Of a DNA stretch of 64,000 nt, positions 1-64,000 are shown one piece after another (the stretch's first letter is position 1; each line of letters starts with the position of its first letter). Position numbers and translations under genes: made by a program. The stretch spans positions 372,001 through 436,000 of the forward strand of contig NZ_CP088261.1 of the NCBI RefSeq assembly GCF_021117345.1, in the 5' to 3' direction. The notes beneath the pieces were generated by a model, which was not told the origin of the DNA, made no database searches, and saw only the letters and a program-made list of their open reading frames with translations. This DNA comes from Microbacterium sp. cx-55 (GTDB taxonomy: Bacteria; Actinomycetota; Actinomycetes; Actinomycetales; Microbacteriaceae).

Positions 1-319
1 CCGTCGCGACCGTGGCGGCGACGGGAGCGGCGAGTCCCGCCGACTCCAGGAGCGGCGTGACCGACGGGGCGATCGAGGACGCCCCGTACGCGGCGGACGC
101 GAAACCGGCGACCGTCACGCCGATCTGCACCGCGGAGAGGAAGGTGTTGGGGTTTCGGGCGAGGCTCGCGACCTTCTGCCCGCGCTTGCCGCGCTGAGCG
201 ATCGCGTTGACCTGGCTGTCGCGAAGAGTGACCAGCGCCATCTCCGTCGCGGCGAAGACACCACCGATCAGAACGAAGACAAAGACCAGGACGATATTGA
301 AAAGGAGGTCGCCGTTCAT
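1..319 (-). CDS. CNNM/HlyC-type hemolysin-family membrane protein, N-terminal part (runs off the left edge)
   Basis: Reading leftward from ATG at 319 gives about 106 residues with no stop before the window edge. A GGGAGG ribosome site lies about 8 nt upstream. The start is a hydrophobic segment (MNGDLLFNIVLVFVFVLIGG) followed by FAATEMALVTLRDSQVNA, then NPNTFLSAVQIGVTVAGF. This order is typical of the DUF21 (CNNM) transmembrane domain of the HlyC/CorC family, in which the missing C-terminal part would carry CBS and CorC_HlyC domains. Family members are implicated in magnesium or cobalt efflux; calling it a hemolysin is historical. Confidence in the family is high, in the substrate low. Confidence 0.85.
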   Translation of the reverse strand, partial: MNGDLLFNIVLVFVFVLIGGVFAATEMALVTLRDSQVNAIAQRGKRGQKVASLARNPNTFLSAVQIGVTVAGFASAAYGASSIAPSVTPLLESAGLAAPVAATVAT

Positions 320-527
320 CGGCCAACCTCCCTCGTGCGGCGGGGCGCGCCCGGGGTCACCCGGGCGCCGGGACTATGAGAGTCGGGCGAGGAATCGGCG
401 CAAATTCGCATGGCGCGAGTGTATCGACACCGGATCCGAGAACGCCTGGCGCGTTCACGCACTGTTCGTCCCCCGAGGGCACGCTCGCGCGTAGCCTGGC
501 GGCGTGACGGTCCTCCGAGGCGGTGCG

Positions 528-1250
528 ATGGGTGTGGACGACCGTCGCGCGAGGACATCATCCGTTTCGTCGCTCGCAGCAGCGGGCCTTTTCGTCTTCT
601 CCGGCGCGCTGCAGTTCGTCGCCTCGTGGGAACGCTGGGTGACGGCACGCGCGGGCCGACCGCCGGGGGATGTCACCCTCGAAGACCATCTCTACGACTA
701 CTTCTGGCCCGCCGACCCCTGGGTGAACGTCGGTGCGGCGGCCCAACTCCTCGGACTCGGGATGGTGGTGCTCGCGGTGGGCGTCATCGTCCTCGCGGTC
801 TCGGTGCGCGCGGGAACGGTGCGCGCGGGGACGCTGTGGACGACGGTCGCGGTCGTCGCCGTGGCCGTGCCGACCGCCCTGACCGGGATCCACGCGCTCG
901 TCTCCGGCGGGATCGGTGCGCCATCCGCGCTCCAGCACGGGCCGTTCCTGACGATCACGACGCTGCTGCCCTTCGCCGGGCTGATCGTTCTCAGCATCCG
1001 ATGGATGCGGCGCTCGCCCGCCGCGGCCCTCGCCTGTCTGCCCCTTCTGGCGACGACGATGCCGGGTTACCTGTTCGCCCTCTTCGCGGCGGCCCCGCTC
1101 ATCGTCGGCTATCAATCGCACGACACGACTCCGTGGAGCGAGACCATCATCGCCGTCTGCACGGGGCTCGCGGCGCTCCCGCTCGTCGCCGGGGCGGGTG
1201 CGCGCAGATGGCGGACGGATGCGGCCGACTCGGCCCCGAACGGCGGGTGA
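528..1250 (+). CDS. integral membrane protein of unknown function
   Basis: About 240 residues from ATG at 528; an in-frame GTG at 504 is an alternative. I prefer 528 because GAGG lies about 9 nt upstream. The protein has a short polar N-terminus, one hydrophobic segment around residues 15-35, a polar loop with an acidic tyrosine-rich stretch (DHLYDYFWPADPW), then four or more further hydrophobic segments to the C-terminus, ending in a basic tail. I do not recognise a family. It is transcribed away from the hemolysin-family gene and converges on the aminotransferase gene. Confidence 0.7.
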   Translation: MGVDDRRARTSSVSSLAAAGLFVFSGALQFVASWERWVTARAGRPPGDVTLEDHLYDYFWPADPWVNVGAAAQLLGLGMVVLAVGVIVLAVSVRAGTVRAGTLWTTVAVVAVAVPTALTGIHALVSGGIGAPSALQHGPFLTITTLLPFAGLIVLSIRWMRRSPAAALACLPLLATTMPGYLFALFAAAPLIVGYQSHDTTPWSETIIAVCTGLAALPLVAGAGARRWRTDAADSAPNGG

Positions 1251-1263
1251 CGGGCCTCTGACG

Positions 1264-1307
1264 CGCCGGGCATCATGGCCGAGACGTCACAACGCAGGTG
1301 CCCGGCG
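1264..1307. terminator. possible bidirectional terminator hairpin
   Basis: Nine-nucleotide arms CGCCGGGCA (1264-1272) and TGCCCGGCG (1299-1307) are perfectly complementary, separated by 26 nt, and fill the gap between the convergent membrane protein and aminotransferase genes. There is no T-tract, and the loop is long, so this is only a plausible terminator. Confidence 0.35.
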
Positions 1308-1310
1308 AGC

Positions 1311-2624
1311 TCAGAGCTCCCGTAGCGCCGCGTCGATGATCTCCAGCGCCGTGCCCACTTCGGCGTCGGTGACGACCGCGGGCGGCACGACGTGCAACCG
1401 GTTCTCGGCCGTGAACGGCAGCATCCCGCGCTCGAGGATGGATGCCTTCAGCCGCGCCATCTCGGCCGCCCCCAGCGGGGTGCGGGCGTCCCGGTCCGAG
1501 ACGAGTTCCAGCGCCCAGAAGACGCCCGTGCCGCGCACCTCGCCGATCACCTCGTGCGTCTCGGCGAGGCGGCGGAGGCCCGGGCCGAGCACGTCGACGC
1601 CGATGCGGCGGGCGTTATCGACGATGCCTTCCTCTTTCATCGCGGCGATCGAGGCGACGATGCTCGCGGCCGCGAGGGGGTGACCCGAGTAGGTCAGCCC
1701 GCCCGGGAAGACCCGGTCGTCGAAGTGGTGCGCGATCTCGTCCGAGATCAGTACGCCACCGACGGGGACGTAACCGGAGTTGACGCCCTTCGCGAACGTG
1801 ACCAGGTCGGGGCGCACCCCGTGAGCCTGGAACGCGAACCAGTCGCCGGTGCGCGCGAATCCGGCCATCACCTCGTCGAGGATCATCACGATGCCGTACT
1901 CGTCGGCGATCCGGCGGACGCCCGCGAGATATCCGGGCGGAGGCACGAGGATGCCGGCGGTGCCCGGCACCGACTCGAGCAGGATCGCGGCGACCGACTG
2001 CGGACCCTCGGCCTGGATCACCCGCTCGAGGTGGTGCAGCGCGCGCGCCGACTCCTCGGCCTCGGTCTGCGCCCAGAACTCGGACCGGTAGAGGTACGGG
2101 CCGAAGACGTGCACGTGCCCGCGTGCGTACTCGTTCGGGATGCGGCGCCAGTCGCCCGTCGCGACGACGGCTGCTCCCGTGTTGCCGTGGTACGAGCGGT
2201 AGTGCGAGACGACCTTGTCGCGGCCGGTGGTCAGGCGCGCCATCCGGATCGCGTTCTCGTTGGCGTCGGCGCCGCCGTTCGTGAAGAACACCTTCGCGAA
2301 ACCTTCGGGGGCGACGCTGAGGATCGACCTCGCGGCCTCGGCGCGCACCGCGCTCGCGTGGGCGGGGGCGACGGTGGCGAGCGTGGCCGCCTGTGCGCGA
2401 ATGGCTTCGACGAGCTTCGGATGCTGATGCCCGATGTTGACGTTCACGAGCTGGCTCGAGAAGTCGAGGTAGGTGCGGCCGTCCTCATCCCACACCGTCG
2501 TGCCCGAACCTCCCGCGATGGGCAGCGGAGCCAGCGACGCCTGGGCCGACCACGAGTGGAAGACGTGGCTGCGGTCGTCTTCGGAGACGGCGGCGTTGCC
2601 GGTGGATCGCGCGTCGATGCTCAT
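1311..2624 (-). CDS. class III (omega-amino acid) aminotransferase
   Basis: 437 residues, full length for the family. PLP-binding features are visible: Gly-rich FTNGGADANENA near 114-125, the Asp of MILDEVMAGF (D250) and the Schiff-base Lys of FAKGVNSG (K279). GAGGAG precedes the ATG at 2624. Enzymes of this type transfer an amino group from beta-alanine, GABA or similar omega-amino acids to pyruvate or 2-oxoglutarate. The neighbours (PucR regulator and a CoA-acylating semialdehyde dehydrogenase) fit a path from an amine to its semialdehyde and then to a CoA ester. A beta-alanine-type substrate is inference. It shares a 67-bp divergent promoter region with the PucR gene. Confidence 0.85.
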   Translation of the reverse strand: MSIDARSTGNAAVSEDDRSHVFHSWSAQASLAPLPIAGGSGTTVWDEDGRTYLDFSSQLVNVNIGHQHPKLVEAIRAQAATLATVAPAHASAVRAEAARSILSVAPEGFAKVFFTNGGADANENAIRMARLTTGRDKVVSHYRSYHGNTGAAVVATGDWRRIPNEYARGHVHVFGPYLYRSEFWAQTEAEESARALHHLERVIQAEGPQSVAAILLESVPGTAGILVPPPGYLAGVRRIADEYGIVMILDEVMAGFARTGDWFAFQAHGVRPDLVTFAKGVNSGYVPVGGVLISDEIAHHFDDRVFPGGLTYSGHPLAAASIVASIAAMKEEGIVDNARRIGVDVLGPGLRRLAETHEVIGEVRGTGVFWALELVSDRDARTPLGAAEMARLKASILERGMLPFTAENRLHVVPPAVVTDAEVGTALEIIDAALREL

Positions 2625-2645
2625 ACTGCTCCTCGAGAGTCGGGG

Positions 2646-2654
2646 TCACTGTCG
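2646..2654 (-). promoter_or_regulatory. TCACTGTCG site shared with the mmsA-like promoter
   Basis: The nonamer TCACTGTCG (CGACAGTGA on the coding strand) lies 22 nt upstream of the aminotransferase start. The same nonamer in the same orientation occurs at 5847-5855, 29 nt upstream of the dehydrogenase start. A PucR binding site or core promoter part are both possible; nothing else supports it. Confidence 0.3.
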
Positions 2655-2691
2655 ATTCTGTGGTCCCGCGTGCACCAGAGTGGGTGCCAGT

Positions 2692-4251
2692 ATGACGAAC
2701 AACGACATGTCGACTCGACGATCCGGTGAATCCGCCCCGGCCACTCTCCGCTCGCTGCTGCACGCGAGCGAGTTCGATCTGCGCCGGCGCACCGAGATCG
2801 ACGACGCGCATCTCGACGCCCCGCTCGAGTGGGCGCACAGCTCGGACCTGCCCGACCCGACGCCGTGGGTCGGGTCCGGCGGGCTCCTGCTCACCGACGG
2901 CGTGCAGTTCATCGACCGCACCGACGCCGACACGGCGGATGCGTACGTCGCCCGGCTCGTGCGGCGGGGTGTCCGGGCCCTGGGATTCGCGATCAGCATC
3001 GTGCACGACAGCATCCCGGATGCCCTCGTCGACGCCTGCACGGCGCAGGGGCTCCCGCTGATCGAGGTGTCCGCCCGCACCCCGTTTATGGGCATCATCC
3101 GCTTCGTCTCCGACGCCCTCGCTAGCCAGCAGCGCGAGCGGCTGGAACGCTCGCTCACCGCGCTCCGCTCGATCGCGCGCGCCGCCCTCCGGCCCGACGG
3201 GCTCGCCGGGATCCTCCGCGAACTCGAGCGGAACCTCGACTGCGGCGTCGCGCTGTTCGACGCGTCGGGCACGCTCGTGCCCGTGCCGACGCTGCATCCG
3301 GCCCCGCTCGGTCGCCACGGCGAACTGGAGCGGGTGGTGCGGGCGACCCTCGCCCGGGGGCGCACCGCGGCGATCCGGGTCGGCGTTCCCGACGTCGGCG
3401 AAGTCACCCTGCAGACGCTCGGCCGCGCGGATCGGCTCCGCGGCGTCCTCGCCGTCGGCACCGGGGTCGCCCTGAACCGCGCCGACTCCGACCTCATCGA
3501 GAGCGTCATCGCGCTGGCGAGCATCGCGCTCGAGCAGAGCAGTGCGCTCGACACCGCGCGGCGGCGGCTGCGCGCGGGCATTCTCGAACTCCTCGCGTCG
3601 GGGAGCACGGATGCGGCCGGCCGCACCGTCCAGCACCTGTGGGGCGCGCTCCCCGCGGCGCCCGTTCGCGTGGGCTGCGTCGTGCTCGCCGATTCATCGC
3701 GCGCCGACCCGCTCATCGCGGCCTTCGAGGCGATGAGCGACGAGGGCGCCGGCAAGGTGTTCTTCGCCGAGCGCGACGGTCATGTCTACGTGATCGTGCC
3801 GCAGGGCGACCGCGCGCAGGTCGACGGGATCCTGCGGATGCACGACGCCCGCGCCGGATTCTCGGCGCCCGCCTCCTGGGCGGATCTGCCGTCGGCGCTC
3901 GTGGAAGCTCGCCGCGCCGCCGAGCGCACCACCGAGGCGACCCCGTTCCTCGACCTCGACGGGTTGGCGGATGCGGGACTCCTCTGGCACCTCGAGCAGA
4001 CCGGCGCCGCCGCGCTCGCCGCGCGCCTGCTGCAGCCGCTCGATGTGGAACGCGGCGTCGACCTGCGCGAGACGCTGCGGGTGTGGCTGTCGCACAACGG
4101 CACGTGGGACCCCGCGGCGCGCGTGCTCGGCATCCATCGGCACACACTCCGGAGTCGCATCGAGACCGCCGGGCGCCTGCTCGGCCGCGACTTCGAGACC
4201 TTCGGCGCCCGGGCCGAGGTGTGGCAGGCGCTGGAGCTCGTGCGCGCCTGA
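2692..4251 (+). CDS. PucR-family transcriptional regulator
   Basis: 519 residues from ATG at 2692 (an in-frame ATG at 2707 is also possible). The N-terminal half matches the PucR sensor domain, with LLLTDGVQF and RRGVRALGFAI, then the step DALVDACTAQGLPLIEVSARTPF typical of the family. The C-terminus carries the PucR helix-turn-helix: LRVWLSHNGTWDPAARVLG followed by IHRHTLRSRI. PucR proteins activate purine, amine and amino-acid catabolic genes in response to a metabolite. It lies between the aminotransferase and the semialdehyde dehydrogenase, both on the opposite strand, and is the likely local regulator of both. Confidence 0.9.
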   Translation: MTNNDMSTRRSGESAPATLRSLLHASEFDLRRRTEIDDAHLDAPLEWAHSSDLPDPTPWVGSGGLLLTDGVQFIDRTDADTADAYVARLVRRGVRALGFAISIVHDSIPDALVDACTAQGLPLIEVSARTPFMGIIRFVSDALASQQRERLERSLTALRSIARAALRPDGLAGILRELERNLDCGVALFDASGTLVPVPTLHPAPLGRHGELERVVRATLARGRTAAIRVGVPDVGEVTLQTLGRADRLRGVLAVGTGVALNRADSDLIESVIALASIALEQSSALDTARRRLRAGILELLASGSTDAAGRTVQHLWGALPAAPVRVGCVVLADSSRADPLIAAFEAMSDEGAGKVFFAERDGHVYVIVPQGDRAQVDGILRMHDARAGFSAPASWADLPSALVEARRAAERTTEATPFLDLDGLADAGLLWHLEQTGAAALAARLLQPLDVERGVDLRETLRVWLSHNGTWDPAARVLGIHRHTLRSRIETAGRLLGRDFETFGARAEVWQALELVRA

Positions 4252-4277
4252 CCCCGCCGTGCCCGGGTACGGCGGGG
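4252..4277. terminator. bidirectional terminator hairpin
   Basis: CCCCGCCGT (4252-4260) and ACGGCGGGG (4269-4277) form a perfect 9-bp stem with an 8-nt loop. It starts directly after the PucR stop codon and just before the end of the convergent dehydrogenase gene. No T-tract is present, as is common in high-GC actinobacteria. Confidence 0.6.
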
Positions 4278-4285
4278 AGCGGGCG

Positions 4286-5818
4286 TCAGTTCTGGGGGAA
4301 GCCGAGGTTGATCCCGCCGTGGCTCGGGTCGAGCCAGCGCGAGGTGATCGCCTTCTGCTGCGTGTAGAACTTCACGCCCTCGACGCCGTGCGCCTTGGTG
4401 TCGCCGAACAGCGAGCTGCGCCATCCGCCGAACGAGAACGTCGCCACCGGAACCGGGATCGGTACGTTCACCCCGATCATGCCGACCTGCACCTCGTTCT
4501 GGAACCGGCGGGCGGCGCCGCCGTCGTTCGTGAAGATCGCCGTGCCGTTGCCGAAGGCGCCGTTGTTGATGAGGTGCACGCCCTCCTCGTACGAACCGAC
4601 GCGCACGACCGACAGCACCGGGCCGAAGATCTCGTCGGTGTAGACCCGCGACGCGGTCGGCACGGAGTCGATCAGGGTGGGGCCGAGCCAGAACCCGTCG
4701 GGCGCACCGTCCACGTCGACGTCACGACCGTCGAGCACGACGGTGGCGCCGTCCGCCTCGGCGATGTCGATGTACGAGGCAACGCGATCGCGGTGCTCCC
4801 GCGTGATGAGCGGTCCCATGTCGCAGCCGCGCCGACCGTCGCCGACCCGGATGCCGAGGGCCCGCTCGCGGATCTTCGCCACGAGTTCGTCGGCGACCGG
4901 CTCGACCGCCACGACGACCGAGATCGCCATGCAGCGCTCGCCGGCCGACCCGAAGCCGGCGTTGATCGCCGAGTCCGCGACCAGGTCGAGGTCGGCATCC
5001 GGCAGCACGAGCATGTGGTTCTTCGCGCCGCCGAGCGCCTGCACTCGCTTGCCATGCCGGGCGCCCGTCTCGTAGACGTACTGCGCGATCGGGGTGGATC
5101 CGACGAACGAGATCGCTGCCACGTCGGGGTGCTCGAGGAGCCCGTCGACGGCGACCTTGTCGCCGTTCAGCACCGTGAAGACGCCATCCGGCAGGCCCGC
5201 TTCGCGCCAGAGCTCGCCCAGCCAGATCGCGGAGGACGGGTCCTTCTCGCTCGGCTTCACGATGACCGCGTTGCCCGCCGCGATCGCGATCGGGAAGAAC
5301 CACATCGGCACCATGGCGGGGAAGTTGAAGGGGGAGATGATGCCGACGACACCGAGCGGCTGACGGATCGAGTACACGTCGACGCCCGTCGATACCTGCT
5401 CGGAGTACTCGCCCTTGAGGTGATGCGCGAGGCCGGTCGCGAACTCCACGACCTCCTGTCCGCGCGTGATCTCGCCCATCGCGTCCGACAGCACCTTGCC
5501 GTGCTCGGCGGTGATGATCTCCGCCAGCTCGCCCTTGCGGGAATCGAGCAGCTCACGGAAGCGGAACAGGATCGACTGCCGCTTGGCGAGCGACGTGTCG
5601 CGCCACGCGGGGAACGCGGCCTTGGCCGATTCGACGGCGCGGCGGACGTCTGCCGCATCCGCCAGCACGACCCGGCGCGCCTCCTCGCCCGTCGCCGGAT
5701 CGAACACGGGTGCGGTGCGGGAGTCGGATGAAGACACCCGGCCGCCGTCGATCCAGTGCGGAACGAGAGTGGCGTGGGTGTAGAGCGCGGCGTCGGTGGC
5801 GTCGTTCGTGAGGGTCAT
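4286..5818 (-). CDS. mmsA: CoA-acylating methylmalonate-semialdehyde dehydrogenase
   Basis: 510 residues from ATG at 5818, the usual MmsA length. The N-terminal IDGGRV, the oxyanion Asn in ISPFNFPAMVP (N165), the absence of the usual general-base Glu of aldehyde dehydrogenases (ALGGAKNHM around 261-269, typical of MmsA), and the catalytic Cys in SAGERCMAIS (C296) place it in this family. These enzymes oxidise methylmalonate or malonate semialdehyde to propionyl- or acetyl-CoA with NAD. With the aminotransferase at 1311-2624 it would complete degradation of beta-alanine-like compounds. It is divergent from the cupin gene; the 191-bp gap holds candidate operators. Confidence 0.9.
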   Translation of the reverse strand: MTLTNDATDAALYTHATLVPHWIDGGRVSSSDSRTAPVFDPATGEEARRVVLADAADVRRAVESAKAAFPAWRDTSLAKRQSILFRFRELLDSRKGELAEIITAEHGKVLSDAMGEITRGQEVVEFATGLAHHLKGEYSEQVSTGVDVYSIRQPLGVVGIISPFNFPAMVPMWFFPIAIAAGNAVIVKPSEKDPSSAIWLGELWREAGLPDGVFTVLNGDKVAVDGLLEHPDVAAISFVGSTPIAQYVYETGARHGKRVQALGGAKNHMLVLPDADLDLVADSAINAGFGSAGERCMAISVVVAVEPVADELVAKIRERALGIRVGDGRRGCDMGPLITREHRDRVASYIDIAEADGATVVLDGRDVDVDGAPDGFWLGPTLIDSVPTASRVYTDEIFGPVLSVVRVGSYEEGVHLINNGAFGNGTAIFTNDGGAARRFQNEVQVGMIGVNVPIPVPVATFSFGGWRSSLFGDTKAHGVEGVKFYTQQKAITSRWLDPSHGGINLGFPQN

Positions 5819-5846
5819 CGTGGTGCTCGCAATCGGAGGGGGCGGA

Positions 5847-5966
5847 TCACTGTCGGCCGCGGCGCACCACGGCCAGCCCGGCACGGGCGGATGACACTCA
5901 GTGTGGTCGGCGGATCCGGCGGCGTCTTGTGCCAACCTGTCGTCGATCGTCGGTGTCGATCGACAG
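5847..5966. promoter_or_regulatory. mmsA/cupin divergent promoter region with candidate operators
   Basis: This gap holds TCACTGTCG (5847-5855, repeated upstream of the aminotransferase), the palindrome ACACTCAGTGT (5894-5904) and an inverted CTGTCG...CGACAG pair (5937-5966). Any may bind the PucR regulator. The evidence is only sequence symmetry and position. Confidence 0.3.
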
Positions 5967-6009
5967 ACGGGTAGGCGCCGGTCGGGTCGGGCCGAGGCAT
6001 CCTGGGGCG

Positions 6010-6387
6010 ATGACCCCGACCATCGACCGCATCGACGCGCTCGACCTCGTGCTACCGCGCACCCCGATCGCCCCGGATCAGAATGCGGGCGGCGAACCAT
6101 CCGTCGGAACCGAAGCGCTGCTGACGTTGCCCGGAACGGATGCGGGCCTCGAGGTCGGCGTCTGGGAGATGGGCGTCGGTGCGATGTACGACGTCGAGGT
6201 CGACGAGGTGTTCGTCGTGATCCAGGGGCTCGCCGAGGTGGCCGTGCTCGATGCGAGCGGTCTCATCCGGAGCACACTGACGCTCCGCCCCGGCGTCGTG
6301 TGCCGGCTCCACGCCGGCACCCGCACGCGGTGGACCGTCCACCGCACGCTGCGGAAGATCTACATCGTCTCCGGCGCCGACGCCTGA
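6010..6387 (+). CDS. small cupin-domain protein
   Basis: 125 residues from ATG at 6010, with GGGG just upstream. The stretch from about residue 58 to 110 (MYDVEVDEVFVVIQGLAEV, then LTLRPGVVCRLHAGTRTRW) fits the cupin fold of the EutQ/DUF861 type. Such proteins often accompany FAD amine oxidases, as here, where the oxidase starts 22 bp downstream. Its biochemical role is unknown; it may bind a metal or a pathway intermediate. Metal-ligand histidines are few, so a catalytic function is uncertain. Confidence 0.75.
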   Translation: MTPTIDRIDALDLVLPRTPIAPDQNAGGEPSVGTEALLTLPGTDAGLEVGVWEMGVGAMYDVEVDEVFVVIQGLAEVAVLDASGLIRSTLTLRPGVVCRLHAGTRTRWTVHRTLRKIYIVSGADA

Positions 6388-6409
6388 GACGCGACCCGTG
6401 AGGACGGAC

Positions 6410-7819
6410 ATGCCCGACCCGATCGCCTACGACCACCGGCTGCGACGGCCCCGCGCCGTGCTCGCCGCCGCTCTCGCCGACGCCGCCCCGGTGGCGTTCT
6501 GGGTGGATTCGCCGCTCCGTCCGGCGGCCCGTCCGGCCCTCGCTGCCGACATCGACACCGACCTCGTGATCGTGGGCGGCGGGTACACGGGCCTCTGGAC
6601 CGCGATCCAGGCGAAGGAACGTCAGCCCGATCGCCGCGTCGTGCTGCTCGAGGGCAAACGCATCGGATGGGCAGCGAGCGGGCGCAACGGCGGCTTCGTC
6701 GAGGAGAGCCTGACCCACGGCCCCGAGAACGGTGAGTTGCACTTCGCCGAGGAGCTCGACGTCATCGCGCGGCTCGAGAAGGAGAACAGCGTCGAGTTCG
6801 CCGACACCCTGGTGCGCTACGGCATCGATGCCGAGTACGAGCACGCCGGAATGCTGACGGTCGCGACCGAGCCGCACCAGGTCGCGGACCTGCGCGAATC
6901 GGGCGAGCAGGTATGGGAAGGGGCGGAACTGGAGCGGTACGCGCTTTCCCCCCTCTTCCGTGCCGGAACGTTCGATGACACCACGGCGCTCGTGCACCCG
7001 GCGAAGCTCGCCTGGGGGCTGGCTGCGGCCGCGGTCGGACTCGGGGTCGAGATCTTCGAGAACTCACCCGTGCTCGCCCTTGAGCGTTCGGCAAGCGGCG
7101 TCGTGCTGAAGACGCCGTCCGGTGTCGTGCGCGCGGCGGCCGTCGCGCTCGCCACGAACGGTTTCCCCTCGCTGCTTCGCCGGCTGCGGCTGTTCACGGT
7201 GCCGATCTACGACTACGTGCTGATGACCGAACCGCTCTCCGCGGCGCAGCTCGCCGAGATCGGGTGGACCGGCCGGCACGGCATCGCCGACTCCGGACGC
7301 GAGTTCCACTACTACCGGAAGTCGCAGGATGACCGCATCCTGTTCGGCGGATACGACGCGGTCTATCACCGCGGTCGTCGCATCACGCCCGCGCACGATC
7401 AGCGCGAGGAGACCTTCCTCCGCCTCGCCGACCACCTGTACGACACGTTCCCCGCGCTCGAGGGCACGCGGTTCAGTCACAAGTGGGGCGGGATGATCGA
7501 CATGTCGACGCAGCTCGTCGCGTTCCACGGGTCGACCGCCGGGGGCCGCATCGCCTACAGCGCGGGGTACACCGGGCTCGGCGTCGGCGCGACGCGGTTC
7601 GGTGCGTCGGTCATGCTCGATCTCATCGAGGGTCGCGACACCGAGCGCACCCGGCTCAAGATGTCGCGGCGCCTGCCCGTGCCGGTGCCGCCCGAGCCCT
7701 TCGCGTACCCGCTCATCCAACTCATGCGCGGCGCGGTCGCGCGGTCGGATCGCAACGGCGGCAAGGACGGCCTGCTCCTGAAAGCCGCGGGGATGTTCGG
7801 CGTCGGCTTCGACTCCTGA
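6410..7819 (+). CDS. FAD-dependent amine/amino-acid oxidoreductase (DadA/PuuB-like)
   Basis: 469 residues from ATG at 6410; AGGA sits 5 nt upstream, so the GTG at 6398 is less likely. The dinucleotide-binding motif VIVGGGYTGLWTAI lies near 47-60, followed by RIGWAASGRNGGFV, and the C-terminal GYTGLGVGATRFGA closes the FAD site. This is the DAO-family layout shared by gamma-glutamylputrescine oxidase and related enzymes, which give an aldehyde, ammonia and peroxide. With the aminotransferase and MmsA-like enzyme nearby it suggests amine or polyamine use. The precise substrate is unknown. It probably forms an operon with the cupin gene. Confidence 0.85.
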   Translation: MPDPIAYDHRLRRPRAVLAAALADAAPVAFWVDSPLRPAARPALAADIDTDLVIVGGGYTGLWTAIQAKERQPDRRVVLLEGKRIGWAASGRNGGFVEESLTHGPENGELHFAEELDVIARLEKENSVEFADTLVRYGIDAEYEHAGMLTVATEPHQVADLRESGEQVWEGAELERYALSPLFRAGTFDDTTALVHPAKLAWGLAAAAVGLGVEIFENSPVLALERSASGVVLKTPSGVVRAAAVALATNGFPSLLRRLRLFTVPIYDYVLMTEPLSAAQLAEIGWTGRHGIADSGREFHYYRKSQDDRILFGGYDAVYHRGRRITPAHDQREETFLRLADHLYDTFPALEGTRFSHKWGGMIDMSTQLVAFHGSTAGGRIAYSAGYTGLGVGATRFGASVMLDLIEGRDTERTRLKMSRRLPVPVPPEPFAYPLIQLMRGAVARSDRNGGKDGLLLKAAGMFGVGFDS

Positions 7820-7858
7820 CCTGGGCGGGAGCCCGCTCCGACTGACCTGCGGGCGGGA

Positions 7859-8353
7859 TCAGAGCGCGACGAGGACGACATCACGCAGTACGTCGCCGTC
7901 GACCGTCGCCGTCATGAACGTGTGCCGCGGTTGGCGCCGCCGATCGGTGGGGGAGCCAGGGTTCAGCAGCCGCAGACCGTGCGGGGTCGTCGTGTCCCAC
8001 GGGATGTGACTGTGCCCGAAGACCAGGAGCGCCGCATCCGGGAACGCGTCGTCCATTCGCCGCTCCCGTCGCGCCGCGTCGCCGGTCTCGTGGATGACGG
8101 CCACGTCGAGCTCCTCGATGCGGCGCCGGGCGATCTCGGGGAGACGCGCGCGGAGGTCGTCGCCGTCGTTGTTGCCCCAGACGCCCAGCACGTCCCCGTG
8201 CTGCTGCAGGTCGTCGAGGACGGATGCGGTCACCCAGTCGCCGGCGTGCACGATCAGGTCCGCCGCATCCGCCGCCTGTCGCACCGCGCGCGGAAGTTCG
8301 CGCGCCCGCTTCGGGATGTGCGTGTCGGAGACGAGCAGCAGCCGAGTGACCAT
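7859..8353 (-). CDS. YfcE/MJ0936-type metallophosphoesterase
   Basis: 164 residues from ATG at 8353. Metal ligands of calcineurin-like phosphoesterases appear in order: VSDTHIP near 8-14, HAGDW near 37-41, GNND near 59-62, a His in VIHETGD, and FGHSHIP near 114-120. The size fits the small YfcE group, which hydrolyse phosphodiesters with two metal ions. The gene converges on the FAD oxidoreductase and is divergent from the ROK kinase gene. The physiological substrate is unknown. Confidence 0.9.
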   Translation of the reverse strand: MVTRLLLVSDTHIPKRARELPRAVRQAADAADLIVHAGDWVTASVLDDLQQHGDVLGVWGNNDGDDLRARLPEIARRRIEELDVAVIHETGDAARRERRMDDAFPDAALLVFGHSHIPWDTTTPHGLRLLNPGSPTDRRRQPRHTFMTATVDGDVLRDVVLVAL

Positions 8354-8486
8354 GCGCCGAGCGTATGCCCGCGCGGGGACGCGGAGTCGCTGGCACGGGC
8401 TCCGCACCCGTAGGCTGTCGCGCGGTCGTGCTCCGCTGCCCGCTCGGGATCTCGCAGGGGTGCGTCCCCGGATTCGAGGAGCAATC

Positions 8487-9398
8487 ATGGCCGAGCACGT
8501 GCTCGCGGTCGACCTGGGCGGAACCAAGGTGGATGCCGCGCTCGTCGCGGACGACGGAACGATCGTCGCCGGTTCGCGGCATCGCGCGCCGACGGGCCCC
8601 GAGGCCTCGGCGGCGGACCTTTCGGACGCGGTGACGGGCGTGGTCGCCCAGGCGGCTGCCGCGCTGGCCGGCGGTGACCGCATCCGGGGACTCGGGATCG
8701 GCAGTGCGGGACCCGTGGATGCGGTCACCGGCACGGTGTCGCCCCTCAACCTGCGGATCGCGCAGTTTCCGCTCGTCGCGGTCGCGGCCGGCGCGCTGGG
8801 CGCGGATGTGCCCGTGCGACTCGGCCTCGACGGTCTCTGCATCGCGCTCGCCGAGGCGCGCTACGGCGCGGCGGCCGACGCGGCCTCCAGCGTCTCGCTC
8901 GTGGTGTCGACCGGCATCGGCGGCGGGATCGTCTGGAACGGGATGCCGCTGGCCGGCGAGCGCGGCAACGCCGGACACCTCGGGCAGGTGCGCGTGACCA
9001 TGGCGACCGAGGGCGGCCCGCGGACGGGCACACTCGAGGACGTCGCCGCCGGACCCGGGTCCGTGCGCTGGGCGAACGCCCAGGGGTGGGTCGGCCGCGC
9101 GGGCGAAGACCTCGCGCGCGACGCGGCGGCGGGGGATGCGGTCGCGCGGGCGGCGATCGTCCGCTCGGCCACCGCCGTCGGGCACGCGCTCGCGGGGGTG
9201 TCGGCGCTGCTCGACATCGATCGTTTCGTGATCGGCGGCGGGTTCTCGCACGCCGCCGACGACTACATCGACCTGGTGCAGTCGACCGCGCGCTCCCTCG
9301 CGATCCTCCCCGCCACGTACGAGATCGACGTGCGCCGGGCCGCCCTCGGCGCCGACGCGCCGCTCGTGGGCGCCGCCTGCCTCATCCCGCTACGCTGA
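8487..9398 (+). CDS. ROK-family sugar kinase, lacking the usual zinc cysteines
   Basis: 303 residues from ATG at 8487, with GAGGA upstream. The phosphate loop VDLGGTKVDAALV is at 8-20, and STGIGGGIVWNG plus GERGNAGHLG follow near 145-170. ROK kinases phosphorylate glucose, ManNAc or similar sugars. The usual CxCGxxGC zinc motif after the GH is replaced by GGPRTGTLEDVAAG, with no cysteine, so this is an atypical member. The C-terminal part (FVIGGGFSHAADDY) is normal. There is no sugar gene next to it, so its substrate cannot be deduced. Confidence 0.85.
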   Translation: MAEHVLAVDLGGTKVDAALVADDGTIVAGSRHRAPTGPEASAADLSDAVTGVVAQAAAALAGGDRIRGLGIGSAGPVDAVTGTVSPLNLRIAQFPLVAVAAGALGADVPVRLGLDGLCIALAEARYGAAADAASSVSLVVSTGIGGGIVWNGMPLAGERGNAGHLGQVRVTMATEGGPRTGTLEDVAAGPGSVRWANAQGWVGRAGEDLARDAAAGDAVARAAIVRSATAVGHALAGVSALLDIDRFVIGGGFSHAADDYIDLVQSTARSLAILPATYEIDVRRAALGADAPLVGAACLIPLR

Positions 9399-9430
9399 CG
9401 CCGAGTGGCACCCGCGCCGCGACCGACGGG

Positions 9431-11068
9431 ATGACGATGGGCACGCACGACCTCGATCCGATCCAGCGACCGACCCTCACCGACAGCCAGTGGGAGCGGC
9501 TGACCCGATTCGGTACGCCCGAACATGTTGCCGCGGGAGAGTACGTCTTCCGCTCCGGCGACCGGAACTACGACCTCATCCTCGTCGAAGACGGCGGACT
9601 GGAGGTCGTTCGGGACTCGCTCTTCTGGATCGAGGAGGCCGTGCTCGCGCACATGGGTCCGCGCTCGTTCGTCGGTGAACTCGGCATCCTGAACGGACAG
9701 GGTGCATTCCTCTCCGCGCGCGCGACGCGTGCCAGTCGGGTGCGGCGGGTGAACCGCGCCGAACTGCACACCCTCATGAGCGAAGACGACGAACTGTGCG
9801 ACCTCGTGCTGCACGCGCTGTGGGCCCGGCGGGAGTCGCTGCGGCGCGGTCCGGCAGCACTGACCCTGAAGTTCGTCGGACCCGCGGCCGACACCGAGCT
9901 GCTCTCGCTGCGGCGCTTCGCCGAGCGGCTCGATCTCGTGCATTCCGCGGTCGAACTCTCCCCGCACGATCTCGACTCGATGGGCGACCACGGGATCACC
10001 GCGGCGGATCTCCCGGTCGCCTTCATCCAGGGCGAGCCGATCCGGCACGCCACTCCCGGTCTCGTCGCCGACCGGCTCGGCCTCAGCTACCAGTCCACCG
10101 TCGACGAGATCGTCGACCTCGTCGTGATCGGCGGCGGTCCAGCGGGTCTGGCGGCATCGATCTACGGGGCCTCCGAAGGACTCAGCACGGTGCTTCTGGA
10201 TGCGGTCGCACCGGGCGGCCAGGCCGCATCCACGTCGCGCATCGAGAACTTCCTCGGCTTCCCGTTCGGGGTCAGCGGCGCCGAGCTGATCGGTCAGGCG
10301 TCGCTGCAGGCGCTGAAGTTCGGCGTGCGCGTGTATGCCCCGTGCGAGGCCGTCGCGCTCGACACGGTCGGCGACGAGCTCGACGTCACGCTCGCGGACG
10401 GGCGCCGCATCCGCACCCGGAGCGCCATCGTCACCTCCGGTGCCGCGTACCGGAGGCTGCAGCTGGAACGGTGGGGCGACTTCGAGCGGTCGGGCATCTA
10501 CTACGCGGCCACGCAGCTCGAACTGCGTCAGGTCACCGGCGCGCCCGTCGTGGTCGTCGGCGGCGCGAACTCCGCCGGGCAGGCCTCGCTCTACCTCGCA
10601 GCCCACGGAAGCCCCGTGCACCTGGTGGTGCGCGGCGACGACCTGGGGAGCCGGATGTCGTCGTACCTCGTCGACCGGATCCGCGAGGATCCGCGCGTGC
10701 AGGTGCACACGGGGTCGCACGTCACCGCTCTCGACGGGGGCGGTTCGCTGGAACGCGTCGTCATCGACAGCGTCGGCGAGGTGGATGCGCGCGGCCTGTT
10801 CTGCTTCATCGGCGCAGAACCGGCGACCTCCTGGGTGTCGGGCCTCGATCGGGACGGCGACGGGTTCCTCCGCACCGGCACCGACGTCGCCGTGCAGTCC
10901 CTCGCCCGATGGCAGACGATGGGTCGTGAGCCGCTGCCGTTCGAGACCTCGGTGCCGCGCATCTTCGCCGCGGGCGACGTGCGACGAGGGTCGATGAAAC
11001 GCGTCGCCGCCGCCGTCGGTGAGGGTTCGAGCGCGGTCGCATCGGTGCATCGCGCGCTCGCCGGCTGA
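9431..11068 (+). CDS. fusion of a cyclic-nucleotide-binding domain with a thioredoxin-reductase-like FAD oxidoreductase
   Basis: 545 residues from ATG at 9431 (9437 also possible). Residues about 15-130 form a cNMP-binding (CRP-like) domain with AGEYVFRSGDRNYDLILVEDG and FVGELGILNGQG. From about 230 onward there is a thioredoxin-reductase fold: VVIGGGPAGLAASIYGAS, PGGQAASTSRIENFLGFP, an NAD(P) site VVVVGGANSAGQASLYLA and the C-terminal FAAGDVRRGSMKRVAAAVGEG. The redox CxxC of true reductases is absent (YAATQ stands where CATC would be), so it cannot reduce thioredoxin in the usual way. It may be a flavin reductase acting on a ferredoxin or other partner. The next gene is a MarR regulator. Confidence 0.85.
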   Translation: MTMGTHDLDPIQRPTLTDSQWERLTRFGTPEHVAAGEYVFRSGDRNYDLILVEDGGLEVVRDSLFWIEEAVLAHMGPRSFVGELGILNGQGAFLSARATRASRVRRVNRAELHTLMSEDDELCDLVLHALWARRESLRRGPAALTLKFVGPAADTELLSLRRFAERLDLVHSAVELSPHDLDSMGDHGITAADLPVAFIQGEPIRHATPGLVADRLGLSYQSTVDEIVDLVVIGGGPAGLAASIYGASEGLSTVLLDAVAPGGQAASTSRIENFLGFPFGVSGAELIGQASLQALKFGVRVYAPCEAVALDTVGDELDVTLADGRRIRTRSAIVTSGAAYRRLQLERWGDFERSGIYYAATQLELRQVTGAPVVVVGGANSAGQASLYLAAHGSPVHLVVRGDDLGSRMSSYLVDRIREDPRVQVHTGSHVTALDGGGSLERVVIDSVGEVDARGLFCFIGAEPATSWVSGLDRDGDGFLRTGTDVAVQSLARWQTMGREPLPFETSVPRIFAAGDVRRGSMKRVAAAVGEGSSAVASVHRALAG

Positions 11069-11131
11069 CGCGGCGGACCGATCTGAGCGGATGCGGGCCG
11101 GAGGGCATCGCGGCGTTGGTACGGTCGAGCT

Positions 11132-11647
11132 GTGGCGGTCGATAACAGCGACGACGAGGTGGACCTGCTCATCGATGCCTGGGCGCAGCGCCTGCCCCAC
11201 GTCGACCTCACCCCGCTCGACGTCATGTCGCGGCTGCGGCGCGCCGCCATCCGTCTCGACCGGCTGCGCTCCGCCGCCTTCGCGACGGCGGGTCTCGCAT
11301 CGTGGGAGTTCGACGTACTCGCGGCGCTCCGCCGCGCCGAACCCCCGCACGAGCTCAGCCCGATGCAGCTGATCGAGCTGACGATGATCGGCAGCGCGGC
11401 GATGACCAATCGGCTCGCGAACCTCACCGAGCGCGGATTGATCCGCCGTGCGCGCAACCCGCGCGACGGGCGCAGCGTGATCATCACCCTGACCGAGGCC
11501 GGCACCGCGAGCGTCGACGCGGCCATGACCGAGCTCGTCGCGCGCGAAGCGGCGGCGCTGGAGGTGCTCGACGCGGGCGAGATCGCGGCGTTGTCCCGGA
11601 TGCTGCGCCCCCTCATGGGCACCGAACGCGGCCCGCGCGCCGACTGA
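11132..11647 (+). CDS. MarR-family transcriptional regulator
   Basis: 171 residues from GTG at 11132. The winged helix is clear: LASWEFDVLAALRRA, MQLIELTMIGSAAMTNRLA (recognition region) and the wing RRARNPRDGRSVIITLTEAG. MarR proteins usually repress neighbouring genes and respond to phenolics or oxidants. It follows the cNMP/FAD fusion gene by 63 bp on the same strand, so it may regulate that gene or share its transcript. The effector is unknown. Confidence 0.88.
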   Translation: MAVDNSDDEVDLLIDAWAQRLPHVDLTPLDVMSRLRRAAIRLDRLRSAAFATAGLASWEFDVLAALRRAEPPHELSPMQLIELTMIGSAAMTNRLANLTERGLIRRARNPRDGRSVIITLTEAGTASVDAAMTELVAREAAALEVLDAGEIAALSRMLRPLMGTERGPRAD

Positions 11648-11760
11648 CCGCGCTGGGGCTGGGCGGCCTGCGGCTGGGCGGCATCCGCATCCGCATTCGG
11701 CATCCGCGTCCGCATTCGGCATCGGCATCCGTCCGGGGACCTGCACGCGACGGAATCTGC

Positions 11761-11836
11761 CGGAGCGAGGAGATCTGCTGGAGCAAGGGCGGATGCAGGG
11801 GTTTCGGTCCTCGCTTGAGCAGATCTCCTCGCTTCG
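11761..11836. repeat. 76-bp palindromic element, copy 1 of 3
   Basis: Left arm 11761-11788, loop 11789-11808, right arm 11809-11836. The 28-nt arms pair with four mismatches; the core AGCGAGGAGATCTGCT is perfectly inverted. The 20-nt loop GCGGATGCAGGGGTTTCGGT is almost the same in copy 3 and related in copy 2. Confidence 0.85.
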
Positions 11837-11965
11837 GGCCGCGCCCGCGAGTGCGCAGGCGGTGATGTGGGGGGACCTGCAGCCTGACTGAATCTGCACC
11901 CGACGCGACTTGCTGGCCCGAGGGAATCCGCATCCCGCACGCTCTGTCCGCTCCACAAAATCTGC

Positions 11966-12041
11966 CGGAGCGAGGAGATCTGCCGAGGCGAGGGCGAATG
12001 TGGAGGTTTTGGTCCTCGCTTGCACAGATCTCCTCGCTTGG
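11966..12041. repeat. 76-bp palindromic element, copy 2 of 3
   Basis: Left arm 11966-11993, 20-nt loop 11994-12013, right arm 12014-12041, the same geometry as copy 1. The arms share the inverted AGCGAGGAGATCTG and GCGAGG blocks, with more mismatches between them. It lies 205 bp from copy 1; GGGCCGCGCCCGCGAGTGCG follows both copies. Confidence 0.8.
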
Positions 12042-12167
12042 GGCCGCGCCCGCGAGTGCGCGGGGCGTTCCGGCGGGACTGCACCCCGGCGGAACCTGCA
12101 TCCGGCGCGCTCTGCCTGCTTGGTCGAATCTGCATCCGGCGCGACCTGCTGGCCCGACGGAATCTGC

Positions 12168-12243
12168 CGGAGCGAGGGAATCTGCCGGAGCGAGGGCGGA
12201 TGCGGGGGTTTCGGTCCTCGCTTGAGCAGATCTCCTCGCTTCG
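12168..12243. repeat. 76-bp palindromic element, copy 3 of 3
   Basis: Left arm 12168-12195, 20-nt loop 12196-12215, right arm 12216-12243. The left side, with the bases just before it, is an exact direct repeat of the 18-mer GGAATCTGCCGGAGCGAG, so it looks like a local duplication within the arm. The right arm is identical to that of copy 1. Confidence 0.82.
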
Positions 12244-12403
12244 GGCCGGGCATGCCGCACGAGCCCGCACCCCGACCCAAGCCCCCCGGAGCCCCCGAGC
12301 ACGAGCCCACCCCGGACCCGAGCCCGGGCACGAGCCCCCGGCCCCCGGCCCCCGGCCCCCGAGCCCCCCGAGCCCGCACCCCCCCAACCCCACCCCGAGC
12401 GGG

Positions 12404-13105
12404 TCAGCCGCGCTCGGACAGCAGGTCGTCGCGGAGGTACCGGGCGTAGCCGCCGGGCGTGCGACCGGTCTGGCGGCCGCTCGTGCGCACCCAGGCGTCG
12501 TCGCTCAGCGCGACTGTCGCGCCTCGCTTCCGCGCGGCCGCGACCAGCTCGACGTCCTCGTGCTCGGCCAGTGGCGGGAATCCGCCGGCGGCGGCGAGCA
12601 CGTCGGCCCGGAGTCCGAGGTTGGCCCCGTGTACCGCGTCGTTCGCCGCGCCCGGTGTGTACCGGCGCCACCACGCCTGCGTGCGCATCGCGTCGAGGTC
12701 GCGGAAATCCGGGCGGACGGTGCCGATGATCACGTCGGCACCGGCGTCGGCGAGCTCGATCTGGTGCACGAGCCAGTGCGGCGGAACCGCGGAGTCCGCA
12801 TCCGTGTGCGCGGTCCAGAATTCCGCCGCGTCGACGTCGGCGAACGCACGGCGGGCGGCCTCCCATCCCGCCGTGCGGGCGCGCCCCACGTTCCGTGCCG
12901 TGACGGTGACGATTTCCGCTCCCGCCTCCGCGGCGATCGCGGCGCTGCGATCGGTGCAGCTGTCGAGCACCGCCCAGACGCTGCACGCGATCTCCGGCCG
13001 CTCCGCGCGCAGCTGCACGACGGCAGCCGAGACCGACGCCAGGCACGCGCCGAGCAGCGACTCCTCGTCGTGCACCGGCACGATCACGGCGACGGCGCGG
13101 ATCAC
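12404..13105 (-). CDS. family 2 glycosyltransferase
   Basis: 233 residues from GTG at 13105, which overlaps the stop of the upstream gene as GTGA. The N-terminal VAVIVPVHDEESLLGACLAS and the DxD-type HTDADSAVPPHW near 90-101 are GT2 (GT-A fold) hallmarks; EHEDVELVAAARKRG matches the ED acceptor motif. No membrane helices are seen, so it is likely cytosolic. It is the last gene of an operon with the deacetylase/methyltransferase fusion and the acyl-CoA-dehydrogenase-like gene. The product of the pathway is unknown. Confidence 0.88.
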   Translation of the reverse strand: MIRAVAVIVPVHDEESLLGACLASVSAAVVQLRAERPEIACSVWAVLDSCTDRSAAIAAEAGAEIVTVTARNVGRARTAGWEAARRAFADVDAAEFWTAHTDADSAVPPHWLVHQIELADAGADVIIGTVRPDFRDLDAMRTQAWWRRYTPGAANDAVHGANLGLRADVLAAAGGFPPLAEHEDVELVAAARKRGATVALSDDAWVRTSGRQTGRTPGGYARYLRDDLLSERG

Positions 13106-14457
13106 GCGAGTCCCTCCGCGGCCGCGACCGACGGCACGTCCGGCCGCACGAGCACGTCGAGCAGGAAGTCTTCCTCGACGTGGCGGACGAGCGAGCGCCA
13201 CCCGCGCCGGGCGGCGAGAGCCGCGTGCACGTCGTCGCCGTTCTGAGCGGCGTCGTCGATCGGCCGCCGCCAGTGGCAGAAGACGAGCACGGCGTCATCC
13301 GTCGCGCTGTCGTCGATGCGGTCGAGCGCCCGCGCGAGTCGCTCCGGCGACCAGTAGTACGCCAGCTCCGACACGACGATCAGGTCGTAGCTGCCGGTCG
13401 GCCATTCCTCGGGAAGCGGATGCAGCGCGTAGCGCACGCCCTCGGGCACACCCCGGGCGCGGGCGCGGGCGAGCGCTGTCTCGGAGGCATCGACCGCGAC
13501 GACGGATGCGGCGCGCTCCGCGAGCGCACGGGTCGTCGCCCCGGACGCGCACCCGAGTTCCAGCGCGCGCGAGAATCGCTCCCGCGGCAGGGACGCGAGC
13601 AGCAGCGCGCGCTTCCGCCGCTCGTACCAGCGCGTGTCGAGTCCCCACGGGTCGTCGTGGCGGGAGTGGAACTCCTCGAAATCGGCGACCGTCCGTTCGG
13701 GCCGGGCGGTGGCCGTATCCGGAACGAGGAACACCTCCGTGTCGCGGGCGAAGTGCGCGAGGGTGTTCGCGTGCAGCATCGCTCCGTCATCCGGATGCGC
13801 CGGGTCGCGGTCGAGCTGGCTGCGGTACGCGGCGATCGCCCGCCGCTTGCGCGCGATCTCGGCGTCGCTCAGCGGAAGCCGCCGCCACGTCGCCGTGTCG
13901 ATCCCCTCGGGCGTCGCCCACAGCCACATCCAGATCGGGTAGCCGGCGACCCGCACGCCCGAGCCGCGCAGGGCGAGGGCGATCTCGCCGAGCACCCGAT
14001 GGTCGCGGTGGCCGTCGCCCCACCAGGGCGTCACCATGAGCGTGCGCTCGGCCGCCCCGAGGCGGATGATCGCGGAGACGGCGTCGGTCACGGCCGGCCT
14101 CGCCTCGCGGATCCCGCCGTCGGGCACGCCGAGCAGGTGCAGGGCGATGCTCGGCGAGAGCTCGCCGAGCGCCGCGAGCAGCTCCGCCCGGCGCCGGGTC
14201 GCGAGGCTCGCCGGATCGGGGTCGTCCGGATGCGAGCCCTCGCCGTCGGTGACGACGACCACGGTCACCGCGATGCCGGATGCGGCGGCGCGCGCGATGA
14301 GCCCGCCGGCGCCCAGGGTCTCGTCGTCGGGGTGGGCGGCGAGCACGACCAGGCGCTCGATGTCGAGGTCGAGGAGGGGCGTGGCGGCCCAGGGTGCGGC
14401 CTCGCGCCACAGCGATTCCGCCGTCCCCTCATCGCGGTGGTCGAAGGGGACGCTCAT
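13102..14457 (-). CDS. fusion of a PIG-L-type deacetylase and a SAM-dependent methyltransferase
   Basis: 451 residues. Residues about 33-240 are PIG-L/LmbE: the zinc motif LAAHPDDETLGAGG (H42, D45) and the third ligand region WWGDGHRDHR. Residues about 280-440 are a class I methyltransferase: ALELGCASGATTRAL binds SAM, VVAVDASETALARA is motif II, and YDLIVVSELAYYW is motif post-I. PIG-L enzymes remove acetyl from N-acetylglucosamine-type sugars; the second half would methylate a related product. Its start overlaps the dehydrogenase-like gene by ATGA and its end overlaps the GT2 gene by GTGA, so the three are tightly co-translated. Confidence 0.88.
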   Translation of the reverse strand: MSVPFDHRDEGTAESLWREAAPWAATPLLDLDIERLVVLAAHPDDETLGAGGLIARAAASGIAVTVVVVTDGEGSHPDDPDPASLATRRRAELLAALGELSPSIALHLLGVPDGGIREARPAVTDAVSAIIRLGAAERTLMVTPWWGDGHRDHRVLGEIALALRGSGVRVAGYPIWMWLWATPEGIDTATWRRLPLSDAEIARKRRAIAAYRSQLDRDPAHPDDGAMLHANTLAHFARDTEVFLVPDTATARPERTVADFEEFHSRHDDPWGLDTRWYERRKRALLLASLPRERFSRALELGCASGATTRALAERAASVVAVDASETALARARARGVPEGVRYALHPLPEEWPTGSYDLIVVSELAYYWSPERLARALDRIDDSATDDAVLVFCHWRRPIDDAAQNGDDVHAALAARRGWRSLVRHVEEDFLLDVLVRPDVPSVAAAEGLA

Positions 14458-15509
14458 GCCGAGGCTCCGACGGCGAGGCGTCCGAGCCTCGCGAGATCGC
14501 GGTCGGCGTGGTCCTGGCGGAGGTACAGCTCGAGGTCGGCCACGCGTCGCGCGTGCGACTCATCGACTGCGACGGGTCCGGGCCCGAGCGCGCGCGACTC
14601 GAGGTCGAGGATCTCGCGCGCGCTCGCCGCGACGACCGCCCGCACGCGCGACGCGAGGAGCTTCGCCGCCTCGCCGGTGGCACGCCCATCGTCGACCGCG
14701 CGGGCCGCGGTGTCGAGGACGACGGATGCGGACCAGCTCGCTGCATCCGCCCGCCCGGCGAAGACGGCGGCCAGCTGGTCGGCGCCGTCGCGCGAAGCGG
14801 CCGCGGTGAGGGCGTCGACGAGCGGCAGAGCGCTGCCCCACCACACGGCGGCGACTCCCATGCCGCCCTCCGCGAAGCCGGATCGGCGGAGATACCAGCC
14901 CGGACCGCCGACGGGCACGGCGGCTGCCGCGTCGAGGTCGATGGGCGCGCTGACGACCTGACGAAGGCCCCGCGCGTGCCACGGACCGGGGAGCGCCGTC
15001 ACGCCCGGGCCGCGCAGGTCGATCGCGAACAGCCCGCGCTCGTCGCCCCGCCACGCGGTGACGAGCGCCCGGTCCAGGTGGGCGGCGAGCGAGCACCACG
15101 GCTTCCGCCCGGTCAGCGTCCAGCGGCCGTCCGGCTGCTGCTCGGCCTGCACCGGACGATCGCCGCCCTCCGCCGCGAAGACACCCCAGGTGCCGTCGGT
15201 GTCGAGGGGCTCAGCGAGCACGCCGTCCCGGTCGGCCTCGGCGATGATGGCGAGCGCATCGAGGTGCGGCTCCAGCATCCGCGCCGCGCCGACATCGAGT
15301 CGCGCCGTCTCCGCCAGAAGGCGCCAGCGCGCTCGAGTGTCGTCGCCCGGCAGCGGAGCGACCTCCGCCACGGTGCGCACCCAGTCGAGGGTCGGGGCGA
15401 TGAGCGTCCCGACGTCGGGACCGGCGCCCTCGATCAGCCGGGCGAGCGGGGGAGCGAGGGCGGGCAGAGTGCTCGGCTGATCCTCGGATGCGGGCCACGA
15501 CGTCACCAT
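14454..15509 (-). CDS. acyl-CoA-dehydrogenase-like flavoprotein
   Basis: 351 residues from ATG at 15509, shorter than typical acyl-CoA dehydrogenases (about 380). The middle section has the beta-domain look (GTWGVFAAEGGD, WTLTGRKPWCSLAAHLDRALV) and the C-terminal helical region RAVVAASAREILDLESRALG. I could not place the catalytic Glu. It heads the operon with the PIG-L/methyltransferase fusion and the GT2 and is divergent from the lacI gene. It may oxidise an acyl group on a carrier or CoA, but this is inferred from family only. Confidence 0.75.
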   Translation of the reverse strand: MVTSWPASEDQPSTLPALAPPLARLIEGAGPDVGTLIAPTLDWVRTVAEVAPLPGDDTRARWRLLAETARLDVGAARMLEPHLDALAIIAEADRDGVLAEPLDTDGTWGVFAAEGGDRPVQAEQQPDGRWTLTGRKPWCSLAAHLDRALVTAWRGDERGLFAIDLRGPGVTALPGPWHARGLRQVVSAPIDLDAAAAVPVGGPGWYLRRSGFAEGGMGVAAVWWGSALPLVDALTAAASRDGADQLAAVFAGRADAASWSASVVLDTAARAVDDGRATGEAAKLLASRVRAVVAASAREILDLESRALGPGPVAVDESHARRVADLELYLRQDHADRDLARLGRLAVGASA

Positions 15510-15605
15510 CCTTCGACGCTAGGTCGTCGTTCGCGCACCCACCCGGGTCTTGACAGCACGGATGCGTCGCCGCCGTCGCTGCCGCGCTGACGCTAGCGTG
15601 AAGTC

Positions 15606-16676
15606 GTGCATGAACTGAGCCCCGACGATGCTGAACCGGCGGAGTCCGCGCCCGCCGATCGACGCACCGGGTCGGTGCCGACGATCCACGATGTGGCTGC
15701 TGCCGCCGGGGTGTCGAAGTCGGTCGTGTCGCGCGCGCTTTCGGGCGCTCCCGGCGTCGCCGCCCGCACCGTCACCCGCGTGCAGCAGGCGGCCGCAGAG
15801 CTCGGTTACGTGGCGAACGCCAATGCGCGGGGCATGTCAGCGCACCGCACCCACACGTTCGGGGTGTTCGTCCGGGATGCCTCGACGCCGTTCTACGGAC
15901 ATCTCCTGACGGCGTTCCAGGAGCAGGCCTCGGCCCGCGGCTACCGCGCGGTCACGGCGACGGGCGCCGGTTCCTTTCCGATCGCGGAGGAACGTCGTGC
16001 GTTGGAGACCCTCGTCGCCTTGCGTGTCGAGGGGCTGATCGTCTGCAGCGGGGCGCTCCCCGTCGCAGACATCATCCCGTTCGCGCGGCGCATCCCGACC
16101 GTCGTGGCAGGGCGCCCGGAGCAGGCCCCGGCGGTCAGCAGCGTGTACTGCGACGAGGTCGGTGGAGGTCACGGGATGGCCGACCACGTCGCCAGCCTCG
16201 GCCATCGCCGAGTCGCCGTCATGACGTTCACGCCCCAGTCATCGATCACGCAGGCGCAGCGGACGCGGGCGATGGTCGCGCGTCTTCGTGAGCACGGCGT
16301 CGACGTGGTCACCTTTCGCGGTGACGACGCGGGACCCGGTTTCGCGGGGGCGGATGCGATCACCGACGCCGTCCTCGACGCGGGCGGCGTTACCGCGTTC
16401 ATGACGCCGAGCGATGCCTGGGCTGTCGCGGTGCTGGAGGCGCTGCAGCGACGCGGGGTCCGGGTGCCGGACGAGCTTTCGGTGACCGGGTACGACGGCG
16501 TCACCCCGTTCATGACATCGCTGCTCGGCATCACCTCGTGGCGGCAGCCGCTGCGTCTGATCGGTCGACTGTCGGTGGACGATGTGGTCGACCAGATCGA
16601 GGATCGCTTCGCCGGTGCGGCACATCGCGCCATCGACGGCGAGCTCATCGTCGGCCGCACGGCGGCGGCACTCTGA
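15606..16676 (+). CDS. LacI-family transcriptional regulator
   Basis: 356 residues from GTG at 15606. The N-terminal helix-turn-helix reads TIHDVAAAAGVSKSVVSRAL, after a polar 25-residue lead. The periplasmic-binding-type effector domain follows (FGVFVRDASTPFYGHLLTAF, VEGLIVCSGAL, GHRRVAVMTF, SVTGYDG). Two near-identical palindromes with the core AGGGAACGTTCCCT, upstream of the 2H phosphoesterase (16742-16763) and of the ABC operon (18432-18445), are the obvious operators. The protein probably represses both until a sugar or sugar-phosphate ligand binds. Confidence 0.9.
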   Translation: MHELSPDDAEPAESAPADRRTGSVPTIHDVAAAAGVSKSVVSRALSGAPGVAARTVTRVQQAAAELGYVANANARGMSAHRTHTFGVFVRDASTPFYGHLLTAFQEQASARGYRAVTATGAGSFPIAEERRALETLVALRVEGLIVCSGALPVADIIPFARRIPTVVAGRPEQAPAVSSVYCDEVGGGHGMADHVASLGHRRVAVMTFTPQSSITQAQRTRAMVARLREHGVDVVTFRGDDAGPGFAGADAITDAVLDAGGVTAFMTPSDAWAVAVLEALQRRGVRVPDELSVTGYDGVTPFMTSLLGITSWRQPLRLIGRLSVDDVVDQIEDRFAGAAHRAIDGELIVGRTAAAL

Positions 16677-16741
16677 CTCGGTCACCGCCCGTTCATCCGC
16701 TGGATTCCTTCGCGTCGCACGCGCTAAGCGGACCGGAATGA

Positions 16742-16763
16742 GAATAGGGAACGTTCCCTATTC
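16742..16763. promoter_or_regulatory. LacI-type operator, 22-nt perfect palindrome
   Basis: The perfect palindrome has left half GAATAGGGAAC and right half GTTCCCTATTC, centred on a CG step as LacI-family sites usually are. It lies 26 nt before the GTG start of the 2H phosphoesterase gene and 66 bp after the lacI stop. The core recurs at 18432-18445. Confidence 0.8.
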
Positions 16764-16789
16764 CGTCCCGACATCGAAAGCGTGACCGC

Positions 16790-17446
16790 GTGACCGACCA
16801 GATCGCCCCCAAGCTGCCTCGAGACGACAGCGACCCGTTCCGCTACGGCATCTACCTCCGACCCGACGCCCGCACGTGTCGAGCGGTCACCGTGGTGACC
16901 GACCAGCTTCGGGCCCAGTACGGCTTGCTTTCGGCGGGGGCGTTCCCCCCGCATGCGACGCTCGTCGGCAGCCAGCCGTTCGGGTTCGCCGAGCCCGACG
17001 TGATCGACGCGGTCACGACGTTGCTGCGCAGCCAGCGCTCGTTCGACGTGCACAATGCGGGGATCCGGCCGCAGGGCCGTGGCTACGTCTACGACGTCAG
17101 TGAGAACCCCGACGGAGGCGTGAATGAGGAGTTCGTGCGCCTCGCCCGAGACATCGACGCCACTGTGGCCCCGTTTCGGCGCCCGATGAACAGCCCGCTC
17201 CCGAACGACTTCGAGCCCGACGTTTTTCACGCGCACCTCTCGCTGGCTTCGCACGACCTGTACGTGCGGCCCGATCTCTACGCCGAGGTGGGGGAGTTCA
17301 TCCGTGAACTCGACGTTCCGGTCCCCGCGGGATTCGTCGGTCGCACGGTGGTCATGTACCGCACCGCGTGTGCGGACTGGTCGGGTCGCTGGTGGCAGAC
17401 CATGACCTGGGAGCACATCCGCACCTGGCGGCTGACGAGCGGGTGA
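16790..17446 (+). CDS. 2H phosphoesterase (2'-5' RNA ligase superfamily)
   Basis: 218 residues from GTG at 16790. Two His-x-Thr/Ser motifs define the family: FPPHATLVGS (H55, T57) and FHAHLSLAS (H149, S151), in the usual spacing. 2H enzymes open cyclic phosphodiesters (2',3'- or 1'',2''-cyclic phosphates) or cleave small phosphodiesters without metal. The C-terminus (VVMYRTACADWSGRWWQTM) is richer in Trp than the RNA-ligase members. The LacI operator just upstream, and its position beside an inositol-phosphatase-like gene and a sugar importer, point to a catabolic role on a small cyclic phosphate and not RNA. The exact substrate is unknown. Confidence 0.8.
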   Translation: MTDQIAPKLPRDDSDPFRYGIYLRPDARTCRAVTVVTDQLRAQYGLLSAGAFPPHATLVGSQPFGFAEPDVIDAVTTLLRSQRSFDVHNAGIRPQGRGYVYDVSENPDGGVNEEFVRLARDIDATVAPFRRPMNSPLPNDFEPDVFHAHLSLASHDLYVRPDLYAEVGEFIRELDVPVPAGFVGRTVVMYRTACADWSGRWWQTMTWEHIRTWRLTSG

Positions 17447-17465
17447 GAGCGGCGGGCGTCGGCGG

Positions 17466-18302
17466 CTACTCGGCCTCCGGCGCCCACCGCGCGGAGAGGT
17501 CGCGCACCCCGTCGATCAGAGCGCGGTGGTCGCCGCCCGCTCCCGTCGCCACGTAGTCGAGGCTGTGTTGCGGACGATTCGCGGGGACGCCTCCGCGGAA
17601 GCCGGTGTAGGTGCCACCGGCGCGCGACAGGATGTGGGCTCCCGCCGCGACATCCCACGGGTGGGTGTCGAAGCCCATCGTCGCATCCGACCAGCCGGCC
17701 GCGACGTGGGCCAGATTCAGTGCACCGCTTCCCGTGCTGTGGTGGTGCTGATACGAGCGCGTGATCTGCGCCAGCAGCTCGAATGCCCCGTCGCCGAGCA
17801 GATCGACGTCGTGCTGGGTCGGGAAGCTGGTCAGCAGGGTCGCCCGGCCATCGGCAGCGGATGCGGATCGGATCGGTGTGCCGTTCAGCGTCGCCCCACC
17901 GTCGGCGGCGGCGAACATGTTGCCGGCCACGGGATCGAGGATGGCACCCGCGACGACCTCGCCGTCGAGTTCGGCGGCGATGGAGATGCACCAGTACGCC
18001 AGGCCGCGGGCGAAGTTCGCTGTGCCGTCGATCGGGTCCACGATCCACCGGAGCCGCGCGTCGCCCGAACTTCCGGTCTCCTCGCCGAGAACCTCGGACC
18101 CCGGAACCCCTCGCTGCAGGACCGTGCTGATGACCCGCTCTGCCGCCTTGTCGTGGACCGTTACGACGTCGTGCGCATCACGTTTGAAGGCGACGCTCAT
18201 TTCGGAGCGGAAGGCCGTGAGGAGGGCGGGCGCTGCGGTTCGCGCGGCGATCTCGGCCAGGTCGCAGAGGGCGTTCGGGTCGTAGGACGTGTGGGTCGTC
18301 AT
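17466..18302 (-). CDS. inositol-monophosphatase-family phosphatase
   Basis: 278 residues from ATG at 18302, with GGAAG upstream. Metal-binding motifs are complete: GEETGSS near 74-80, LRWIVDPIDGTANFARG near 84-100, and the C-terminal WDVAAGAHILSRAGG near 216-230. These enzymes remove phosphate from inositol-1-phosphate, fructose-1,6-bisphosphate, histidinol phosphate or PAP; the neighbourhood favours a sugar or polyol phosphate. It is divergent from the ABC operon, and the LacI operator at 18432-18445 lies in the shared 162-bp promoter region, so it is probably co-regulated. Confidence 0.87.
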   Translation of the reverse strand: MTTHTSYDPNALCDLAEIAARTAAPALLTAFRSEMSVAFKRDAHDVVTVHDKAAERVISTVLQRGVPGSEVLGEETGSSGDARLRWIVDPIDGTANFARGLAYWCISIAAELDGEVVAGAILDPVAGNMFAAADGGATLNGTPIRSASAADGRATLLTSFPTQHDVDLLGDGAFELLAQITRSYQHHHSTGSGALNLAHVAAGWSDATMGFDTHPWDVAAGAHILSRAGGTYTGFRGGVPANRPQHSLDYVATGAGGDHRALIDGVRDLSARWAPEAE

Positions 18303-18431
18303 GGCTCTTCCGTTCGTGGACGTAGGGATTGATTCACGCCTCTCTGAACGCGACATGAACGCTCGGAGACCGCTCGGTCGGCGTGGTTGACCGAGTCTCG
18401 GATGGTGTCGCAGAGTGGAGCCGTCCCAAAA

Positions 18432-18445
18432 AGGGAACGTTCCCT
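18432..18445. promoter_or_regulatory. LacI-type operator upstream of the ABC operon
   Basis: AGGGAACGTTCCCT is a perfect 14-nt palindrome identical to the core of the site at 16742-16763; the next two bases on the right (AT) also match that site. It lies between the divergent phosphatase and permease starts, 19 nt before the permease ATG. Its position decides the permease start at 18465 over the longer in-frame option, which would place the operator inside the gene. Confidence 0.8.
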
Positions 18446-18464
18446 ATCCCTGAAAGGTAGCCGA

Positions 18465-19409
18465 ATGTCGGTCTCGATCAACGCCCGCCGGCGCGTCGTC
18501 ATCGCCCCGCGACGGCGTTTGGCGGCACGCTCCTGGCGGCATGCGGATCGCCGCGTCGGCATCGTCCTGCTCGCTCCGGCATTCGCGGTCTTCGCCGTTT
18601 TCGTGTTCTATCCGCTCGGCAAAGTCGTCTGGCTCAGCATGCAGGGGACCGACATCTTCGGACAGGCCGCGGGCTTCGTCGGCGCGAAGAATTTCGTCAC
18701 GATCTTCGCCGATCCCGAGTTCGGGGGCACGATGCTCCGCACCGGTGCTTTCTGCGTCGCGGTGGTCGTCGGCCGAATCGTCCTCGGGCTGTTCATCACG
18801 ATTCCCCTGACGGTCAGGCTGCGGGGCATGCCCGTGTTCCGCGCTCTGCTCACCTCCCCGTTGGTCGTCTCGGTCTCGGCCGCATCCGTCGCCTTCGCGG
18901 CCATGCTGTCTCCGGGCAACGGTCTGGTGAACTCCGTGATCACCCGGTTCGGCGGTGCCGCGGTCCCCTGGCTGACGAGCACGCAGTGGGCGTTCGGCAG
19001 CGTGATCGTCGTCACCGTCTGGGGTTCGCTGGGGTTCACCGTGCTGCTCCTGCTCGGTGCCTTCGGTGCCATCGATCACGACGTGGTGGAGGCAGCGCAC
19101 CTCGACGGCGCCGGCCCGGTCCGCACGCTCTGGTCGATCTCGCTGCCGTTGGTCACGCCGACCCTGTTCTTCATCGCCGTTACCGGCGCGGTCGAGGCGC
19201 TCACCGCGTTCGGACAGATTCAGATCCTGACGGGAGGCGGGCCGGCGGGCGCGACGACGACCCTCGTCTACACGATCTACCAGGCGGCGTTCGGGGCGGG
19301 TAGCGCCAACTTCGGGATCGCGGCGGCCGTCGGCGTCGTGCTCTTCGTCCTCGTGCTGGCGCTCTCGCTGGTGCAGTTCGGTGTGCTGGAGAAGCGGGTG
19401 AACTACTGA
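18465..19409 (+). CDS. ABC sugar-type importer permease (UgpA/MalF family)
   Basis: 314 residues from ATG at 18465, with GAAAGG upstream. It has a basic cytoplasmic N-terminus of about 30 residues and then six hydrophobic segments. The EAA loop that contacts the ATPase reads VVEAAHLDGAGPVRTLW, close to the family consensus. It forms the first half of the membrane channel with the next gene, whose ATG overlaps its stop by one base. No ATPase gene is present in the cluster; actinobacterial CUT1 importers commonly share a remote MsiK-type ATPase, which is likely here. Confidence 0.9.
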   Translation: MSVSINARRRVVIAPRRRLAARSWRHADRRVGIVLLAPAFAVFAVFVFYPLGKVVWLSMQGTDIFGQAAGFVGAKNFVTIFADPEFGGTMLRTGAFCVAVVVGRIVLGLFITIPLTVRLRGMPVFRALLTSPLVVSVSAASVAFAAMLSPGNGLVNSVITRFGGAAVPWLTSTQWAFGSVIVVTVWGSLGFTVLLLLGAFGAIDHDVVEAAHLDGAGPVRTLWSISLPLVTPTLFFIAVTGAVEALTAFGQIQILTGGGPAGATTTLVYTIYQAAFGAGSANFGIAAAVGVVLFVLVLALSLVQFGVLEKRVNY

Positions 19410-20284
19410 TGGCCGCCCCGACCCTGCTCGCTCCCGCGCTGCAAATGAAGCGGCGACGCCCAGCGACGCGGTCCCGGCTGCGCGACGCGTTCCTCTATGC
19501 CTGGCTCGTGGCAGCCGTGATCGTCGTGTGCTTTCCGCTGTACTACATCTTCGAGGGGGCACTCACTCCCACGGCGTGGCTCGACCGCGGGTTGGAGGGG
19601 CTCCTCCCCATCCATCTCACCCTCGACAACGTCGTGCGCGCCACCCAGGTCATCCCGCTCGGTCAGCAGTTCGCCAACAGCATCGTCGTGACCTTCAGTC
19701 AGACGCTGCTGCAGGTCACGATCGGCATCAGCGCCGCGTACGCGCTGGTGTTCTGCGGGCTCCGGGGGACCCGGGCGCTCTTCCTCGTGCTGCTTTCGAG
19801 CATGATGGTGCCCGCCGAGACAACCCTCATCGCGAACTACCTGACGATCTCGTCGTGGCACCTCATCGATACCCTGCCGGCAGTGTTCCTGCCCTTCGTG
19901 GCATCGGCGCTCAGCATCTTCCTATTCCGCCAGGCGTTCCTCAGCTTCCCCGGTGAGCTGCGCGACGCGGCGCTTCTCGACGGTGCCGGACACTTCCGCT
20001 TCATCCGGTCGATGCTGCTGCCGATCGCCCGTCCGACGTTGATCTCGGTGACCCTGGTCAGCGCGACCGCCGCCTGGAACGGCTTCTTCTGGCCGTTGCT
20101 GGTCACGAATTCGCCAGAGAACAGGACGGTTCAGGTGGGTATCGCGCAGCTCTCGAGCGCCGAGGCGGCCGATGTCGGTGTGGTGCTCGCCGGCGCCGCC
20201 ATGGTCACCCTTCCCGTTCTCGTCGTCGTGCTGGTCGCACAGCGATTCCTCGCCGGCGGAATCACCGCCGGCGCCCTCAAGTAG
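19409..20284 (+). CDS. ABC sugar-type importer permease (UgpE/MalG family)
   Basis: 291 residues; the start overlaps the previous stop as TGATG. There are six hydrophobic segments and the EAA loop LRDAALLDGAGHFRFIR. It follows the UgpA-type permease and precedes the binding protein by 24 bp, forming a standard CUT1 operon. Substrate specificity comes from the binding protein. It acts in the cytoplasmic membrane. Confidence 0.9.
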   Translation: MAAPTLLAPALQMKRRRPATRSRLRDAFLYAWLVAAVIVVCFPLYYIFEGALTPTAWLDRGLEGLLPIHLTLDNVVRATQVIPLGQQFANSIVVTFSQTLLQVTIGISAAYALVFCGLRGTRALFLVLLSSMMVPAETTLIANYLTISSWHLIDTLPAVFLPFVASALSIFLFRQAFLSFPGELRDAALLDGAGHFRFIRSMLLPIARPTLISVTLVSATAAWNGFFWPLLVTNSPENRTVQVGIAQLSSAEAADVGVVLAGAAMVTLPVLVVVLVAQRFLAGGITAGALK

Positions 20285-20308
20285 CCCCCACAGAAGGAAT
20301 CTCCCGTC

Positions 20309-21661
20309 ATGTCCACTCGCACTCGCACCCGGCTCGCACTCACCGCCGCCGGCGTTGTTGCTCTGCTCGCAACCTCCGGATGCGCGGCATCCGGCTCCGA
20401 CGCCGATCCGGCGACCGCATCCGGCCCCGTGACTCTCACCTTCTGGCACGAGATGACCGGGCCGGCCGCCACCGAACTCGACGCGCTCGTCGCGCAATTC
20501 AATACACAGGAGTCGGGCAAGATCACCGTCGACTCCTCGTTTCAAGGCACCTACGCCGACGCGCAGACCAAGTACACGGCCTCGGTCCAGTCGGGAACGA
20601 CTCCCGACGTGCTCATGATGAACGACATCTCGACCGGATTCATGGTCGACTCGAAGAAGACCGTGCCCCTTTCGTCCTTCACCGACGCGGATCCGTCGTT
20701 CCAGGACGACAGCTTTCCGCCGATCGTGAGCGCCTACTACGCTGACGCGTCCGGCGGCCTCGCCGCCATGCCGTTCGCGGTGTCGCAGCCGGTGCTCTAT
20801 CTCGACCGTGCCCTCGTCGCCCGCGCCGGCCTCGATGCGGATGCTCCGCCCACATCCCTCGCGGACGTCGCCTCCTGGGCGGAGAAGATCCACGCGGCCA
20901 CGGGCGCCTACGGCATGACGATGAACATGTCGGACTCCTGGATGCTGGAGGAGATGTCGGCGTCCGGCGGCGAGAACTTCTGCACGCCCGACAACGGTCG
21001 CGGCGCCGATCGGGTCACCGAGCTCCAACTGACCAGCCCCACCCAGGTCTCGTTCATGGGTCGGTTGCAGCAGTTGTTCCAGGACGGAACCGCGTTGAAC
21101 CCCGGCACCGACAACGCCTCGATGGTGTCGGCATTCGCGAGCGGCAAAGTGGGCATGATGCTCACCTCGACCGGTGCGTACACGACGGCCGATCCGACCA
21201 AGGCGGCCTCGAAGGTCGCCGCTTTCCCGACGACCTCCGACGCATCGGATGCCGGTGTCGTCATCGGGGGCAATGCCCTCTGGATCTCCGGTGACGGCCA
21301 CTCGGCCGCTCAGCAGCAGGCGGCCTACGAGTTCGTCACTTTCCTGCACTCGGCTGAGGTGCAGGCGGCCTGGGCCAGCGCGACCGGCTACCTGGCGTCG
21401 AACACGGCGGCGGCAGCCACCACGACCGGCTCGCAGTGGCTTTCCGACCCGAACGTGACGACGATGGCCGACCAGCTCGCGAACACGCCCGCCTCGATCG
21501 CGAGTGCGGGATGTCGGACGGGAGCCTTCCCGACCGTGCGCGCGACGGTGATCGGGGCCTTCGGCCTGGTCGTGGAGGGCGCGGACGTGACCGCCACGAT
21601 GTCGGATGCGGAGTCGAAGGCCGCCGATCAGATCTCGGCCTACAACACGGCGGCCGGCTGA
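20309..21661 (+). CDS. extracellular solute-binding lipoprotein (CUT1 type)
   Basis: 450 residues with a lipoprotein signal: basic start, hydrophobic stretch and lipobox LLATSGC with the acylated Cys at 25. The mature part begins with VTLTFWHEMTGPAATELDAL, the typical UgpB/MalE opening, and contains YADAQTKYTASVQSGTTPDV. It would capture the imported solute outside the membrane for the two permeases. UgpB-like proteins bind glycerol-3-phosphate, glycerophosphodiesters or sugars, which fits the phosphoesterase and phosphatase next door, but the ligand is not known. Confidence 0.9.
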   Translation: MSTRTRTRLALTAAGVVALLATSGCAASGSDADPATASGPVTLTFWHEMTGPAATELDALVAQFNTQESGKITVDSSFQGTYADAQTKYTASVQSGTTPDVLMMNDISTGFMVDSKKTVPLSSFTDADPSFQDDSFPPIVSAYYADASGGLAAMPFAVSQPVLYLDRALVARAGLDADAPPTSLADVASWAEKIHAATGAYGMTMNMSDSWMLEEMSASGGENFCTPDNGRGADRVTELQLTSPTQVSFMGRLQQLFQDGTALNPGTDNASMVSAFASGKVGMMLTSTGAYTTADPTKAASKVAAFPTTSDASDAGVVIGGNALWISGDGHSAAQQQAAYEFVTFLHSAEVQAAWASATGYLASNTAAAATTTGSQWLSDPNVTTMADQLANTPASIASAGCRTGAFPTVRATVIGAFGLVVEGADVTATMSDAESKAADQISAYNTAAG

Positions 21662-21694
21662 AGCCTCGCCGCGAGCCGGAATAGGGTGGCGAGC

Positions 21695-22651
21695 ATGATC
21701 CGTATCGCGACCATCGGCACCAGCGTCATCACGACCCACTTCGCGGATGCGGTGGCGAAGGTCGAGGGGATCGAGCTCGGCACGGTCTTCTCGCGCGATG
21801 CCGAGCGGGCGCGCGAGTTCGCGGCACGCATCGGTGCTCCGGCATCCGGTGACGACCTGGACGCGATCCTCGCCGACCCCGCGATCGACGCCGTCTACGT
21901 CGGCTCGCCGAATGCCGTGCACGCCGAGCAGGTGCGGCGGGCAATCGCCGGCGGCGTCCACGTGTTCGTGGAGAAGCCGGCGGTCGCGACGGCCGCGGAG
22001 TGGGCGGAGCTCGTCGCCGCGGCCGACCGCGCGGGCGTCGTACTGCTGGAGGGGATCCGCACGGCCTATGACGCGGGCACGGCGGCGGTCCGCGAGCTGT
22101 TGCCCTCGCTCGGCACGATCCGTCGGGCGTCGGTGCACTACCAGAAGCGTTCCTCGCGCTACTCCGACGTGCTCGCCGGAAAGCGGGTCAACATCTTCGA
22201 CCCGACCATGGGCGGCGGTGCGCTCGCTGACCTCGGCGTCTACGGCGTCCACGCGCTGATCCTGCTGTTCGGGGCTCCCGAGACGGTGCAGGCCGCATCC
22301 GTTCCCCTGGATGCCGGCGTCGACGGCGCGGGGATCGCCCTGCTCGGGTACCCGGGATTCGTCGCGGATGTCAGCTACTCGAAGATCACGAACTCGTCGC
22401 GGCCGAGCGAGATCCAGGGCGAGGACGCCACGCTCACGATCGATGAGATCGCGAGCCCGCGCCACCTCGTGCGCACGGGTGTCGATGGATCCGTCGAGGA
22501 GTGGAACGTCGAGGCTCCGCAGCACTCCCTGGTCGGTGAGGTGCAGCGTTTCGTCGACCTGATCGTCGCGGGAGAAACCGCGGCCGAAGACAACGAGCGC
22601 ACGCGCCTGACCCTCGAGACCCTCGAGCGCATCCGCACCGCGGCCCGCTGA
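21695..22651 (+). CDS. Gfo/Idh/MocA-family oxidoreductase
   Basis: 318 residues from ATG at 21695; a GTG 9 nt upstream is an alternative. The NAD(P)-binding start IRIATIGTSVITTHFADAV is of the YulF-like subtype, with EKPAVATAAEW containing the family Lys and FDPTMGGGALADLGVYGVH the active-site region. These enzymes oxidise sugars or polyols. It follows the binding-protein gene by 33 bp, so it likely acts on the imported molecule after its phosphate is removed. The last bases, including the stop, are part of a 36-bp tandem duplication. Confidence 0.87.
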   Translation: MIRIATIGTSVITTHFADAVAKVEGIELGTVFSRDAERAREFAARIGAPASGDDLDAILADPAIDAVYVGSPNAVHAEQVRRAIAGGVHVFVEKPAVATAAEWAELVAAADRAGVVLLEGIRTAYDAGTAAVRELLPSLGTIRRASVHYQKRSSRYSDVLAGKRVNIFDPTMGGGALADLGVYGVHALILLFGAPETVQAASVPLDAGVDGAGIALLGYPGFVADVSYSKITNSSRPSEIQGEDATLTIDEIASPRHLVRTGVDGSVEEWNVEAPQHSLVGEVQRFVDLIVAGETAAEDNERTRLTLETLERIRTAAR

Positions 22652-22708
22652 GCCGGAGTCCCGCAGAGCCGGACCGCGGCCCGCTGAGCCGGAGTCCCGC
22701 TGAGCCGA
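22637..22708. repeat. 36-bp tandem duplication over the end of the dehydrogenase gene
   Basis: Copy 1 (22637-22672) holds the last codons and TGA of the oxidoreductase gene; copy 2 (22673-22708) follows at once and differs at two positions. The second copy therefore carries a fossil gene end. It looks like a recent local duplication in non-coding DNA. Confidence 0.8.
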
Positions 22709-22738
22709 AGCCCAGTCGCGGCGCGCCGCCGCCCCGCC

Positions 22739-23893
22739 TCAGCGCCGGAGGGTGCGCAGCACCGGAAGCAGCGCCGCAAGCACCGCCGCAGGAATGAGGA
22801 ACGCGACCCCGAGGGCGGGCCCGGTGGCTACGAGCCCGAGAACGACGGCTCCCGTCACGGCGCCGGCGTAGTTGAACAGGTTGACGCGGGCGATGACCTC
22901 GTCGCTGCGTTCGGGGAGCACCTCGCCGGCGCGGGCGAAGGCGAGCGGAACGAGGGTTCCGGATGCGGCGCCCATCGCGGCGAACCCGATGATCGCGGCC
23001 GGAACCACCGGCCACACGGCGACGAGCACGGCTCCGGCGACGGCCAGCAGGATCGCGGCGACGCCCACCCGCACCGCGCCGACCGCACGCACCGCGGGGT
23101 CGGTTCCCAGGCGGGCGACGAGCATGGCCGCGAGGTAGGCGGCGTACCCGAGCGGGGTCACCGCGGGCTCCGCCTGCAACCCGTCGGTCAGGTAGATCGT
23201 GCTCCAACTCGAGACCGCCGAATCGATCACGAACGCGGCGAACACGATCGCCCCGACCGCCCAGATCGCGCGCCGGGGAAGCGGCGTCCGCCGGCGCGGC
23301 TCGTCGTGGGTCTGGTGCGCCGCGCGCGCCGGGTCGAAAGCGATGACGCCCCACGCCGCGACGGCCAGCTGCACGATCGCCGTCACCACGAGAGTGAGGG
23401 TCGCGGGTGCCGACGCGCCGAGCACCGCGGCCGTGCCGAGAGTCGCCAGGATCGCGGCGGCGGTGTACCCGGCGTACAGCCGACCGAAGATCGGCTGCGG
23501 GTGCCGGCGCTGCAGCAGCGCACCCTGCATGTTCGATGACGCGTCGACCGCGCCGAGGCCGACCCCGTAGACCATGACCGCGATGAGGAGCACCTCGAAC
23601 GAGCCGGTCGCGGCGATCACGAACAGGCCGATGGCCTGGATGGCGAGGCCCCCGACCAGAGCGACACGGCTGCCCCGGCGGACGGCGACCACATCCGCGA
23701 GGATCGAACCGAGAGCGGCGGCGAGACACGTGCCGAGCAGCAGGAGCGACACGGTCATGTCGTCGATGCCGACGCGATCCTTGATCGCGGGCAGCGCCGT
23801 GACGACCGTCGCGTAGCCGAGACCCTGTGCCGCGTAGGAGGCCGGGACGGCGCCGCGACGGGCGGTCCGGGGGGCGGTGACCGTGTTCATCAT
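22739..23893 (-). CDS. MFS transporter
   Basis: 384 residues with about 12 hydrophobic segments. The start ATGATG at 23893 overlaps the upstream aminotransferase stop as ATGA. The first loop has VVAVRRGSRVALVGG, a cytoplasmic loop motif of the family; the long central loop (HQTHDEPRRRTPLPRRA) separates the halves. The closest look is to sugar- or drug-type MFS proteins of the FucP/YbjJ kind, but the substrate cannot be read. It is the last gene of the TetR-controlled operon and may export or import its substrate. Confidence 0.85.
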   Translation of the reverse strand: MMNTVTAPRTARRGAVPASYAAQGLGYATVVTALPAIKDRVGIDDMTVSLLLLGTCLAAALGSILADVVAVRRGSRVALVGGLAIQAIGLFVIAATGSFEVLLIAVMVYGVGLGAVDASSNMQGALLQRRHPQPIFGRLYAGYTAAAILATLGTAAVLGASAPATLTLVVTAIVQLAVAAWGVIAFDPARAAHQTHDEPRRRTPLPRRAIWAVGAIVFAAFVIDSAVSSWSTIYLTDGLQAEPAVTPLGYAAYLAAMLVARLGTDPAVRAVGAVRVGVAAILLAVAGAVLVAVWPVVPAAIIGFAAMGAASGTLVPLAFARAGEVLPERSDEVIARVNLFNYAGAVTGAVVLGLVATGPALGVAFLIPAAVLAALLPVLRTLRR

Positions 23894-25158
23894 CCGGCCG
23901 TCGGCAGGCGAAGCGCGCGGAACGCGTCGTCGGCGATCTCGAGCGTGCGGGTGATGTCGGCCGGGGTGAGCGCCGCGTTGATGAAGTGATTGTGGTGCGA
24001 ACTCAGGAAGACGCCGCGCTTGACGCATTCCGCGATCCACCGCTGGTGCAGCATCAGCGAGTCGTCGTCGGCGAGGCGCAGGTAGAAGAGGGCGGGTTCG
24101 CCGGATGCCACGAGCGTCAGGTCGTGCGAGCGCGCGACGTCGACGAGACCGTCGGTGAGCGACGTGCCGAGTTCGCGGAAGAGCCGCGGGGCGTCGATCT
24201 CCTTCAACGTCGTGATGTTCGCGATCGCGGCGGCGAACGGCACCGCGCTCATCCAGTAGCTGCCCGTGTAGGTGATGCTGCTGACCGCTTCGCGGAGGCT
24301 CTCCTTGCCGCACAGCGCCGACACGTTGTAGCCGTTCGCGATGGCCTTGCAGAAGCAGATCAGGTCGGCTTCGAACCCGTAGAAGTGGTCGCTGCCCTCC
24401 AGATCGAGTCGCCATCCGGCGCGCACGTCGTCGACGATCAGCACGATGCCGTGCTCATCGCAGAGCTTTCGGACCGCCTGCCAGTACCCCGGCGCCGGCA
24501 GTTCGTTGTCGAAGAAGTTCCCGTGCCGGTAGGGCTGCGCGATGAGGGCCGCAATCTCGCCGCGGTGCTCGGAGAACACCCGTCGCATGGCTTCGACGTC
24601 GTTCCACGGCACCTCGATGTTGCCCTGCACGTCGGTGTCGAGCACGCCCGGGTAGTCGAGCTTCTGCGTCCACGGGGCGACGCCGTGGTAGTAGCCCTCG
24701 ATGAAGACGATGCGCCGGCGACCGGTCGCCGCCCGCGCCGTCATCACGGCGAGCGTCGTCGTGTCGCCGCCGTTCTTGGCGAAGAACGCCCAGTCGGCAC
24801 TCGCAACGGTGTCCACGAGCAGCTCGGCCAGATCCACCATCACGGTCGACGGAACCGAGACCACATCCTCCAGGCGCGCCTGCGCCTCCGCGGCGGCCGC
24901 AACGCGACGGTCGCCGTATCCGAGCACGTTCGGGCCGTACCCGCACATGTAGTCGATGAACTCGTTGCCGTCGACGTCCCAGAACCGGGTGCCCTCGGCG
25001 CGCTGCGAGAAGAGGGGGTAGTCGGTGCGGGGGATGAAGCATCCCTCGCTGGGTCCGAGGTGACCGGGAACGCCGCCCGGGATCACCTTGATCGCACGGG
25101 AGAAGGCCTCTTCGCTCCGGGCATAGGAGTAGGTGGGGGTGAGGAGATCGCTGCTCAT
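23890..25158 (-). CDS. class III aminotransferase related to glutamate-1-semialdehyde aminomutase
   Basis: 422 residues from ATG at 25158. It has the GSAM-type opening AFSRAIKVIPGGVPGHLGPS, the PLP contact KNGGDTTTLAVMTARAATGR, the PLP Asp in IVLIVDDVRAGWR and the Lys in CFCKAIANGYNVSALCG. It differs from true HemL proteins, and no other heme gene is near. It sits in an operon with an SCP2-like protein, an SDR, a TetR and an MFS transporter, so it probably makes or breaks an amino group on a small molecule. The substrate is unknown. Confidence 0.82.
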   Translation of the reverse strand: MSSDLLTPTYSYARSEEAFSRAIKVIPGGVPGHLGPSEGCFIPRTDYPLFSQRAEGTRFWDVDGNEFIDYMCGYGPNVLGYGDRRVAAAAEAQARLEDVVSVPSTVMVDLAELLVDTVASADWAFFAKNGGDTTTLAVMTARAATGRRRIVFIEGYYHGVAPWTQKLDYPGVLDTDVQGNIEVPWNDVEAMRRVFSEHRGEIAALIAQPYRHGNFFDNELPAPGYWQAVRKLCDEHGIVLIVDDVRAGWRLDLEGSDHFYGFEADLICFCKAIANGYNVSALCGKESLREAVSSITYTGSYWMSAVPFAAAIANITTLKEIDAPRLFRELGTSLTDGLVDVARSHDLTLVASGEPALFYLRLADDDSLMLHQRWIAECVKRGVFLSSHHNHFINAALTPADITRTLEIADDAFRALRLPTAG

Positions 25159-25162
25159 GGGG

Positions 25163-25933
25163 TCACGCTCCGAGGTAGGCGCCGACACGGTCGAGAATGC
25201 GGCTGGTGTTGTCGACGAGGGGGATGAAGCCGCGCATGGCCAGGCGGCCATCGCAGACGCAGGCGAGGGCGCTGTCGCGACCCGTGATGACGCCGCCGGC
25301 GACATCGAGGTCGGCGAAGCGGAGGATGGCGCGGGGAGTGCCGGAGAGGTCGTCGTCGAGGCGGACGCGATGGTTCTTGATCTCCAGCCGGTACCGCACT
25401 TCGTCGCCGAACTCGAGGTCGAGGTCGCCGTCGGGCATGTGCGCGGCCGAGAAGCGTCCGCTGACATCCTCGTTGCCGACGACGGCGATCGCGCGGGCCG
25501 CCACGTCGAGGGTCATCAGGGTGCTGAGCCGGCGGAACGCCGGATCGGCGAGGTCGGCGTCACTCGGCTGCAGGTACCGGCCGAGCAGGTCGCTGAGCGG
25601 GGTGAACACCTTCGTGAGGAATCGGATGCCGGCCGGCCCGGCGAGCGGGATCGGCTGAGCCGAGCCCGCGATGACGGCGTTCGCGTGCGCCGCCGAGCGG
25701 AACAGCAGCGTCGGGCCGCGGCCGCCCGCATCCGCCGCCGTGATGGCCTGATCGGTGAACGTGTAGCGCACCGGGTCGAGCCCCGGCACGACGAAGGTCA
25801 GCGTGGTGGGCTTCGGCACTTGCCGAAGAATGTCGCGCGCAGCGGGAACGAGTTCGGCGAGCCGCGGCAGCGAGCCGAGCACGGCGCGCAGATTGGTCGC
25901 GGCGAGCACTCGCGGGTCGATCTCAGTGAGCAT
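25163..25933 (-). CDS. SCP2-like domain protein
   Basis: 256 residues. The C-terminal half (about 155-250) fits the SCP2 sterol-carrier-type fold: LEFGDEVRYRLEIKNHRVRL, then GTPRAILRFADLDVAGGVI and DGRLAMRGFIPLVDNTSRI. The N-terminal half (VPKPTTLTFVVPGLDPVRYT) has no match I recognise. SCP2 domains bind hydrophobic ligands. Its start overlaps the TetR gene end by 11 bp, and the aminotransferase begins 4 bp after its stop, so the genes are co-translated. The role in the pathway, perhaps holding a lipid-like substrate, is inference. Confidence 0.6.
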   Translation of the reverse strand: MLTEIDPRVLAATNLRAVLGSLPRLAELVPAARDILRQVPKPTTLTFVVPGLDPVRYTFTDQAITAADAGGRGPTLLFRSAAHANAVIAGSAQPIPLAGPAGIRFLTKVFTPLSDLLGRYLQPSDADLADPAFRRLSTLMTLDVAARAIAVVGNEDVSGRFSAAHMPDGDLDLEFGDEVRYRLEIKNHRVRLDDDLSGTPRAILRFADLDVAGGVITGRDSALACVCDGRLAMRGFIPLVDNTSRILDRVGAYLGA

Positions 25934-26549
25934 CGGGCGCCTCCGGGGTGGGAACAGGGGTGGACAGTGCGGCGAACGACCGCGCCAGGAATCGGATGTG
26001 GCGACGCGCGGAGGCGCCGTCGCGGTCGGTCAGCCAGGTCAGGGTGAGCCCATCGAGCGCGCTCGCGAACGACCAGGCGATCTCGTCGAGCGGCTGCGAC
26101 CAGGAGGTGCCGGCGAGCTCGGCGGCGTAGCGCAGGCTCGATTCGGCCGCATCCCGGTACGTCGCCCACTGTGCTTCGACGACGGCGGGGTCGTGGCGCA
26201 TGGCGTGGGTGGCGACATCGAGCAGCACCAGTTCGCGGCTGGGGTCGGATTCGAGGAGCCGCAGGTACGCGTCGAGGCCGCGCTCGAGGATCTCGTCGAG
26301 GCGGGGAGCCGGGCCCGGGGTGCCCGCGTCGATCCACGCGGCGAGGCGCTCCTGCTCGGTGATCTGCTCGATCACGGCGGTGATGAGCTCGTCGCGGGTG
26401 CCGAAGACGTAGTGGAACGCGCCGAGCGGCATGTCGGCCTCGGCCACGATGGCGCGCGTGCTGGCACCGGCGAGGCCCTCGCGGGCGATCACGCGGATGG
26501 CGGCGTCGACGAGTTCGGCGCGACGGTCGGCGTAGGGCAGGCGCCGCAT
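25923..26549 (-). CDS. TetR-family regulator
   Basis: 208 residues from ATG at 26549. The helix-turn-helix is at 1-55 (RRAELVDAAIRVIAREGLAG, then STRAIVAEADMPLGAFHYVF). The ligand domain includes LVLLDVATHAMRHDPAVVEAQ. It sits second in the operon, directly after the SDR gene (TGATG overlap), and a perfect 20-nt palindrome lies 17 nt upstream of that SDR start. Autoregulation of the whole operon is the simplest reading. Confidence 0.9.
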   Translation of the reverse strand: MRRLPYADRRAELVDAAIRVIAREGLAGASTRAIVAEADMPLGAFHYVFGTRDELITAVIEQITEQERLAAWIDAGTPGPAPRLDEILERGLDAYLRLLESDPSRELVLLDVATHAMRHDPAVVEAQWATYRDAAESSLRYAAELAGTSWSQPLDEIAWSFASALDGLTLTWLTDRDGASARRHIRFLARSFAALSTPVPTPEAPDAH

Positions 26550-27352
26550 CAGGAGGCCGCCCGGGATCCGGCGCGTTCGGTGGCGCGCTGGCCGACGCGG
26601 AGCGTCATCCGGCGCGGGGCGAACTTCGCGCCGAGGGACTGGATGCGGTTTCCCCAACCGAGGGTGACGACCGGGCCGCCCGGCCGGTCGAGCACACGGA
26701 GCGTCGCCGCGACGACCTCGTCGGTCGTCGCGATGCGTCCGACCGCGAACTGGGTGGACCCGGCGGCGGCGAAAAACTCGGTCGCGGTCGGGCCGGGGCA
26801 GACCGCGAGCACGCGAAGCGCGGAGCCGCGCGTCTCCTGCCAGATCGCCGCCGTCAGCGACGTGAGGAACGCCTTGCAGGCGGCGTAGACCGCGAGGTTC
26901 GGGATCGGCTGGTGGGATGCGGTGCTCGAGACCATGAGCAGCACGCCGTGCGGTGCGGCGAGCAGGTCGGGGAGCAGGAGGCGGGTCAGGAGGGTCGGGG
27001 CGGTGACGTCGACGGCGATCTCCTGCGCGATGCGGTCGGGATCCTCGGCGGTGAACGCGCCCGCGGTGCCGAAGCCTGCGCAGTTGATGAGCCCGGCGGC
27101 GCGGAGGCCGCGGTCCGCGAGCTCCTGCGCGATGCGGGCAGGAGCCGCGGTGTCGGCGAGGTCGGCGGGGATGACATCGACGGCGACGCCGTGCGCGGCG
27201 CGCAGCCGGGCCGCGAGCTCCTCGAGCCGCTCCGCACGCCGAGCGACCAGCACGAGGTCGTGGCGCCGGGCCGCGAACCGCTCGGCGAAACCCCTGCCGA
27301 GGCCCGAACTCGCGCCGGTGACCACCGTCACCGCTCGTCTCTCGTCGGTCAT
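26549..27352 (-). CDS. short-chain dehydrogenase/reductase
   Basis: 267 residues from ATG at 27352. The classical SDR motifs are in place: TGASSGLGRGFAERF (TGxxxGxG), INCAGFGTAGAF (NAG-type, here CAG), MVSSTASH for the catalytic Ser, and the YAACK of VYAACKAFLTSL (Tyr and Lys). The C-terminal extension (GWGNRIQSLGAKFAPRRMTLR) is usual in DltE/YqjQ-type members. It would reduce or oxidise a carbonyl or alcohol using NAD(P). It is first in the TetR-controlled operon. Confidence 0.9.
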   Translation of the reverse strand: MTDERRAVTVVTGASSGLGRGFAERFAARRHDLVLVARRAERLEELAARLRAAHGVAVDVIPADLADTAAPARIAQELADRGLRAAGLINCAGFGTAGAFTAEDPDRIAQEIAVDVTAPTLLTRLLLPDLLAAPHGVLLMVSSTASHQPIPNLAVYAACKAFLTSLTAAIWQETRGSALRVLAVCPGPTATEFFAAAGSTQFAVGRIATTDEVVAATLRVLDRPGGPVVTLGWGNRIQSLGAKFAPRRMTLRVGQRATERAGSRAAS

Positions 27353-27368
27353 GTTCGTCCTCTCCGAA

Positions 27369-27388
27369 AGTTGGTCGATCGACCAACT
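27369..27388. promoter_or_regulatory. TetR operator, 20-nt perfect palindrome
   Basis: AGTTGGTCGATCGACCAACT is a perfect palindrome located 17 nt before the start of the SDR gene, which heads the operon that encodes a TetR regulator. The length and position are typical for TetR operators. Confidence 0.82.
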
Positions 27389-27484
27389 CCGCTCATGAAA
27401 GCGCACCCGGATGCTGCTGGGCAACCCCGGGGCGCAATTCTCATCCCCCCGAAACCCCCGCGAAACCTTCGCGTCGCGCGCGCC

Positions 27485-27535
27485 CCGGCGCCCGCATCCG
27501 CCCGGCGCCCGCATCCGCCCGGCGCCCGCATCCGC
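27485..27535. repeat. three 17-bp tandem repeats
   Basis: CCGGCGCCCGCATCCGC occurs three times head to tail (27485-27501, 27502-27518, 27519-27535). It contains the abundant CCGCATCC-type word. It lies in the gap between the SDR promoter and the 73-bp palindrome; no coding role is visible. Confidence 0.75.
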
Positions 27536-27544
27536 TCGCACAAT

Positions 27545-27617
27545 CCGCGAGACGGGATCGGGGCGCCGAGACCGTGGGGTTACCCCGCTGTCTCGGCGCG
27601 AAGATCCCGTCTCGCGG
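27545..27617. repeat. 73-bp palindromic element A
   Basis: Left arm 27545-27572, 17-nt centre 27573-27589 with the mini-palindrome GGGGTTACCCC, right arm 27590-27617. The 28-nt arms pair with three mismatches. Outer block CCGCGAGAC and inner block CGCCGAGAC are kept in the element at 39281-39353. It lies 28 bp past the end of the ald gene. Confidence 0.88.
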
Positions 27618-27645
27618 AAAGGTGAGTGGCGGGAGGGGAGCGGGG

Positions 27646-28737
27646 TCAGGCGCGGGGCTTGGCGGGGAAGACGGCGGCGACGCTCGCGTTCGCGAGCCGA
27701 CCGGCGACCGTGCTGAGACCGCCGGCGAGCGCGGCGTCATCCGCGACGGCGCGCTCCCAGCCCTTGTCGGCGAGGGCGAGCGCGTAGGGCAGCGTGGCGT
27801 TCGTGAGCGCGGGGGTGGAGGTGCCGGCCGCTGCCCCGGGCATGTTCGCGACGCAGTACAGGATGGCGTCGCCGACCCGGAAGATCGGGTCGTCGTGGGT
27901 CGTGGGGCGGGAGTCCTCGAAGCATCCGCCCTGGTCGATCGCGATGTCGACGAGCACGCTGCCCGGCTTCATCCGCAGTACGAGGTCGTGTGAGACGAGC
28001 TTCGGCGCCTTCGCGCCCGGGATGAGCACCGCGCCGATCACCAGATCCGCCTCGAGCACCGATCGCTCGAGTTCGTAGGCGCTCGAGGCGACTGTCCGCA
28101 CCGCGCCGCGGTAGAGGTCGTCGATGGCGCGTAGGCGCGGCAGCGAGAGGTCCAGGACGGTGACGTCGGCGCCGAGGCCGACGGCCTGGGCGACCGCGTT
28201 CGCGCCGGCCATCCCGCCCCCGATGACGGTGACCTTCGCGGGGCGCACCCCGGGTACCCCGGCCAGCAGCACGCCGCGCCCGCCCTGCGAGCCGAGCAGG
28301 TGGTAGCCGCCGGCGAGCACGGCGAGGCGACCCGCGACCTCGCTCATTGGGGCGAGCAGGGGGAGCGACCGATCGGCGAGCTGCACGGTCTCGTACGCGA
28401 GGGCCGTGGTGCCCGCCGCCAGCAGCGCGTCGACGAGCGGCTCGTCGGCAGCGAGGTGCAGGTACGTGAACAGGGTGAGATCGGGCCGCAGGTAGCCGTA
28501 CTCGGCGGCGACGGGTTCCTTCACCTTCAGCACGAGCTCGTTGTCCCACGCGGCGGCCGCGTCGCCGAGCTGGGCGCCGGCCGCGACGAATTCCGCATCC
28601 GGGATCGCGCTTCCGGCTCCCGCGCCGGCCTGCACGGTGACGGTGTGGCCGTGGCGCACGAGCTCGTGCACTCCGGCCGGCGTCGCCGCGACGCGGTACT
28701 CGTGGTTCTTGACTTCGGCGGGAACTCCGATGCGCAT
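27646..28737 (-). CDS. ald: alanine dehydrogenase
   Basis: 363 residues, the usual length. The opening [17 protein letters not shown], the substrate-site [11 protein letters not shown] with [14 protein letters not shown], and the NAD site [21 protein letters not shown] are diagnostic. The enzyme interconverts L-alanine and pyruvate with NADH, used for alanine catabolism and redox balance. The divergent Lrp/AsnC gene is its probable regulator, as in other actinobacteria. A palindromic repeat element follows its stop. Confidence 0.95.
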
Positions 28738-28778
28738 GGTTTCTCCTCGTGTGCGGGGCCGGTCGGCGACCCGAATCT

Positions 28779-28822
28779 AGAAGAAAATCGCGGATGTGTC
28801 GCTAGCAGCCGAATAGTCTTCT
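28779..28822. promoter_or_regulatory. ald/lrp divergent promoter with AT-rich inverted repeat
   Basis: An AT-rich patch, rare in this DNA, carries AGAAGA (28779-28784) inverted as TCTTCT (28817-28822). It lies between the divergent ald and Lrp genes and probably contains Lrp binding sites and one or both promoters. Confidence 0.4.
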
Positions 28823-28852
28823 CTCACACCGCTCAGGACAGGAGGATCTGCG

Positions 28853-29374
28853 ATGAATCGCTCAACGGATGCCGGCCGCGCGCAGAAACGTCAGCTCGAT
28901 GAGATCGACGAGCGGATCCTCTGGGAGCTGCAGCGCGACGCCGATCTGACGAACGCCGCGCTCGCCGCCCGCATCGGTCTCTCGGCCTCGACCGCCCACG
29001 CGCGCGTCCGCGCGCTCCGTGCGGCGGGGGTGCTCGGCGCCTCGCGCGCCGACGTCGACCTGGCCGCCCTCGGCCTTCCCCTGCAGGCGATCGTCGCGGT
29101 GCGCCTGCGCGCCCAGGCGCGTCCGTCGATCAAGACCTACGCCGACAAGGTCGCGCGGTTGCCGAACGTGCTGAACATCTTCTTCCTCGGCGGGCAGACC
29201 GACTTCCTCATCCATGTCGCGACGACCTCGCCCGAGCAGCTCCGCGACTTCGTGGCGACGCGCCTCAGCATGGACCCCGCGGTCGCGTCGACCGAGACCC
29301 AGATCGTCTTCGACTGGGTGCGCTCGCCGGGGCGCGCCGGCGGGTTCGACGACATGCGCGACCCCATCCAGTAG
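28853..29374 (+). CDS. Lrp/AsnC-family regulator, probable regulator of ald
   Basis: 173 residues from ATG at 28853, preceded by GGAGG. The AsnC helix-turn-helix spans LDEIDERILWELQRDADLTN and AALAARIGLSASTAHARVRA. The RAM effector domain follows (LQAIVAVRLRAQARPS, LPNVLNIFFLGGQTDFLIHV). It is divergent from ald with a 115-bp promoter region, the arrangement known for AldR-type proteins that switch alanine dehydrogenase with alanine. The regulatory target is inferred from position. Confidence 0.88.
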   Translation: MNRSTDAGRAQKRQLDEIDERILWELQRDADLTNAALAARIGLSASTAHARVRALRAAGVLGASRADVDLAALGLPLQAIVAVRLRAQARPSIKTYADKVARLPNVLNIFFLGGQTDFLIHVATTSPEQLRDFVATRLSMDPAVASTETQIVFDWVRSPGRAGGFDDMRDPIQ

Positions 29375-29378
29375 CGGC

Positions 29379-30011
29379 TCAGCGCGCGGGGTCGCTCGGC
29401 GTCAGAAACCGGCGCAGCATGTCTTGCAGTTCGGCGAGCAGCGCCGCGCGTTCGCTTCCGGATGCGGCGAACGCCTCGTGCAGCACGGCGTCGGCCGAGA
29501 GGAACGCCACGCGGGCGCGCAGCTCGTCGCGACCGTCGGAGGCGAGCCCGCTGACGCGCATGAGCGTCGCGACTTTCGCCGCCATCCGCTGTCGGTGCAG
29601 GGTGCGCTCGTCGAAACCGGCCGGCGTCGTCGAGACCGCGTGCAGGGCGCGCACGGGTTGCTGGTCGAGGTAGACCCCGGCGACGGCGTCGATCACGTGC
29701 GCGACCGGATCGGCCGGGGCGGCGGAGCGCGTCGTCTGGGCGATTGCATCGTCGAGAAGCAGCTCGAGCCGGGAGTGGTAACGCGCGACGAGCGCCCGCG
29801 TGATCGCGTCGCGGTCGGGCAGGTACTGGTAGAGCGCGCCGACGCTGACGTCGGCCTCGGCGGCGACGCGCGGCAGGTTGATCGCGTCGGGTCCTTCGGT
29901 GCGGAGCAGCCGGTCGGCGGCGACGAGCGCGCGAAGGACCTTGTCGCGCGAGCGCGCTTGCGTGGGGACGCGGCGGAGCGGAAGGGCGTCCCACTCCTCG
30001 GCTGTCGTCAC
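29379..30011 (-). CDS. TetR-family regulator
   Basis: 210 residues from GTG at 30011; AGAGGA lies just upstream. Helix-turn-helix region: VPTQARSRDKVLRALVAADR, INLPRVAAEADVSVGALYQY. The C-terminal domain has no recognised ligand motif. It is divergent from the aldolase/kinase/dehydrogenase operon, with a 52-bp spacer that carries a weak inverted repeat, and is the probable repressor of that operon. Confidence 0.88.
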   Translation of the reverse strand: MTTAEEWDALPLRRVPTQARSRDKVLRALVAADRLLRTEGPDAINLPRVAAEADVSVGALYQYLPDRDAITRALVARYHSRLELLLDDAIAQTTRSAAPADPVAHVIDAVAGVYLDQQPVRALHAVSTTPAGFDERTLHRQRMAAKVATLMRVSGLASDGRDELRARVAFLSADAVLHEAFAASGSERAALLAELQDMLRRFLTPSDPAR

Positions 30012-30023
30012 GGATCCTCTAAT

Positions 30024-30042
30024 CAAACTTGACTTTGGTTTG
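30024..30042. promoter_or_regulatory. possible TetR operator
   Basis: CAAAC (30024-30028) and GTTTG (30038-30042) are inverted around TTGACTTTG in an AT-rich stretch between the divergent TetR and aldolase genes. The symmetry is only partial. Confidence 0.4.
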
Positions 30043-30063
30043 CTCGCTGCGCATGCTCACTGT

Positions 30064-30738
30064 ATGACATCGACGTCAGACATCGTCGCGTTGCGCCGAA
30101 CGGTGGCGGATGCGGCCCGCGTGCTCGCCGACCGCGACCTTCTCATCGGCACTGCCGGCAACATCAGTGCCCGCTCGGGCGACCTGGTCGCCCTCACCGC
30201 GACGGGCGCCGTGCTCGGCGAGTTGACGCCCGACCAGGTCACGATCGTGACTCTCGATGGCGCGGTCGTCGAGGGGGAGTGGGCGCCGACTTCCGAGGCG
30301 GACCTGCATCTCGGCGTGCTCCGCGCCGCGCCGCCCGGCGTCGTAGGCGCGGTCGTGCACACCCATTCCCGGTACGCGACCGCCCTGTCGATCGTGGTCG
30401 ACGAACTCCCGGTTGTGCACTATCAGCAGCTGACCCTCGGCGGCGCCCTGCGCGTCGCGGCGTTCGAGCCGTTCGGCAGTCCCGAGCTCGCGCGCGCCGT
30501 GGGCGGCGCTCTCGACGGGCGGCTGGCGGCGTTGATGGCCAACCACGGCGCCGTCGCGCTGGGCGCCGACCTCGCCCGCGCCGTCGAGAACGCGCTGCTG
30601 GTCGAATGGCTCTGCGAGTTGTACTGGCGTGCGCGGGCGATCGGCGAACCGCGGGCGCTGGATGGTGCCGCGCAGCGCGCCGTCATCGAGGCGGCGACGC
30701 GCCGCGGCTACGGCACGACCCAGAGGATCGTTCCGTGA
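30064..30738 (+). CDS. class II aldolase/adducin-family protein
   Basis: 224 residues from ATG at 30064. The metal-binding motif HTHSRYATAL (two His near 101 and 103) and the later ANHGAVALGADLARA (third His) are present, and the acid in SEADLHLGVL fits the catalytic Glu. The TAGNISARSGDL start is typical of L-fuculose-1-phosphate or L-ribulose-5-phosphate type enzymes. The gene leads an operon with an APH-type kinase and a GlpD-like dehydrogenase, so its substrate is probably a phosphorylated sugar or polyol-derived ketose. Confidence 0.85.
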   Translation: MTSTSDIVALRRTVADAARVLADRDLLIGTAGNISARSGDLVALTATGAVLGELTPDQVTIVTLDGAVVEGEWAPTSEADLHLGVLRAAPPGVVGAVVHTHSRYATALSIVVDELPVVHYQQLTLGGALRVAAFEPFGSPELARAVGGALDGRLAALMANHGAVALGADLARAVENALLVEWLCELYWRARAIGEPRALDGAAQRAVIEAATRRGYGTTQRIVP

Positions 30739-31580
30739 GCGCCCCGATCGCGCGCGGGCGGTCCTCCGAAGTGTTCGCCGATGACCCCGGGCACGTCGTG
30801 AAGCTCTACTTCGCCGGCGCCGACGAGGTCGAGGTCGACCGCGAGGTGCGCGACTCGCGGACCGTGCACGCGCTCGGCATCACCCCGGTGCGCTGCTACG
30901 GGCGGGTCGAGCGCGACGGCCGGCACGGCATCGTGTTCGACCGGATCGACGGCATCCCGCTGACCACGGTCGCCGAACGCAACATTCTGCGGCTTCCCGA
31001 GGTGGGACGAACCCTCGCTGACGAGCACGTGGCGGTGCACGCCGCGCACACCACCGAGCTGCAGGATGTGCGTGCGCTCGCGCTCGCCCAGATCGACAAG
31101 CCCTCGTTCGCGGCGTTGACGATCGCCGAACGAGAGTCCCTCCGGGCGCACCTGCGGTCGCTGCCCGACGGCGATGCCGTGCTGCACCTCGACTTCCACC
31201 CCCAGAACGTGTTCGTACTGGCGGATCGGAACGTCGTGATCGACTGGCAGACCGCCGTCTCCGGTGACCCTGCGGCCGACGTCGCCCTCACCTGCCTGCT
31301 CTTCCGGGAGGCGGAACTCTTCCCGGGAACCTCGGCCCCCATGCGCGTCGTCTACGCGGCGGTCAGGCGTGTCCTGCTGCGCCACTACCTCGCGGAGTAT
31401 CTGCGTCGCAGCACCGTCACCCCCGCGCAGATCGAGCGCTGGACGACAGCCGCGCGCGTGCTGCGGCTCGGCCTGCTCGATGTCGCGTCGGAGCGCGAGC
31501 GGATGCTGGCCGGCATCCGTCGCGACCTCGCCGCCCGTGCGTCGGCCCAGGGTCCGGCACGATCGGCGTCGGCGTCGTGA
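30735..31580 (+). CDS. APH-fold small-molecule kinase
   Basis: 281 residues from GTG at 30735, overlapping the aldolase stop as GTGA. The catalytic loop VLHLDFHPQNVFVLA (HxDxxxxN) and the metal Asp in VVIDWQTAV are standard for aminoglycoside-phosphotransferase-fold kinases. Its position between an aldolase and a glycerol-3-phosphate-dehydrogenase-like gene suggests phosphorylation of a polyol or sugar (as in methylthioribose kinase, which has this fold) instead of an antibiotic. The substrate is unknown. Confidence 0.82.
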   Translation: MSAPIARGRSSEVFADDPGHVVKLYFAGADEVEVDREVRDSRTVHALGITPVRCYGRVERDGRHGIVFDRIDGIPLTTVAERNILRLPEVGRTLADEHVAVHAAHTTELQDVRALALAQIDKPSFAALTIAERESLRAHLRSLPDGDAVLHLDFHPQNVFVLADRNVVIDWQTAVSGDPAADVALTCLLFREAELFPGTSAPMRVVYAAVRRVLLRHYLAEYLRRSTVTPAQIERWTTAARVLRLGLLDVASERERMLAGIRRDLAARASAQGPARSASAS

Positions 31581-33193
31581 GTGCCCCGTTCGCCCGTCGC
31601 CTGCCCGGTTCGCCGGTCGACCTGCTCATCATCGGGGCGGGGATCACCGGGACGGCTCTCGCCTACGAGGCCGCGAGCCGGGGCCTCCGCGTCGCGGTCG
31701 TGGACGCCGGTGACATCGGCGGTCGCACGTCGGCGGCGACCGGCAAACTCATCCACGGCGGCCTCCGGTATCTGAAGAACTTCGAGGTCGGCCTCGTCCG
31801 CGAGTCCCTTGCCGAGCGCCGCACGCTCATGCGCATCGCTCCGCACCTCGTCGAACCCGTCGGCATGGTGCTGCCCGACCCGGGACTCATCGAGCACGTG
31901 GGGCTCACGGCCTACGACGTGCTCTCGTTCGACCGCAACCGCATCCCGGATCCGGCCAAGCGCATCCCCGCGCACCGGGTGCTCTCCCGGGGGCAGCTCG
32001 ATGCGCGCGGTCTCGCGCACGTGGGCCGCGGCATCCTCTACTACGACGCCATGATGTATTCACCCGAGCGGCTGACGTTCGCCTTCGCGCGCACCGCGCA
32101 GCAGCACGGTGCCACCTTCTCGACCTATACCCGCGCCGAGCGACTGCTCGTGCGGGGTTCGCGGGTCGAGGGGGCGCGGGTGCACGACGCCGTCACCGGA
32201 TGCACGCACGACGTTCGCGCGACCGTGACGGTGAACGCGGCGGGGCCCTGGTCGCACGATCTGCTCAGCAGCACGCCGGAGCTGCTGCCGCTCGCCGGAC
32301 CCGCGCCGCGCGTGCGCTCGGAGGGCATCTACCTCGTCACGCGGCCCCTCACCCGCACGATGGTGCTCACGGTGTCGGGGCACGGCCACTTCAGCGTCGC
32401 ACCGTGGCGCGGGCACAGCCTCATCGGCCCCACCGAGACCCCGTACTCCGGCGCGGTCGGCGACTGGCGCCTTACGCGCGAGTCGATCGAGCGACTCGTG
32501 GATGCGGTCAACGCCGGCGCGAATCTGCCCGAACGACTCGCCATCGACGACGTCGTGGCGGCGTACGGGGGGTTGCGCCCGCTCTCCGAGTCGTCGGGCG
32601 ACGACACGTACCGGGCCTCTCGATCATCCGAACTCGTCGACCATGCGAAAGGCGGCGTCGACGGATTGCTCTCGGCGGTGGGCGGCAAATACACGAACTC
32701 CCGCGCCTTCGCCGAGAAGGTCGTCGACCGGCTCGGGCGGCGGGCGGGACTCGGGGCCGCGCGGAGCGTCAGTGCGCGCACTCCGCTGTTCGGTGGCGAC
32801 ATCGCCGACATCGGCTCGGCCCGCGCCGCGATCGTGCCGGATGCGGCCGCAGCCTCCGTCGCCGCCGACACCGCCGATCTCCTGCTGCGCCACTACGGCA
32901 CCCAGGCCCGCGAGGTGCTCGCGCTCATGAGCGAGGACCCGAGGCTTGCCGAACGGGCGACGCCCGACGGCGAACCGCTCGCCACCGTCGCCTACGCGGT
33001 GCGGCAGGAATCTCCCGTGCACCTGACCGACGTGCTCCTGCGCCGCACGGGGATCGGCCACCTCGGAGACCCCGGGGACCGGATCCTCGGGATGGCCGCC
33101 GACATCGCGGCCGAGCATCTGGGCTGGGATGCCGGGCGCCGCCGCACCGAACTCGATGCCGCCCGCCGCGCCGTGCGGCTGCCGGTGGACTGA
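31577..33193 (+). CDS. FAD-dependent glycerol-3-phosphate-dehydrogenase-like enzyme
   Basis: 538 residues; the start overlaps the kinase stop as GTGA. The FAD site LLIIGAGITGTALAYEAASR is at 16-35, and KLIHGGLRYLKNFEVGLVRE is a strong GlpD signature. Further matches are YYDAMMYSPERLTFAFARTA and VAPWRGHSLIGPTET. The C-terminal GlpD domain follows SAVGGKYTNSRAFAEKVVD. GlpD oxidises sn-glycerol-3-phosphate to DHAP at the membrane; here linkage to an aldolase and APH-type kinase suggests a related polyol phosphate. A second, housekeeping glpD could exist elsewhere. Confidence 0.87.
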   Translation: MSAPFARRLPGSPVDLLIIGAGITGTALAYEAASRGLRVAVVDAGDIGGRTSAATGKLIHGGLRYLKNFEVGLVRESLAERRTLMRIAPHLVEPVGMVLPDPGLIEHVGLTAYDVLSFDRNRIPDPAKRIPAHRVLSRGQLDARGLAHVGRGILYYDAMMYSPERLTFAFARTAQQHGATFSTYTRAERLLVRGSRVEGARVHDAVTGCTHDVRATVTVNAAGPWSHDLLSSTPELLPLAGPAPRVRSEGIYLVTRPLTRTMVLTVSGHGHFSVAPWRGHSLIGPTETPYSGAVGDWRLTRESIERLVDAVNAGANLPERLAIDDVVAAYGGLRPLSESSGDDTYRASRSSELVDHAKGGVDGLLSAVGGKYTNSRAFAEKVVDRLGRRAGLGAARSVSARTPLFGGDIADIGSARAAIVPDAAAASVAADTADLLLRHYGTQAREVLALMSEDPRLAERATPDGEPLATVAYAVRQESPVHLTDVLLRRTGIGHLGDPGDRILGMAADIAAEHLGWDAGRRRTELDAARRAVRLPVD

Positions 33194-33199
33194 GCGGGC

Positions 33200-34429
33200 T
33201 CAGCGCAGGCGGAGCACCGCGTCCCACAGCGCGTCGGCGACCTCGCGCTTCGTGCCGGTCACGGATGCGGGCTGCGCGTCGTCGTGCGCGTCGCCGTGCG
33301 CGTCGCGGGTGAGGAGCAGCAGCGTGTTGTCGGTGGTCTCAAAGCCGCGATCCCAGCCGACCTCGTTGACGGCGAGGAGGTCCACGCCTTTCCGTTCCCG
33401 CTTTCGCGCGGCCCGCGCGAGCAGTTCGTCGCCGGTCGCGGTCTCGGCGGCGAAGCCGACGATCGTCTGTCCGGGGCGCCGCTCCGCGACCAGCCCCGCG
33501 ACGATGTCGGGGTTCTCCACGAGCTCGAGCGTGCGCGTGCCGTCGCCGGACTCCTTCGTGAGCTTCCGCTCCGACACGGCGGCGACGCGGTAATCGGCGA
33601 CGGCCGCGGCCATCACCACGACATCGGCGTGGGTCGCCGCATCCGTCGTCGCGCTCTGCAGCTCCGTCGCCGTCCCGACGTCCGTCACCCGGATGCGGGG
33701 ATCGGCGGATGCGGTCGCCCGCACATCCGCGTCGAGGTGGGCCGCGATCAGGTGCACGTCGGCGCCGCGATCGGCCGCGGCGAGCGCCACCGCGAGGCCC
33801 TGCCGCCCGCTCGATCGGTTTCCGAGGAAGCGCACCGGGTCGATGGGTTCGCGGGTGCCGCCCGCGGTGACGGCAATGCGGAGCCCGGCCAGATCCTGGC
33901 GCAAGGGGGCGGCCACCTCGAGGGCGAATCGCACGATGCTTTCCGGTTCGCTCATGCGCCCGGGCCCGCTGTCGCCGCCGGTGAGTGCGCCGTCCTCCGG
34001 TCCGATCACGCGCACGCCGCGGGCGCGGAGGGTCTCGATGTTGGCGACGGTCGCCGGATGACGCCACATCTCGCTGTGCATCGCCGGCGCGACGACGACC
34101 GGCGCGACCGTGGCGAGCAGCGTCGTGCCGAGCAGATCATCGGCGATACCGGCCGCCATCTTGGCGAGGGTGTTCGCGGTCGCCGGGGCGATGATCACGA
34201 GGTCGGCGTGCTGGCCGAGCGCCACGTGACGCACCTGCGGAACATCGTCGTGCAGCGATGTCGTGACGGGGTTGCGGCTGATGGCCTCCCACGTGGGCAG
34301 GCCGACGAACCGCAGCGCCCCCTCGGTCGGGATGACATGCACCTCGTGGCCCCCGCGGATGAGGTCGCGAACGAGCGATACGGTTTTGTACGCGGCGATT
34401 CCACCGGTGACTCCGACGACGACGAACAC
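33200..34429 (-). CDS. coaBC: bifunctional phosphopantothenoylcysteine decarboxylase/phosphopantothenate-cysteine ligase
   Basis: 409 residues from GTG at 34429, full length. The CoaC half starts VVVGVTGGIAAYKTVSLVRD, with the active-site His in WRHPATVANI, the Asn in APATANTLAKM and APAMHSEMW. The CoaB half starts near 185: RIAVTAGGTREPIDPVRFLG, NRSSGRQGLAVA, and the lid KLTKESGDGTRTLELVENPD. It carries out two successive steps of coenzyme A synthesis from 4'-phosphopantothenate. It is convergent with the GlpD-like gene. Confidence 0.95.
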   Translation of the reverse strand: MFVVVGVTGGIAAYKTVSLVRDLIRGGHEVHVIPTEGALRFVGLPTWEAISRNPVTTSLHDDVPQVRHVALGQHADLVIIAPATANTLAKMAAGIADDLLGTTLLATVAPVVVAPAMHSEMWRHPATVANIETLRARGVRVIGPEDGALTGGDSGPGRMSEPESIVRFALEVAAPLRQDLAGLRIAVTAGGTREPIDPVRFLGNRSSGRQGLAVALAAADRGADVHLIAAHLDADVRATASADPRIRVTDVGTATELQSATTDAATHADVVVMAAAVADYRVAAVSERKLTKESGDGTRTLELVENPDIVAGLVAERRPGQTIVGFAAETATGDELLARAARKRERKGVDLLAVNEVGWDRGFETTDNTLLLLTRDAHGDAHDDAQPASVTGTKREVADALWDAVLRLR

Positions 34430-34472
34430 GGCATGATTCTCGCACGCGACGCGTCCGCCCGAAGGAGACCCG

Positions 34473-35186
34473 ATGTGCACCGTGATCGTCCGCGTCCCCG
34501 AGAACCCGGACGCCCCGACGCGCCTGATCGCGATACGCGATGAGGATCCGGGTCGCCCCTGGAATCCCGTGGGGCCGTGGTGGCCGGACGCGTTTCCGGG
34601 AGTGCTCGGCGTGCACGACGTGCGGGCCGGCGGTGCATGGTTGGCCGCCGACCCGGGCGCGGGGCGGCTGGCCGTGCTGCTGAACCGGCACGACGACGGT
34701 TCGCTTCCCGACGCGGATGCCGTCTCTCGCGGCATCCTGCCGCTCGCTTCCGTGGCGGGCTCGCCGCCCGGTGAGGCGCCGCGCACGCGCGGCTTCAACC
34801 TGCTCGAGATCGACGGGGCGGCATCCCGCGTGGTGTCCTGGGATGGCGTTCGGCGCGGGGTCACCGAGCTCGCGCCGGGAACCCACATGATCGCCCACGA
34901 CGACCTCGACGACCCCCGCACGGCCCGCATCACGCGCTGGCTGCCCGAGTTCACCGCCGCAGACACGGATGCGGCGGGCGCATGGTGGGCGCCGTGGCTC
35001 GGCGTGATCGAGCGGAGCACCGCGCTCGCCGCGACCGACGACCGCGCCATCATCCGCGATCACCGGCATCTCGGCATCCCCACGCTCTCGCTCCTCATCT
35101 GCGTGGCGAGCGTGCGCTCCCACGGCGTGGAGCTCCGAGATGCCACCCTCCCCGCGCCTGGAACGTGGGGGCCGCTCACGTTCTGA
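34473..35186 (+). CDS. NRDE-family protein (TANGO2-like)
   Basis: 237 residues from ATG at 34473; AAGGAGA precedes it. The start MCTVIVRVPENPDAPTRLIA and the following RDEDPGRPWNP match the NRDE family with its conserved N-terminal Cys, which becomes the N-terminal residue and may be catalytic as in Ntn hydrolases. The eukaryotic relative TANGO2 is linked to heme or lipid handling; the bacterial role is unknown. Divergent from coaBC. Confidence 0.85.
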   Translation: MCTVIVRVPENPDAPTRLIAIRDEDPGRPWNPVGPWWPDAFPGVLGVHDVRAGGAWLAADPGAGRLAVLLNRHDDGSLPDADAVSRGILPLASVAGSPPGEAPRTRGFNLLEIDGAASRVVSWDGVRRGVTELAPGTHMIAHDDLDDPRTARITRWLPEFTAADTDAAGAWWAPWLGVIERSTALAATDDRAIIRDHRHLGIPTLSLLICVASVRSHGVELRDATLPAPGTWGPLTF

Positions 35187-35258
35187 GTGGCTGCCAGCCG
35201 CGCGACGCGAGAGGATGGGGCGGGCCCGCTCAGAAGGCGGGCTCACCCAGGAGGAAAC

Positions 35259-35645
35259 ATGATCATCGTCGGGCTCGTTTTCGCGGCACTCGCCGCGCTG
35301 CTGCACGTCTACATCTTCTGGCTCGAGTCGATCGCCTGGACGAGCGATCGCGCGCGGCGCACCTTCGGGACGACCCCGCAGGAGGCGCAGGCGACGCGGT
35401 CGCTTGCGTTCAACCAGGGCTTCTACAACCTGTTCTTGGCGATCGCGGCCGCGCTCGGAATCGTGTTCTTCGCCGCCGGTGCCACGGCGATCGGGGCGAC
35501 GCTCGTCTTCGTCGGGACGGGCTCGATGGTCGCGGCCGCGCTCGTGCTCCTCCTGTCGGACCGTTCGAAGACGCGTGCGGCGCTCACGCAGATGGCCTTC
35601 GCGGTGATCGCTGTCGTCGCGCTGGCCGTGGGGATCGCCCTCTGA
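35259..35645 (+). CDS. DUF1304 membrane protein
   Basis: 128 residues from ATG at 35259 with a strong AGGAGG upstream. There are four hydrophobic segments. The region LLHVYIFWLESIAW and the later SLAFNQGFYNLFLAIAAALG are characteristic of the DUF1304 family of small membrane proteins. The function is unknown. It follows the NRDE gene on the same strand by 72 bp and may share its transcript. Confidence 0.85.
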   Translation: MIIVGLVFAALAALLHVYIFWLESIAWTSDRARRTFGTTPQEAQATRSLAFNQGFYNLFLAIAAALGIVFFAAGATAIGATLVFVGTGSMVAAALVLLLSDRSKTRAALTQMAFAVIAVVALAVGIAL

Positions 35646-35673
35646 TCCGACGCCCTCGGGGCGTGGGGCCCCG

Positions 35674-36015
35674 TCAGGGGGTGGGGGTTGCGGCGGGCGG
35701 CCGGTCCGGTGCGGGGGCGAAGTGCTCCGCGACGAGCATGATGCCACCCGACGAGTTCGCGGAGTTGGCGAGCTCTTCGATCCACTCGCGGCTCAGCATC
35801 GCCGGCTCGGGGTCGTCGAAGACGAAGCGCAGCGGAATCGACGGATGCAGCCACAGCGTGCTGCGGCCGCGGGGCTGATCGTCCGGGTGCCGCCACGAGA
35901 GCGTGAAGCTCTCGCCCCGGCGGAGCTTCGTTGAGAGAACCACCTTCAGGTGTGCCAGGGCACGGTCCTCGATATGGATCGGAGTGCTGCCCCCGCCGTA
36001 GTAGATCGTGCCCAT
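35674..36015 (-). CDS. small Microbacteriaceae-type protein (DUF7882-like), paralogue 1
   Basis: 113 residues from ATG at 36015. The start MGTIYYGGGSTPIHIEDRAL, the motif KLRRGESFTLSW and LWLHPSIPLRFVFDD are shared with the protein encoded divergently at 36076-36393. Such proteins are common in this family and have sometimes been labelled as DNA-ligase domains, without support that I can see here. There is no membrane segment or signal; it is probably cytosolic. The shared sequence is beta-rich, and the C-terminus is disordered and Pro-rich. Function unknown. Confidence 0.75.
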   Translation of the reverse strand: MGTIYYGGGSTPIHIEDRALAHLKVVLSTKLRRGESFTLSWRHPDDQPRGRSTLWLHPSIPLRFVFDDPEPAMLSREWIEELANSANSSGGIMLVAEHFAPAPDRPPAATPTP

Positions 36016-36075
36016 GCGATCACCCTAGCCGGGGGCGCACCCGGTAGCGCGGGTCGCGTGGCCTATGCTCGTGCC

Positions 36076-36393
36076 GTGGGCCGATTCATCTATGACACGA
36101 ACGCGAACGCGGTCGACATCGAAGACCGTACGCTTTCGCACCTGCGGATCGTGGTGATGAACAAGCTCCGTCGTGGCGAGCCCTTCATGTTCGATGTCGA
36201 GATCGGCGACGGCAGCGGGCGCCGCAGCTTCTGGGTGCACCCGTCGGTTCCCATGCAGTTCCACTTCTACGGCAGTCGTCAGCCGAAGATCAACCGGGCC
36301 TGGATCGAAGATCTGATGCTGGCCGCATCCGGACCCGCCGGACTCACGATCGTGCCCGAACCGCCGGACGAGCCGGTGGAACAGACGGCCTAG
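36076..36393 (+). CDS. small Microbacteriaceae-type protein (DUF7882-like), paralogue 2
   Basis: 105 residues from GTG at 36076. It aligns along its whole length with the divergent neighbour: VDIEDRTLSHLRIVVMNKLR, FWVHPSVPMQFHFYG and RAWIEDLMLAASGPAGLTI. Positions shared by both are IEDR, HL, KLRRGE and HPS.P. The pair is separated by 60 bp containing both promoters. Identity is moderate, so the duplication is old and the roles may differ. Function unknown. Confidence 0.72.
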   Translation: MGRFIYDTNANAVDIEDRTLSHLRIVVMNKLRRGEPFMFDVEIGDGSGRRSFWVHPSVPMQFHFYGSRQPKINRAWIEDLMLAASGPAGLTIVPEPPDEPVEQTA

Positions 36394-36421
36394 TAGCAGC
36401 GATTCCCGGCGCGTCCGGGTT

Positions 36422-36436
36422 GTCAAGGGGTCGGAC
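36422..36436 (+). promoter_or_regulatory. GTCAAG-type upstream motif before the small ORF
   Basis: GTCAAGGGGTCGGAC lies 57 nt before the 44-residue ORF. GTCAAG followed by a C/G run and GAC also precedes glgX (42151) and the TspO-like gene (49948). It may be a promoter part. Confidence 0.3.
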
Positions 36437-36484
36437 CGCGCCCGCCGCTGAGGCAAGGTGGGAACCGCCCCAGGAGGTGGTGCC

Positions 36485-36619
36485 ATGCTCGCCGGACCCG
36501 AAGACGTCGTGCCCGAGAACCCGCTGACGTCCCTCGAATTCGAAGACGTCCCCGGCATCGACGTCGTCGACGGCGAATTCCTCCCGCGGAGCGGCTTCGA
36601 TCCGCTCTCCCCGCGCTGA
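36485..36619 (+). CDS. 44-residue acidic small protein with a strong ribosome site
   Basis: ATG at 36485, TGA at 36617-36619. AGGAGGTGG sits 5 nt upstream, one of the best Shine-Dalgarno sequences in the window. The protein starts MLAGPEDVVPENPLT and contains FEDVPGIDVVDGEF; about a quarter of the residues are Asp or Glu and there are no Cys or His. Third codon positions are nearly all G or C, as in real genes here. No family is recognised. It could be a genuine small protein of unknown role. Confidence 0.6.
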   Translation: MLAGPEDVVPENPLTSLEFEDVPGIDVVDGEFLPRSGFDPLSPR

Positions 36620-36641
36620 ACGCATCCCCACCGATTCCGGG

Positions 36642-36703
36642 GCGCGCCAGTTTTCTGCTGCCGCTCCACAGATCTGAGGCGCGGGAGCAGGAAACTGGCG
36701 CGC
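36642..36703. repeat. 62-bp palindromic element with 28-nt arms
   Basis: Left arm 36642-36669, loop AGATCT (36670-36675), right arm 36676-36703. Outer GCGCGCCAGTTT and inner CTGCT, CCGC, CC blocks pair with four mismatches. It sits between the convergent small ORF and ROK repressor genes. The arm length equals that of the other palindromic elements although the sequence differs. Confidence 0.8.
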
Positions 36704-36763
36704 GGCGCGCGGTGAGTGCAGAGAAGTGGCGCGCCGGATCGGGGCAAGCCGGCGGATGCGGGG

Positions 36764-37939
36764 TCAGCCGGCGGATGCGGGGTCGGCGAGCAGGGGTTCG
36801 AAGGCCGCCTCGGCGGCACCGATCAGGAGCCGGTCGTCGGCGAGCGACGCGAGGCGCAGATCGAGGGACTCCGCACAGGCGGGCATTGCCTGACCGCGGA
36901 CGGCGGCGGTGAGCCCCGGAAGATCGCTCGATGCCAGCGCGGCGAGGAACCCGCCGAGCACCACGACCGACGGGTTCAGCACGTTCACCGCGTTGGCGAG
37001 CGCAGTGCTGAGGATGCGGCGCTGCCGGTCGCGTTCGGCGCGGGCAGTGGGCGCGGACGTCGTCTGCAGCGCGCGGGCGAGGGCGTGGTCGTCCGCATCC
37101 GTCGCGGAGCCGCCGAGCGCCGCGAGCAGCCGCGCGCGCCCGACTTCGTCTTCGAGCACCCCGCCGGGAGCCCGGCGATCGGAGGCGTCCTCGATGCCGG
37201 GGCGATTCTGGCCGAACTCGCCGGCGTATCCGCCCGCGCCGCCGAGCATCGTGCCGTGGGCGATCACCCCGCCGCCGATACCGCTGGCGCCGCCGTTGAG
37301 GTAGATCACGTCGGCGTGGCCGCGGGCGGCGCCGAAGAGGTGCTCCGCGCGGGCGCCGAGGCTCGCGTCGTTGCCGACCGTGGTCGGGAGCCCGGCCGCC
37401 GACTGTACGAGGGCGGCAAGGGGGGCATCGCGCCAGCGCAGGTGCGGCGCGTCGCGGACGACCCCGTCGCTCGTGCGCACGAGACCCGGCACGGCGACAC
37501 CGACGCCGACGATCCGGTGGTTGGCAAGCGCCCCCGCACGCCACTGCGCGATGCGGTCGGCGATCGCCGCCGCGGCGACCTCCGGCGAGGGTGCGTCGCG
37601 CCAGGGGATCCGTACGCGCGCGACGACGGAACGATCGAGCGTCACGGCCGCGAGGGTCAGCGCATCGATCTCGGGGTGCGCCGCGATCGCGACCGCGGAG
37701 CCGCTGGTCACCACGACCGGCGACGGGCGGCCGGCGCGGCGCGCAGCATCCGGAGCCCGTTCCTCGACCAGCCCGAGCGCGGCGAGTTCGCCCACGAGGT
37801 CTCCGATCGTGGACCGGTTCAACCCCGTCTCCTCGGTGAGCGCCGCGCGTGAGCGGGGCCCGTCGAGATGCAGGAGCGTGAGCACGCGGGCGAGATTGCG
37901 CTGCCGCACGGATGTCGCGCTCGCCCCGGTGGTGGTCAT
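36764..37939 (-). CDS. xylR: ROK-family transcriptional repressor of xylose genes
   Basis: 391 residues from ATG at 37939. The winged helix is at 10-75 ([40 protein letters not shown]). The ROK domain includes [28 protein letters not shown] and YAGEFGQNR. It is divergent from xylA with a 74-bp spacer that holds an inverted repeat. XylR-type ROK proteins release DNA on binding xylose. The name rests on context with xylA and xylB. Confidence 0.88.
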
Positions 37940-37950
37940 CCTCCCAGTGT

Positions 37951-37975
37951 AGTATGTTGGCGAGCACAACTTATT
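37951..37975. promoter_or_regulatory. candidate XylR operator
   Basis: AGTATGTTG (37951-37959) and CAACTTATT (37967-37975) are inverted around a 7-nt centre with two mismatches in nine pairs. It lies between the divergent repressor and xylA genes, in a stretch that is unusually AT-rich. Confidence 0.55.
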
Positions 37976-38013
37976 CGGGTGCACCCCGCCCCGCACATTC
38001 GCAAAGGAGCGTC

Positions 38014-39201
38014 ATGTCTTCACCCACGCGCGACGACAAATTCTCGTTCGGCCTCTGGACCGTCGGCTACAACGGCACCGACCCGTTCGGTGGGCCCACC
38101 CGGCCGCCGCTCGACGTCGTGCACGCGGTCGAGAAGCTCTCGGAGTTGGGGGCGTACGGGCTCACGTTCCACGACGACGACCTCTTCGCCTTCGGCTCGT
38201 CGGAGACCGAACGGCAGACCCAGATCGATCGCCTCAAGGGCGCGCTCGAGGACACCGGGCTCATCATTCCGATGGTCACCACGAACCTCTTCTCCGCCCC
38301 GGTGTTCAAAGACGGCGGGTTCACCGCGAACGACCGGGACGTGCGCCGGTTCGCCCTGCGCAAGGTGTTCCGCCAGCTCGACCTCGGTGCCGAACTCGGC
38401 GCGAAGACCTTCGTCATGTGGGGTGGCCGCGAGGGCGCCGAGTACGACTCCGCGAAGGATGTTCGCGCCGCGCTCGAGCGGTACCGCGAGGCCGTCAACC
38501 TGCTCGGCGACTACGTCACCGACAAGGGGTACGACATCCGCTTCGCGATCGAACCGAAGCCCAACGAGCCGCGCGGCGACATCCTGCTGCCGACGCTCGG
38601 CCATGCGATCGCGTTCATCGACTCGCTCGAGCGCCCCGAGCTCGTCGGCGTCAACCCCGAGGTCGGCCACGAGCAGATGGCCGGGCTGAACTTCGCCGCG
38701 GGCATCGCGCAGGCGCTCTTCCACGGCAAGCTCTTCCACATCGACCTGAACGGTCAACGCGGCATCAAGTACGACCAGGACCTCGTCTTCGGGCACGGCG
38801 ACCTGCACAACGCCTTCGCGCTCGTCGACCTGCTCGAGAACGGCGGACCCGGCGGAGTGCCCGCCTACGACGGCCCGCGGCACTTCGACTACAAGCCGAG
38901 CCGCACCGAGGATGAGAAGGGCGTGGGGGAGTCGGCCGCGGCCAATATGCGCACCTACCTGCTGCTCAAGGAGCGCGCGGCGGCCTTCCGCGCCGACCCC
39001 GAGGTGCAGGAGGCGCTCGAGGCGGCACGGGTCGCCGAGCTCTCGGTGCCCACGCTCCACGAGGGAGAGTCCTATGACGACTTCCTCGCCGATCGTTCGG
39101 CCTACGAGGACTTCGACGCCGACGTGTACCTGGGCGGCAAGGGTGGCGGCTTCGTGCGCCTGCAGCAACTCGCGACCGAGCACCTGCTCGGCGCTCGCTG
39201 A
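38014..39201 (+). CDS. xylA: xylose isomerase
   Basis: 395 residues from ATG at 38014, with AAAGGAG upstream; the length is that of the short actinobacterial class. Active-site features: [13 protein letters not shown] (catalytic His), [18 protein letters not shown] (metal Glu and Lys), [14 protein letters not shown] (His), [20 protein letters not shown] (metal Asp). It converts D-xylose to D-xylulose and, in this class, also glucose to fructose. It is the first gene of xylose use; xylB follows after 224 bp with a palindromic element in between. Confidence 0.96.
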
Positions 39202-39225
39202 CCGCATCCGCCCGGCCCTGCCTAG

Positions 39226-39280
39226 CCCTTCCCCGACCCTTCCCCAACCCTTCCCCAACCCTTCCCCGACCCTTCCCCGA
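39226..39280. repeat. five 11-bp tandem repeats between xylA and xylB
   Basis: CCCTTCCCCRA occurs five times in a row (39226-39280), directly next to the 73-bp palindromic element. It is low complexity and may be slippage-prone. Confidence 0.8.
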
Positions 39281-39353
39281 CCGCGAGACTGGATCTTCGC
39301 GCCGAGACAGTGGGGTAACCCCGACGTTTCGGCGCGAAGATCCCGTCTCGCGG
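39281..39353. repeat. 73-bp palindromic element B
   Basis: Left arm 39281-39308, centre 39309-39325 with GGGGTAACCCC, right arm 39326-39353. The 28-nt arms pair with two mismatches. It has the same size, outer block CCGCGAGAC and inner block CGCCGAGAC as the element at 27545-27617. It lies between xylA and xylB. Confidence 0.9.
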
Positions 39354-39425
39354 GTAATCGCGCGGGCGGGAGGGCCGCGGGAGGGTCGGGGCCGGGGGAG
39401 AACGCACGAAGGAAGGAGAGCGCGG

Positions 39426-40730
39426 ATGGCGCTCGTCATGGGAGTCGACTCGTCGACCCAGTCCTGCAAGGTCATCGTCGTCGACAGTGCGACGGGGGCG
39501 ATCGTCCGCGAAGGGCGGTCGCCGCATCCGGACGGCACCGAGGTGGACCCGGATGCATGGTGGGTCGCGCTGCAGGCGGCGATCGCGGAGGCGGGCGGGC
39601 TGTCCGGCGTCGATGCGTGGGCGGTCGGCGGGCAGCAGCACGGCATGGTGGCGCTGGATGCGGAGGGCCGCGTCATCCGTCCGGCGCTGCTCTGGAACGA
39701 CACCCGCTCGGGCGGTGCGGCCGCCGACCTCATCGCGGAGTTCGGGGCCGACCTGCTCGCCCGGCGCACGGGCCTCGTGCCGGTGGCCTCGTTCACGATC
39801 ACGAAGCTGCGCTGGCTGCGCGATCACGAGCCCGAGAACGCCGCGCGCGTCGCCGCCGTCGCGCTGCCGCACGATTGGCTGACCTGGCGCCTGCGCGGCT
39901 TCGGGCCCGACGGCGAATCCGCGCACGGCCCGGTGCTCGACGAACTCATCACCGACCGCTCCGATGCGTCGGGCACGGGATACTGGTCGCCCGACACGGG
40001 CGGCTACGACCGCGAGCTGCTCGTCGCGGCGCTCGGTCATGACGCGGTGTTGCCGCGCGTGCTCGGACCGGAGGGGTGGGTGACGGATGCGGACGGCCGC
40101 CGCGTCGGCCCCGGCGCGGGCGATAACGCGGGCGCGGCGCTCGGCGTCGGCGCGGGTCCGGGCGATGTGGTCGTGTCGATCGGAACCAGCGGCACGGTGT
40201 TCGCGGTGAGTGCGGAGCGGACGATCGACCCGACCGGCACGGTCGCGGGATTCGCGGATGCGGACGGCCACTTCCTGCCGATCGTCGTCACGCTGAACGC
40301 CGCCCGCGTGCTGGACGCCATCGCGCGCCTGCTCGGCACCGACCACGCGGGTCTGAGCGCGCTCGCGCTCGCCGCCGAGCCGGGCGCCGGCGGGCTGCTG
40401 CTCGAGCCGTACTTCGAGGGGGAGCGCACCCCCAACCTGCCGGATGCGAACGCCTCGCTGTACGGCATGACGCTCGCCTCGACGACGCGCGAGAACCTCG
40501 CGCGCGCGGCGGTCGAGGGGATGCTGCACGGTCTCGGTGCGGGGCTCGACGCCCTGCGTGAGCTCGGCGTTCCGCTCGAGCGGGCGCTCCTGATCGGCGG
40601 GGGCGCGCAGTCCGAGGCGGTGCGCCGCGTCGCGCCGCTGATCTTCGGTATGCCCGTCGAGGTGCCCGCACCCGGCGAGTACGTGGCGCTCGGCGCCGCC
40701 CGCCAGGCCGCCCGGCTGCTCACCGCCTGA
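39426..40730 (+). CDS. xylB: xylulokinase
   Basis: 434 residues from ATG at 39426, with AAGGAGAG upstream. FGGY-kinase features: [19 protein letters not shown], the [11 protein letters not shown] substrate loop, [21 protein letters not shown] with the catalytic Asp, and the C-terminal [17 protein letters not shown]. It phosphorylates D-xylulose to xylulose-5-phosphate for the pentose phosphate pathway. The protein is somewhat short for XylB (often about 470-490). The palindromic element between xylA and xylB could lower its expression relative to xylA. Confidence 0.92.
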
Positions 40731-40756
40731 CCCCCTCCCCGACTGACCCCCATCGA

Positions 40757-40829
40757 CCGCGAGACTGCAGCTGCGCAACGAGACGTTGGCTCGGAGCCGC
40801 GGTCTCGTTGCGAGAATGCTGTCTCGCGG
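40757..40829. repeat. 73-bp palindromic element C
   Basis: Left arm 40757-40784, centre 40785-40801 with GGCTCGGAGCC, right arm 40802-40829. Same 73-bp length, outer CCGCGAGAC and GAGAC inner end as elements A and B. The inner stem is CAACGAGAC/GTCTCGTTG, not CGCCGAGAC/GTCTCGGCG, so paired positions changed together. Five mismatches are all in the middle of the arms. Confidence 0.87.
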
Positions 40830-40896
40830 TCGGCCAGGAGCGGCGAGCCCCCGCACTCCCAGCGCCCGCCGAAGTGGGGCACCTAGGGTCGAGGGC

Positions 40897-41577
40897 ATGA
40901 CCATCCCGCTCGATGACGGGCAGATCACGGTTTCCGCCGTCGAACTGCGTGCCGCACGCGATGAACTGCAGCGGTTCCTCCTGGAGTACCGATTCGGGAT
41001 GCAGGAGATCGAGACGAAGCTCTCGATCCTTCGCGACGAGTTCCTCCTGATGCACGAGTACAACCCGATCGAGCACGTGTCGAGCCGGGTCAAGACCCCT
41101 GACAGCCTGGTCGACAAGGTGCGCCGGAAGGGGATCGACCCCGGGTTCGAGTCGATCCGGGCGCACATCACCGACATCGCCGGTGTGCGCGTGACGTGCA
41201 GTTTCACCGCCGACGCCTACCGGCTATTCGACCTGCTCACGCAGCAGGACGACATCACCGTCCGCGAGGTGAAGGACTACATCGCGGCGCCCAAGCCGAA
41301 CGGCTACAAGAGTCTGCACGCGATCGTCGAAGTGCCGGTCTTCCTGTCGACGGGGCCCATGCGGGTGCCGGTCGAGGTGCAGTTCCGCACCATTGCGATG
41401 GACTTCTGGGCGAGCCTCGAGCACAAGATCTACTACAAGTACGACCGGCAGGTGCCGGGGCGCCTGATCGACGAGCTGAAGGATGCGGCCGACAACGCCG
41501 CCGCTCTCGATGACCGGATGGAGCGCCTGCACCGCGAACTGCACGGCCCGCGCCCTCCGCACACCCTGCACGTCTGA
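40897..41577 (+). CDS. small alarmone synthetase (GTP pyrophosphokinase family)
   Basis: 226 residues from ATG at 40897, preceded by GAGGG. It contains only the synthetase domain: IEHVSSRVKTPDSLVDKVRR, FESIRAHITDIAGVRVTCSF, PKPNGYKSLHAIVEVPVF (catalytic loop) and VEVQFRTIAMDFWASLEHKI. There is no HD hydrolase, TGS or ACT domain, so it makes ppGpp or pppGpp without a hydrolysis function. It would add to the stringent response alongside a Rel protein elsewhere. Confidence 0.9.
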   Translation: MTIPLDDGQITVSAVELRAARDELQRFLLEYRFGMQEIETKLSILRDEFLLMHEYNPIEHVSSRVKTPDSLVDKVRRKGIDPGFESIRAHITDIAGVRVTCSFTADAYRLFDLLTQQDDITVREVKDYIAAPKPNGYKSLHAIVEVPVFLSTGPMRVPVEVQFRTIAMDFWASLEHKIYYKYDRQVPGRLIDELKDAADNAAALDDRMERLHRELHGPRPPHTLHV

Positions 41578-41628
41578 TCGCCCACGGGGAACCGCGAGCG
41601 GTGGCCGCAGACGCGGCACAATGAGGAC

Positions 41629-42117
41629 ATGAGCGAGGTCGAGGAGCTGTTCGCGGACGCCCGCCGCGCGCTCGCCGACCTGCCCACGGAGAACCTCGGC
41701 CAGTGGACCACGCCGCGCCGCATCCTGGGTGTGCCGCGCGCGCCGCGGGTCGCCCCGGCCGGCACCGCCTGGCATCTCGGGGTCCTGCTCGTGACGGACG
41801 ATGCGGTGCTCGGCACGGGAGACATCATCCGCGCCCGGGAGGAGGTGCGGCGGGGCTTCGCCGCCGAGTCCCAGCGTGAGCGCGCGGCGATCGCCGCGGC
41901 CGCCTTCCGCGGAGGGTTTCCCGAGGGGGTGGCCGTCCACATCGGGTGGACTGTGCTCGACCCGTCCGCGCTGGATCGCGGCGCCGCATCCGGCCCGCTG
42001 GCGGTTTGCGACGGACGCCCGGCCGTGCGCTGGAGCGCGTCGGGCGGGTACCAGCCGCTCGAGGGATATCTCCGCGAACGCATCGCCCTGCTCCGCACGC
42101 CGCCCGAGCGCGCGTAG
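41629..42117 (+). CDS. conserved hypothetical protein
   Basis: 162 residues from ATG at 41629. It opens with MSEVEELFADARRALADL, continues with PAGTAWHLGVLLVTDDAVLG and RAREEVRRGFAAESQRERAA, and ends in YQPLEGYLRERIALLR. Codon use is normal and it has a single short hydrophobic patch, so it is probably cytosolic. I do not recognise the family. It lies between the alarmone synthetase (51 bp upstream) and the trehalose operon (78 bp downstream) on the same strand. Confidence 0.65.
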   Translation: MSEVEELFADARRALADLPTENLGQWTTPRRILGVPRAPRVAPAGTAWHLGVLLVTDDAVLGTGDIIRAREEVRRGFAAESQRERAAIAAAAFRGGFPEGVAVHIGWTVLDPSALDRGAASGPLAVCDGRPAVRWSASGGYQPLEGYLRERIALLRTPPERA

Positions 42118-42150
42118 CGCGGCGCGCACCGGGGTCTCCGCGGGTGCCCC

Positions 42151-42164
42151 GTCAAGCCCCCGAC
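42151..42164 (+). promoter_or_regulatory. GTCAAG-type upstream motif before glgX
   Basis: GTCAAGCCCCCGAC ends 31 nt before the glgX ATG. An almost identical GTCAAGCCCCGAC lies at the same distance before the TspO-like gene (49948-49960). It may be a promoter element or regulator site. Confidence 0.35.
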
Positions 42165-42195
42165 CCGGCACGGCCGCATCCGCGAGGCTCGACCC

Positions 42196-44472
<2,277 letters not shown>

Positions 44473-44476
44473 CGGC

Positions 44477-46828
44477 GTGCGGCCTCTCTCGACCTACCGG
44501 TTGCAGATCCGACCGTCGTTCGACCTGGATGCGGCGACCGAGGTCGTGCCGTACCTGCGCGATCTGGGTGTCTCGTGGGCGTACCTGTCGCCGCTGTTGC
44601 AGGCGACGACCGGGTCCGACCACGGCTACGACGTCGTCGACACGAGCCGCGTCGACCCCGCGCGCGGCGGCGCGGCCGGTCTCGCGGCGTTCTCGGCTGC
44701 CGCGCACGAGGCGGGTCTTCCCGTGCTCGTCGACATCGTGCCGAATCACATGGGCATCTCCGCACCGCGCGAGAACCCGTGGTGGTGGGACGTGCTCCGT
44801 CTCGGGCGCGGGTCGGCGCACGCGGCCGCGTTCGACATCGACTGGGATGCGGGCGGCGGGCGCGTGCTCGTGCCCGTGCTGGGCGCTCCGCTCGAGGAGG
44901 TCGCGAGCGATCTCACTCTTGACACCGCGCCGGCAGACGACGCTCCGGACGGTCTGCTGCGCTACTTCGAGCATGCCTTCCCCCTCGCCCCGGGGTCGCT
45001 CGACGGCATCGATCCGGGAGCGGTCGGCGCACCACTCGAGGTGCTCGGTCGCCAGCACTACACGCTGGCCTTCTGGCGCACCGAGGCGACCGATCTGAAC
45101 TACCGGCGGTTCTTCGCCGTGACGACGCTCGCCGGTGTGCGCGTCGAACTGCCCGAGATCTTCGAGGCGACGCACACCGAGATCCTGCGGTGGGTGCGCG
45201 AGGGGCTCGTGGACGGCCTGCGCATCGATCACCCCGACGGTCTCCGCGACCCGGGCGGCTATCTCGACCAGCTGGCCGAGGCATCCGGTCGGGTGTACAC
45301 GCTGGTGGAGAAGATCCTCGAGCACGGCGAGAGCCTGCCGTCCTGGTGGGCGACCGACGGTACGACGGGGTACGACGCGCTCGGCGTGATCGACCGCGTC
45401 CTCGTCGACCCCGCCGGCGAAGGCGCGCTCGATCGCCTCGATGCGCAGCTGCGGGAAGGCACCGGTGTCGCTCCCGGCCAGAGCTGGACCGACCTCATCC
45501 ACACGACCAAGCGCATGATCGCCGACACGATCCAGGTGGCCGAGATCCGTCGCCTCGTGCGGTTGCTTCCGCATCCGATCGACGACGCGGAAGACGCGCT
45601 CGCCGAGATCCTCGCGTCGTTCCCGGTCTACCGTTCCTACCTCCCCGCCGGACGCGAGCAGCTCACCGTTGCGCTCGCGGATGCAGCGGCCCGGCGCCCC
45701 GACCTCGCCGGCGCGATCGCCGCCCTCGAGCCGGTACTCGCGGACCCGTCCGAGGAGGCCGCGCAGCGTTTCCAGCAGACGACCGGGCCCGTCATGGCGA
45801 AGGGCGTCGAGGACACCGCGTTCTACCGCTTCACGCGCCTCGGTTCGCTGACCGAGGTGGGCGGAGACCCCGCGGTGTTCGCGATCCCGGTCGAGACATT
45901 CCACGACGAGCAGATGCGACGGCAGGCCGCGTGGCCCGCGGCGATGACAGCCCTCTCCACGCACGACACGAAGCGCGGCGAAGACGTCCGCGCCCGCCTC
46001 GATGTGCTGGCCGAGATCCCGGAGCGCTGGGCCGAGGTGCTCGGTGAGCTCCGCGCCGTCGCCTCGACCGGACACGGCCCCTTCGACTCCCTGCTGTGGC
46101 AGGCAGTCGTCGGCGCGTGGCCGGCCGCATCCGATCGCCTGCACGCCTACGCTGAGAAGGCCGCGCGCGAAGCGGCCGAGGCCACCGGCTGGTGGGATCA
46201 GGATGCGGAGTTCGAGGCGCGCATGCACGCCCTCGTGGATGCCGCCCACGGCCCTGCCCGGCCGATCCTCGAGTCCTTCGTCGCCGAGATCCAGGCCGCC
46301 GGGTGGTCGAACGGGCTCGCGGCGAAAGTGTTGCAGCTCGCCGGCCCCGGCGTGCCCGACGTCTACCAGGGCTCCGAACTCTGGGAGCAGTCGCTCGTCG
46401 ACCCCGACAACCGTCGCCCGGTCGACTTCGCGCTGCGCGCCGAGTTGCTCGCGGAGATCGATGCGGGCATCGCGTCCGGTGATCTGCCGGCGATCGACGA
46501 ATCGGGCGCGGCCAAGCTGCTGGTGACGTCACGGACGCTTCGGCTCCGGCGCGATCGGCCCGAGCTCTTCGATCGGTACACGCCCGTGACGGTGACGGGC
46601 GCCGCCGCGCAGCACGCCGTCGCGTTCGACCGCGGCGGGGCGATCGCCGTGGCGACCCGCCTGCCGGTCGGGCTCGCGGAGCGCGGCGGATGGGACGACA
46701 CGATCGCCCTGCTGCCTGCGGGGCAGTGGCGCGACGCGTTCACCGGACGACGTGTCACGGGCGGCGCGTTCGCGCTCACCGACCTGCTGCAGCGCTACCC
46801 CGTCGCCCTGCTCACGCGCGAGTCCTGA
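44477..46828 (+). CDS. treY: malto-oligosyltrehalose synthase
   Basis: 783 residues from GTG at 44477, four bases after the glgX stop. It begins RPLSTYRLQIRPSFDLDAAT, which is typical of TreY, and includes VDIVPNHMGISAPRENPWWW, LVDGLRIDHPDGLRDPGGYL and STHDTKRGEDVRARLDVL. It turns the reducing-end alpha-1,4 bond of a maltodextrin into alpha,alpha-1,1, giving maltooligosyl trehalose. TreZ then releases trehalose. It is a GH13 family 26 enzyme of cytosolic location. Confidence 0.95.
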   Translation: MRPLSTYRLQIRPSFDLDAATEVVPYLRDLGVSWAYLSPLLQATTGSDHGYDVVDTSRVDPARGGAAGLAAFSAAAHEAGLPVLVDIVPNHMGISAPRENPWWWDVLRLGRGSAHAAAFDIDWDAGGGRVLVPVLGAPLEEVASDLTLDTAPADDAPDGLLRYFEHAFPLAPGSLDGIDPGAVGAPLEVLGRQHYTLAFWRTEATDLNYRRFFAVTTLAGVRVELPEIFEATHTEILRWVREGLVDGLRIDHPDGLRDPGGYLDQLAEASGRVYTLVEKILEHGESLPSWWATDGTTGYDALGVIDRVLVDPAGEGALDRLDAQLREGTGVAPGQSWTDLIHTTKRMIADTIQVAEIRRLVRLLPHPIDDAEDALAEILASFPVYRSYLPAGREQLTVALADAAARRPDLAGAIAALEPVLADPSEEAAQRFQQTTGPVMAKGVEDTAFYRFTRLGSLTEVGGDPAVFAIPVETFHDEQMRRQAAWPAAMTALSTHDTKRGEDVRARLDVLAEIPERWAEVLGELRAVASTGHGPFDSLLWQAVVGAWPAASDRLHAYAEKAAREAAEATGWWDQDAEFEARMHALVDAAHGPARPILESFVAEIQAAGWSNGLAAKVLQLAGPGVPDVYQGSELWEQSLVDPDNRRPVDFALRAELLAEIDAGIASGDLPAIDESGAAKLLVTSRTLRLRRDRPELFDRYTPVTVTGAAAQHAVAFDRGGAIAVATRLPVGLAERGGWDDTIALLPAGQWRDAFTGRRVTGGAFALTDLLQRYPVALLTRES

Positions 46829-46933
46829 CCCCGCGCCGGCTTTCCGTCGCACAGAACGCGCACCCGCACCACAGCGCACCCGCATCAGAACAGCACGAAA
46901 CGGACCGCCGAGCGCGGGGGAGAGAGAACACGC

Positions 46934-48703
46934 ATGATCGAGGTCTGGGCACCGAAGGCGGAGCGGGTTCGGATGCGGCGCGTGGCGGGCGCCGACGCGC
47001 CGGATTTTGACGCGGAGGGCGCCGACGTCGAACTGCGCGCCGCGGAGGACGGATGGTGGCGCGCCGACGTCGATCTCGCGGATGGCGAGCGCTACGGCTT
47101 CGTGCTCGACGACGGTGATCTGCGCCCCGACCCGCGTTCACGTCGGCAGCCCGAGGGTGTGCACGGACCATCGGCGTACGTCGATGCTGCCGCGTTCTCG
47201 TGGCGCGACGGTGCCTGGACCGGCCGGCAGCTCGCCGGCGGTCTCGTCTACGAGCTGCACATCGGCACGTTCACTCCCGACGGCACCCTCGACGCCGCGA
47301 TCGAACGGCTCGGACACCTGGTCGAACTCGGCGTGACGCACGTCGAGCTACTGCCCGTGAACGGGTTCAACGGCGTGCACAACTGGGGCTACGACGGAGT
47401 GCTCTGGTACACGGTTCACGAGGCGTACGGCGGCCCCGAGGCCTACGTGCGCTTCGTCGACGCCGCGCACGCCGCGGGGCTCGCCGTCATCCAGGACGTC
47501 GTCTACAACCACCTCGGTCCCTCCGGCAACTACCTGCCCGAGTACGGCCCGTACCTGCGCGAGGGCAGTCGCAACACCTGGGGCGATTCCGTCAACCTCG
47601 ACGAGGCGGCGGTCCGCTCGTACATCGTCGAGAACGCGCTGATGTGGCTCGGCGAGTACCACGTCGACGGTCTGCGGCTGGATGCGGTGCACGCCCTGCA
47701 CGACGAGCAGCCCGTGCACATCCTGCGGGAACTCGCCGAGGCATCCGACGCCCTCTCTGCGCACCTCGGGCGACCGCTCACGCTCATCGCCGAATCCGAC
47801 ATGAACGATCCGACGCTCATCCTGCCTCGGGAGGCGGACGGCTACGGACTCACCGCGCAGTGGAGCGACGACTGGCACCACGCGGTGCACGTCGCCCTGA
47901 CGGGGGAGACGGTCGGCTACTACGCGGACTTCGCCGACCCCGATGCGCTCCCGAAGGTCTGGGCCGACGGGTTCTTCCACAACGGCACCTACTCGTCGTT
48001 CCGCGGGCGCGATCACGGCCACCCGATCCCCGAGCAGGTGCCGGCCTGGCGTCTCGTGACGTTCGCGCAGGACCACGATCAGATCGGCAACCGCGCCGCC
48101 GGAGACCGGCTGACCGCGACGCTCTCGCCCGAACGACTGGCGGTGGCGGCGGTGCTCACGCTCACCGCACCCGGCACGCCGATGCTCTTCATGGGCGAGG
48201 AATGGGGCGCCTCGACGCCGTGGCAGTTCTTCACCTCGCACCCGGAGGAGTGGCTCGGCGATGCGGTGCGGAAGGGGCGCACGGCGGAGTTCGCCGAAAT
48301 GGGCTGGGACGAGTCGATCGTGCCCGATCCGCAGGATCCCGCAACGTTCCGACGGTCCGTCCTCGACTGGTCCGAGGCAGCGGACGGCGAGCACGCGCGC
48401 CTCCTGCAGCTCTACCGCGATCTCGCGCGGCTGCGCCGCGAGCGTCCGGAACTGACCGACCCCGCCTTCGGGCAGTTGGGCGGCGAGACGGCGGACCCGG
48501 ATGCGGCTCCCGACGCCCGCCGCTTCGTGCTGCGCCGCGGCGCGCTCGCGGTGCTGGTGAACCTGTCGGCCGAGCCCTGGGTCGTTCCGCTCGACGAGAA
48601 CGATGACGTCGTGCTGCTCGCGACGGTCGACGCGACGATCGCGGACGCGGCGGTCACCGTCGCGCCGGAATCCGCCGCTGTCGTGGGTCCTCGGCATCCG
48701 TAA
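46934..48703 (+). CDS. treZ: malto-oligosyltrehalose trehalohydrolase
   Basis: 589 residues from ATG at 46934, with GGGGGAGAGAG upstream. The opening [18 protein letters not shown] is the N-terminal domain; [50 protein letters not shown] and [17 protein letters not shown] form the catalytic GH13 barrel. It releases trehalose from the TreY product. A 105-bp gap with a C/A-rich low-complexity stretch separates it from treY. Trehalose serves as a stress protectant and carbon store. Confidence 0.95.
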
Positions 48704-48858
48704 CGCGGAGGAAACGTCCGGGCTCTAACCTCTCCTCAGCGTTCGCGTCAACGAAAGCTCTCGCGGCAGGGTACCGCCGACATTGCTGGGACACACGTGA
48801 AGTGGCTGCCTGATATCCGACGGTTGCCCTTCGGGGCGACCTCCATCGAGGAGTTGCG
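48704..48858 (+). promoter_or_regulatory. 155-bp leader with UUCG hairpin before the oxygenase gene
   Basis: A TAACCT near 48726 may be a -10 site. The stretch 48822-48841 reads GGTTGCCC, TTCG, GGGCGACC: an 8-bp stem (one G-U) with a UUCG tetraloop, which is very stable in RNA. Upstream GGCAG (48765-48769) can pair with CTGCC (48806-48810). GAGGAG follows at 48848. It may be a regulatory leader; I could not match it to a known riboswitch. Confidence 0.4.
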
Positions 48859-49902
48859 ATGAGTTTCCACGTTCCCACAGTCGACATCACGCCCTACATC
48901 ACGGGCGGAACCCCCGAAGCGCGGGCGGAGGTGGCCCGTCAAATCGACGATGCCTGCCGCACGGTCGGCTTCATCCAGATCACCGGGCACGGCATCCCGG
49001 ACGCCGTCATCGACGGCCTGACGAGCGCGATGGACGCGTTCTTCGGGCTGAGCCTGGAGGAGAAGAAGAGCTACCGCACCCCGCCGCAGATCAACCGCGG
49101 CTACAGCCCGCCCAAGTCCGAATCGTTGAGCCTGTCGCTCGGTGTGGAGCAGGCGAGCCGGATGAACGACTTCTTCGAGGCCTTCAACGTGGGGGCGGGG
49201 CAGGCGGACTATCCGGATGCCGACGCGCTCCCGCAGCCCGACTACGCGGAGAACCTGTGGCCCGATGTCGACGGGTTCGAGGCGCAGGTGCAGGCCTACT
49301 TCGGTGAGGCGGCGCGGGTGGCGCGCACGATGACGCGCATCTTCGCCGACGCGCTGGGGCTCGCCCCGGACTTCTTCGCCGAGCGCACGGGGCACTCCCT
49401 CGACGTCATGCGGATGAACAACTACGCCCTGCCGCCGGGAACAGACGTGACGCTCGACGGAGACCTCGTCGGGATGGGGGAGCACACGGACTACGGGATC
49501 GTGACGATCCTGTGGGCCGACCAGGTGAAGGGCCTGCAGGTGCTCGGTGCCGACGGCTCCTGGAACGACGTCTCACCCGCCGACGACGCGCTGCTCATCA
49601 ACCTCGGCGATGTGACCGCCCGGTGGACGAACGAGCGCTGGATGTCGACCCTGCACCGCGTGAAGCCGCCGGTCATCGGCGGCACGATCGAACGCCGCCG
49701 GTCCGCCGCGTTCTTCCACGACGGCGACGTCGACGCCGTGATCGAGACGCTGCCGTCGTGCGTGGATGCCGACCACCCCGACCTCTACGCGCCCATCACC
49801 GTGGGCGACCACATCCGGGCGAAGCTCGCCGGCTCGCGGGCCGGAAAGCCGAACGAGCAGGCCGAGCGCGAGTCCGCGCGAGTGCTGGCCAGCCGCCGCT
49901 GA
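48859..49902 (+). CDS. isopenicillin N synthase-family 2-oxoglutarate/Fe(II) oxygenase
   Basis: 347 residues from ATG at 48859, with GAGGAG at 48848. The N-terminal DIOX_N region is VPTVDITPYITGG with GFIQITGHGIPDAVIDGL. The Fe(II) triad is seen in GEHTDYGIVTIL (His, Asp) and STLHRVKPP (His), and the 2-oxoglutarate arginine in IERRRSAAFF (R-x-S). These enzymes hydroxylate or desaturate small molecules; no beta-lactam genes are near, so the name isopenicillin N synthase refers to fold only. A structured 155-bp leader lies upstream and a hairpin follows its stop. Confidence 0.87.
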   Translation: MSFHVPTVDITPYITGGTPEARAEVARQIDDACRTVGFIQITGHGIPDAVIDGLTSAMDAFFGLSLEEKKSYRTPPQINRGYSPPKSESLSLSLGVEQASRMNDFFEAFNVGAGQADYPDADALPQPDYAENLWPDVDGFEAQVQAYFGEAARVARTMTRIFADALGLAPDFFAERTGHSLDVMRMNNYALPPGTDVTLDGDLVGMGEHTDYGIVTILWADQVKGLQVLGADGSWNDVSPADDALLINLGDVTARWTNERWMSTLHRVKPPVIGGTIERRRSAAFFHDGDVDAVIETLPSCVDADHPDLYAPITVGDHIRAKLAGSRAGKPNEQAERESARVLASRR

Positions 49903-49934
49903 GCCGTCGCCCCGCCGACCCGCCGACCCGCCGA

Positions 49935-49963
49935 CCCGCCGGGGACTGTCAAGCCCCGACGGG
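49935..49963. terminator. terminator hairpin after the oxygenase gene
   Basis: CCCGCCGGGG (49935-49944) pairs with CCCCGACGGG (49954-49963) with one mismatch and a 9-nt loop, 33 nt after the stop codon. The GTCAAG motif of the next gene lies in the loop, so terminator and promoter may overlap. Direct CCCGCCGA repeats precede it. Confidence 0.55.
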
Positions 49964-49993
49964 TCGGAACGCGTCGATCCGTAGCGTGGGGGC

Positions 49994-50782
49994 ATGAGCG
50001 CCGCCGCGTCCCCCCGGGACCTCCTTCGTCAGATCACCGTCCTGTCCGCGACGGTGTTCATGCTGATCGCCGCGATGGTGGGGACGGGCCTCTTCGGCGG
50101 AACGGCCGTGCAGGACCTCCAGGGCGGCGCGCTCGACGAGGACGGCTCTTTCCTCGCCCCCGCCGGACCGGCGTTCTCGATCTGGTCGCTGGTGTACCTG
50201 GGCCTGATCGCCTACGCGATCTGGCAGGCGCTTCCCGCGCAACGGCGCAACGAGCGTCAGCGCGTGCTCGGCTGGGGCATCGCCCTGACGGAGGTGCTCA
50301 ACGGGCTGTGGCTCGTCGCGGCGCAGTTCACGACGCTGCCCGTCACCGTGCTCACGATCTTCCTGCTGCTCGCGGCGCTCAGCGTGGTGTTCCGCCGCAC
50401 CGTCGAGCGGCCTCGCGGCAGCATCCTCGACGCGATCCTCGTCGACGGTGTCACGGGGCTCCACCTCGGGTGGGTGACGCTCGCTTCGGTGGCGAACGTG
50501 TCTGCGTGGCTCACGCAGATCGCGCCGCCGGAGTGGGTGGCCGGCGCCGAAGTGTGGGGCCTCGTGGTGCTCGTCGTCGTCGCTCTCGTCGGGTCGCTGC
50601 TCGGGTGGCTCAGCGGTGGCCGGCTCGCGCCGGCGGCGGCGCTCGCCTGGGGACTGTCATGGGTGGCCGTCGGGCGTCTCGGCGGCGAGCCGCAGAGCAC
50701 CGTCCTCGGTGTCGCGGCGATCGTCGTGGCCGTGCTGATCGTCGCCGTGACCGTCGTCAGCCGGCTGCGACGGACGCCGTAG
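49994..50782 (+). CDS. TspO/MBR-related tryptophan-rich membrane protein
   Basis: 262 residues from ATG at 49994. Five or more hydrophobic segments, with FSIWSLVYLGLIAYAIWQAL and ALTEVLNGLWLVAAQFTTLP, the latter carrying the N-x-x-W type pattern seen in TspO-like proteins. It is longer than classical TspO (about 160) and resembles the wider tryptophan-rich sensory family. A TAGCGT sits 6 nt before the ATG, suggesting a leaderless mRNA. Its 3' end overlaps the convergent amidotransferase by 26 bp. The ligand is unknown. Confidence 0.65.
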   Translation: MSAAASPRDLLRQITVLSATVFMLIAAMVGTGLFGGTAVQDLQGGALDEDGSFLAPAGPAFSIWSLVYLGLIAYAIWQALPAQRRNERQRVLGWGIALTEVLNGLWLVAAQFTTLPVTVLTIFLLLAALSVVFRRTVERPRGSILDAILVDGVTGLHLGWVTLASVANVSAWLTQIAPPEWVAGAEVWGLVVLVVVALVGSLLGWLSGGRLAPAAALAWGLSWVAVGRLGGEPQSTVLGVAAIVVAVLIVAVTVVSRLRRTP

Positions 50783-51494
50783 CGAACGCGCGCAGCATCC
50801 GCGCCGGGGCATCGACGGGCGCGGCGAGCACCCGAGCGGACACTGCATCGAACTCGGATGCCTCGAAGTAACCCGCGTCGCGATAGATCGCCATGCGAGC
50901 CGTGAAGGCCTGCGGCGTCAACTCCGGGTGGAACTGCGTCGCGTACAGCCCGTCGCCCAGCCGGTAGGCCTGGACCGGGCAGCTCTCGTTGGCGGCGAGC
51001 AGCACCGCGCCCTCGGGGAGTCGCAGCGTCCCTTCTTTGTGAGCTGTGAAGGCCTCGAAGGGGTCGGGAAGCACCCCGAACACCGGGTCGCGGCGGCCGG
51101 CCTCGGTCAGGACGATCGTGGTCGAGCCGGTGGGCTCGGCGTAGTCGGGGCTGACGTCGCCGCCGCCCATCCGGGTCACCACACCGATGCCGTAACAGGT
51201 GAACATGGCGAGAGTCCGGGACGCGATGGCCGCGGCGGCGACGTGCTCGAGGTCGCTCTCCAGCCGGCGCTGCCCCTCGGATTTCACCGGTTCGGCGACG
51301 TTGAACGGGCTGCCGCCGACGACGAAACCGCGGTAGCGCTTCAGCGCGTCCGCGGGAAGAGCGTCGGACACGAGATCCCAGGCGTGCAGGGACTCCTCAT
51401 CCAGGCCCATGGCAACGCGGAACGACGCGTACTCGCCCACGGCGGCCTGCTGCTCCGGACGCACGCACAGGTACAGCAGCGGGCGGGAGTCCAT
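50757..51494 (-). CDS. class I glutamine amidotransferase-like protein
   Basis: 245 residues from ATG at 51494. The catalytic nucleophile sits in AMFTCYGIGVV (C100) and the His-Glu pair in YATQFHPELT (H189, E191), as in GMP-synthase-type domains. The start MDSRPLLYLCVRPEQQAAVG and VVGGSPFNVAEP are also typical of stand-alone GATase proteins. No partner synthase is next to it, so it may act on glutathione-like or gamma-glutamyl compounds. The function is unknown. Confidence 0.85.
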   Translation of the reverse strand: MDSRPLLYLCVRPEQQAAVGEYASFRVAMGLDEESLHAWDLVSDALPADALKRYRGFVVGGSPFNVAEPVKSEGQRRLESDLEHVAAAAIASRTLAMFTCYGIGVVTRMGGGDVSPDYAEPTGSTTIVLTEAGRRDPVFGVLPDPFEAFTAHKEGTLRLPEGAVLLAANESCPVQAYRLGDGLYATQFHPELTPQAFTARMAIYRDAGYFEASEFDAVSARVLAAPVDAPARMLRAFATASVAAG

Positions 51495-51532
51495 CCCGAA
51501 AGTCTAGGTGCCGCGGCCCGTGACGTTCGCGG

Positions 51533-52273
51533 TCAGCCGCGCGAGGACCGCGCGGAGCGGCCCCGGACGATCCCGACGAACGTGTCGATGAGCGGGTCGG
51601 TGCGTTCCGCATCCCAGGCCAGAGCGACGCGCGAGACGGGGCCGTCGACGAGCGGGCGGACCGCGACGTCCTTCCGCTGGTGCAGGCGGGCCAGCGACAT
51701 CGGCACGACCACGATGCCCACTCCCGCGGCGACGACCGCGATGGCTTCTTCCGTGGTCTCCGGCGGCGCGAAACGGGGCGCGACCGTCGCGGGTGCGGCG
51801 AACGACAGCACATCGTCGACCGGCGTGATCAGCACCTCGCCCTCGAGGTCGGCGGCGGAGAGTTCGTCGACGGCCGTCAGGTGCGAGTCCCGTGCGCAAA
51901 TCACGACGGGACGCTCCTCGTAGAGGGCGATGACGTGGAGTCCTCCGGTGGGGATCGGCAGCCGCACGATCGCCGCGTCGACGTCGCCGCGGCGGAGGGC
52001 TTCGGTCTGGCCCGCCACGGCGAGGGGAACGAGTTCGAGGGGGTTCCGCGGCATCCGTTCCTGCCACGTGTCGATCCACTTGCCGGGGGTCGCGCCCGGG
52101 ATGGCGCCGAGCCGGAAGGGGCCCTGCGGGGCGGCGGGCTCGGGGGCAGAGGCCGGTCTGGCGGCCGGCGCGCTCCGGGTCGGACGCTTCGGAGCGCGTG
52201 CGGCACCCGGTTTGGGCGTCCGCGCGGGCGCGCGGCGAGACGGTTCTCGCCCCTTGCCGCGCTGTCCGCTCAT
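51533..52273 (-). CDS. LysR-type effector-binding domain protein without a DNA-binding domain
   Basis: 246 residues from ATG at 52273. Residues about 1-50 are a disordered, Ala/Pro/Arg-rich tail with no HTH. Residues about 53-240 match the LysR substrate-binding fold: FRLGAIPGATPGKWIDTWQE, LRRGDVDAAIVRLPIP, LYEERPVVICARDSHLTAVD and AIAVVAAGVGIVVVPMSLAR. It would not bind DNA like a LysR regulator unless through another protein. There is no signal peptide, so it is cytosolic. It may sense a small molecule. Confidence 0.78.
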   Translation of the reverse strand: MSGQRGKGREPSRRAPARTPKPGAARAPKRPTRSAPAARPASAPEPAAPQGPFRLGAIPGATPGKWIDTWQERMPRNPLELVPLAVAGQTEALRRGDVDAAIVRLPIPTGGLHVIALYEERPVVICARDSHLTAVDELSAADLEGEVLITPVDDVLSFAAPATVAPRFAPPETTEEAIAVVAAGVGIVVVPMSLARLHQRKDVAVRPLVDGPVSRVALAWDAERTDPLIDTFVGIVRGRSARSSRG

Positions 52274-52302
52274 CCCGTCAGGCTACGCGGTCGGGCGCGG
52301 TC

Positions 52303-52710
52303 TCACGCAGCGAGGCGGAGACCCTTGCGGTCGGTGGCGACGCGTTCGCCGTCGGCGATGGTCTGGTCGTCGCCGATCAGCGACCCACCCGCGACACTCG
52401 CGCCCTCGCCGATCTGCGTGCGCACACCGATCTGCGCGCCCGGCCCGAGTTGGGCCTTCGCGCCGATGTGCGCGTGCGGTGCGATGTGGGCCTTCGGTCC
52501 GATGACGACATCGCTTTCGACCCAGGCGCCACGGCCGACGAAAGCACCCGCGGCGATCTGGACGCCCGGCTCGATGTACGCGCCCGCTTCGACGAACGCG
52601 GTCGGGTGCACCTTCGCGCCGTTGGCGACGAGCCCGCGGCCGTTGATGTGCTTGCGGTACCGCAGCATCTCACCGCGGTCGTTCTCGATGTCGATGTAGT
52701 TCTTACCCAC
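52303..52710 (-). CDS. left-handed beta-helix (hexapeptide repeat) protein
   Basis: 135 residues from GTG at 52710. I choose this start because GGAGGAGGG lies just upstream, instead of the ATG at 52746. From about residue 33 to 110 there are tandem hexapeptides: VHPTAFVEAGAYIEPGVQIA, AGAFVGRGAWVESDVVIG, PKAHIAPHAHIGAKAQLG, which form a left-handed beta-helix. These domains occur in acyltransferases and gamma-carbonic anhydrases; here the protein is almost only the helix, with a short C-terminal tail. The function is unknown. Confidence 0.78.
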   Translation of the reverse strand: MGKNYIDIENDRGEMLRYRKHINGRGLVANGAKVHPTAFVEAGAYIEPGVQIAAGAFVGRGAWVESDVVIGPKAHIAPHAHIGAKAQLGPGAQIGVRTQIGEGASVAGGSLIGDDQTIADGERVATDRKGLRLAA

Positions 52711-52907
52711 GATGCCCTCCTCCGGCCCCTGCGGGACCGAGTACATGAGTGAACCGGTCCCGACACGTTTCCATTCCCGTGAGTAATTCGTCACCGGAGG
52801 TATTTCGGATTCCACGCGCACGGCGTTTTCCCCTGGTGGGCATGCGGATGCGGTGCGGGCCCGGCGGCACGTGGGTGCGCGCGTCGCGGCGTACGGGGAA
52901 TGAGACG

Positions 52908-53573
52908 ATGGGTACCGTGACGAACCCCTCCCCGGAGCCGCATCCCGAGACTGCCGCGACCCTCGTTTTCGACGACAAGAGCACGGCGCACAGCATCCCG
53001 GAAGACGTGCTCGGGCTGCTCACGGGCACGTTCGTCGCCTCGCTCGGCCTCTACCTGCTGCAGTCGAGCGGCGCGGTCACCGGCGGCACCGCAGGCATCG
53101 CCCTGCTCATCGACTACGCGACCGAATGGCCGTTCTGGCTGATCTTCGCGGTCGTCAACCTGCCGTTCGCGGCACTCGCGATCTGGAAGAAGGGCTGGAG
53201 CTTCACCCTCCGCACGGCGGTGTCCATCGCGCTCGTCTCCGCGTTCTCGGTGCTGCACCACGCGCTGTTCCGGATCGACGAGCTGCAGCCGATCTACGGC
53301 ACGATCGCCGGCAACCTGCTCGCGGGCGTCGGGCTCCTCATCCTGTTCCGCCATCGGGCGAGTCTCGGCGGCGTGAACATCATCGCCCTCGTCGTGCAGG
53401 AGCGCACCGGCTTCCGCGCCGGGTGGACCCAGCTGACCGTCGACCTCGTGATCATCATCGCGGCGCTCTTCGTGCTGCCCTGGCCCGCGGTGCTGCTGAG
53501 CGCGGCCGGTGCGGTGCTGTTGAACGTGGTGCTCGCGTTGAATCACCGTCCGGGCCGGTACATCGGGCACTGA
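52908..53573 (+). CDS. YitT-family membrane protein
   Basis: 221 residues from ATG at 52908 (GTG at 52917 is an alternative). It has an N-terminal polar tail of about 35 residues and five to six hydrophobic segments, with the motif SSGAVTGGTAGIALLIDY and GNLLAGVGLLILFRHRAS, followed by LGGVNIIALVVQERTGFRAG, all typical of the YitT (DUF161) family. The usual C-terminal DUF2179 domain is absent. The function is unknown; it is an inner-membrane protein. Confidence 0.85.
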   Translation: MGTVTNPSPEPHPETAATLVFDDKSTAHSIPEDVLGLLTGTFVASLGLYLLQSSGAVTGGTAGIALLIDYATEWPFWLIFAVVNLPFAALAIWKKGWSFTLRTAVSIALVSAFSVLHHALFRIDELQPIYGTIAGNLLAGVGLLILFRHRASLGGVNIIALVVQERTGFRAGWTQLTVDLVIIIAALFVLPWPAVLLSAAGAVLLNVVLALNHRPGRYIGH

Positions 53574-53651
53574 CCGCCGCTCAGCTCCGGGTCTTCTCGC
53601 CGGCGCGTCCGACGAAGTGATCCACTGTTCTCACTCTCGGAAGTGCCGCGC

Positions 53652-54098
53652 TCACGGCAACGTGTAGACGAATATCGATGCGGTCGTGGTGAGAATGAGC
53701 CACGTGGCCGTGGGAGCGATCAGGCCCAGAGCGACCCACCACCACAGGCGCGGCGCGCGGCGGCGGCAAGCGAGGTATGCGAACGCACCCGCGACAAGCA
53801 GGCACGTTCCGGTCGCGATCACAGCGACGGTGGTCGCCGTCCACTCCGAGTGAACCGTCGTGGTTCCCCCGGCTTCCATGACCCAGGTGCACGAACGCCC
53901 GATCGGCCAGGCGGAAACCCGCGAGGAGACGAGGGCGATCTCGGACTGGGCGGCCCCTTCCGGAGCCTCGAAGCCGCACTGGTACGCAGCGCTTCCTCGC
54001 GTCTCGATGTATTGGCTGGCGAGTGCGCCGATGAAACCCAGGAGGGCACACCACAGCGCGATACGCAGAACACGGGTCGTTGACCGTGCGTTGCTCAT
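53652..54098 (-). CDS. small membrane protein of unknown function
   Basis: 148 residues from ATG at 54098, overlapping the nei stop as ATGA. Three hydrophobic segments: one near 13-27 (ALWCALLGFIGALAS), one near 88-109 and one near 116-140 (RLWWWVALGLIAPTATWLIL). An extracellular loop between the first two holds two Cys that might form a disulfide. I do not recognise a family. It is the last gene of the lhr-nei operon, perhaps only by read-through. Confidence 0.65.
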   Translation of the reverse strand: MSNARSTTRVLRIALWCALLGFIGALASQYIETRGSAAYQCGFEAPEGAAQSEIALVSSRVSAWPIGRSCTWVMEAGGTTTVHSEWTATTVAVIATGTCLLVAGAFAYLACRRRAPRLWWWVALGLIAPTATWLILTTTASIFVYTLP

Positions 54099-54904
54099 GC
54101 GCGAGATTGTGACGTGTCGCGCGCGGGTTGGCAGCGCGGGCACCAGAACACGTTGCGCTCCGACGTCGCGTTCGCGCCCAGCGAGGTTTCGCGGATACGG
54201 GTGCCGCACCGGCGGCACGGCTGGCCCGTGCGCCCGTAGACCCAGAACCTGCGGCCCGGGCGGTCCTCGCCCGTGAACGTGCGCGCCGAGCGGTCGCGAT
54301 TCGCGCGGATCATCCGCACCCCGGTCTCGATGAGTCCGACCGTGTCGACCTCGGATGCGGGCGTCGTGGGCGCGATGCCGCGCACGAACAGCAACTCGTT
54401 CGCGTACACGTTGCCGAACCCGGCGACGTTGCGCTGGTCGAGGATCGCGACGTGGGCGGGGCGCTCGTCGCGGGCGAGATGCGCGGCGGCGTCGGCGGCG
54501 GATGCGGGAGTCCAGTCGGATCCGAGGGGATCGGGACCGAGGTGGCCGATCAGCTCGTGCTCGCGGTCGGTCGGCACGACATCGATCATGGCGAGATCGA
54601 AGCCGACCGCATCCGCGGTGTCGACGCCGATGATGGCGCGCGCGGTATGCGCGGGCTTTCGCCAGCGGGCACCGGGCGGGTAGACGTGCCACTCGCCCTC
54701 CATCTTCAGATGCGAGTGCAGGGTGAGGCCCCCGATCCGCGCGAGGATGTGCTTGCCGCGGGGGATGACCGCATGGACGGTCTCACCGCGGAGGTCGATC
54801 GTCGCGACCTTCGGCACACGCAGGTCGAAGCGGATGACCTCGTGACCGGCGAGAGCCGCATGCAACCGCTGGGCGGCCCGGTAGACGGTGTCGCCCTCAG
54901 GCAC
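54095..54904 (-). CDS. nei: Nei/Fpg-family DNA glycosylase (endonuclease VIII type)
   Basis: 269 residues. The catalytic N-terminus is MPEGDTVYRAAQRLHAALAG (Pro2, Glu3), the minor-groove region LDQRNVAGFGNVYANELLF is complete, and the C-terminal zinc finger is GQPCRRCGTRIRETS plus FWCPRCQPARD. It removes oxidised pyrimidines in base-excision repair. Its start overlaps the end of the lhr gene by 8 bp, a pairing of repair enzymes that is common in actinobacteria. Confidence 0.93.
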   Translation of the reverse strand: MPEGDTVYRAAQRLHAALAGHEVIRFDLRVPKVATIDLRGETVHAVIPRGKHILARIGGLTLHSHLKMEGEWHVYPPGARWRKPAHTARAIIGVDTADAVGFDLAMIDVVPTDREHELIGHLGPDPLGSDWTPASAADAAAHLARDERPAHVAILDQRNVAGFGNVYANELLFVRGIAPTTPASEVDTVGLIETGVRMIRANRDRSARTFTGEDRPGRRFWVYGRTGQPCRRCGTRIRETSLGANATSERNVFWCPRCQPARDTSQSRA

Positions 54905-57900
54905 GCGCGCCGCCCGTGCTCTCGCGCGACGCGCGGGCCGCGTCGCCCGCGGTCTGGCGGCGGAGCGTCATGCCGCGCGGCGATTCGACGAATCCGGCGC
55001 TGCGCAGCATCCGCCCCATATCGGCGCCGATCACGAACGCCCCGTTGACCTGCTCGATCGTCAGCGTGTCGAGCGAGCGCGCACGGGCCGTCGCCACGAG
55101 GTCTGCGGCGGCAGCGGTCAGCACCTCTTCGTCGTCGCTGAAGGCGAGCGCCGTTTTGCCGCCGCGCTCGAGATACAGCACGAGCGCGCCGTCGACCACG
55201 ACGACCAGCGCGCCGGCCTTCCGCCCCGGCCGGTGCTTGCTGCCCTCGAGTGCGGGCCACGGAAGCGCTGCCCCGAAGGGGTTGGCCGGGTCGGTCGCGG
55301 CGAGGGTGCGCGCTGCGCGCGGCGGAGGATCGGCGACCGCGGCGAACTCTCGCAGCCGGTCGATCGTGGCGGAGGCCGCGAACTGCGCGGCGCCGAGCTT
55401 CTCGATCAGGTACCCGCGACGGCAGTGGCCGGCCTCTTCGAAACCCGACAGCATCCGGTACGCCTGCGCGAAGCCGCCCGGCAGACCCTCGCTCTGCACC
55501 GAACCGCGGGTCACGACGCCGTAGCGGTCGAGGAGAAGGCTCGCGGCGGCGGTCGCGCGAAGAGTCGGGTCGGACTCGGCAACGGGCAGTGCCGACCAGC
55601 GTCCGCCGACCGACGCGGGCCGGGCGGGTGCGGTCGGCCGCGGCAGAGAGGTGCCGCGGAACATCCGCGCGCGCGGGGCCCGACGGGTCACGCGATGCGC
55701 CTGCGATCCTCCGGCGAGCAGGCCCCGGACCGGAGCGAAGGTGTCGTTGGTCACCCGGCCCGCCCACGCCAGACGCCAGAGCGCCTCGACCACGGACTGC
55801 TCGTTCTCGGCGCCCGCGAGGGTGCGCACCTGCGCCGCGAAGTACGCTCCGCCGGCCGCGAGCGCGTCGAGCACCCGCGCATCGAGGGAGTCCGCGGGGA
55901 TGTCGTCTTCGGGTACCAGAAGCGTGAGGGGTGCGGTGTCGGCCGGATGCAGCGAGATCCAGCCGTCACGACCCGGAAGCGAACCGTGCCCGGCCCACAC
56001 GACCTCGCCCGTCGCGGTGAGCTCGTCGAGCATCGCGGGGGAGTAGTCGCGCACCCGAGAGGGCAGCACGAGGGACTCCCACGCGCTGGCCGGGATGGGC
56101 ACGCCCGCGAGCTGCTCGATCACGGCCAGCGCGCCATCGATGCCGTCGAGCGGTCGGGTGAGGTGCTGCCAACTGGGCAGGAACCGCGCGAATCCGTCGG
56201 GAGGCACGGGCTCGACCGAGCCGCGGATGGCGGCGAGCGACCGCATCCGGAGCCGCCGGAGCACCTCGGTGTCGCACCACTCCGTCTCGTCGGGGCGAAG
56301 GGCCCGCGCTTCCGGGAGGAAGAAACCGCTCGTGATGCGGCCGGCGCCCTCGAGGCGCTGCAGAGTGTGGCGCGCCACGGCCACCCCGACCCCGAAACGA
56401 TCGGCGACGGCATCCGCTGTGAAGGGGGCGTGCGTGCGCGCGTACCGGGCGACGAGGTCGCCGAACGGATCCGGGAACGGCTCCAGGAAGGCTTGCGGGA
56501 GTCCGACCGGGAGGGCGACCCCGAGCGCATCGCGCAAGCGCCCGGCGTCTTCTATCGCCGCCAGGCGGACGGTGCCTGCGATCGACACGCGGATGGCGCG
56601 ACGCGCCTGCACGAGCGCCTCCGCGTGCGCGGACGCGACCTCGAGCGGCGCCGGAGCCGACGCCGACGGCGTCTCGACGTCGCTGTCTGTCGCGGCCTCC
56701 ACGGAGACCTCCGCGCGCAGGCGCGCGGCGATCTCGTCGTCGGACAGCGGCCCCAGGATGCGCAGCAGATCGGCGACGCCCTCGACGCCCTTCACCCGGC
56801 GGTCGGGGTCGAGGCGTTGCGCCTCGCGTTCGAATTGCTCGATGACGGCGGGGTCGAGCAGCTCCCGCATTTCGATCTTGCCGAGCAGCTCCGACAGCAG
56901 CCCCGGGTCGACCGACAGCGCGGCCGCGCGCCGTTCGGCGAGCGGCGAATCGCCCTCGTACATGAACGCGCCTACGTAGCCGAAGAGCAGATCCCGCGCG
57001 AAGGGCGAGGGTTGCGAGGTCGTGGTCTCGACGAGCCGGATGCGGCGGTCGGCGATCTGGCGGGCGATCCGGGTGAGCGCGGGCAGGTCGTAGACGTCCT
57101 GCAGCACCTCGCGGAGGGTCTCGAGGATGATCGGGAACGTCGGATGCCGCCGCGCGACTTCGAGCAGTTGCGCCGACCGCTGGCGCTGCTGCCAGAGCGG
57201 GCTGCGGCGGTTCGGGTTCGTGCGGGGCATCAGCAGCGCGCGCGCCGCGCACTCGCGGAACCGCGACGCGAACAGCGCGGAGCCGCCCACCTCGTCGGTG
57301 ACGATCTGTTCGAGCTCGTCGGCGTCGAACACGAAGAGTTCGGCCCCCGGGGGCTCGGCCGTCGCATCGGGGATGCGGGCGATGATGCCGTCGTCGCTCG
57401 CGACCGCGGAGCCCTCGACTCCGAGGCGTTCGCGGATGCGGGCGTTGACCGCCAGCGCCCACGGCGAATGCACCTGCATGCCGTACGGGGAATGCAGGAT
57501 GACCCGCCAGTCCCCGACCTCGTCACGGCTTCTCTCGACCGTGAGCTGGCGGTCGCTCGGAACGGAGCCGGTCGCCTCGATCTGCTCGGCGAGGTAGGCG
57601 AGCAGATTGTCTTGGGCCCGGTCGTCGAGACCCGCCTCGGTGAGGCGCTGCCGCGCTTTCGCGGGTTCGGCGGCGGCGACCTCGCGCGAGAACTTGCCCA
57701 GCGCTTCGCCCAGCTCGGCGGGCCGACCGATGCCGTCGCCGTGCCAGAACGGCACCTTGCCCGGTTGCCCGAACGCGGGCAGCACGTTCACCCGGTCGTG
57801 CGTGATCTCCACGATCCGCCAGCTGGTTGTGCCGAGGGTGAAGACATCGTTGACGCGCGACTCGTAGACCATCTCCTCGTCGAGCTCGCCGACGCGGGCG

Positions 57901-59675
57901 TTCTGCGATTCCCCGGCCACGAAGACCCCGAAGAGGCCGCGGTCGGGGATGGTGCCGCCGCTCGTGACCGCGATCCGCTGGGCGCCGGGACGCCCGGTCA
58001 GCGTGCCCTGGTCGCGGTCCCAGACGAGCCGCGGCCGCAGCTCGGCGAACTCGTCGGAGGGGAAGCGTCCGGCCAGCAGATCGAGTGTCGCCTCGTACGC
58101 CGAGCGGGGGAGCGTCCGGAAGGGCGCGCTGCGGCGCACGGTCTCGAACCAGTCCTCGACCTCGATCGCGCCCAGTGCGCAGGCCGCGACGGTCTGCTGG
58201 GCGAGGATGTCGAGGGGATTCTGCGGCACACGAACGGCCTCGATCTGACCCGCCAGCATCCGTTCGGTGACGATCGCCGTGTGCAGCACGTCTCCGCGAT
58301 GCTTGGGGAAGAGAGCGGCCCGGCTGGTCTCGCCGACCTGGTGCCCGGCGCGTCCGATGCGCTGCAGACCCGACGCGGCCGACGGCGGCGATTCGACCTG
58401 GATGACGAGGTCGACGGCGCCCATGTCGATGCCGAGCTCGAGGCTGCTGGTGGCGACGACGCACCGGAGCACGCCGGACTTCAACTCGTCTTCGACGATC
58501 GCCCGCTGCTCTTTCGACACCGACCCGTGATGCGCCTTCGCGAGCACGGGATCGGCGCCGGCCGTGGCACCGGCCTGTGACATCTGCGCGGCGGGAACGG
58601 TCGCCTCGGGCAGATCGAGCCCCATCCGCTCGCTGTAGATCTCGTTGAGGCGGGCGGTCAGCCGTTCGGCCAGGCGACGCGAGTTCGAGAACACGATGGT
58701 CGAGCGATGCTGCAGGATGCGGTCGACGATCGCTTCTTCGACGTGCGGCCAGAGCGAGCCGGTCATCTCGGTGCTCTCGGGCCGTGGCGCTGCCGGGGCG
58801 AACCAGTCGCCGTCGCCGTCATCGTCGCCGGTCGTGGCGGCGGGACGCGTGGGCGGCGGGGTCTCACCCGGTGCCGGAGGGGGGTTCAGCATGTCGTCGA
58901 CCGGCACGACGACCGTCAGATCGAATGTCTTCGTCGCCCGCGGGGCCACGATGTCGACGGGCGCCGAGCCGCCGAGGAACCGTGCGACCTCGTCGATCGG
59001 CCGGACGGTCGCCGAGAGTCCGATGCGCTGCGCCGGCTTTTCGAGCAGGGCGTCGAGTCGTTCCAGGCTGACGGCGAGGTGCGCGCCGCGTTTGGTGGCG
59101 GCGACGGCGTGCACCTCGTCGATGATGACGGTGCGGACGCCCCGGAGCGTCTCTTTCGCCTGACTCGTGAGCATCAGGTACAGCGATTCGGGCGTCGTGA
59201 TCAGGATGTCGGGCGGGTCGGACACGAGCTTTCGACGCTCGGACGACGGGGTGTCTCCGGAGCGGACGCCCACCGTCACCTGGGGCGCCGGGATCGCGAG
59301 CCGTCGCGCGGAGTGCCCGATGCCGACGAGCGGCGAGCGGAGGTTGCGCTCGACGTCGACGCCGAGGGCCTTGAGCGGGGAGATGTAGAGAACGCGGGTG
59401 CGCTCGCTGTCGCGTTCGACCTTCGTCGCGGCGCCGCCACGACGCGGGGGCGCGACGGCCGGCTCGGGCTCGGCCTGTCGCTCGCGGAACACGCTGTCGA
59501 TCGCCCAGAGGAACGCCGACAGGGTCTTTCCTGATCCGGTCGGGGCGACGACGAGAGCGTGGCGTCCTTGCGAGATCGCCTGCCAGGCGCCGGCCTGCGC
59601 GGGAGTCGGCGCCGAGAAGGCGCTCCGGAACCAGTCCTGCGTGGCAGGAGAGAACCGGTGCAGCACGTCGTCCAC
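54897..59675 (-). CDS. lhr: large DEAD/H helicase Lhr
   Basis: 1592 residues from GTG at 59675, typical of Lhr. The N-terminal helicase core has LVVAPTGSGKTLSAFLWAID (Walker A at about 45-51), the motif II VIIDEVHAVAATKRG and IGLSATVRPIDEVARFLGG (motif III), and the second RecA domain QRIGRAGHQVGETSRAALFP (motif VI). The long C-terminal half contains the Lhr-specific winged-helix and beta-barrel regions. It is a DNA/RNA 3'-5' helicase involved in DNA repair and is operonic with nei. Its region carries a long, unrelated open frame on the plus strand that I regard as a shadow. Confidence 0.94.
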   Translation of the reverse strand: MDDVLHRFSPATQDWFRSAFSAPTPAQAGAWQAISQGRHALVVAPTGSGKTLSAFLWAIDSVFRERQAEPEPAVAPPRRGGAATKVERDSERTRVLYISPLKALGVDVERNLRSPLVGIGHSARRLAIPAPQVTVGVRSGDTPSSERRKLVSDPPDILITTPESLYLMLTSQAKETLRGVRTVIIDEVHAVAATKRGAHLAVSLERLDALLEKPAQRIGLSATVRPIDEVARFLGGSAPVDIVAPRATKTFDLTVVVPVDDMLNPPPAPGETPPPTRPAATTGDDDGDGDWFAPAAPRPESTEMTGSLWPHVEEAIVDRILQHRSTIVFSNSRRLAERLTARLNEIYSERMGLDLPEATVPAAQMSQAGATAGADPVLAKAHHGSVSKEQRAIVEDELKSGVLRCVVATSSLELGIDMGAVDLVIQVESPPSAASGLQRIGRAGHQVGETSRAALFPKHRGDVLHTAIVTERMLAGQIEAVRVPQNPLDILAQQTVAACALGAIEVEDWFETVRRSAPFRTLPRSAYEATLDLLAGRFPSDEFAELRPRLVWDRDQGTLTGRPGAQRIAVTSGGTIPDRGLFGVFVAGESQNARVGELDEEMVYESRVNDVFTLGTTSWRIVEITHDRVNVLPAFGQPGKVPFWHGDGIGRPAELGEALGKFSREVAAAEPAKARQRLTEAGLDDRAQDNLLAYLAEQIEATGSVPSDRQLTVERSRDEVGDWRVILHSPYGMQVHSPWALAVNARIRERLGVEGSAVASDDGIIARIPDATAEPPGAELFVFDADELEQIVTDEVGGSALFASRFRECAARALLMPRTNPNRRSPLWQQRQRSAQLLEVARRHPTFPIILETLREVLQDVYDLPALTRIARQIADRRIRLVETTTSQPSPFARDLLFGYVGAFMYEGDSPLAERRAAALSVDPGLLSELLGKIEMRELLDPAVIEQFEREAQRLDPDRRVKGVEGVADLLRILGPLSDDEIAARLRAEVSVEAATDSDVETPSASAPAPLEVASAHAEALVQARRAIRVSIAGTVRLAAIEDAGRLRDALGVALPVGLPQAFLEPFPDPFGDLVARYARTHAPFTADAVADRFGVGVAVARHTLQRLEGAGRITSGFFLPEARALRPDETEWCDTEVLRRLRMRSLAAIRGSVEPVPPDGFARFLPSWQHLTRPLDGIDGALAVIEQLAGVPIPASAWESLVLPSRVRDYSPAMLDELTATGEVVWAGHGSLPGRDGWISLHPADTAPLTLLVPEDDIPADSLDARVLDALAAGGAYFAAQVRTLAGAENEQSVVEALWRLAWAGRVTNDTFAPVRGLLAGGSQAHRVTRRAPRARMFRGTSLPRPTAPARPASVGGRWSALPVAESDPTLRATAAASLLLDRYGVVTRGSVQSEGLPGGFAQAYRMLSGFEEAGHCRRGYLIEKLGAAQFAASATIDRLREFAAVADPPPRAARTLAATDPANPFGAALPWPALEGSKHRPGRKAGALVVVVDGALVLYLERGGKTALAFSDDEEVLTAAAADLVATARARSLDTLTIEQVNGAFVIGADMGRMLRSAGFVESPRGMTLRRQTAGDAARASRESTGGARA

Positions 59676-59766
59676 TCCACCATCATCCCGGGTGCCTCCG
59701 ACACCGGGATCGGGATTGCGCTGCGGGCAGACGATCGGATCGGTATCGCCGGGCTCCCGGAACGGA

Positions 59767-60690
59767 TCAGCGCACGGATGTGCGGGTGTCGACGCGGACG
59801 CGGAGCGTCGCGGTGTAGCCGGCCGTCGCGTCGCCCACCACAGTCGCCATTTGGAGAGCGCCGCCGTCATCGCGGAACACCATGTCGGAGGACAGCGAGA
59901 TGTCGTCGAGGTTGCCGCGAGACCCGTCGTAGTCCGGAAGCGCGTACACCGTCTCGCTGATCCCCTGGGGTAGAGCCACCTGCGACGTCGCGATGACGTT
60001 CGCCGTATCGGTGATCCCGTCGACGTCCGGGTACACCTCGAAGTGCACGTGCGGCCAGCGACCCGGGTAGCACCCCGGGAAGACGGTGGTGAACGTCACG
60101 GTTCCCGCCGCATCCGCCGTCTGCACGCCGCGTAGGTAGGTGACGTCCTCGAGGCCGTCGGAGTACATCGAGTACCCGCCCTGGGCATCGCAGTGCCAGA
60201 CATACACCGCGGCGCCCGTGAGGGGGATGTCGCCGTTCGCGGTGCCCAGCAGGACGAGCGACAGGGTCAGCGGAACGCCCACAGCGAGGGCGCCGCCGTC
60301 GATACTCGAGCGGATGTCGGAGCGGACGATGCCGGACTGCTCGAGGATGTCGGGCCCGTTCGAGCCATCGCCCGGGAACGGCCCCGGCGTCTCCTCGGGG
60401 ATCTCCCCGGCGGGCAGGGCGTCCGTGGTCGGCGATCCCGTGCGGGTCGAGCCGGACGCGCTCGCCGCCGCTGAGCCGGTCGGTGCGGCGGACACGCCGG
60501 GTGCACAGGCCGCCAGCGCTGCCGCCCCCACGCCGATGCCGAGCAGGCTCAGCACTCCTCGCCGACTCATCACCGTGCGGATGTCGAAGGGTGCCCCCTG
60601 GTCGACGACCTCATCGTCGGCGCGATCGAGCAATCGCCCCTCGTATGCGGGGCCGCGAGGCGTGTGTTCGGGTTCGGGGATGCGGCTCAT
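59767..60690 (-). CDS. Tat-exported lipoprotein with intradiol-dioxygenase-like domain, paralogue 2
   Basis: 307 residues from ATG at 60690. A 40-residue cytoplasmic lead is followed by the twin-arginine motif MSRRGVLSLLGIGVG and a lipobox ending LAAC (C62). The exported part has ETPGPFPGDGSNGPDIL and the intradiol-dioxygenase-type VYVWHCDAQGGYSMYSD and GRWPHVHFEVYPD, which hold the Tyr and the two His iron ligands. Members open catechol-type rings, but such exported forms have unknown substrates. It lies upstream of lhr, close to a tatA-tatC-tatB set and to a close paralogue. Confidence 0.85.
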   Translation of the reverse strand: MSRIPEPEHTPRGPAYEGRLLDRADDEVVDQGAPFDIRTVMSRRGVLSLLGIGVGAAALAACAPGVSAAPTGSAAASASGSTRTGSPTTDALPAGEIPEETPGPFPGDGSNGPDILEQSGIVRSDIRSSIDGGALAVGVPLTLSLVLLGTANGDIPLTGAAVYVWHCDAQGGYSMYSDGLEDVTYLRGVQTADAAGTVTFTTVFPGCYPGRWPHVHFEVYPDVDGITDTANVIATSQVALPQGISETVYALPDYDGSRGNLDDISLSSDMVFRDDGGALQMATVVGDATAGYTATLRVRVDTRTSVR

Positions 60691-60852
60691 GGTCGTCTCC
60701 GAGGGCTCGGGTCGTGCGGGCGGAGTCCCAGCATTCCTGGCGCAGATTTCCGGCAGCTATGAGCGTGCTGGATGCTCCCCGCACGGTGGGCGGGGCGCGT
60801 GCGGACCGCCGAGGGGGTTATGCGCCGCAGGCATCCCCCGTAGCGTGGATGA

Positions 60853-61200
60853 ATGGACAAGCGAACGGAAAACCGAAACGTGTCCGGATCGATGGCGCGG
60901 CGCGCTGGAGAGATCGCCCTGCTGGTCGTCGTCTCCGCGGCGGTCGGAGTTGTCTTCGGCTTCGTCAGCCAGTCGGCGGTCATCGGCGTGATCGTCGGCG
61001 CGGGTGTGGCGATCATCGCGGCCGCGTGGATGTGGCGGGCCCGCCGGTCGGGCGGATACGACGAAGAGACGCGGGCGACGACGCGACAGGCCGGCGACGA
61101 GCGTCGTTCCCACCCCGAGTACGGGCCGCTGAGTCAGCCCGGAACGTTCGGTGTGCGCATCGGCACCGGCGCGGCCGGCAAGGACAACGGGCGCGGCTGA
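60853..61200 (+). CDS. small membrane protein of unknown function
   Basis: 115 residues from ATG at 60853. Two hydrophobic segments near 21-60 (IALLVVVSAAVGVVFGFVSQ and SAVIGVIVGAGVAIIAAAWM), then a polar tail (YDEETRATTRQAGDERRS). I do not recognise it. It is divergent from the dioxygenase-like gene. Its 3' end overlaps the tatB-like gene by 67 bp tail to tail, which is a long overlap for convergent genes. Confidence 0.6.
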   Translation: MDKRTENRNVSGSMARRAGEIALLVVVSAAVGVVFGFVSQSAVIGVIVGAGVAIIAAAWMWRARRSGGYDEETRATTRQAGDERRSHPEYGPLSQPGTFGVRIGTGAAGKDNGRG

Positions 61201-61646
61201 CCCGCATCCGGAGCGTCTGCCGGAACACGGACGCGCCTCGGGTGAGCCGACGTACCGACCGTCCGGATGCGGTACGCGACGGCGCTGGGGTCCGTCTCGG
61301 TCTCGGTCTCGGCCGCGACGGAGCTCGACGTCGGTGCCCGCTCGGCGAGGTCGGCAGTCGGCGTCGCGCCCCCGGACGCGGCCGCCGGCACCGGATCGGC
61401 GGTGAGGGCGTCGCGCAGGACGCTCCGCGGGTCGAAGCGTCGCGGATCGAGCGCCCGCATCCGCTCCGGGTCCCACCGCACGCCCGTCTCCGTCTCGGCG
61501 CGGTGCCGAGCGGTCTCGAGCGCCGACCGCAGAAGGCGGACGGTGTCGGCCAGGCGTCGCGCGTAACCCGGGAGGCGTGCCGGCCCCAGCACGATCACGG
61601 CGACGAGCGCCACGAGGATGAGCTTCTCGGTCGTCAGTCCGAACAC
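61134..61646 (-). CDS. tatB: TatA/TatB-type translocase subunit
   Basis: 170 residues from GTG at 61646, with GAAGGAGG upstream. The start MFGLTTEKLILVALVAVIVL is a single membrane helix followed by GPARLPGYARRLADTVRLLR, the amphipathic helix of TatA/B proteins, then a long acidic, Ala/Thr-rich tail to 170. The length and position after tatC favour TatB. The tail overlaps the 3' end of the plus-strand small membrane gene. It belongs to the Tat set beside Tat-exported lipoproteins. Confidence 0.82.
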   Translation of the reverse strand: MFGLTTEKLILVALVAVIVLGPARLPGYARRLADTVRLLRSALETARHRAETETGVRWDPERMRALDPRRFDPRSVLRDALTADPVPAAASGGATPTADLAERAPTSSSVAAETETETDPSAVAYRIRTVGTSAHPRRVRVPADAPDAGQPRPLSLPAAPVPMRTPNVPG

Positions 61647-61657
61647 GGTGGCCTCCT

Positions 61658-62482
61658 TCAGAGGGACGCGGATGCGGCGCGTGCCGCCCGCCGGTCGCGG
61701 AGGAACGCGATGCCGAGTGCCCCGCCGAACAGAGCGGTCACGGGGATCGCGACGAAGAACATCGACAGCACGTCGGCCGCCGGAGTCGCCAGTGCGCTGA
61801 ACAGCACGATCACGACGACGATGATCCGCCAGCGGTGCGCGATGGCCCGGGCGGGCAGGATCCCCGCGAAGTTGAGAGCCACCAGCAGAACGGGCAGCAC
61901 GAAGGCGATGCCGGTGCACAGCACGATCCTGATCACGAAGTCCACGTAGTACGAGGCCTGCAGGATGGAGCTGTCCTCGGCGGATGCGAACCCGGCGAGG
62001 AGTTCGACCATGTGCGGGAAGAGCACGACCCCCGTCAGGCATCCGGCAGCGAACAGGGGGAGTGCGGCGAACACGAATCCGAAGGTGTACCTCTTCTCCC
62101 GGCGCGTGAGGCCGGGGGCGAGGTAGGCGAGGATCTCGTACAGCCAGACCGGGCTCGAGAGCGCCGCCCCCGCGACCACCGCGATGCGGATGCGCAGGTC
62201 GAACGCCCCGGTGACACTGTCGAAGTTGAGGCTCGCCGCGCGGGATTCGGCGAGCTGGTCGATCGGGGCGCGCAGGACGTCGAGGATGCCGTCGGAGGCG
62301 ACAAACCCCAGGACGACCGCGATCGCGAGCGCCGCCGTTGCGCGGGTCAGCCGGGTGCGTGCTTCACGGGCGTGCGCGGCGAGCGGCATCCGCTCGCCGG
62401 TGGTGCGCTCGGTCGCCTCCGTTCCGGCAACGGTCTCCCCGGCAACGGTCCCGGCGGCCCCGGCGACGGCGGCGGGGGTCAC
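61658..62482 (-). CDS. tatC: Tat translocase receptor subunit TatC
   Basis: 274 residues from GTG at 62482, overlapping the tatA stop as GTGA. Six hydrophobic segments follow an N-terminal extension of about 32 residues. Family marks are PLAAHAREARTRLTRATAAL (the LxELRxR position), SSPVWLYEILAYLAPGLTRR and EKRYTFGFVFAALPLFAAG, and the later FRIVLCTG-type helix. TatC recognises twin-arginine signals. It is in an operon with tatA, tatB and a Tat-lipoprotein gene. Confidence 0.87.
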   Translation of the reverse strand: MTPAAVAGAAGTVAGETVAGTEATERTTGERMPLAAHAREARTRLTRATAALAIAVVLGFVASDGILDVLRAPIDQLAESRAASLNFDSVTGAFDLRIRIAVVAGAALSSPVWLYEILAYLAPGLTRREKRYTFGFVFAALPLFAAGCLTGVVLFPHMVELLAGFASAEDSSILQASYYVDFVIRIVLCTGIAFVLPVLLVALNFAGILPARAIAHRWRIIVVVIVLFSALATPAADVLSMFFVAIPVTALFGGALGIAFLRDRRAARAASASL

Positions 62483-62706
62483 GGGGCGAGCCCGGGCGAC
62501 GGCGTCGTACGGGTGGTCGGCGCGTCGGACGGGTCACCCGCGGGCGAGGCGACGGGCGCGGGTGCGGCGTCGACGGCCTCGGTCTTCAGGATGCGGACCG
62601 ACTGACCGACGCTCTTCGCGAGGGCGGGGAGCTTCGCCGCGCCGAAGACGAGAAGCACGATGGCGAGGATGATCAGCGCGTGCCATCCGGTGAGATTCTG
62701 CAGCAT
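62479..62706 (-). CDS. tatA: TatA-type translocase subunit
   Basis: 75 residues from ATG at 62706, with GGAAAGG upstream. One membrane helix (GWHALIILAIVLLVFGAAKL) is followed by the hinge LPALAKSVGQSVRILKTEAV and a Pro/Ala-rich tail. Length and sequence are TatA-like. It begins 29 bp after the end of the dioxygenase-like gene, so the exported protein and its translocase are in one operon. Confidence 0.88.
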   Translation of the reverse strand: MLQNLTGWHALIILAIVLLVFGAAKLPALAKSVGQSVRILKTEAVDAAPAPVASPAGDPSDAPTTRTTPSPGLAP

Positions 62707-62735
62707 GGGTGGTTTCCTTTCCAGAACGGGTGGGG

Positions 62736-63698
62736 TCAGCGTCCGCCGCCGCCGGCCGGAGCCGCGGCCTGGGACGGGGTGGTCGTCGTGTCGACGCGGG
62801 CGACGAGCGAGACGGCGTAGCCCGTCGTGACGTCGCCCGTGACGGTGGCCAGCTGCAGCGCACCGCCGTCGTCGCCGAAGACGTTGTCGCTGTCGAGCGA
62901 GACCTGGGCGAGGTTGCGGCTCGACCCGTCGTACTCCGAGAGCGCGTAGACCGCGTCGCAGGCATCCTGCGGCAGGGCGACCTGGGAGGTCGCGATCGCG
63001 TTCGCCGCATCCGTGATCCGGTCGACACTCGGGTACACCTCGAAGTGGATGTGGGGCCAGCGCCCCGAGTAGCAGGCCGGGAAGATCGAGGTGAAGGTCA
63101 CCGCGCCTACGGCATCCGCGACCTGCACACCGCGGAGGTAGGTGACGACTTCCAGGCCGTCCGAGTACATCGAGTACCCGCCGCCGGCGTCGCAGTGCCA
63201 CGCGTACACCGCGGCCCCCGTGAACGGAACGTCGCCGCCCGCGGTGTCGAGGATCGTGAGGGTGAGGGTCATCGGAACGCCCGCCGCCGTCGCGCCGCCG
63301 TCGATGCTGGAACGGAGGTCGCTGCGCACGATGCCGGATTGTTCGAGGATGTCGACACCGTTCGAGCCGTCGGCCGGGTAGGGGCCGGCGGTCTCGTCGG
63401 GGATCTCGCCGACGGGGAGCGCGGACGAGGACGTGGCCGTCGCGGACGAGGACGGCGCGGCAGCCGTCGTGGCGGTGGATGCGCTCGTGCTGGCGCCGGA
63501 TGCGGTGGGCGTGCACGCGGCGAGCACGGCGACGCCGGCACCGAGTCCGACGAGGCTGAGGACACCGCGACGACTCATCAGGGTGCGGACGTCGAACGGC
63601 GCCCCCTGATCGACGACCTCCTCGTCGGCACGATCGAGCAGGCGGCCCTCGTAGGCGGGGCCCTGCGGGGTCTGTTCGGGAACGGGGATGCGGGTCAT
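62736..63698 (-). CDS. Tat-exported lipoprotein with intradiol-dioxygenase-like domain, paralogue 1
   Basis: 320 residues from ATG at 63698 with GGAGG upstream. Closely related to the protein at 59767-60690: the same 40-residue lead, MSRRGVLSLVGLGAG, lipobox LAAC (C62), then WHCDAGGGYSMYSDGLEVVT and GRWPHIHFEVYPSVD with the iron ligands. The linker after the Cys is a Ser/Thr/Ala-rich stretch of about 35 residues. It leads tatA, tatC and tatB on the same strand, so the translocase may mainly serve these proteins. Substrate unknown. Confidence 0.85.
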   Translation of the reverse strand: MTRIPVPEQTPQGPAYEGRLLDRADEEVVDQGAPFDVRTLMSRRGVLSLVGLGAGVAVLAACTPTASGASTSASTATTAAAPSSSATATSSSALPVGEIPDETAGPYPADGSNGVDILEQSGIVRSDLRSSIDGGATAAGVPMTLTLTILDTAGGDVPFTGAAVYAWHCDAGGGYSMYSDGLEVVTYLRGVQVADAVGAVTFTSIFPACYSGRWPHIHFEVYPSVDRITDAANAIATSQVALPQDACDAVYALSEYDGSSRNLAQVSLDSDNVFGDDGGALQLATVTGDVTTGYAVSLVARVDTTTTPSQAAAPAGGGGR

Positions 63699-63786
63699 GG
63701 TGGCCTCCGGGGGAGCGAGTATCTGCGTCGTCTCCTCACCCTGACCGACGGTCTTCGCCGGCCGCCATGCGCTTGCTATGCGCCTC

Positions 63787-64000
63787 CTATGAGGGATCGC
63801 CCTGCGCGTTCGACGGCGGAGTGCCGCCCTCGGCAGGCGGAGCCGCGGCCTGCGCCTGCAGTCGGAGATCGAGGAACTGCCGCACATCCGCCAGTTCCTG
63901 GGCCGACACGCTGTGCCCTAGACCGGGGTAGACGCGCCCGCTCAGATCGGCGTGGGTGGGCAGCCATTCGATCGTGTGGGCGACGAGCGGTGCGGGAATG
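63787..64000 (-). CDS. C-terminal end of a phospholipase/carboxylesterase-type alpha/beta hydrolase
   Basis: The gene enters from the right edge and ends with TAG at 63787-63789. The visible 70 residues include AHTIEWLPTHADLSGRVYPG and LGHSVSAQELADVRQFLDLR; the GH before SVS is the catalytic His region of the family, and the tail is Pro/Ala-rich. These enzymes hydrolyse carboxylic or phospholipid esters. It is 88 bp upstream of the dioxygenase-like gene on the same strand and often accompanies such genes. Confidence 0.75.
   Translation of the reverse strand, partial: IPAPLVAHTIEWLPTHADLSGRVYPGLGHSVSAQELADVRQFLDLRLQAQAAAPPAEGGTPPSNAQGDPS

Follow-up and report, generated by a model that had tools for sequence, protein, structure and literature searches.

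The 64,000-nucleotide stretch of the Microbacterium sp. cx-55 chromosome analysed here (the window) contains three palindromes of exactly 73 bp, each lying just past the end of a gene, which raises the question of what kind of element they are. An earlier reading made from the sequence alone had described these palindromes, and their coordinates and ends (CCGCGAGAC...GTCTCGCGG) proved exact; the largest count of such 73-bp palindromes in 100 shuffled sequences was 0. The elements, together with the outer words of the second one, are located as follows.

27545..27617, no strand: CGAGAC-family palindrome of subfamily A (centre GGGGTTACCCC), 28 nt beyond the stop codon of ald
39281..39353, no strand: CGAGAC-family palindrome of subfamily A, between xylA and xylB
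39284..39289, plus strand: outer CGAGAC word in the left arm of the 39281 element; the inner word lies at 39303-39308, 19 nt on
39345..39350, minus strand: outer CGAGAC word in the right arm of the 39281 element; the inner word of that arm is degenerate
40757..40829, no strand: CGAGAC-family palindrome of subfamily B (centre GGCTCGGAGCC), 26 nt beyond the stop codon of xylB

The position past gene ends was likewise confirmed, at 28 nt after the ald stop, 79 nt after xylA and 26 nt after xylB, where the distances come from a home-made gene finder and the gene names from the sequence-only reading. The name xylB is backed by relatives, the nearest named ones being from M. ulmi and M. ureisolvens (85%); for ald, the comparison shows only a protein with relatives. 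This protein (27646-28737) has a single close relative among 68 genomes (84%, in G035), all other matches being at 70% or below, and gene transfer may account for this pattern. All three elements give a long hairpin on either strand, with z-scores of -6.8 to -12.5 against shuffles. A known RNA family was rejected as an explanation, since a search of the 64-kb window with Rfam 15 gave 0 matches above the gathering score. A different palindrome of 62 bp (GCGCGCCAGTTTTCTGCTGCC...) is located at 36642-36703 within the convergent gap 36619-36763, and a related-looking one at L295:6056.

Each half-element consists of CCG, the word CGAGAC, a spacer, a second CGAGAC 19 nt from the first, a further spacer and the centre, so that the word occurs twice per arm as direct copies while the arms are inverted. 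The proposed layout of four words per element holds, except that the element at 39281 carries three exact words and one degenerate word (GTTTCG on the plus strand). The description as a 28-nt arm, a 17-nt centre and a 28-nt arm gives the correct length of 73 bp and hides two weakly paired stretches, at arm positions 16-18 and 29-31. In the third element (40757) the stem change CAACGAGAC/GTCTCGTTG is matched on the opposite strand, as had been claimed.

The suggestion that these palindromes form a multi-copy intergenic family was borne out by a search of the genome. The strict outer pattern occurs in 48 copies genome-wide (reversed-pattern control 0), and a covariance model built from 28 copies recovered at least 66 full-length elements in the 3.27-Mb chromosome, a lower bound, as 150 of 8036 candidates were scored. 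Sixty-two copies measure exactly 73 bp and were divided by the similarity of their centre to GGGGTAACCCC into subfamilies A (37) and B (25). Of the 66 copies, 49 start with an exact CCGCGAG and end with an exact CTCGCGG.

In the alignment of 28 copies, the claim of covariation was sustained in part, with three of five measures above those of all slid versions. Paired cells amounted to 90.6%, compared to 83.7 in controls, 70 cells were altered on both sides, compared to 38.4 in shuffles, and the covariation score was 0.177, compared to 0.071 in controls; on the other two measures, 8 pairs with double-sided change and 22 pair types, the alignment and the shuffles were equal. Palindromicity is kept through changes on both sides, and the multi-site layout is likewise supported. 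In subfamily B, positions 20-22 are all paired in 9 of 25 copies when 4.0 would be expected (P = 0.004). None of the 37 subfamily A copies has its central spacer (29-31/43-45) paired throughout (4.8 expected); this spacer forms 37 of 111 pairs (53.3 expected), and at position 29 the arms are identical in 4 of 37 copies versus 12.1 expected (P = 0.001, for one among many positions tested). Avoidance of pairing at the centre reached no significance in subfamily B or in the 62 copies pooled. Between the words, pairing dips at arm positions 17-18, to 0.35 and 0.40 in this genome and to 0.50 and 0.50 in the elements of other families described below.

The exact CGAGAC layout was found in 19 of 118 genomes, all of them Microbacterium (71 of the genomes, including the own one), with a reversed control of 0, and the filler between the words varies with the species. 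A family-wide draw of 249 genomes contained it in three, namely the own genome, G283 of another genus (10 copies) and G188 (1 copy). A version of the layout with TAAAC words, which serves as a negative control, occurred in 0 of the 249 genomes, a sign that the words of L090, L092 and L104 are rare.

The genome also harbours palindromes of similar layout built from other words. The sister family F2, with GCGAGGA words at an 18-nt pitch, has 10 strict copies in the genome, two of which lie in the window.

11767..11830 (G000:383767-383830), no strand: F2 core with GCGAGGAGATC words; the whole palindrome spans about 11760-11837, in the convergent gap 11647-12403
11972..12035 (G000:383972-384035), no strand: second F2 copy, in the same convergent gap 11647-12403

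This family (GAGGAGATC) has, besides its 10 copies here, five in G008 and single matches in six other genomes, of which at least those in G005, G077 and G081 look chance-like by eye. A private GATTCGGAGATG family, built from GATTCGGA words at an 18-nt pitch, is present in 10 copies here and is absent from 67 other genomes, and in Agreia TGTTGCC words at 19 nt form three strict copies. Agreia (L186-L201) also contains numerous CGTTCCCTGAGCTTGTCGAAGGG inverted repeats that are REP-like in look.

Comparable sites were examined in other species. Between xylA and xylB, palindromes of the same layout with other letters were detected by the lag test in L038, L042, L047, L049 and L055; L072 also has such an other-letter palindrome, and those of L036 and L051 were seen by eye only. 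Among the 38 of 44 loci for which a stop codon was obtained, the median xylA-xylB gap is 16 nt where a strong palindrome is lacking (20 loci) and 125 or 147 nt where one is present (18 loci). At the 3' end of glmS, a palindrome whose arms repeat at 18-20 nt is present in 7 of 30 loci, the own one included; two of these use CGAGAC and five other words, one of the five (L336) being of low complexity. Another palindrome is present in 5 of the 30 loci, and 18 have none above a score of 14 (one just at 14). The glmS gap of L309 measures 80 nt, compared to 84 nt here when the element is subtracted (157-73). Occupancy of the sites therefore differs between species.

Palindromes of further kinds were noticed at the same loci. 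Those of about 60 bp in L273, L277, L279, L281, L039 and L044 have GTGTCCAAGACACGC-like or CGCCAAGACACGCC-like arms without the 19-nt pitch, and are common to several species at ald and xylA-xylB loci. Similar TGACTTG..CTATATGT-like arms occur in palindromes of different species (L331 and L040), located at the ends of glmS and xylA, and TGTCCCACTTT palindromes of about 51-65 bp are present in this genome and in another Microbacterium (L295:9418, L303:6058, L052).

In a word-agnostic scan for arm repeats within palindromes, with shuffled arms as the null, a lag of 19 was shown by 15 of 48 distinct palindromes at xylB loci of Microbacteriaceae (null mean 0.92, maximum 4) and by 0 of 17 at xylB loci of other families (families sorted by hand). 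The same lag was obtained at glmS loci (4 of 8), at ald loci (3 of 13, some outside Microbacterium) and in 400 kb of Agreia (5 of 22). Control stretches of this genome, which contain none of the 66 copies, gave lag 19 in 3 and lag 18 in 5 of 11 palindromes. Four other Microbacterium genomes (400 kb) had lag 19 in 1 of 17 palindromes, and other families (320 kb) had it in 1 of 16.

A core pattern, CGAG-N15-CGAG-N10-40-CTCG-N15-CTCG, has matches in 124 of the 297 genomes that represent the order. Seven groups comprising 138 genomes contribute 687 places versus 65 for the reversed pattern, as summed by hand from counts in which some matches overlap (as in G379, G389 and G481; G481, of f14, has a control of 12). 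Forward and reversed counts were 187 and 5 in Microbacterium (13 of 13 genomes with a match), 14 and 5 in other Microbacteriaceae (10 genomes) and, at 23 genomes each, 50 and 1 in f3, 37 and 4 in f7, 188 and 15 in f9, 161 and 26 in f14, and 50 and 9 in f18. The copies are concentrated, with five or more in 36 of the 138 genomes. The remaining 159 genomes have 55 places versus 32 reversed, so single matches there are mostly due to chance.

As the pattern itself selects for CGAG and for the 19-nt pitch, neither is independent evidence in these genomes; the span and the identity of the extensions are. Among the 95 places listed, which are a part of the matches, 74 span 67 or 68 bp, when 31 spans from 56 to 86 were allowed, and the others span 56-66, 71, 76 or 86 bp. 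For 42 elements from eight genomes, picked for many listed copies spanning 67 or 68 bp (only spans of 60-75 were kept), agreement between the outer and the inner word is 0.76-0.95 for offsets +4 to +9 and 0.31-0.45 for +10 to +14, and the identity of outer and inner extensions is 0.86 within an element versus 0.51 between elements. In the cx-55 genome the shared word is shorter, with outer/inner identity high up to offset +5. Words in other genomes include CGAGGTAGAC (G472), CGAGTTCGC (G393), CGAGATCGAC (G485), CGAGTTCGGG (G468, G584) and CGAGATGCGAC (G584), and G543 alone has four, CGAGTGCGG, CGAGTCAGAC, CGAGCTCGTA and CGAGGTAGTA. In one gap of G393, two near-identical CGAGTTCGC elements lie 215 bp apart (L344:1124 and 1339). 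All four core matches listed for G083 (f14) span 60 bp and are perhaps a shorter variant of the core layout.

The elements had been taken for a Microbacteriaceae oddity, but the CGAGAC elements are one family of a large, apparently undescribed superfamily of about 73-bp four-word palindromes that lie mostly at gene ends and are seen in several families of the order. Its unit is a word mostly starting with CGAG and followed by a family-specific extension, short (AC) in the CGAGAC family and of about six bases in the other families fetched, which is present four times per element. A typical core has 67 or 68 bp and a pitch of 19, sometimes 18, with weak pairing between the words and at the centre. 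The geometry is nearly fixed, the elements are present in numerous copies, and the words turn over between species. The sequence-only reading knew of no described Microbacteriaceae element of such form, and a literature search by titles and abstract beginnings, with most subscription journals outside its coverage, gave none either among the papers listed.

We regard it as an even bet that, overall, this is a REPIN-like superfamily of non-autonomous repeats that is copied by a trans-acting protein and has settled at gene 3' ends. Such a protein (a nuclease, a recombinase or a transposase-like enzyme) would read the word at all four sites, possibly on a folded strand, and would copy the element into new intergenic places; a change in its specificity would favour new words simultaneously at the four sites. 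Between and after genes, copies would persist since they do little harm there, and they may be useful as hairpins at which transcripts from either direction terminate or are protected. Equal words in four sites and in dozens of copies, which differ between species and families, point to a trans-acting factor that reads the word, and the fixed pitch and narrow span suggest one complex reading all four sites. The weakly paired stretch between the words, common to different families, speaks for a folded strand rather than for plain double-strand binding, and private families and unoccupied sites speak for copying, a mechanism that we infer. The preference for 3' ends and the mirrored C-rich flanks described below are compatible with a function in transcript termination or protection, either as the only one or as a later use.

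The gene context was determined with the home-made codon-usage gene finder trained on the window. Of the 66 copies, 64 are intergenic (29 in convergent, 28 in codirectional and 7 in divergent gaps) and two overlap a predicted reading frame, whereas control gaps of at least 40 nt, which include the window with its three copies, comprise 19 convergent, 79 codirectional and 31 divergent ones (P = 1.5e-5; P = 1.4e-4 for the convergent versus divergent contrast). In this genome, CGAGAC copies favour gene 3' ends and are depleted between divergent genes. Where copies lie in convergent or codirectional gaps, the preceding 60 nt show C contents of 0.40-0.54 and G contents of 0.17-0.32 per ten-base bin, mirrored after the copy, and the tilt is much weaker at mid-gap controls (C 0.35-0.37, G 0.31-0.32). 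Double-word palindromes of other words show a smaller tilt (C 0.44, G 0.29 before), and other palindromes have 0.39 and 0.32. Two of the 42 elements of other families overlap a predicted frame; the 40 intergenic ones divide into 14 convergent, 24 codirectional and 2 divergent, here without a matched control.

These distributions would also be expected if the palindromes were host-function elements, that is, two-way terminators or hairpins protecting 3' ends, which are selected at gene ends and whose letters drift under a kept fold. Rut sites consist of C-rich, G-poor RNA, and RNA of this kind precedes the strong hairpins from either side. However, a scan for T-run terminators from 27000 to 42000 revealed none at the three elements and one terminator-like site in these 15 kb; across the copies, the sequence downstream is G-rich and lacks a T-run. 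Stem mismatches on the transcribed strand of codirectional copies comprise 20 G-U and 17 A-C, a rough balance that leaves selection on RNA unsupported and does not favour a purely RNA-level reading. A terminator needs neither the word pitch nor four equal words, a strong palindrome is missing at the glmS end in 18 of 30 species, and in the seven divergent gaps the C-rich flank is limited to about 30 nt. We therefore consider a host function possible, with a probability well below that of copying.

Four equal words at a fixed pitch could also constitute an immobile target for a host DNA-binding protein, nucleoid-associated or chromosome-organising, with one oligomer occupying four sites. In agreement with such a role, the word CGAGAC taken singly is not over-represented across the 64-kb window (89 occurrences versus 112 expected), and copies are denser toward the contig start, where genes resembling dnaA, dnaN, recF and gyrB were recognised by eye, 45% of the copies lying in that quarter of each half which is closest to it (KS P = 1.4e-4). 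This bias, however, owes much to 20 of the 66 copies in a single 200-kb bin (G000:3.0-3.2 Mb). Several word families in one genome, some of them private, are not expected for such a target, and plain double-strand binding gives no reason for the shared weakly paired stretch, which makes this explanation unlikely.

The ends of Tn402/Tn5090-type transposons carry tandem 19-bp transposase sites, and a MITE of such a DDE transposon would account for two direct sites per end at a 19-bp pitch, for the inversion of the ends and for subfamily A arms that differ at set positions. Despite many near-identical copies, however, no target-site duplication was evident, direct flank repeats being near chance (k of at least 4 in at most 1 of 66 copies at offsets 0-6), and among the genes between close copy pairs neither a transposase nor a parent transposon was recognised by eye; this origin is quite improbable. 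Homogenisation of palindromes by mutation alone (template switching), in the absence of selection or a protein, would yield symmetric change without RNA-strand bias and is very unlikely on its own, as it leaves unexplained the equal words in one arm, the narrow span, the multi-copy spread and the positions kept unpaired.

Other mobile origins were also considered. The transposase search of the genomes covered PF01797, the Y1 transposase family of RAYT, which is absent from the own genome and has a match in 4 of 118 genomes, and a RAYT-driven REP was rejected on this ground. A phage or plasmid origin was rejected because the 39281 copy has no BLAST match at E 0.01 in phage and plasmid collections and the exact CGAGAC layout does not occur in viral contigs. 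The loose core gave 11 matches in viral contigs; nine of them pair at 12-16 of 30 arm positions and look like chance matches, that of L383 (20 positions) is doubtful, and the palindrome at L386:342-409 (24 positions) may be real, perhaps a prophage-borne copy.

Returning to copying by a trans-acting protein, several observations weigh against it: no copying protein was found, and there is neither a RAYT nor a target-site duplication; lag 19 is scarce in other Microbacterium genomes (1/17) and in other families (1/16); and the unpaired centre lacks significance in subfamily B and in the pooled 62 copies. Also, the presence of palindromes of some kind between xylA and xylB in many species fits a host function as well. 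More tentatively, the superfamily might be a genome parasite or a domesticated system, in which proteins of a diversifying family recognise CGAG and a changeable extension at four sites of a folded hairpin, about 73 bp long, and copy it without target duplication, recurrent new specificities giving rise to several independent word families of nearly equal geometry in one genome.

Bacterial palindromic repeats are best understood where they are accompanied by a RAYT transposase, and the elements described here are an actinobacterial class without RAYT in the genome studied. Their tight geometry, with words that turn over between species and within-genome families, provides a natural series for recogniser-site coevolution and a route toward finding the recogniser. 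They are also candidates for a two-way transcript-end system in a high-GC genome.

With bidirectional intrinsic terminators the elements share a location after genes and a strong, symmetric GC hairpin; they differ in the missing T-run, in the four-word layout and in copies shared as families. Like MITEs, they are small, apparently non-autonomous and bounded by terminal inverted repeats, with variable site occupancy; unlike MITEs they show no target-site duplication, and no parent element was seen among the genes between close copy pairs. Neisseria DNA uptake sequences consist of a lineage-specific word that occurs as inverted pairs after genes, a likeness that extends to the present elements; a DUS-like word was rejected here, since CGAGAC lacks over-representation in the window. 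Integron attC sites act as a folded strand with two boxes per arm and unpaired spacers, features that recur here, whereas the boxes of the present elements are direct rather than inverted within an arm, have a pitch of 18-19 and belong to copies that are dispersed singly.

The closest likeness is to REP/REPIN repeats with RAYT transposases, which the passages on REP and RAYT in PMC3116915 and PMC3733652 describe as short, multi-copy, extragenic hairpin doublets with a lineage-specific word; the string 'actinobacteri' does not occur in these passages. In contrast to REP/REPIN as described there, our elements carry two words per arm at an 18-19-nt pitch, keep to about 73 bp across several bacterial families and have no RAYT in this genome; also, within 8 nt outside either end, GTAG (on either strand) occurs in 0 and CGTC (on either strand) in 3 of 66 copies, which amounts to the absence of a foot tag. 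As they fail the tag and RAYT tests, they are not filed as REPIN, but they work in a REPIN-like manner, sharing with the repeats of those passages the form of short, multi-copy, extragenic inverted-doublet hairpins, several families per genome and a word that depends on the lineage.
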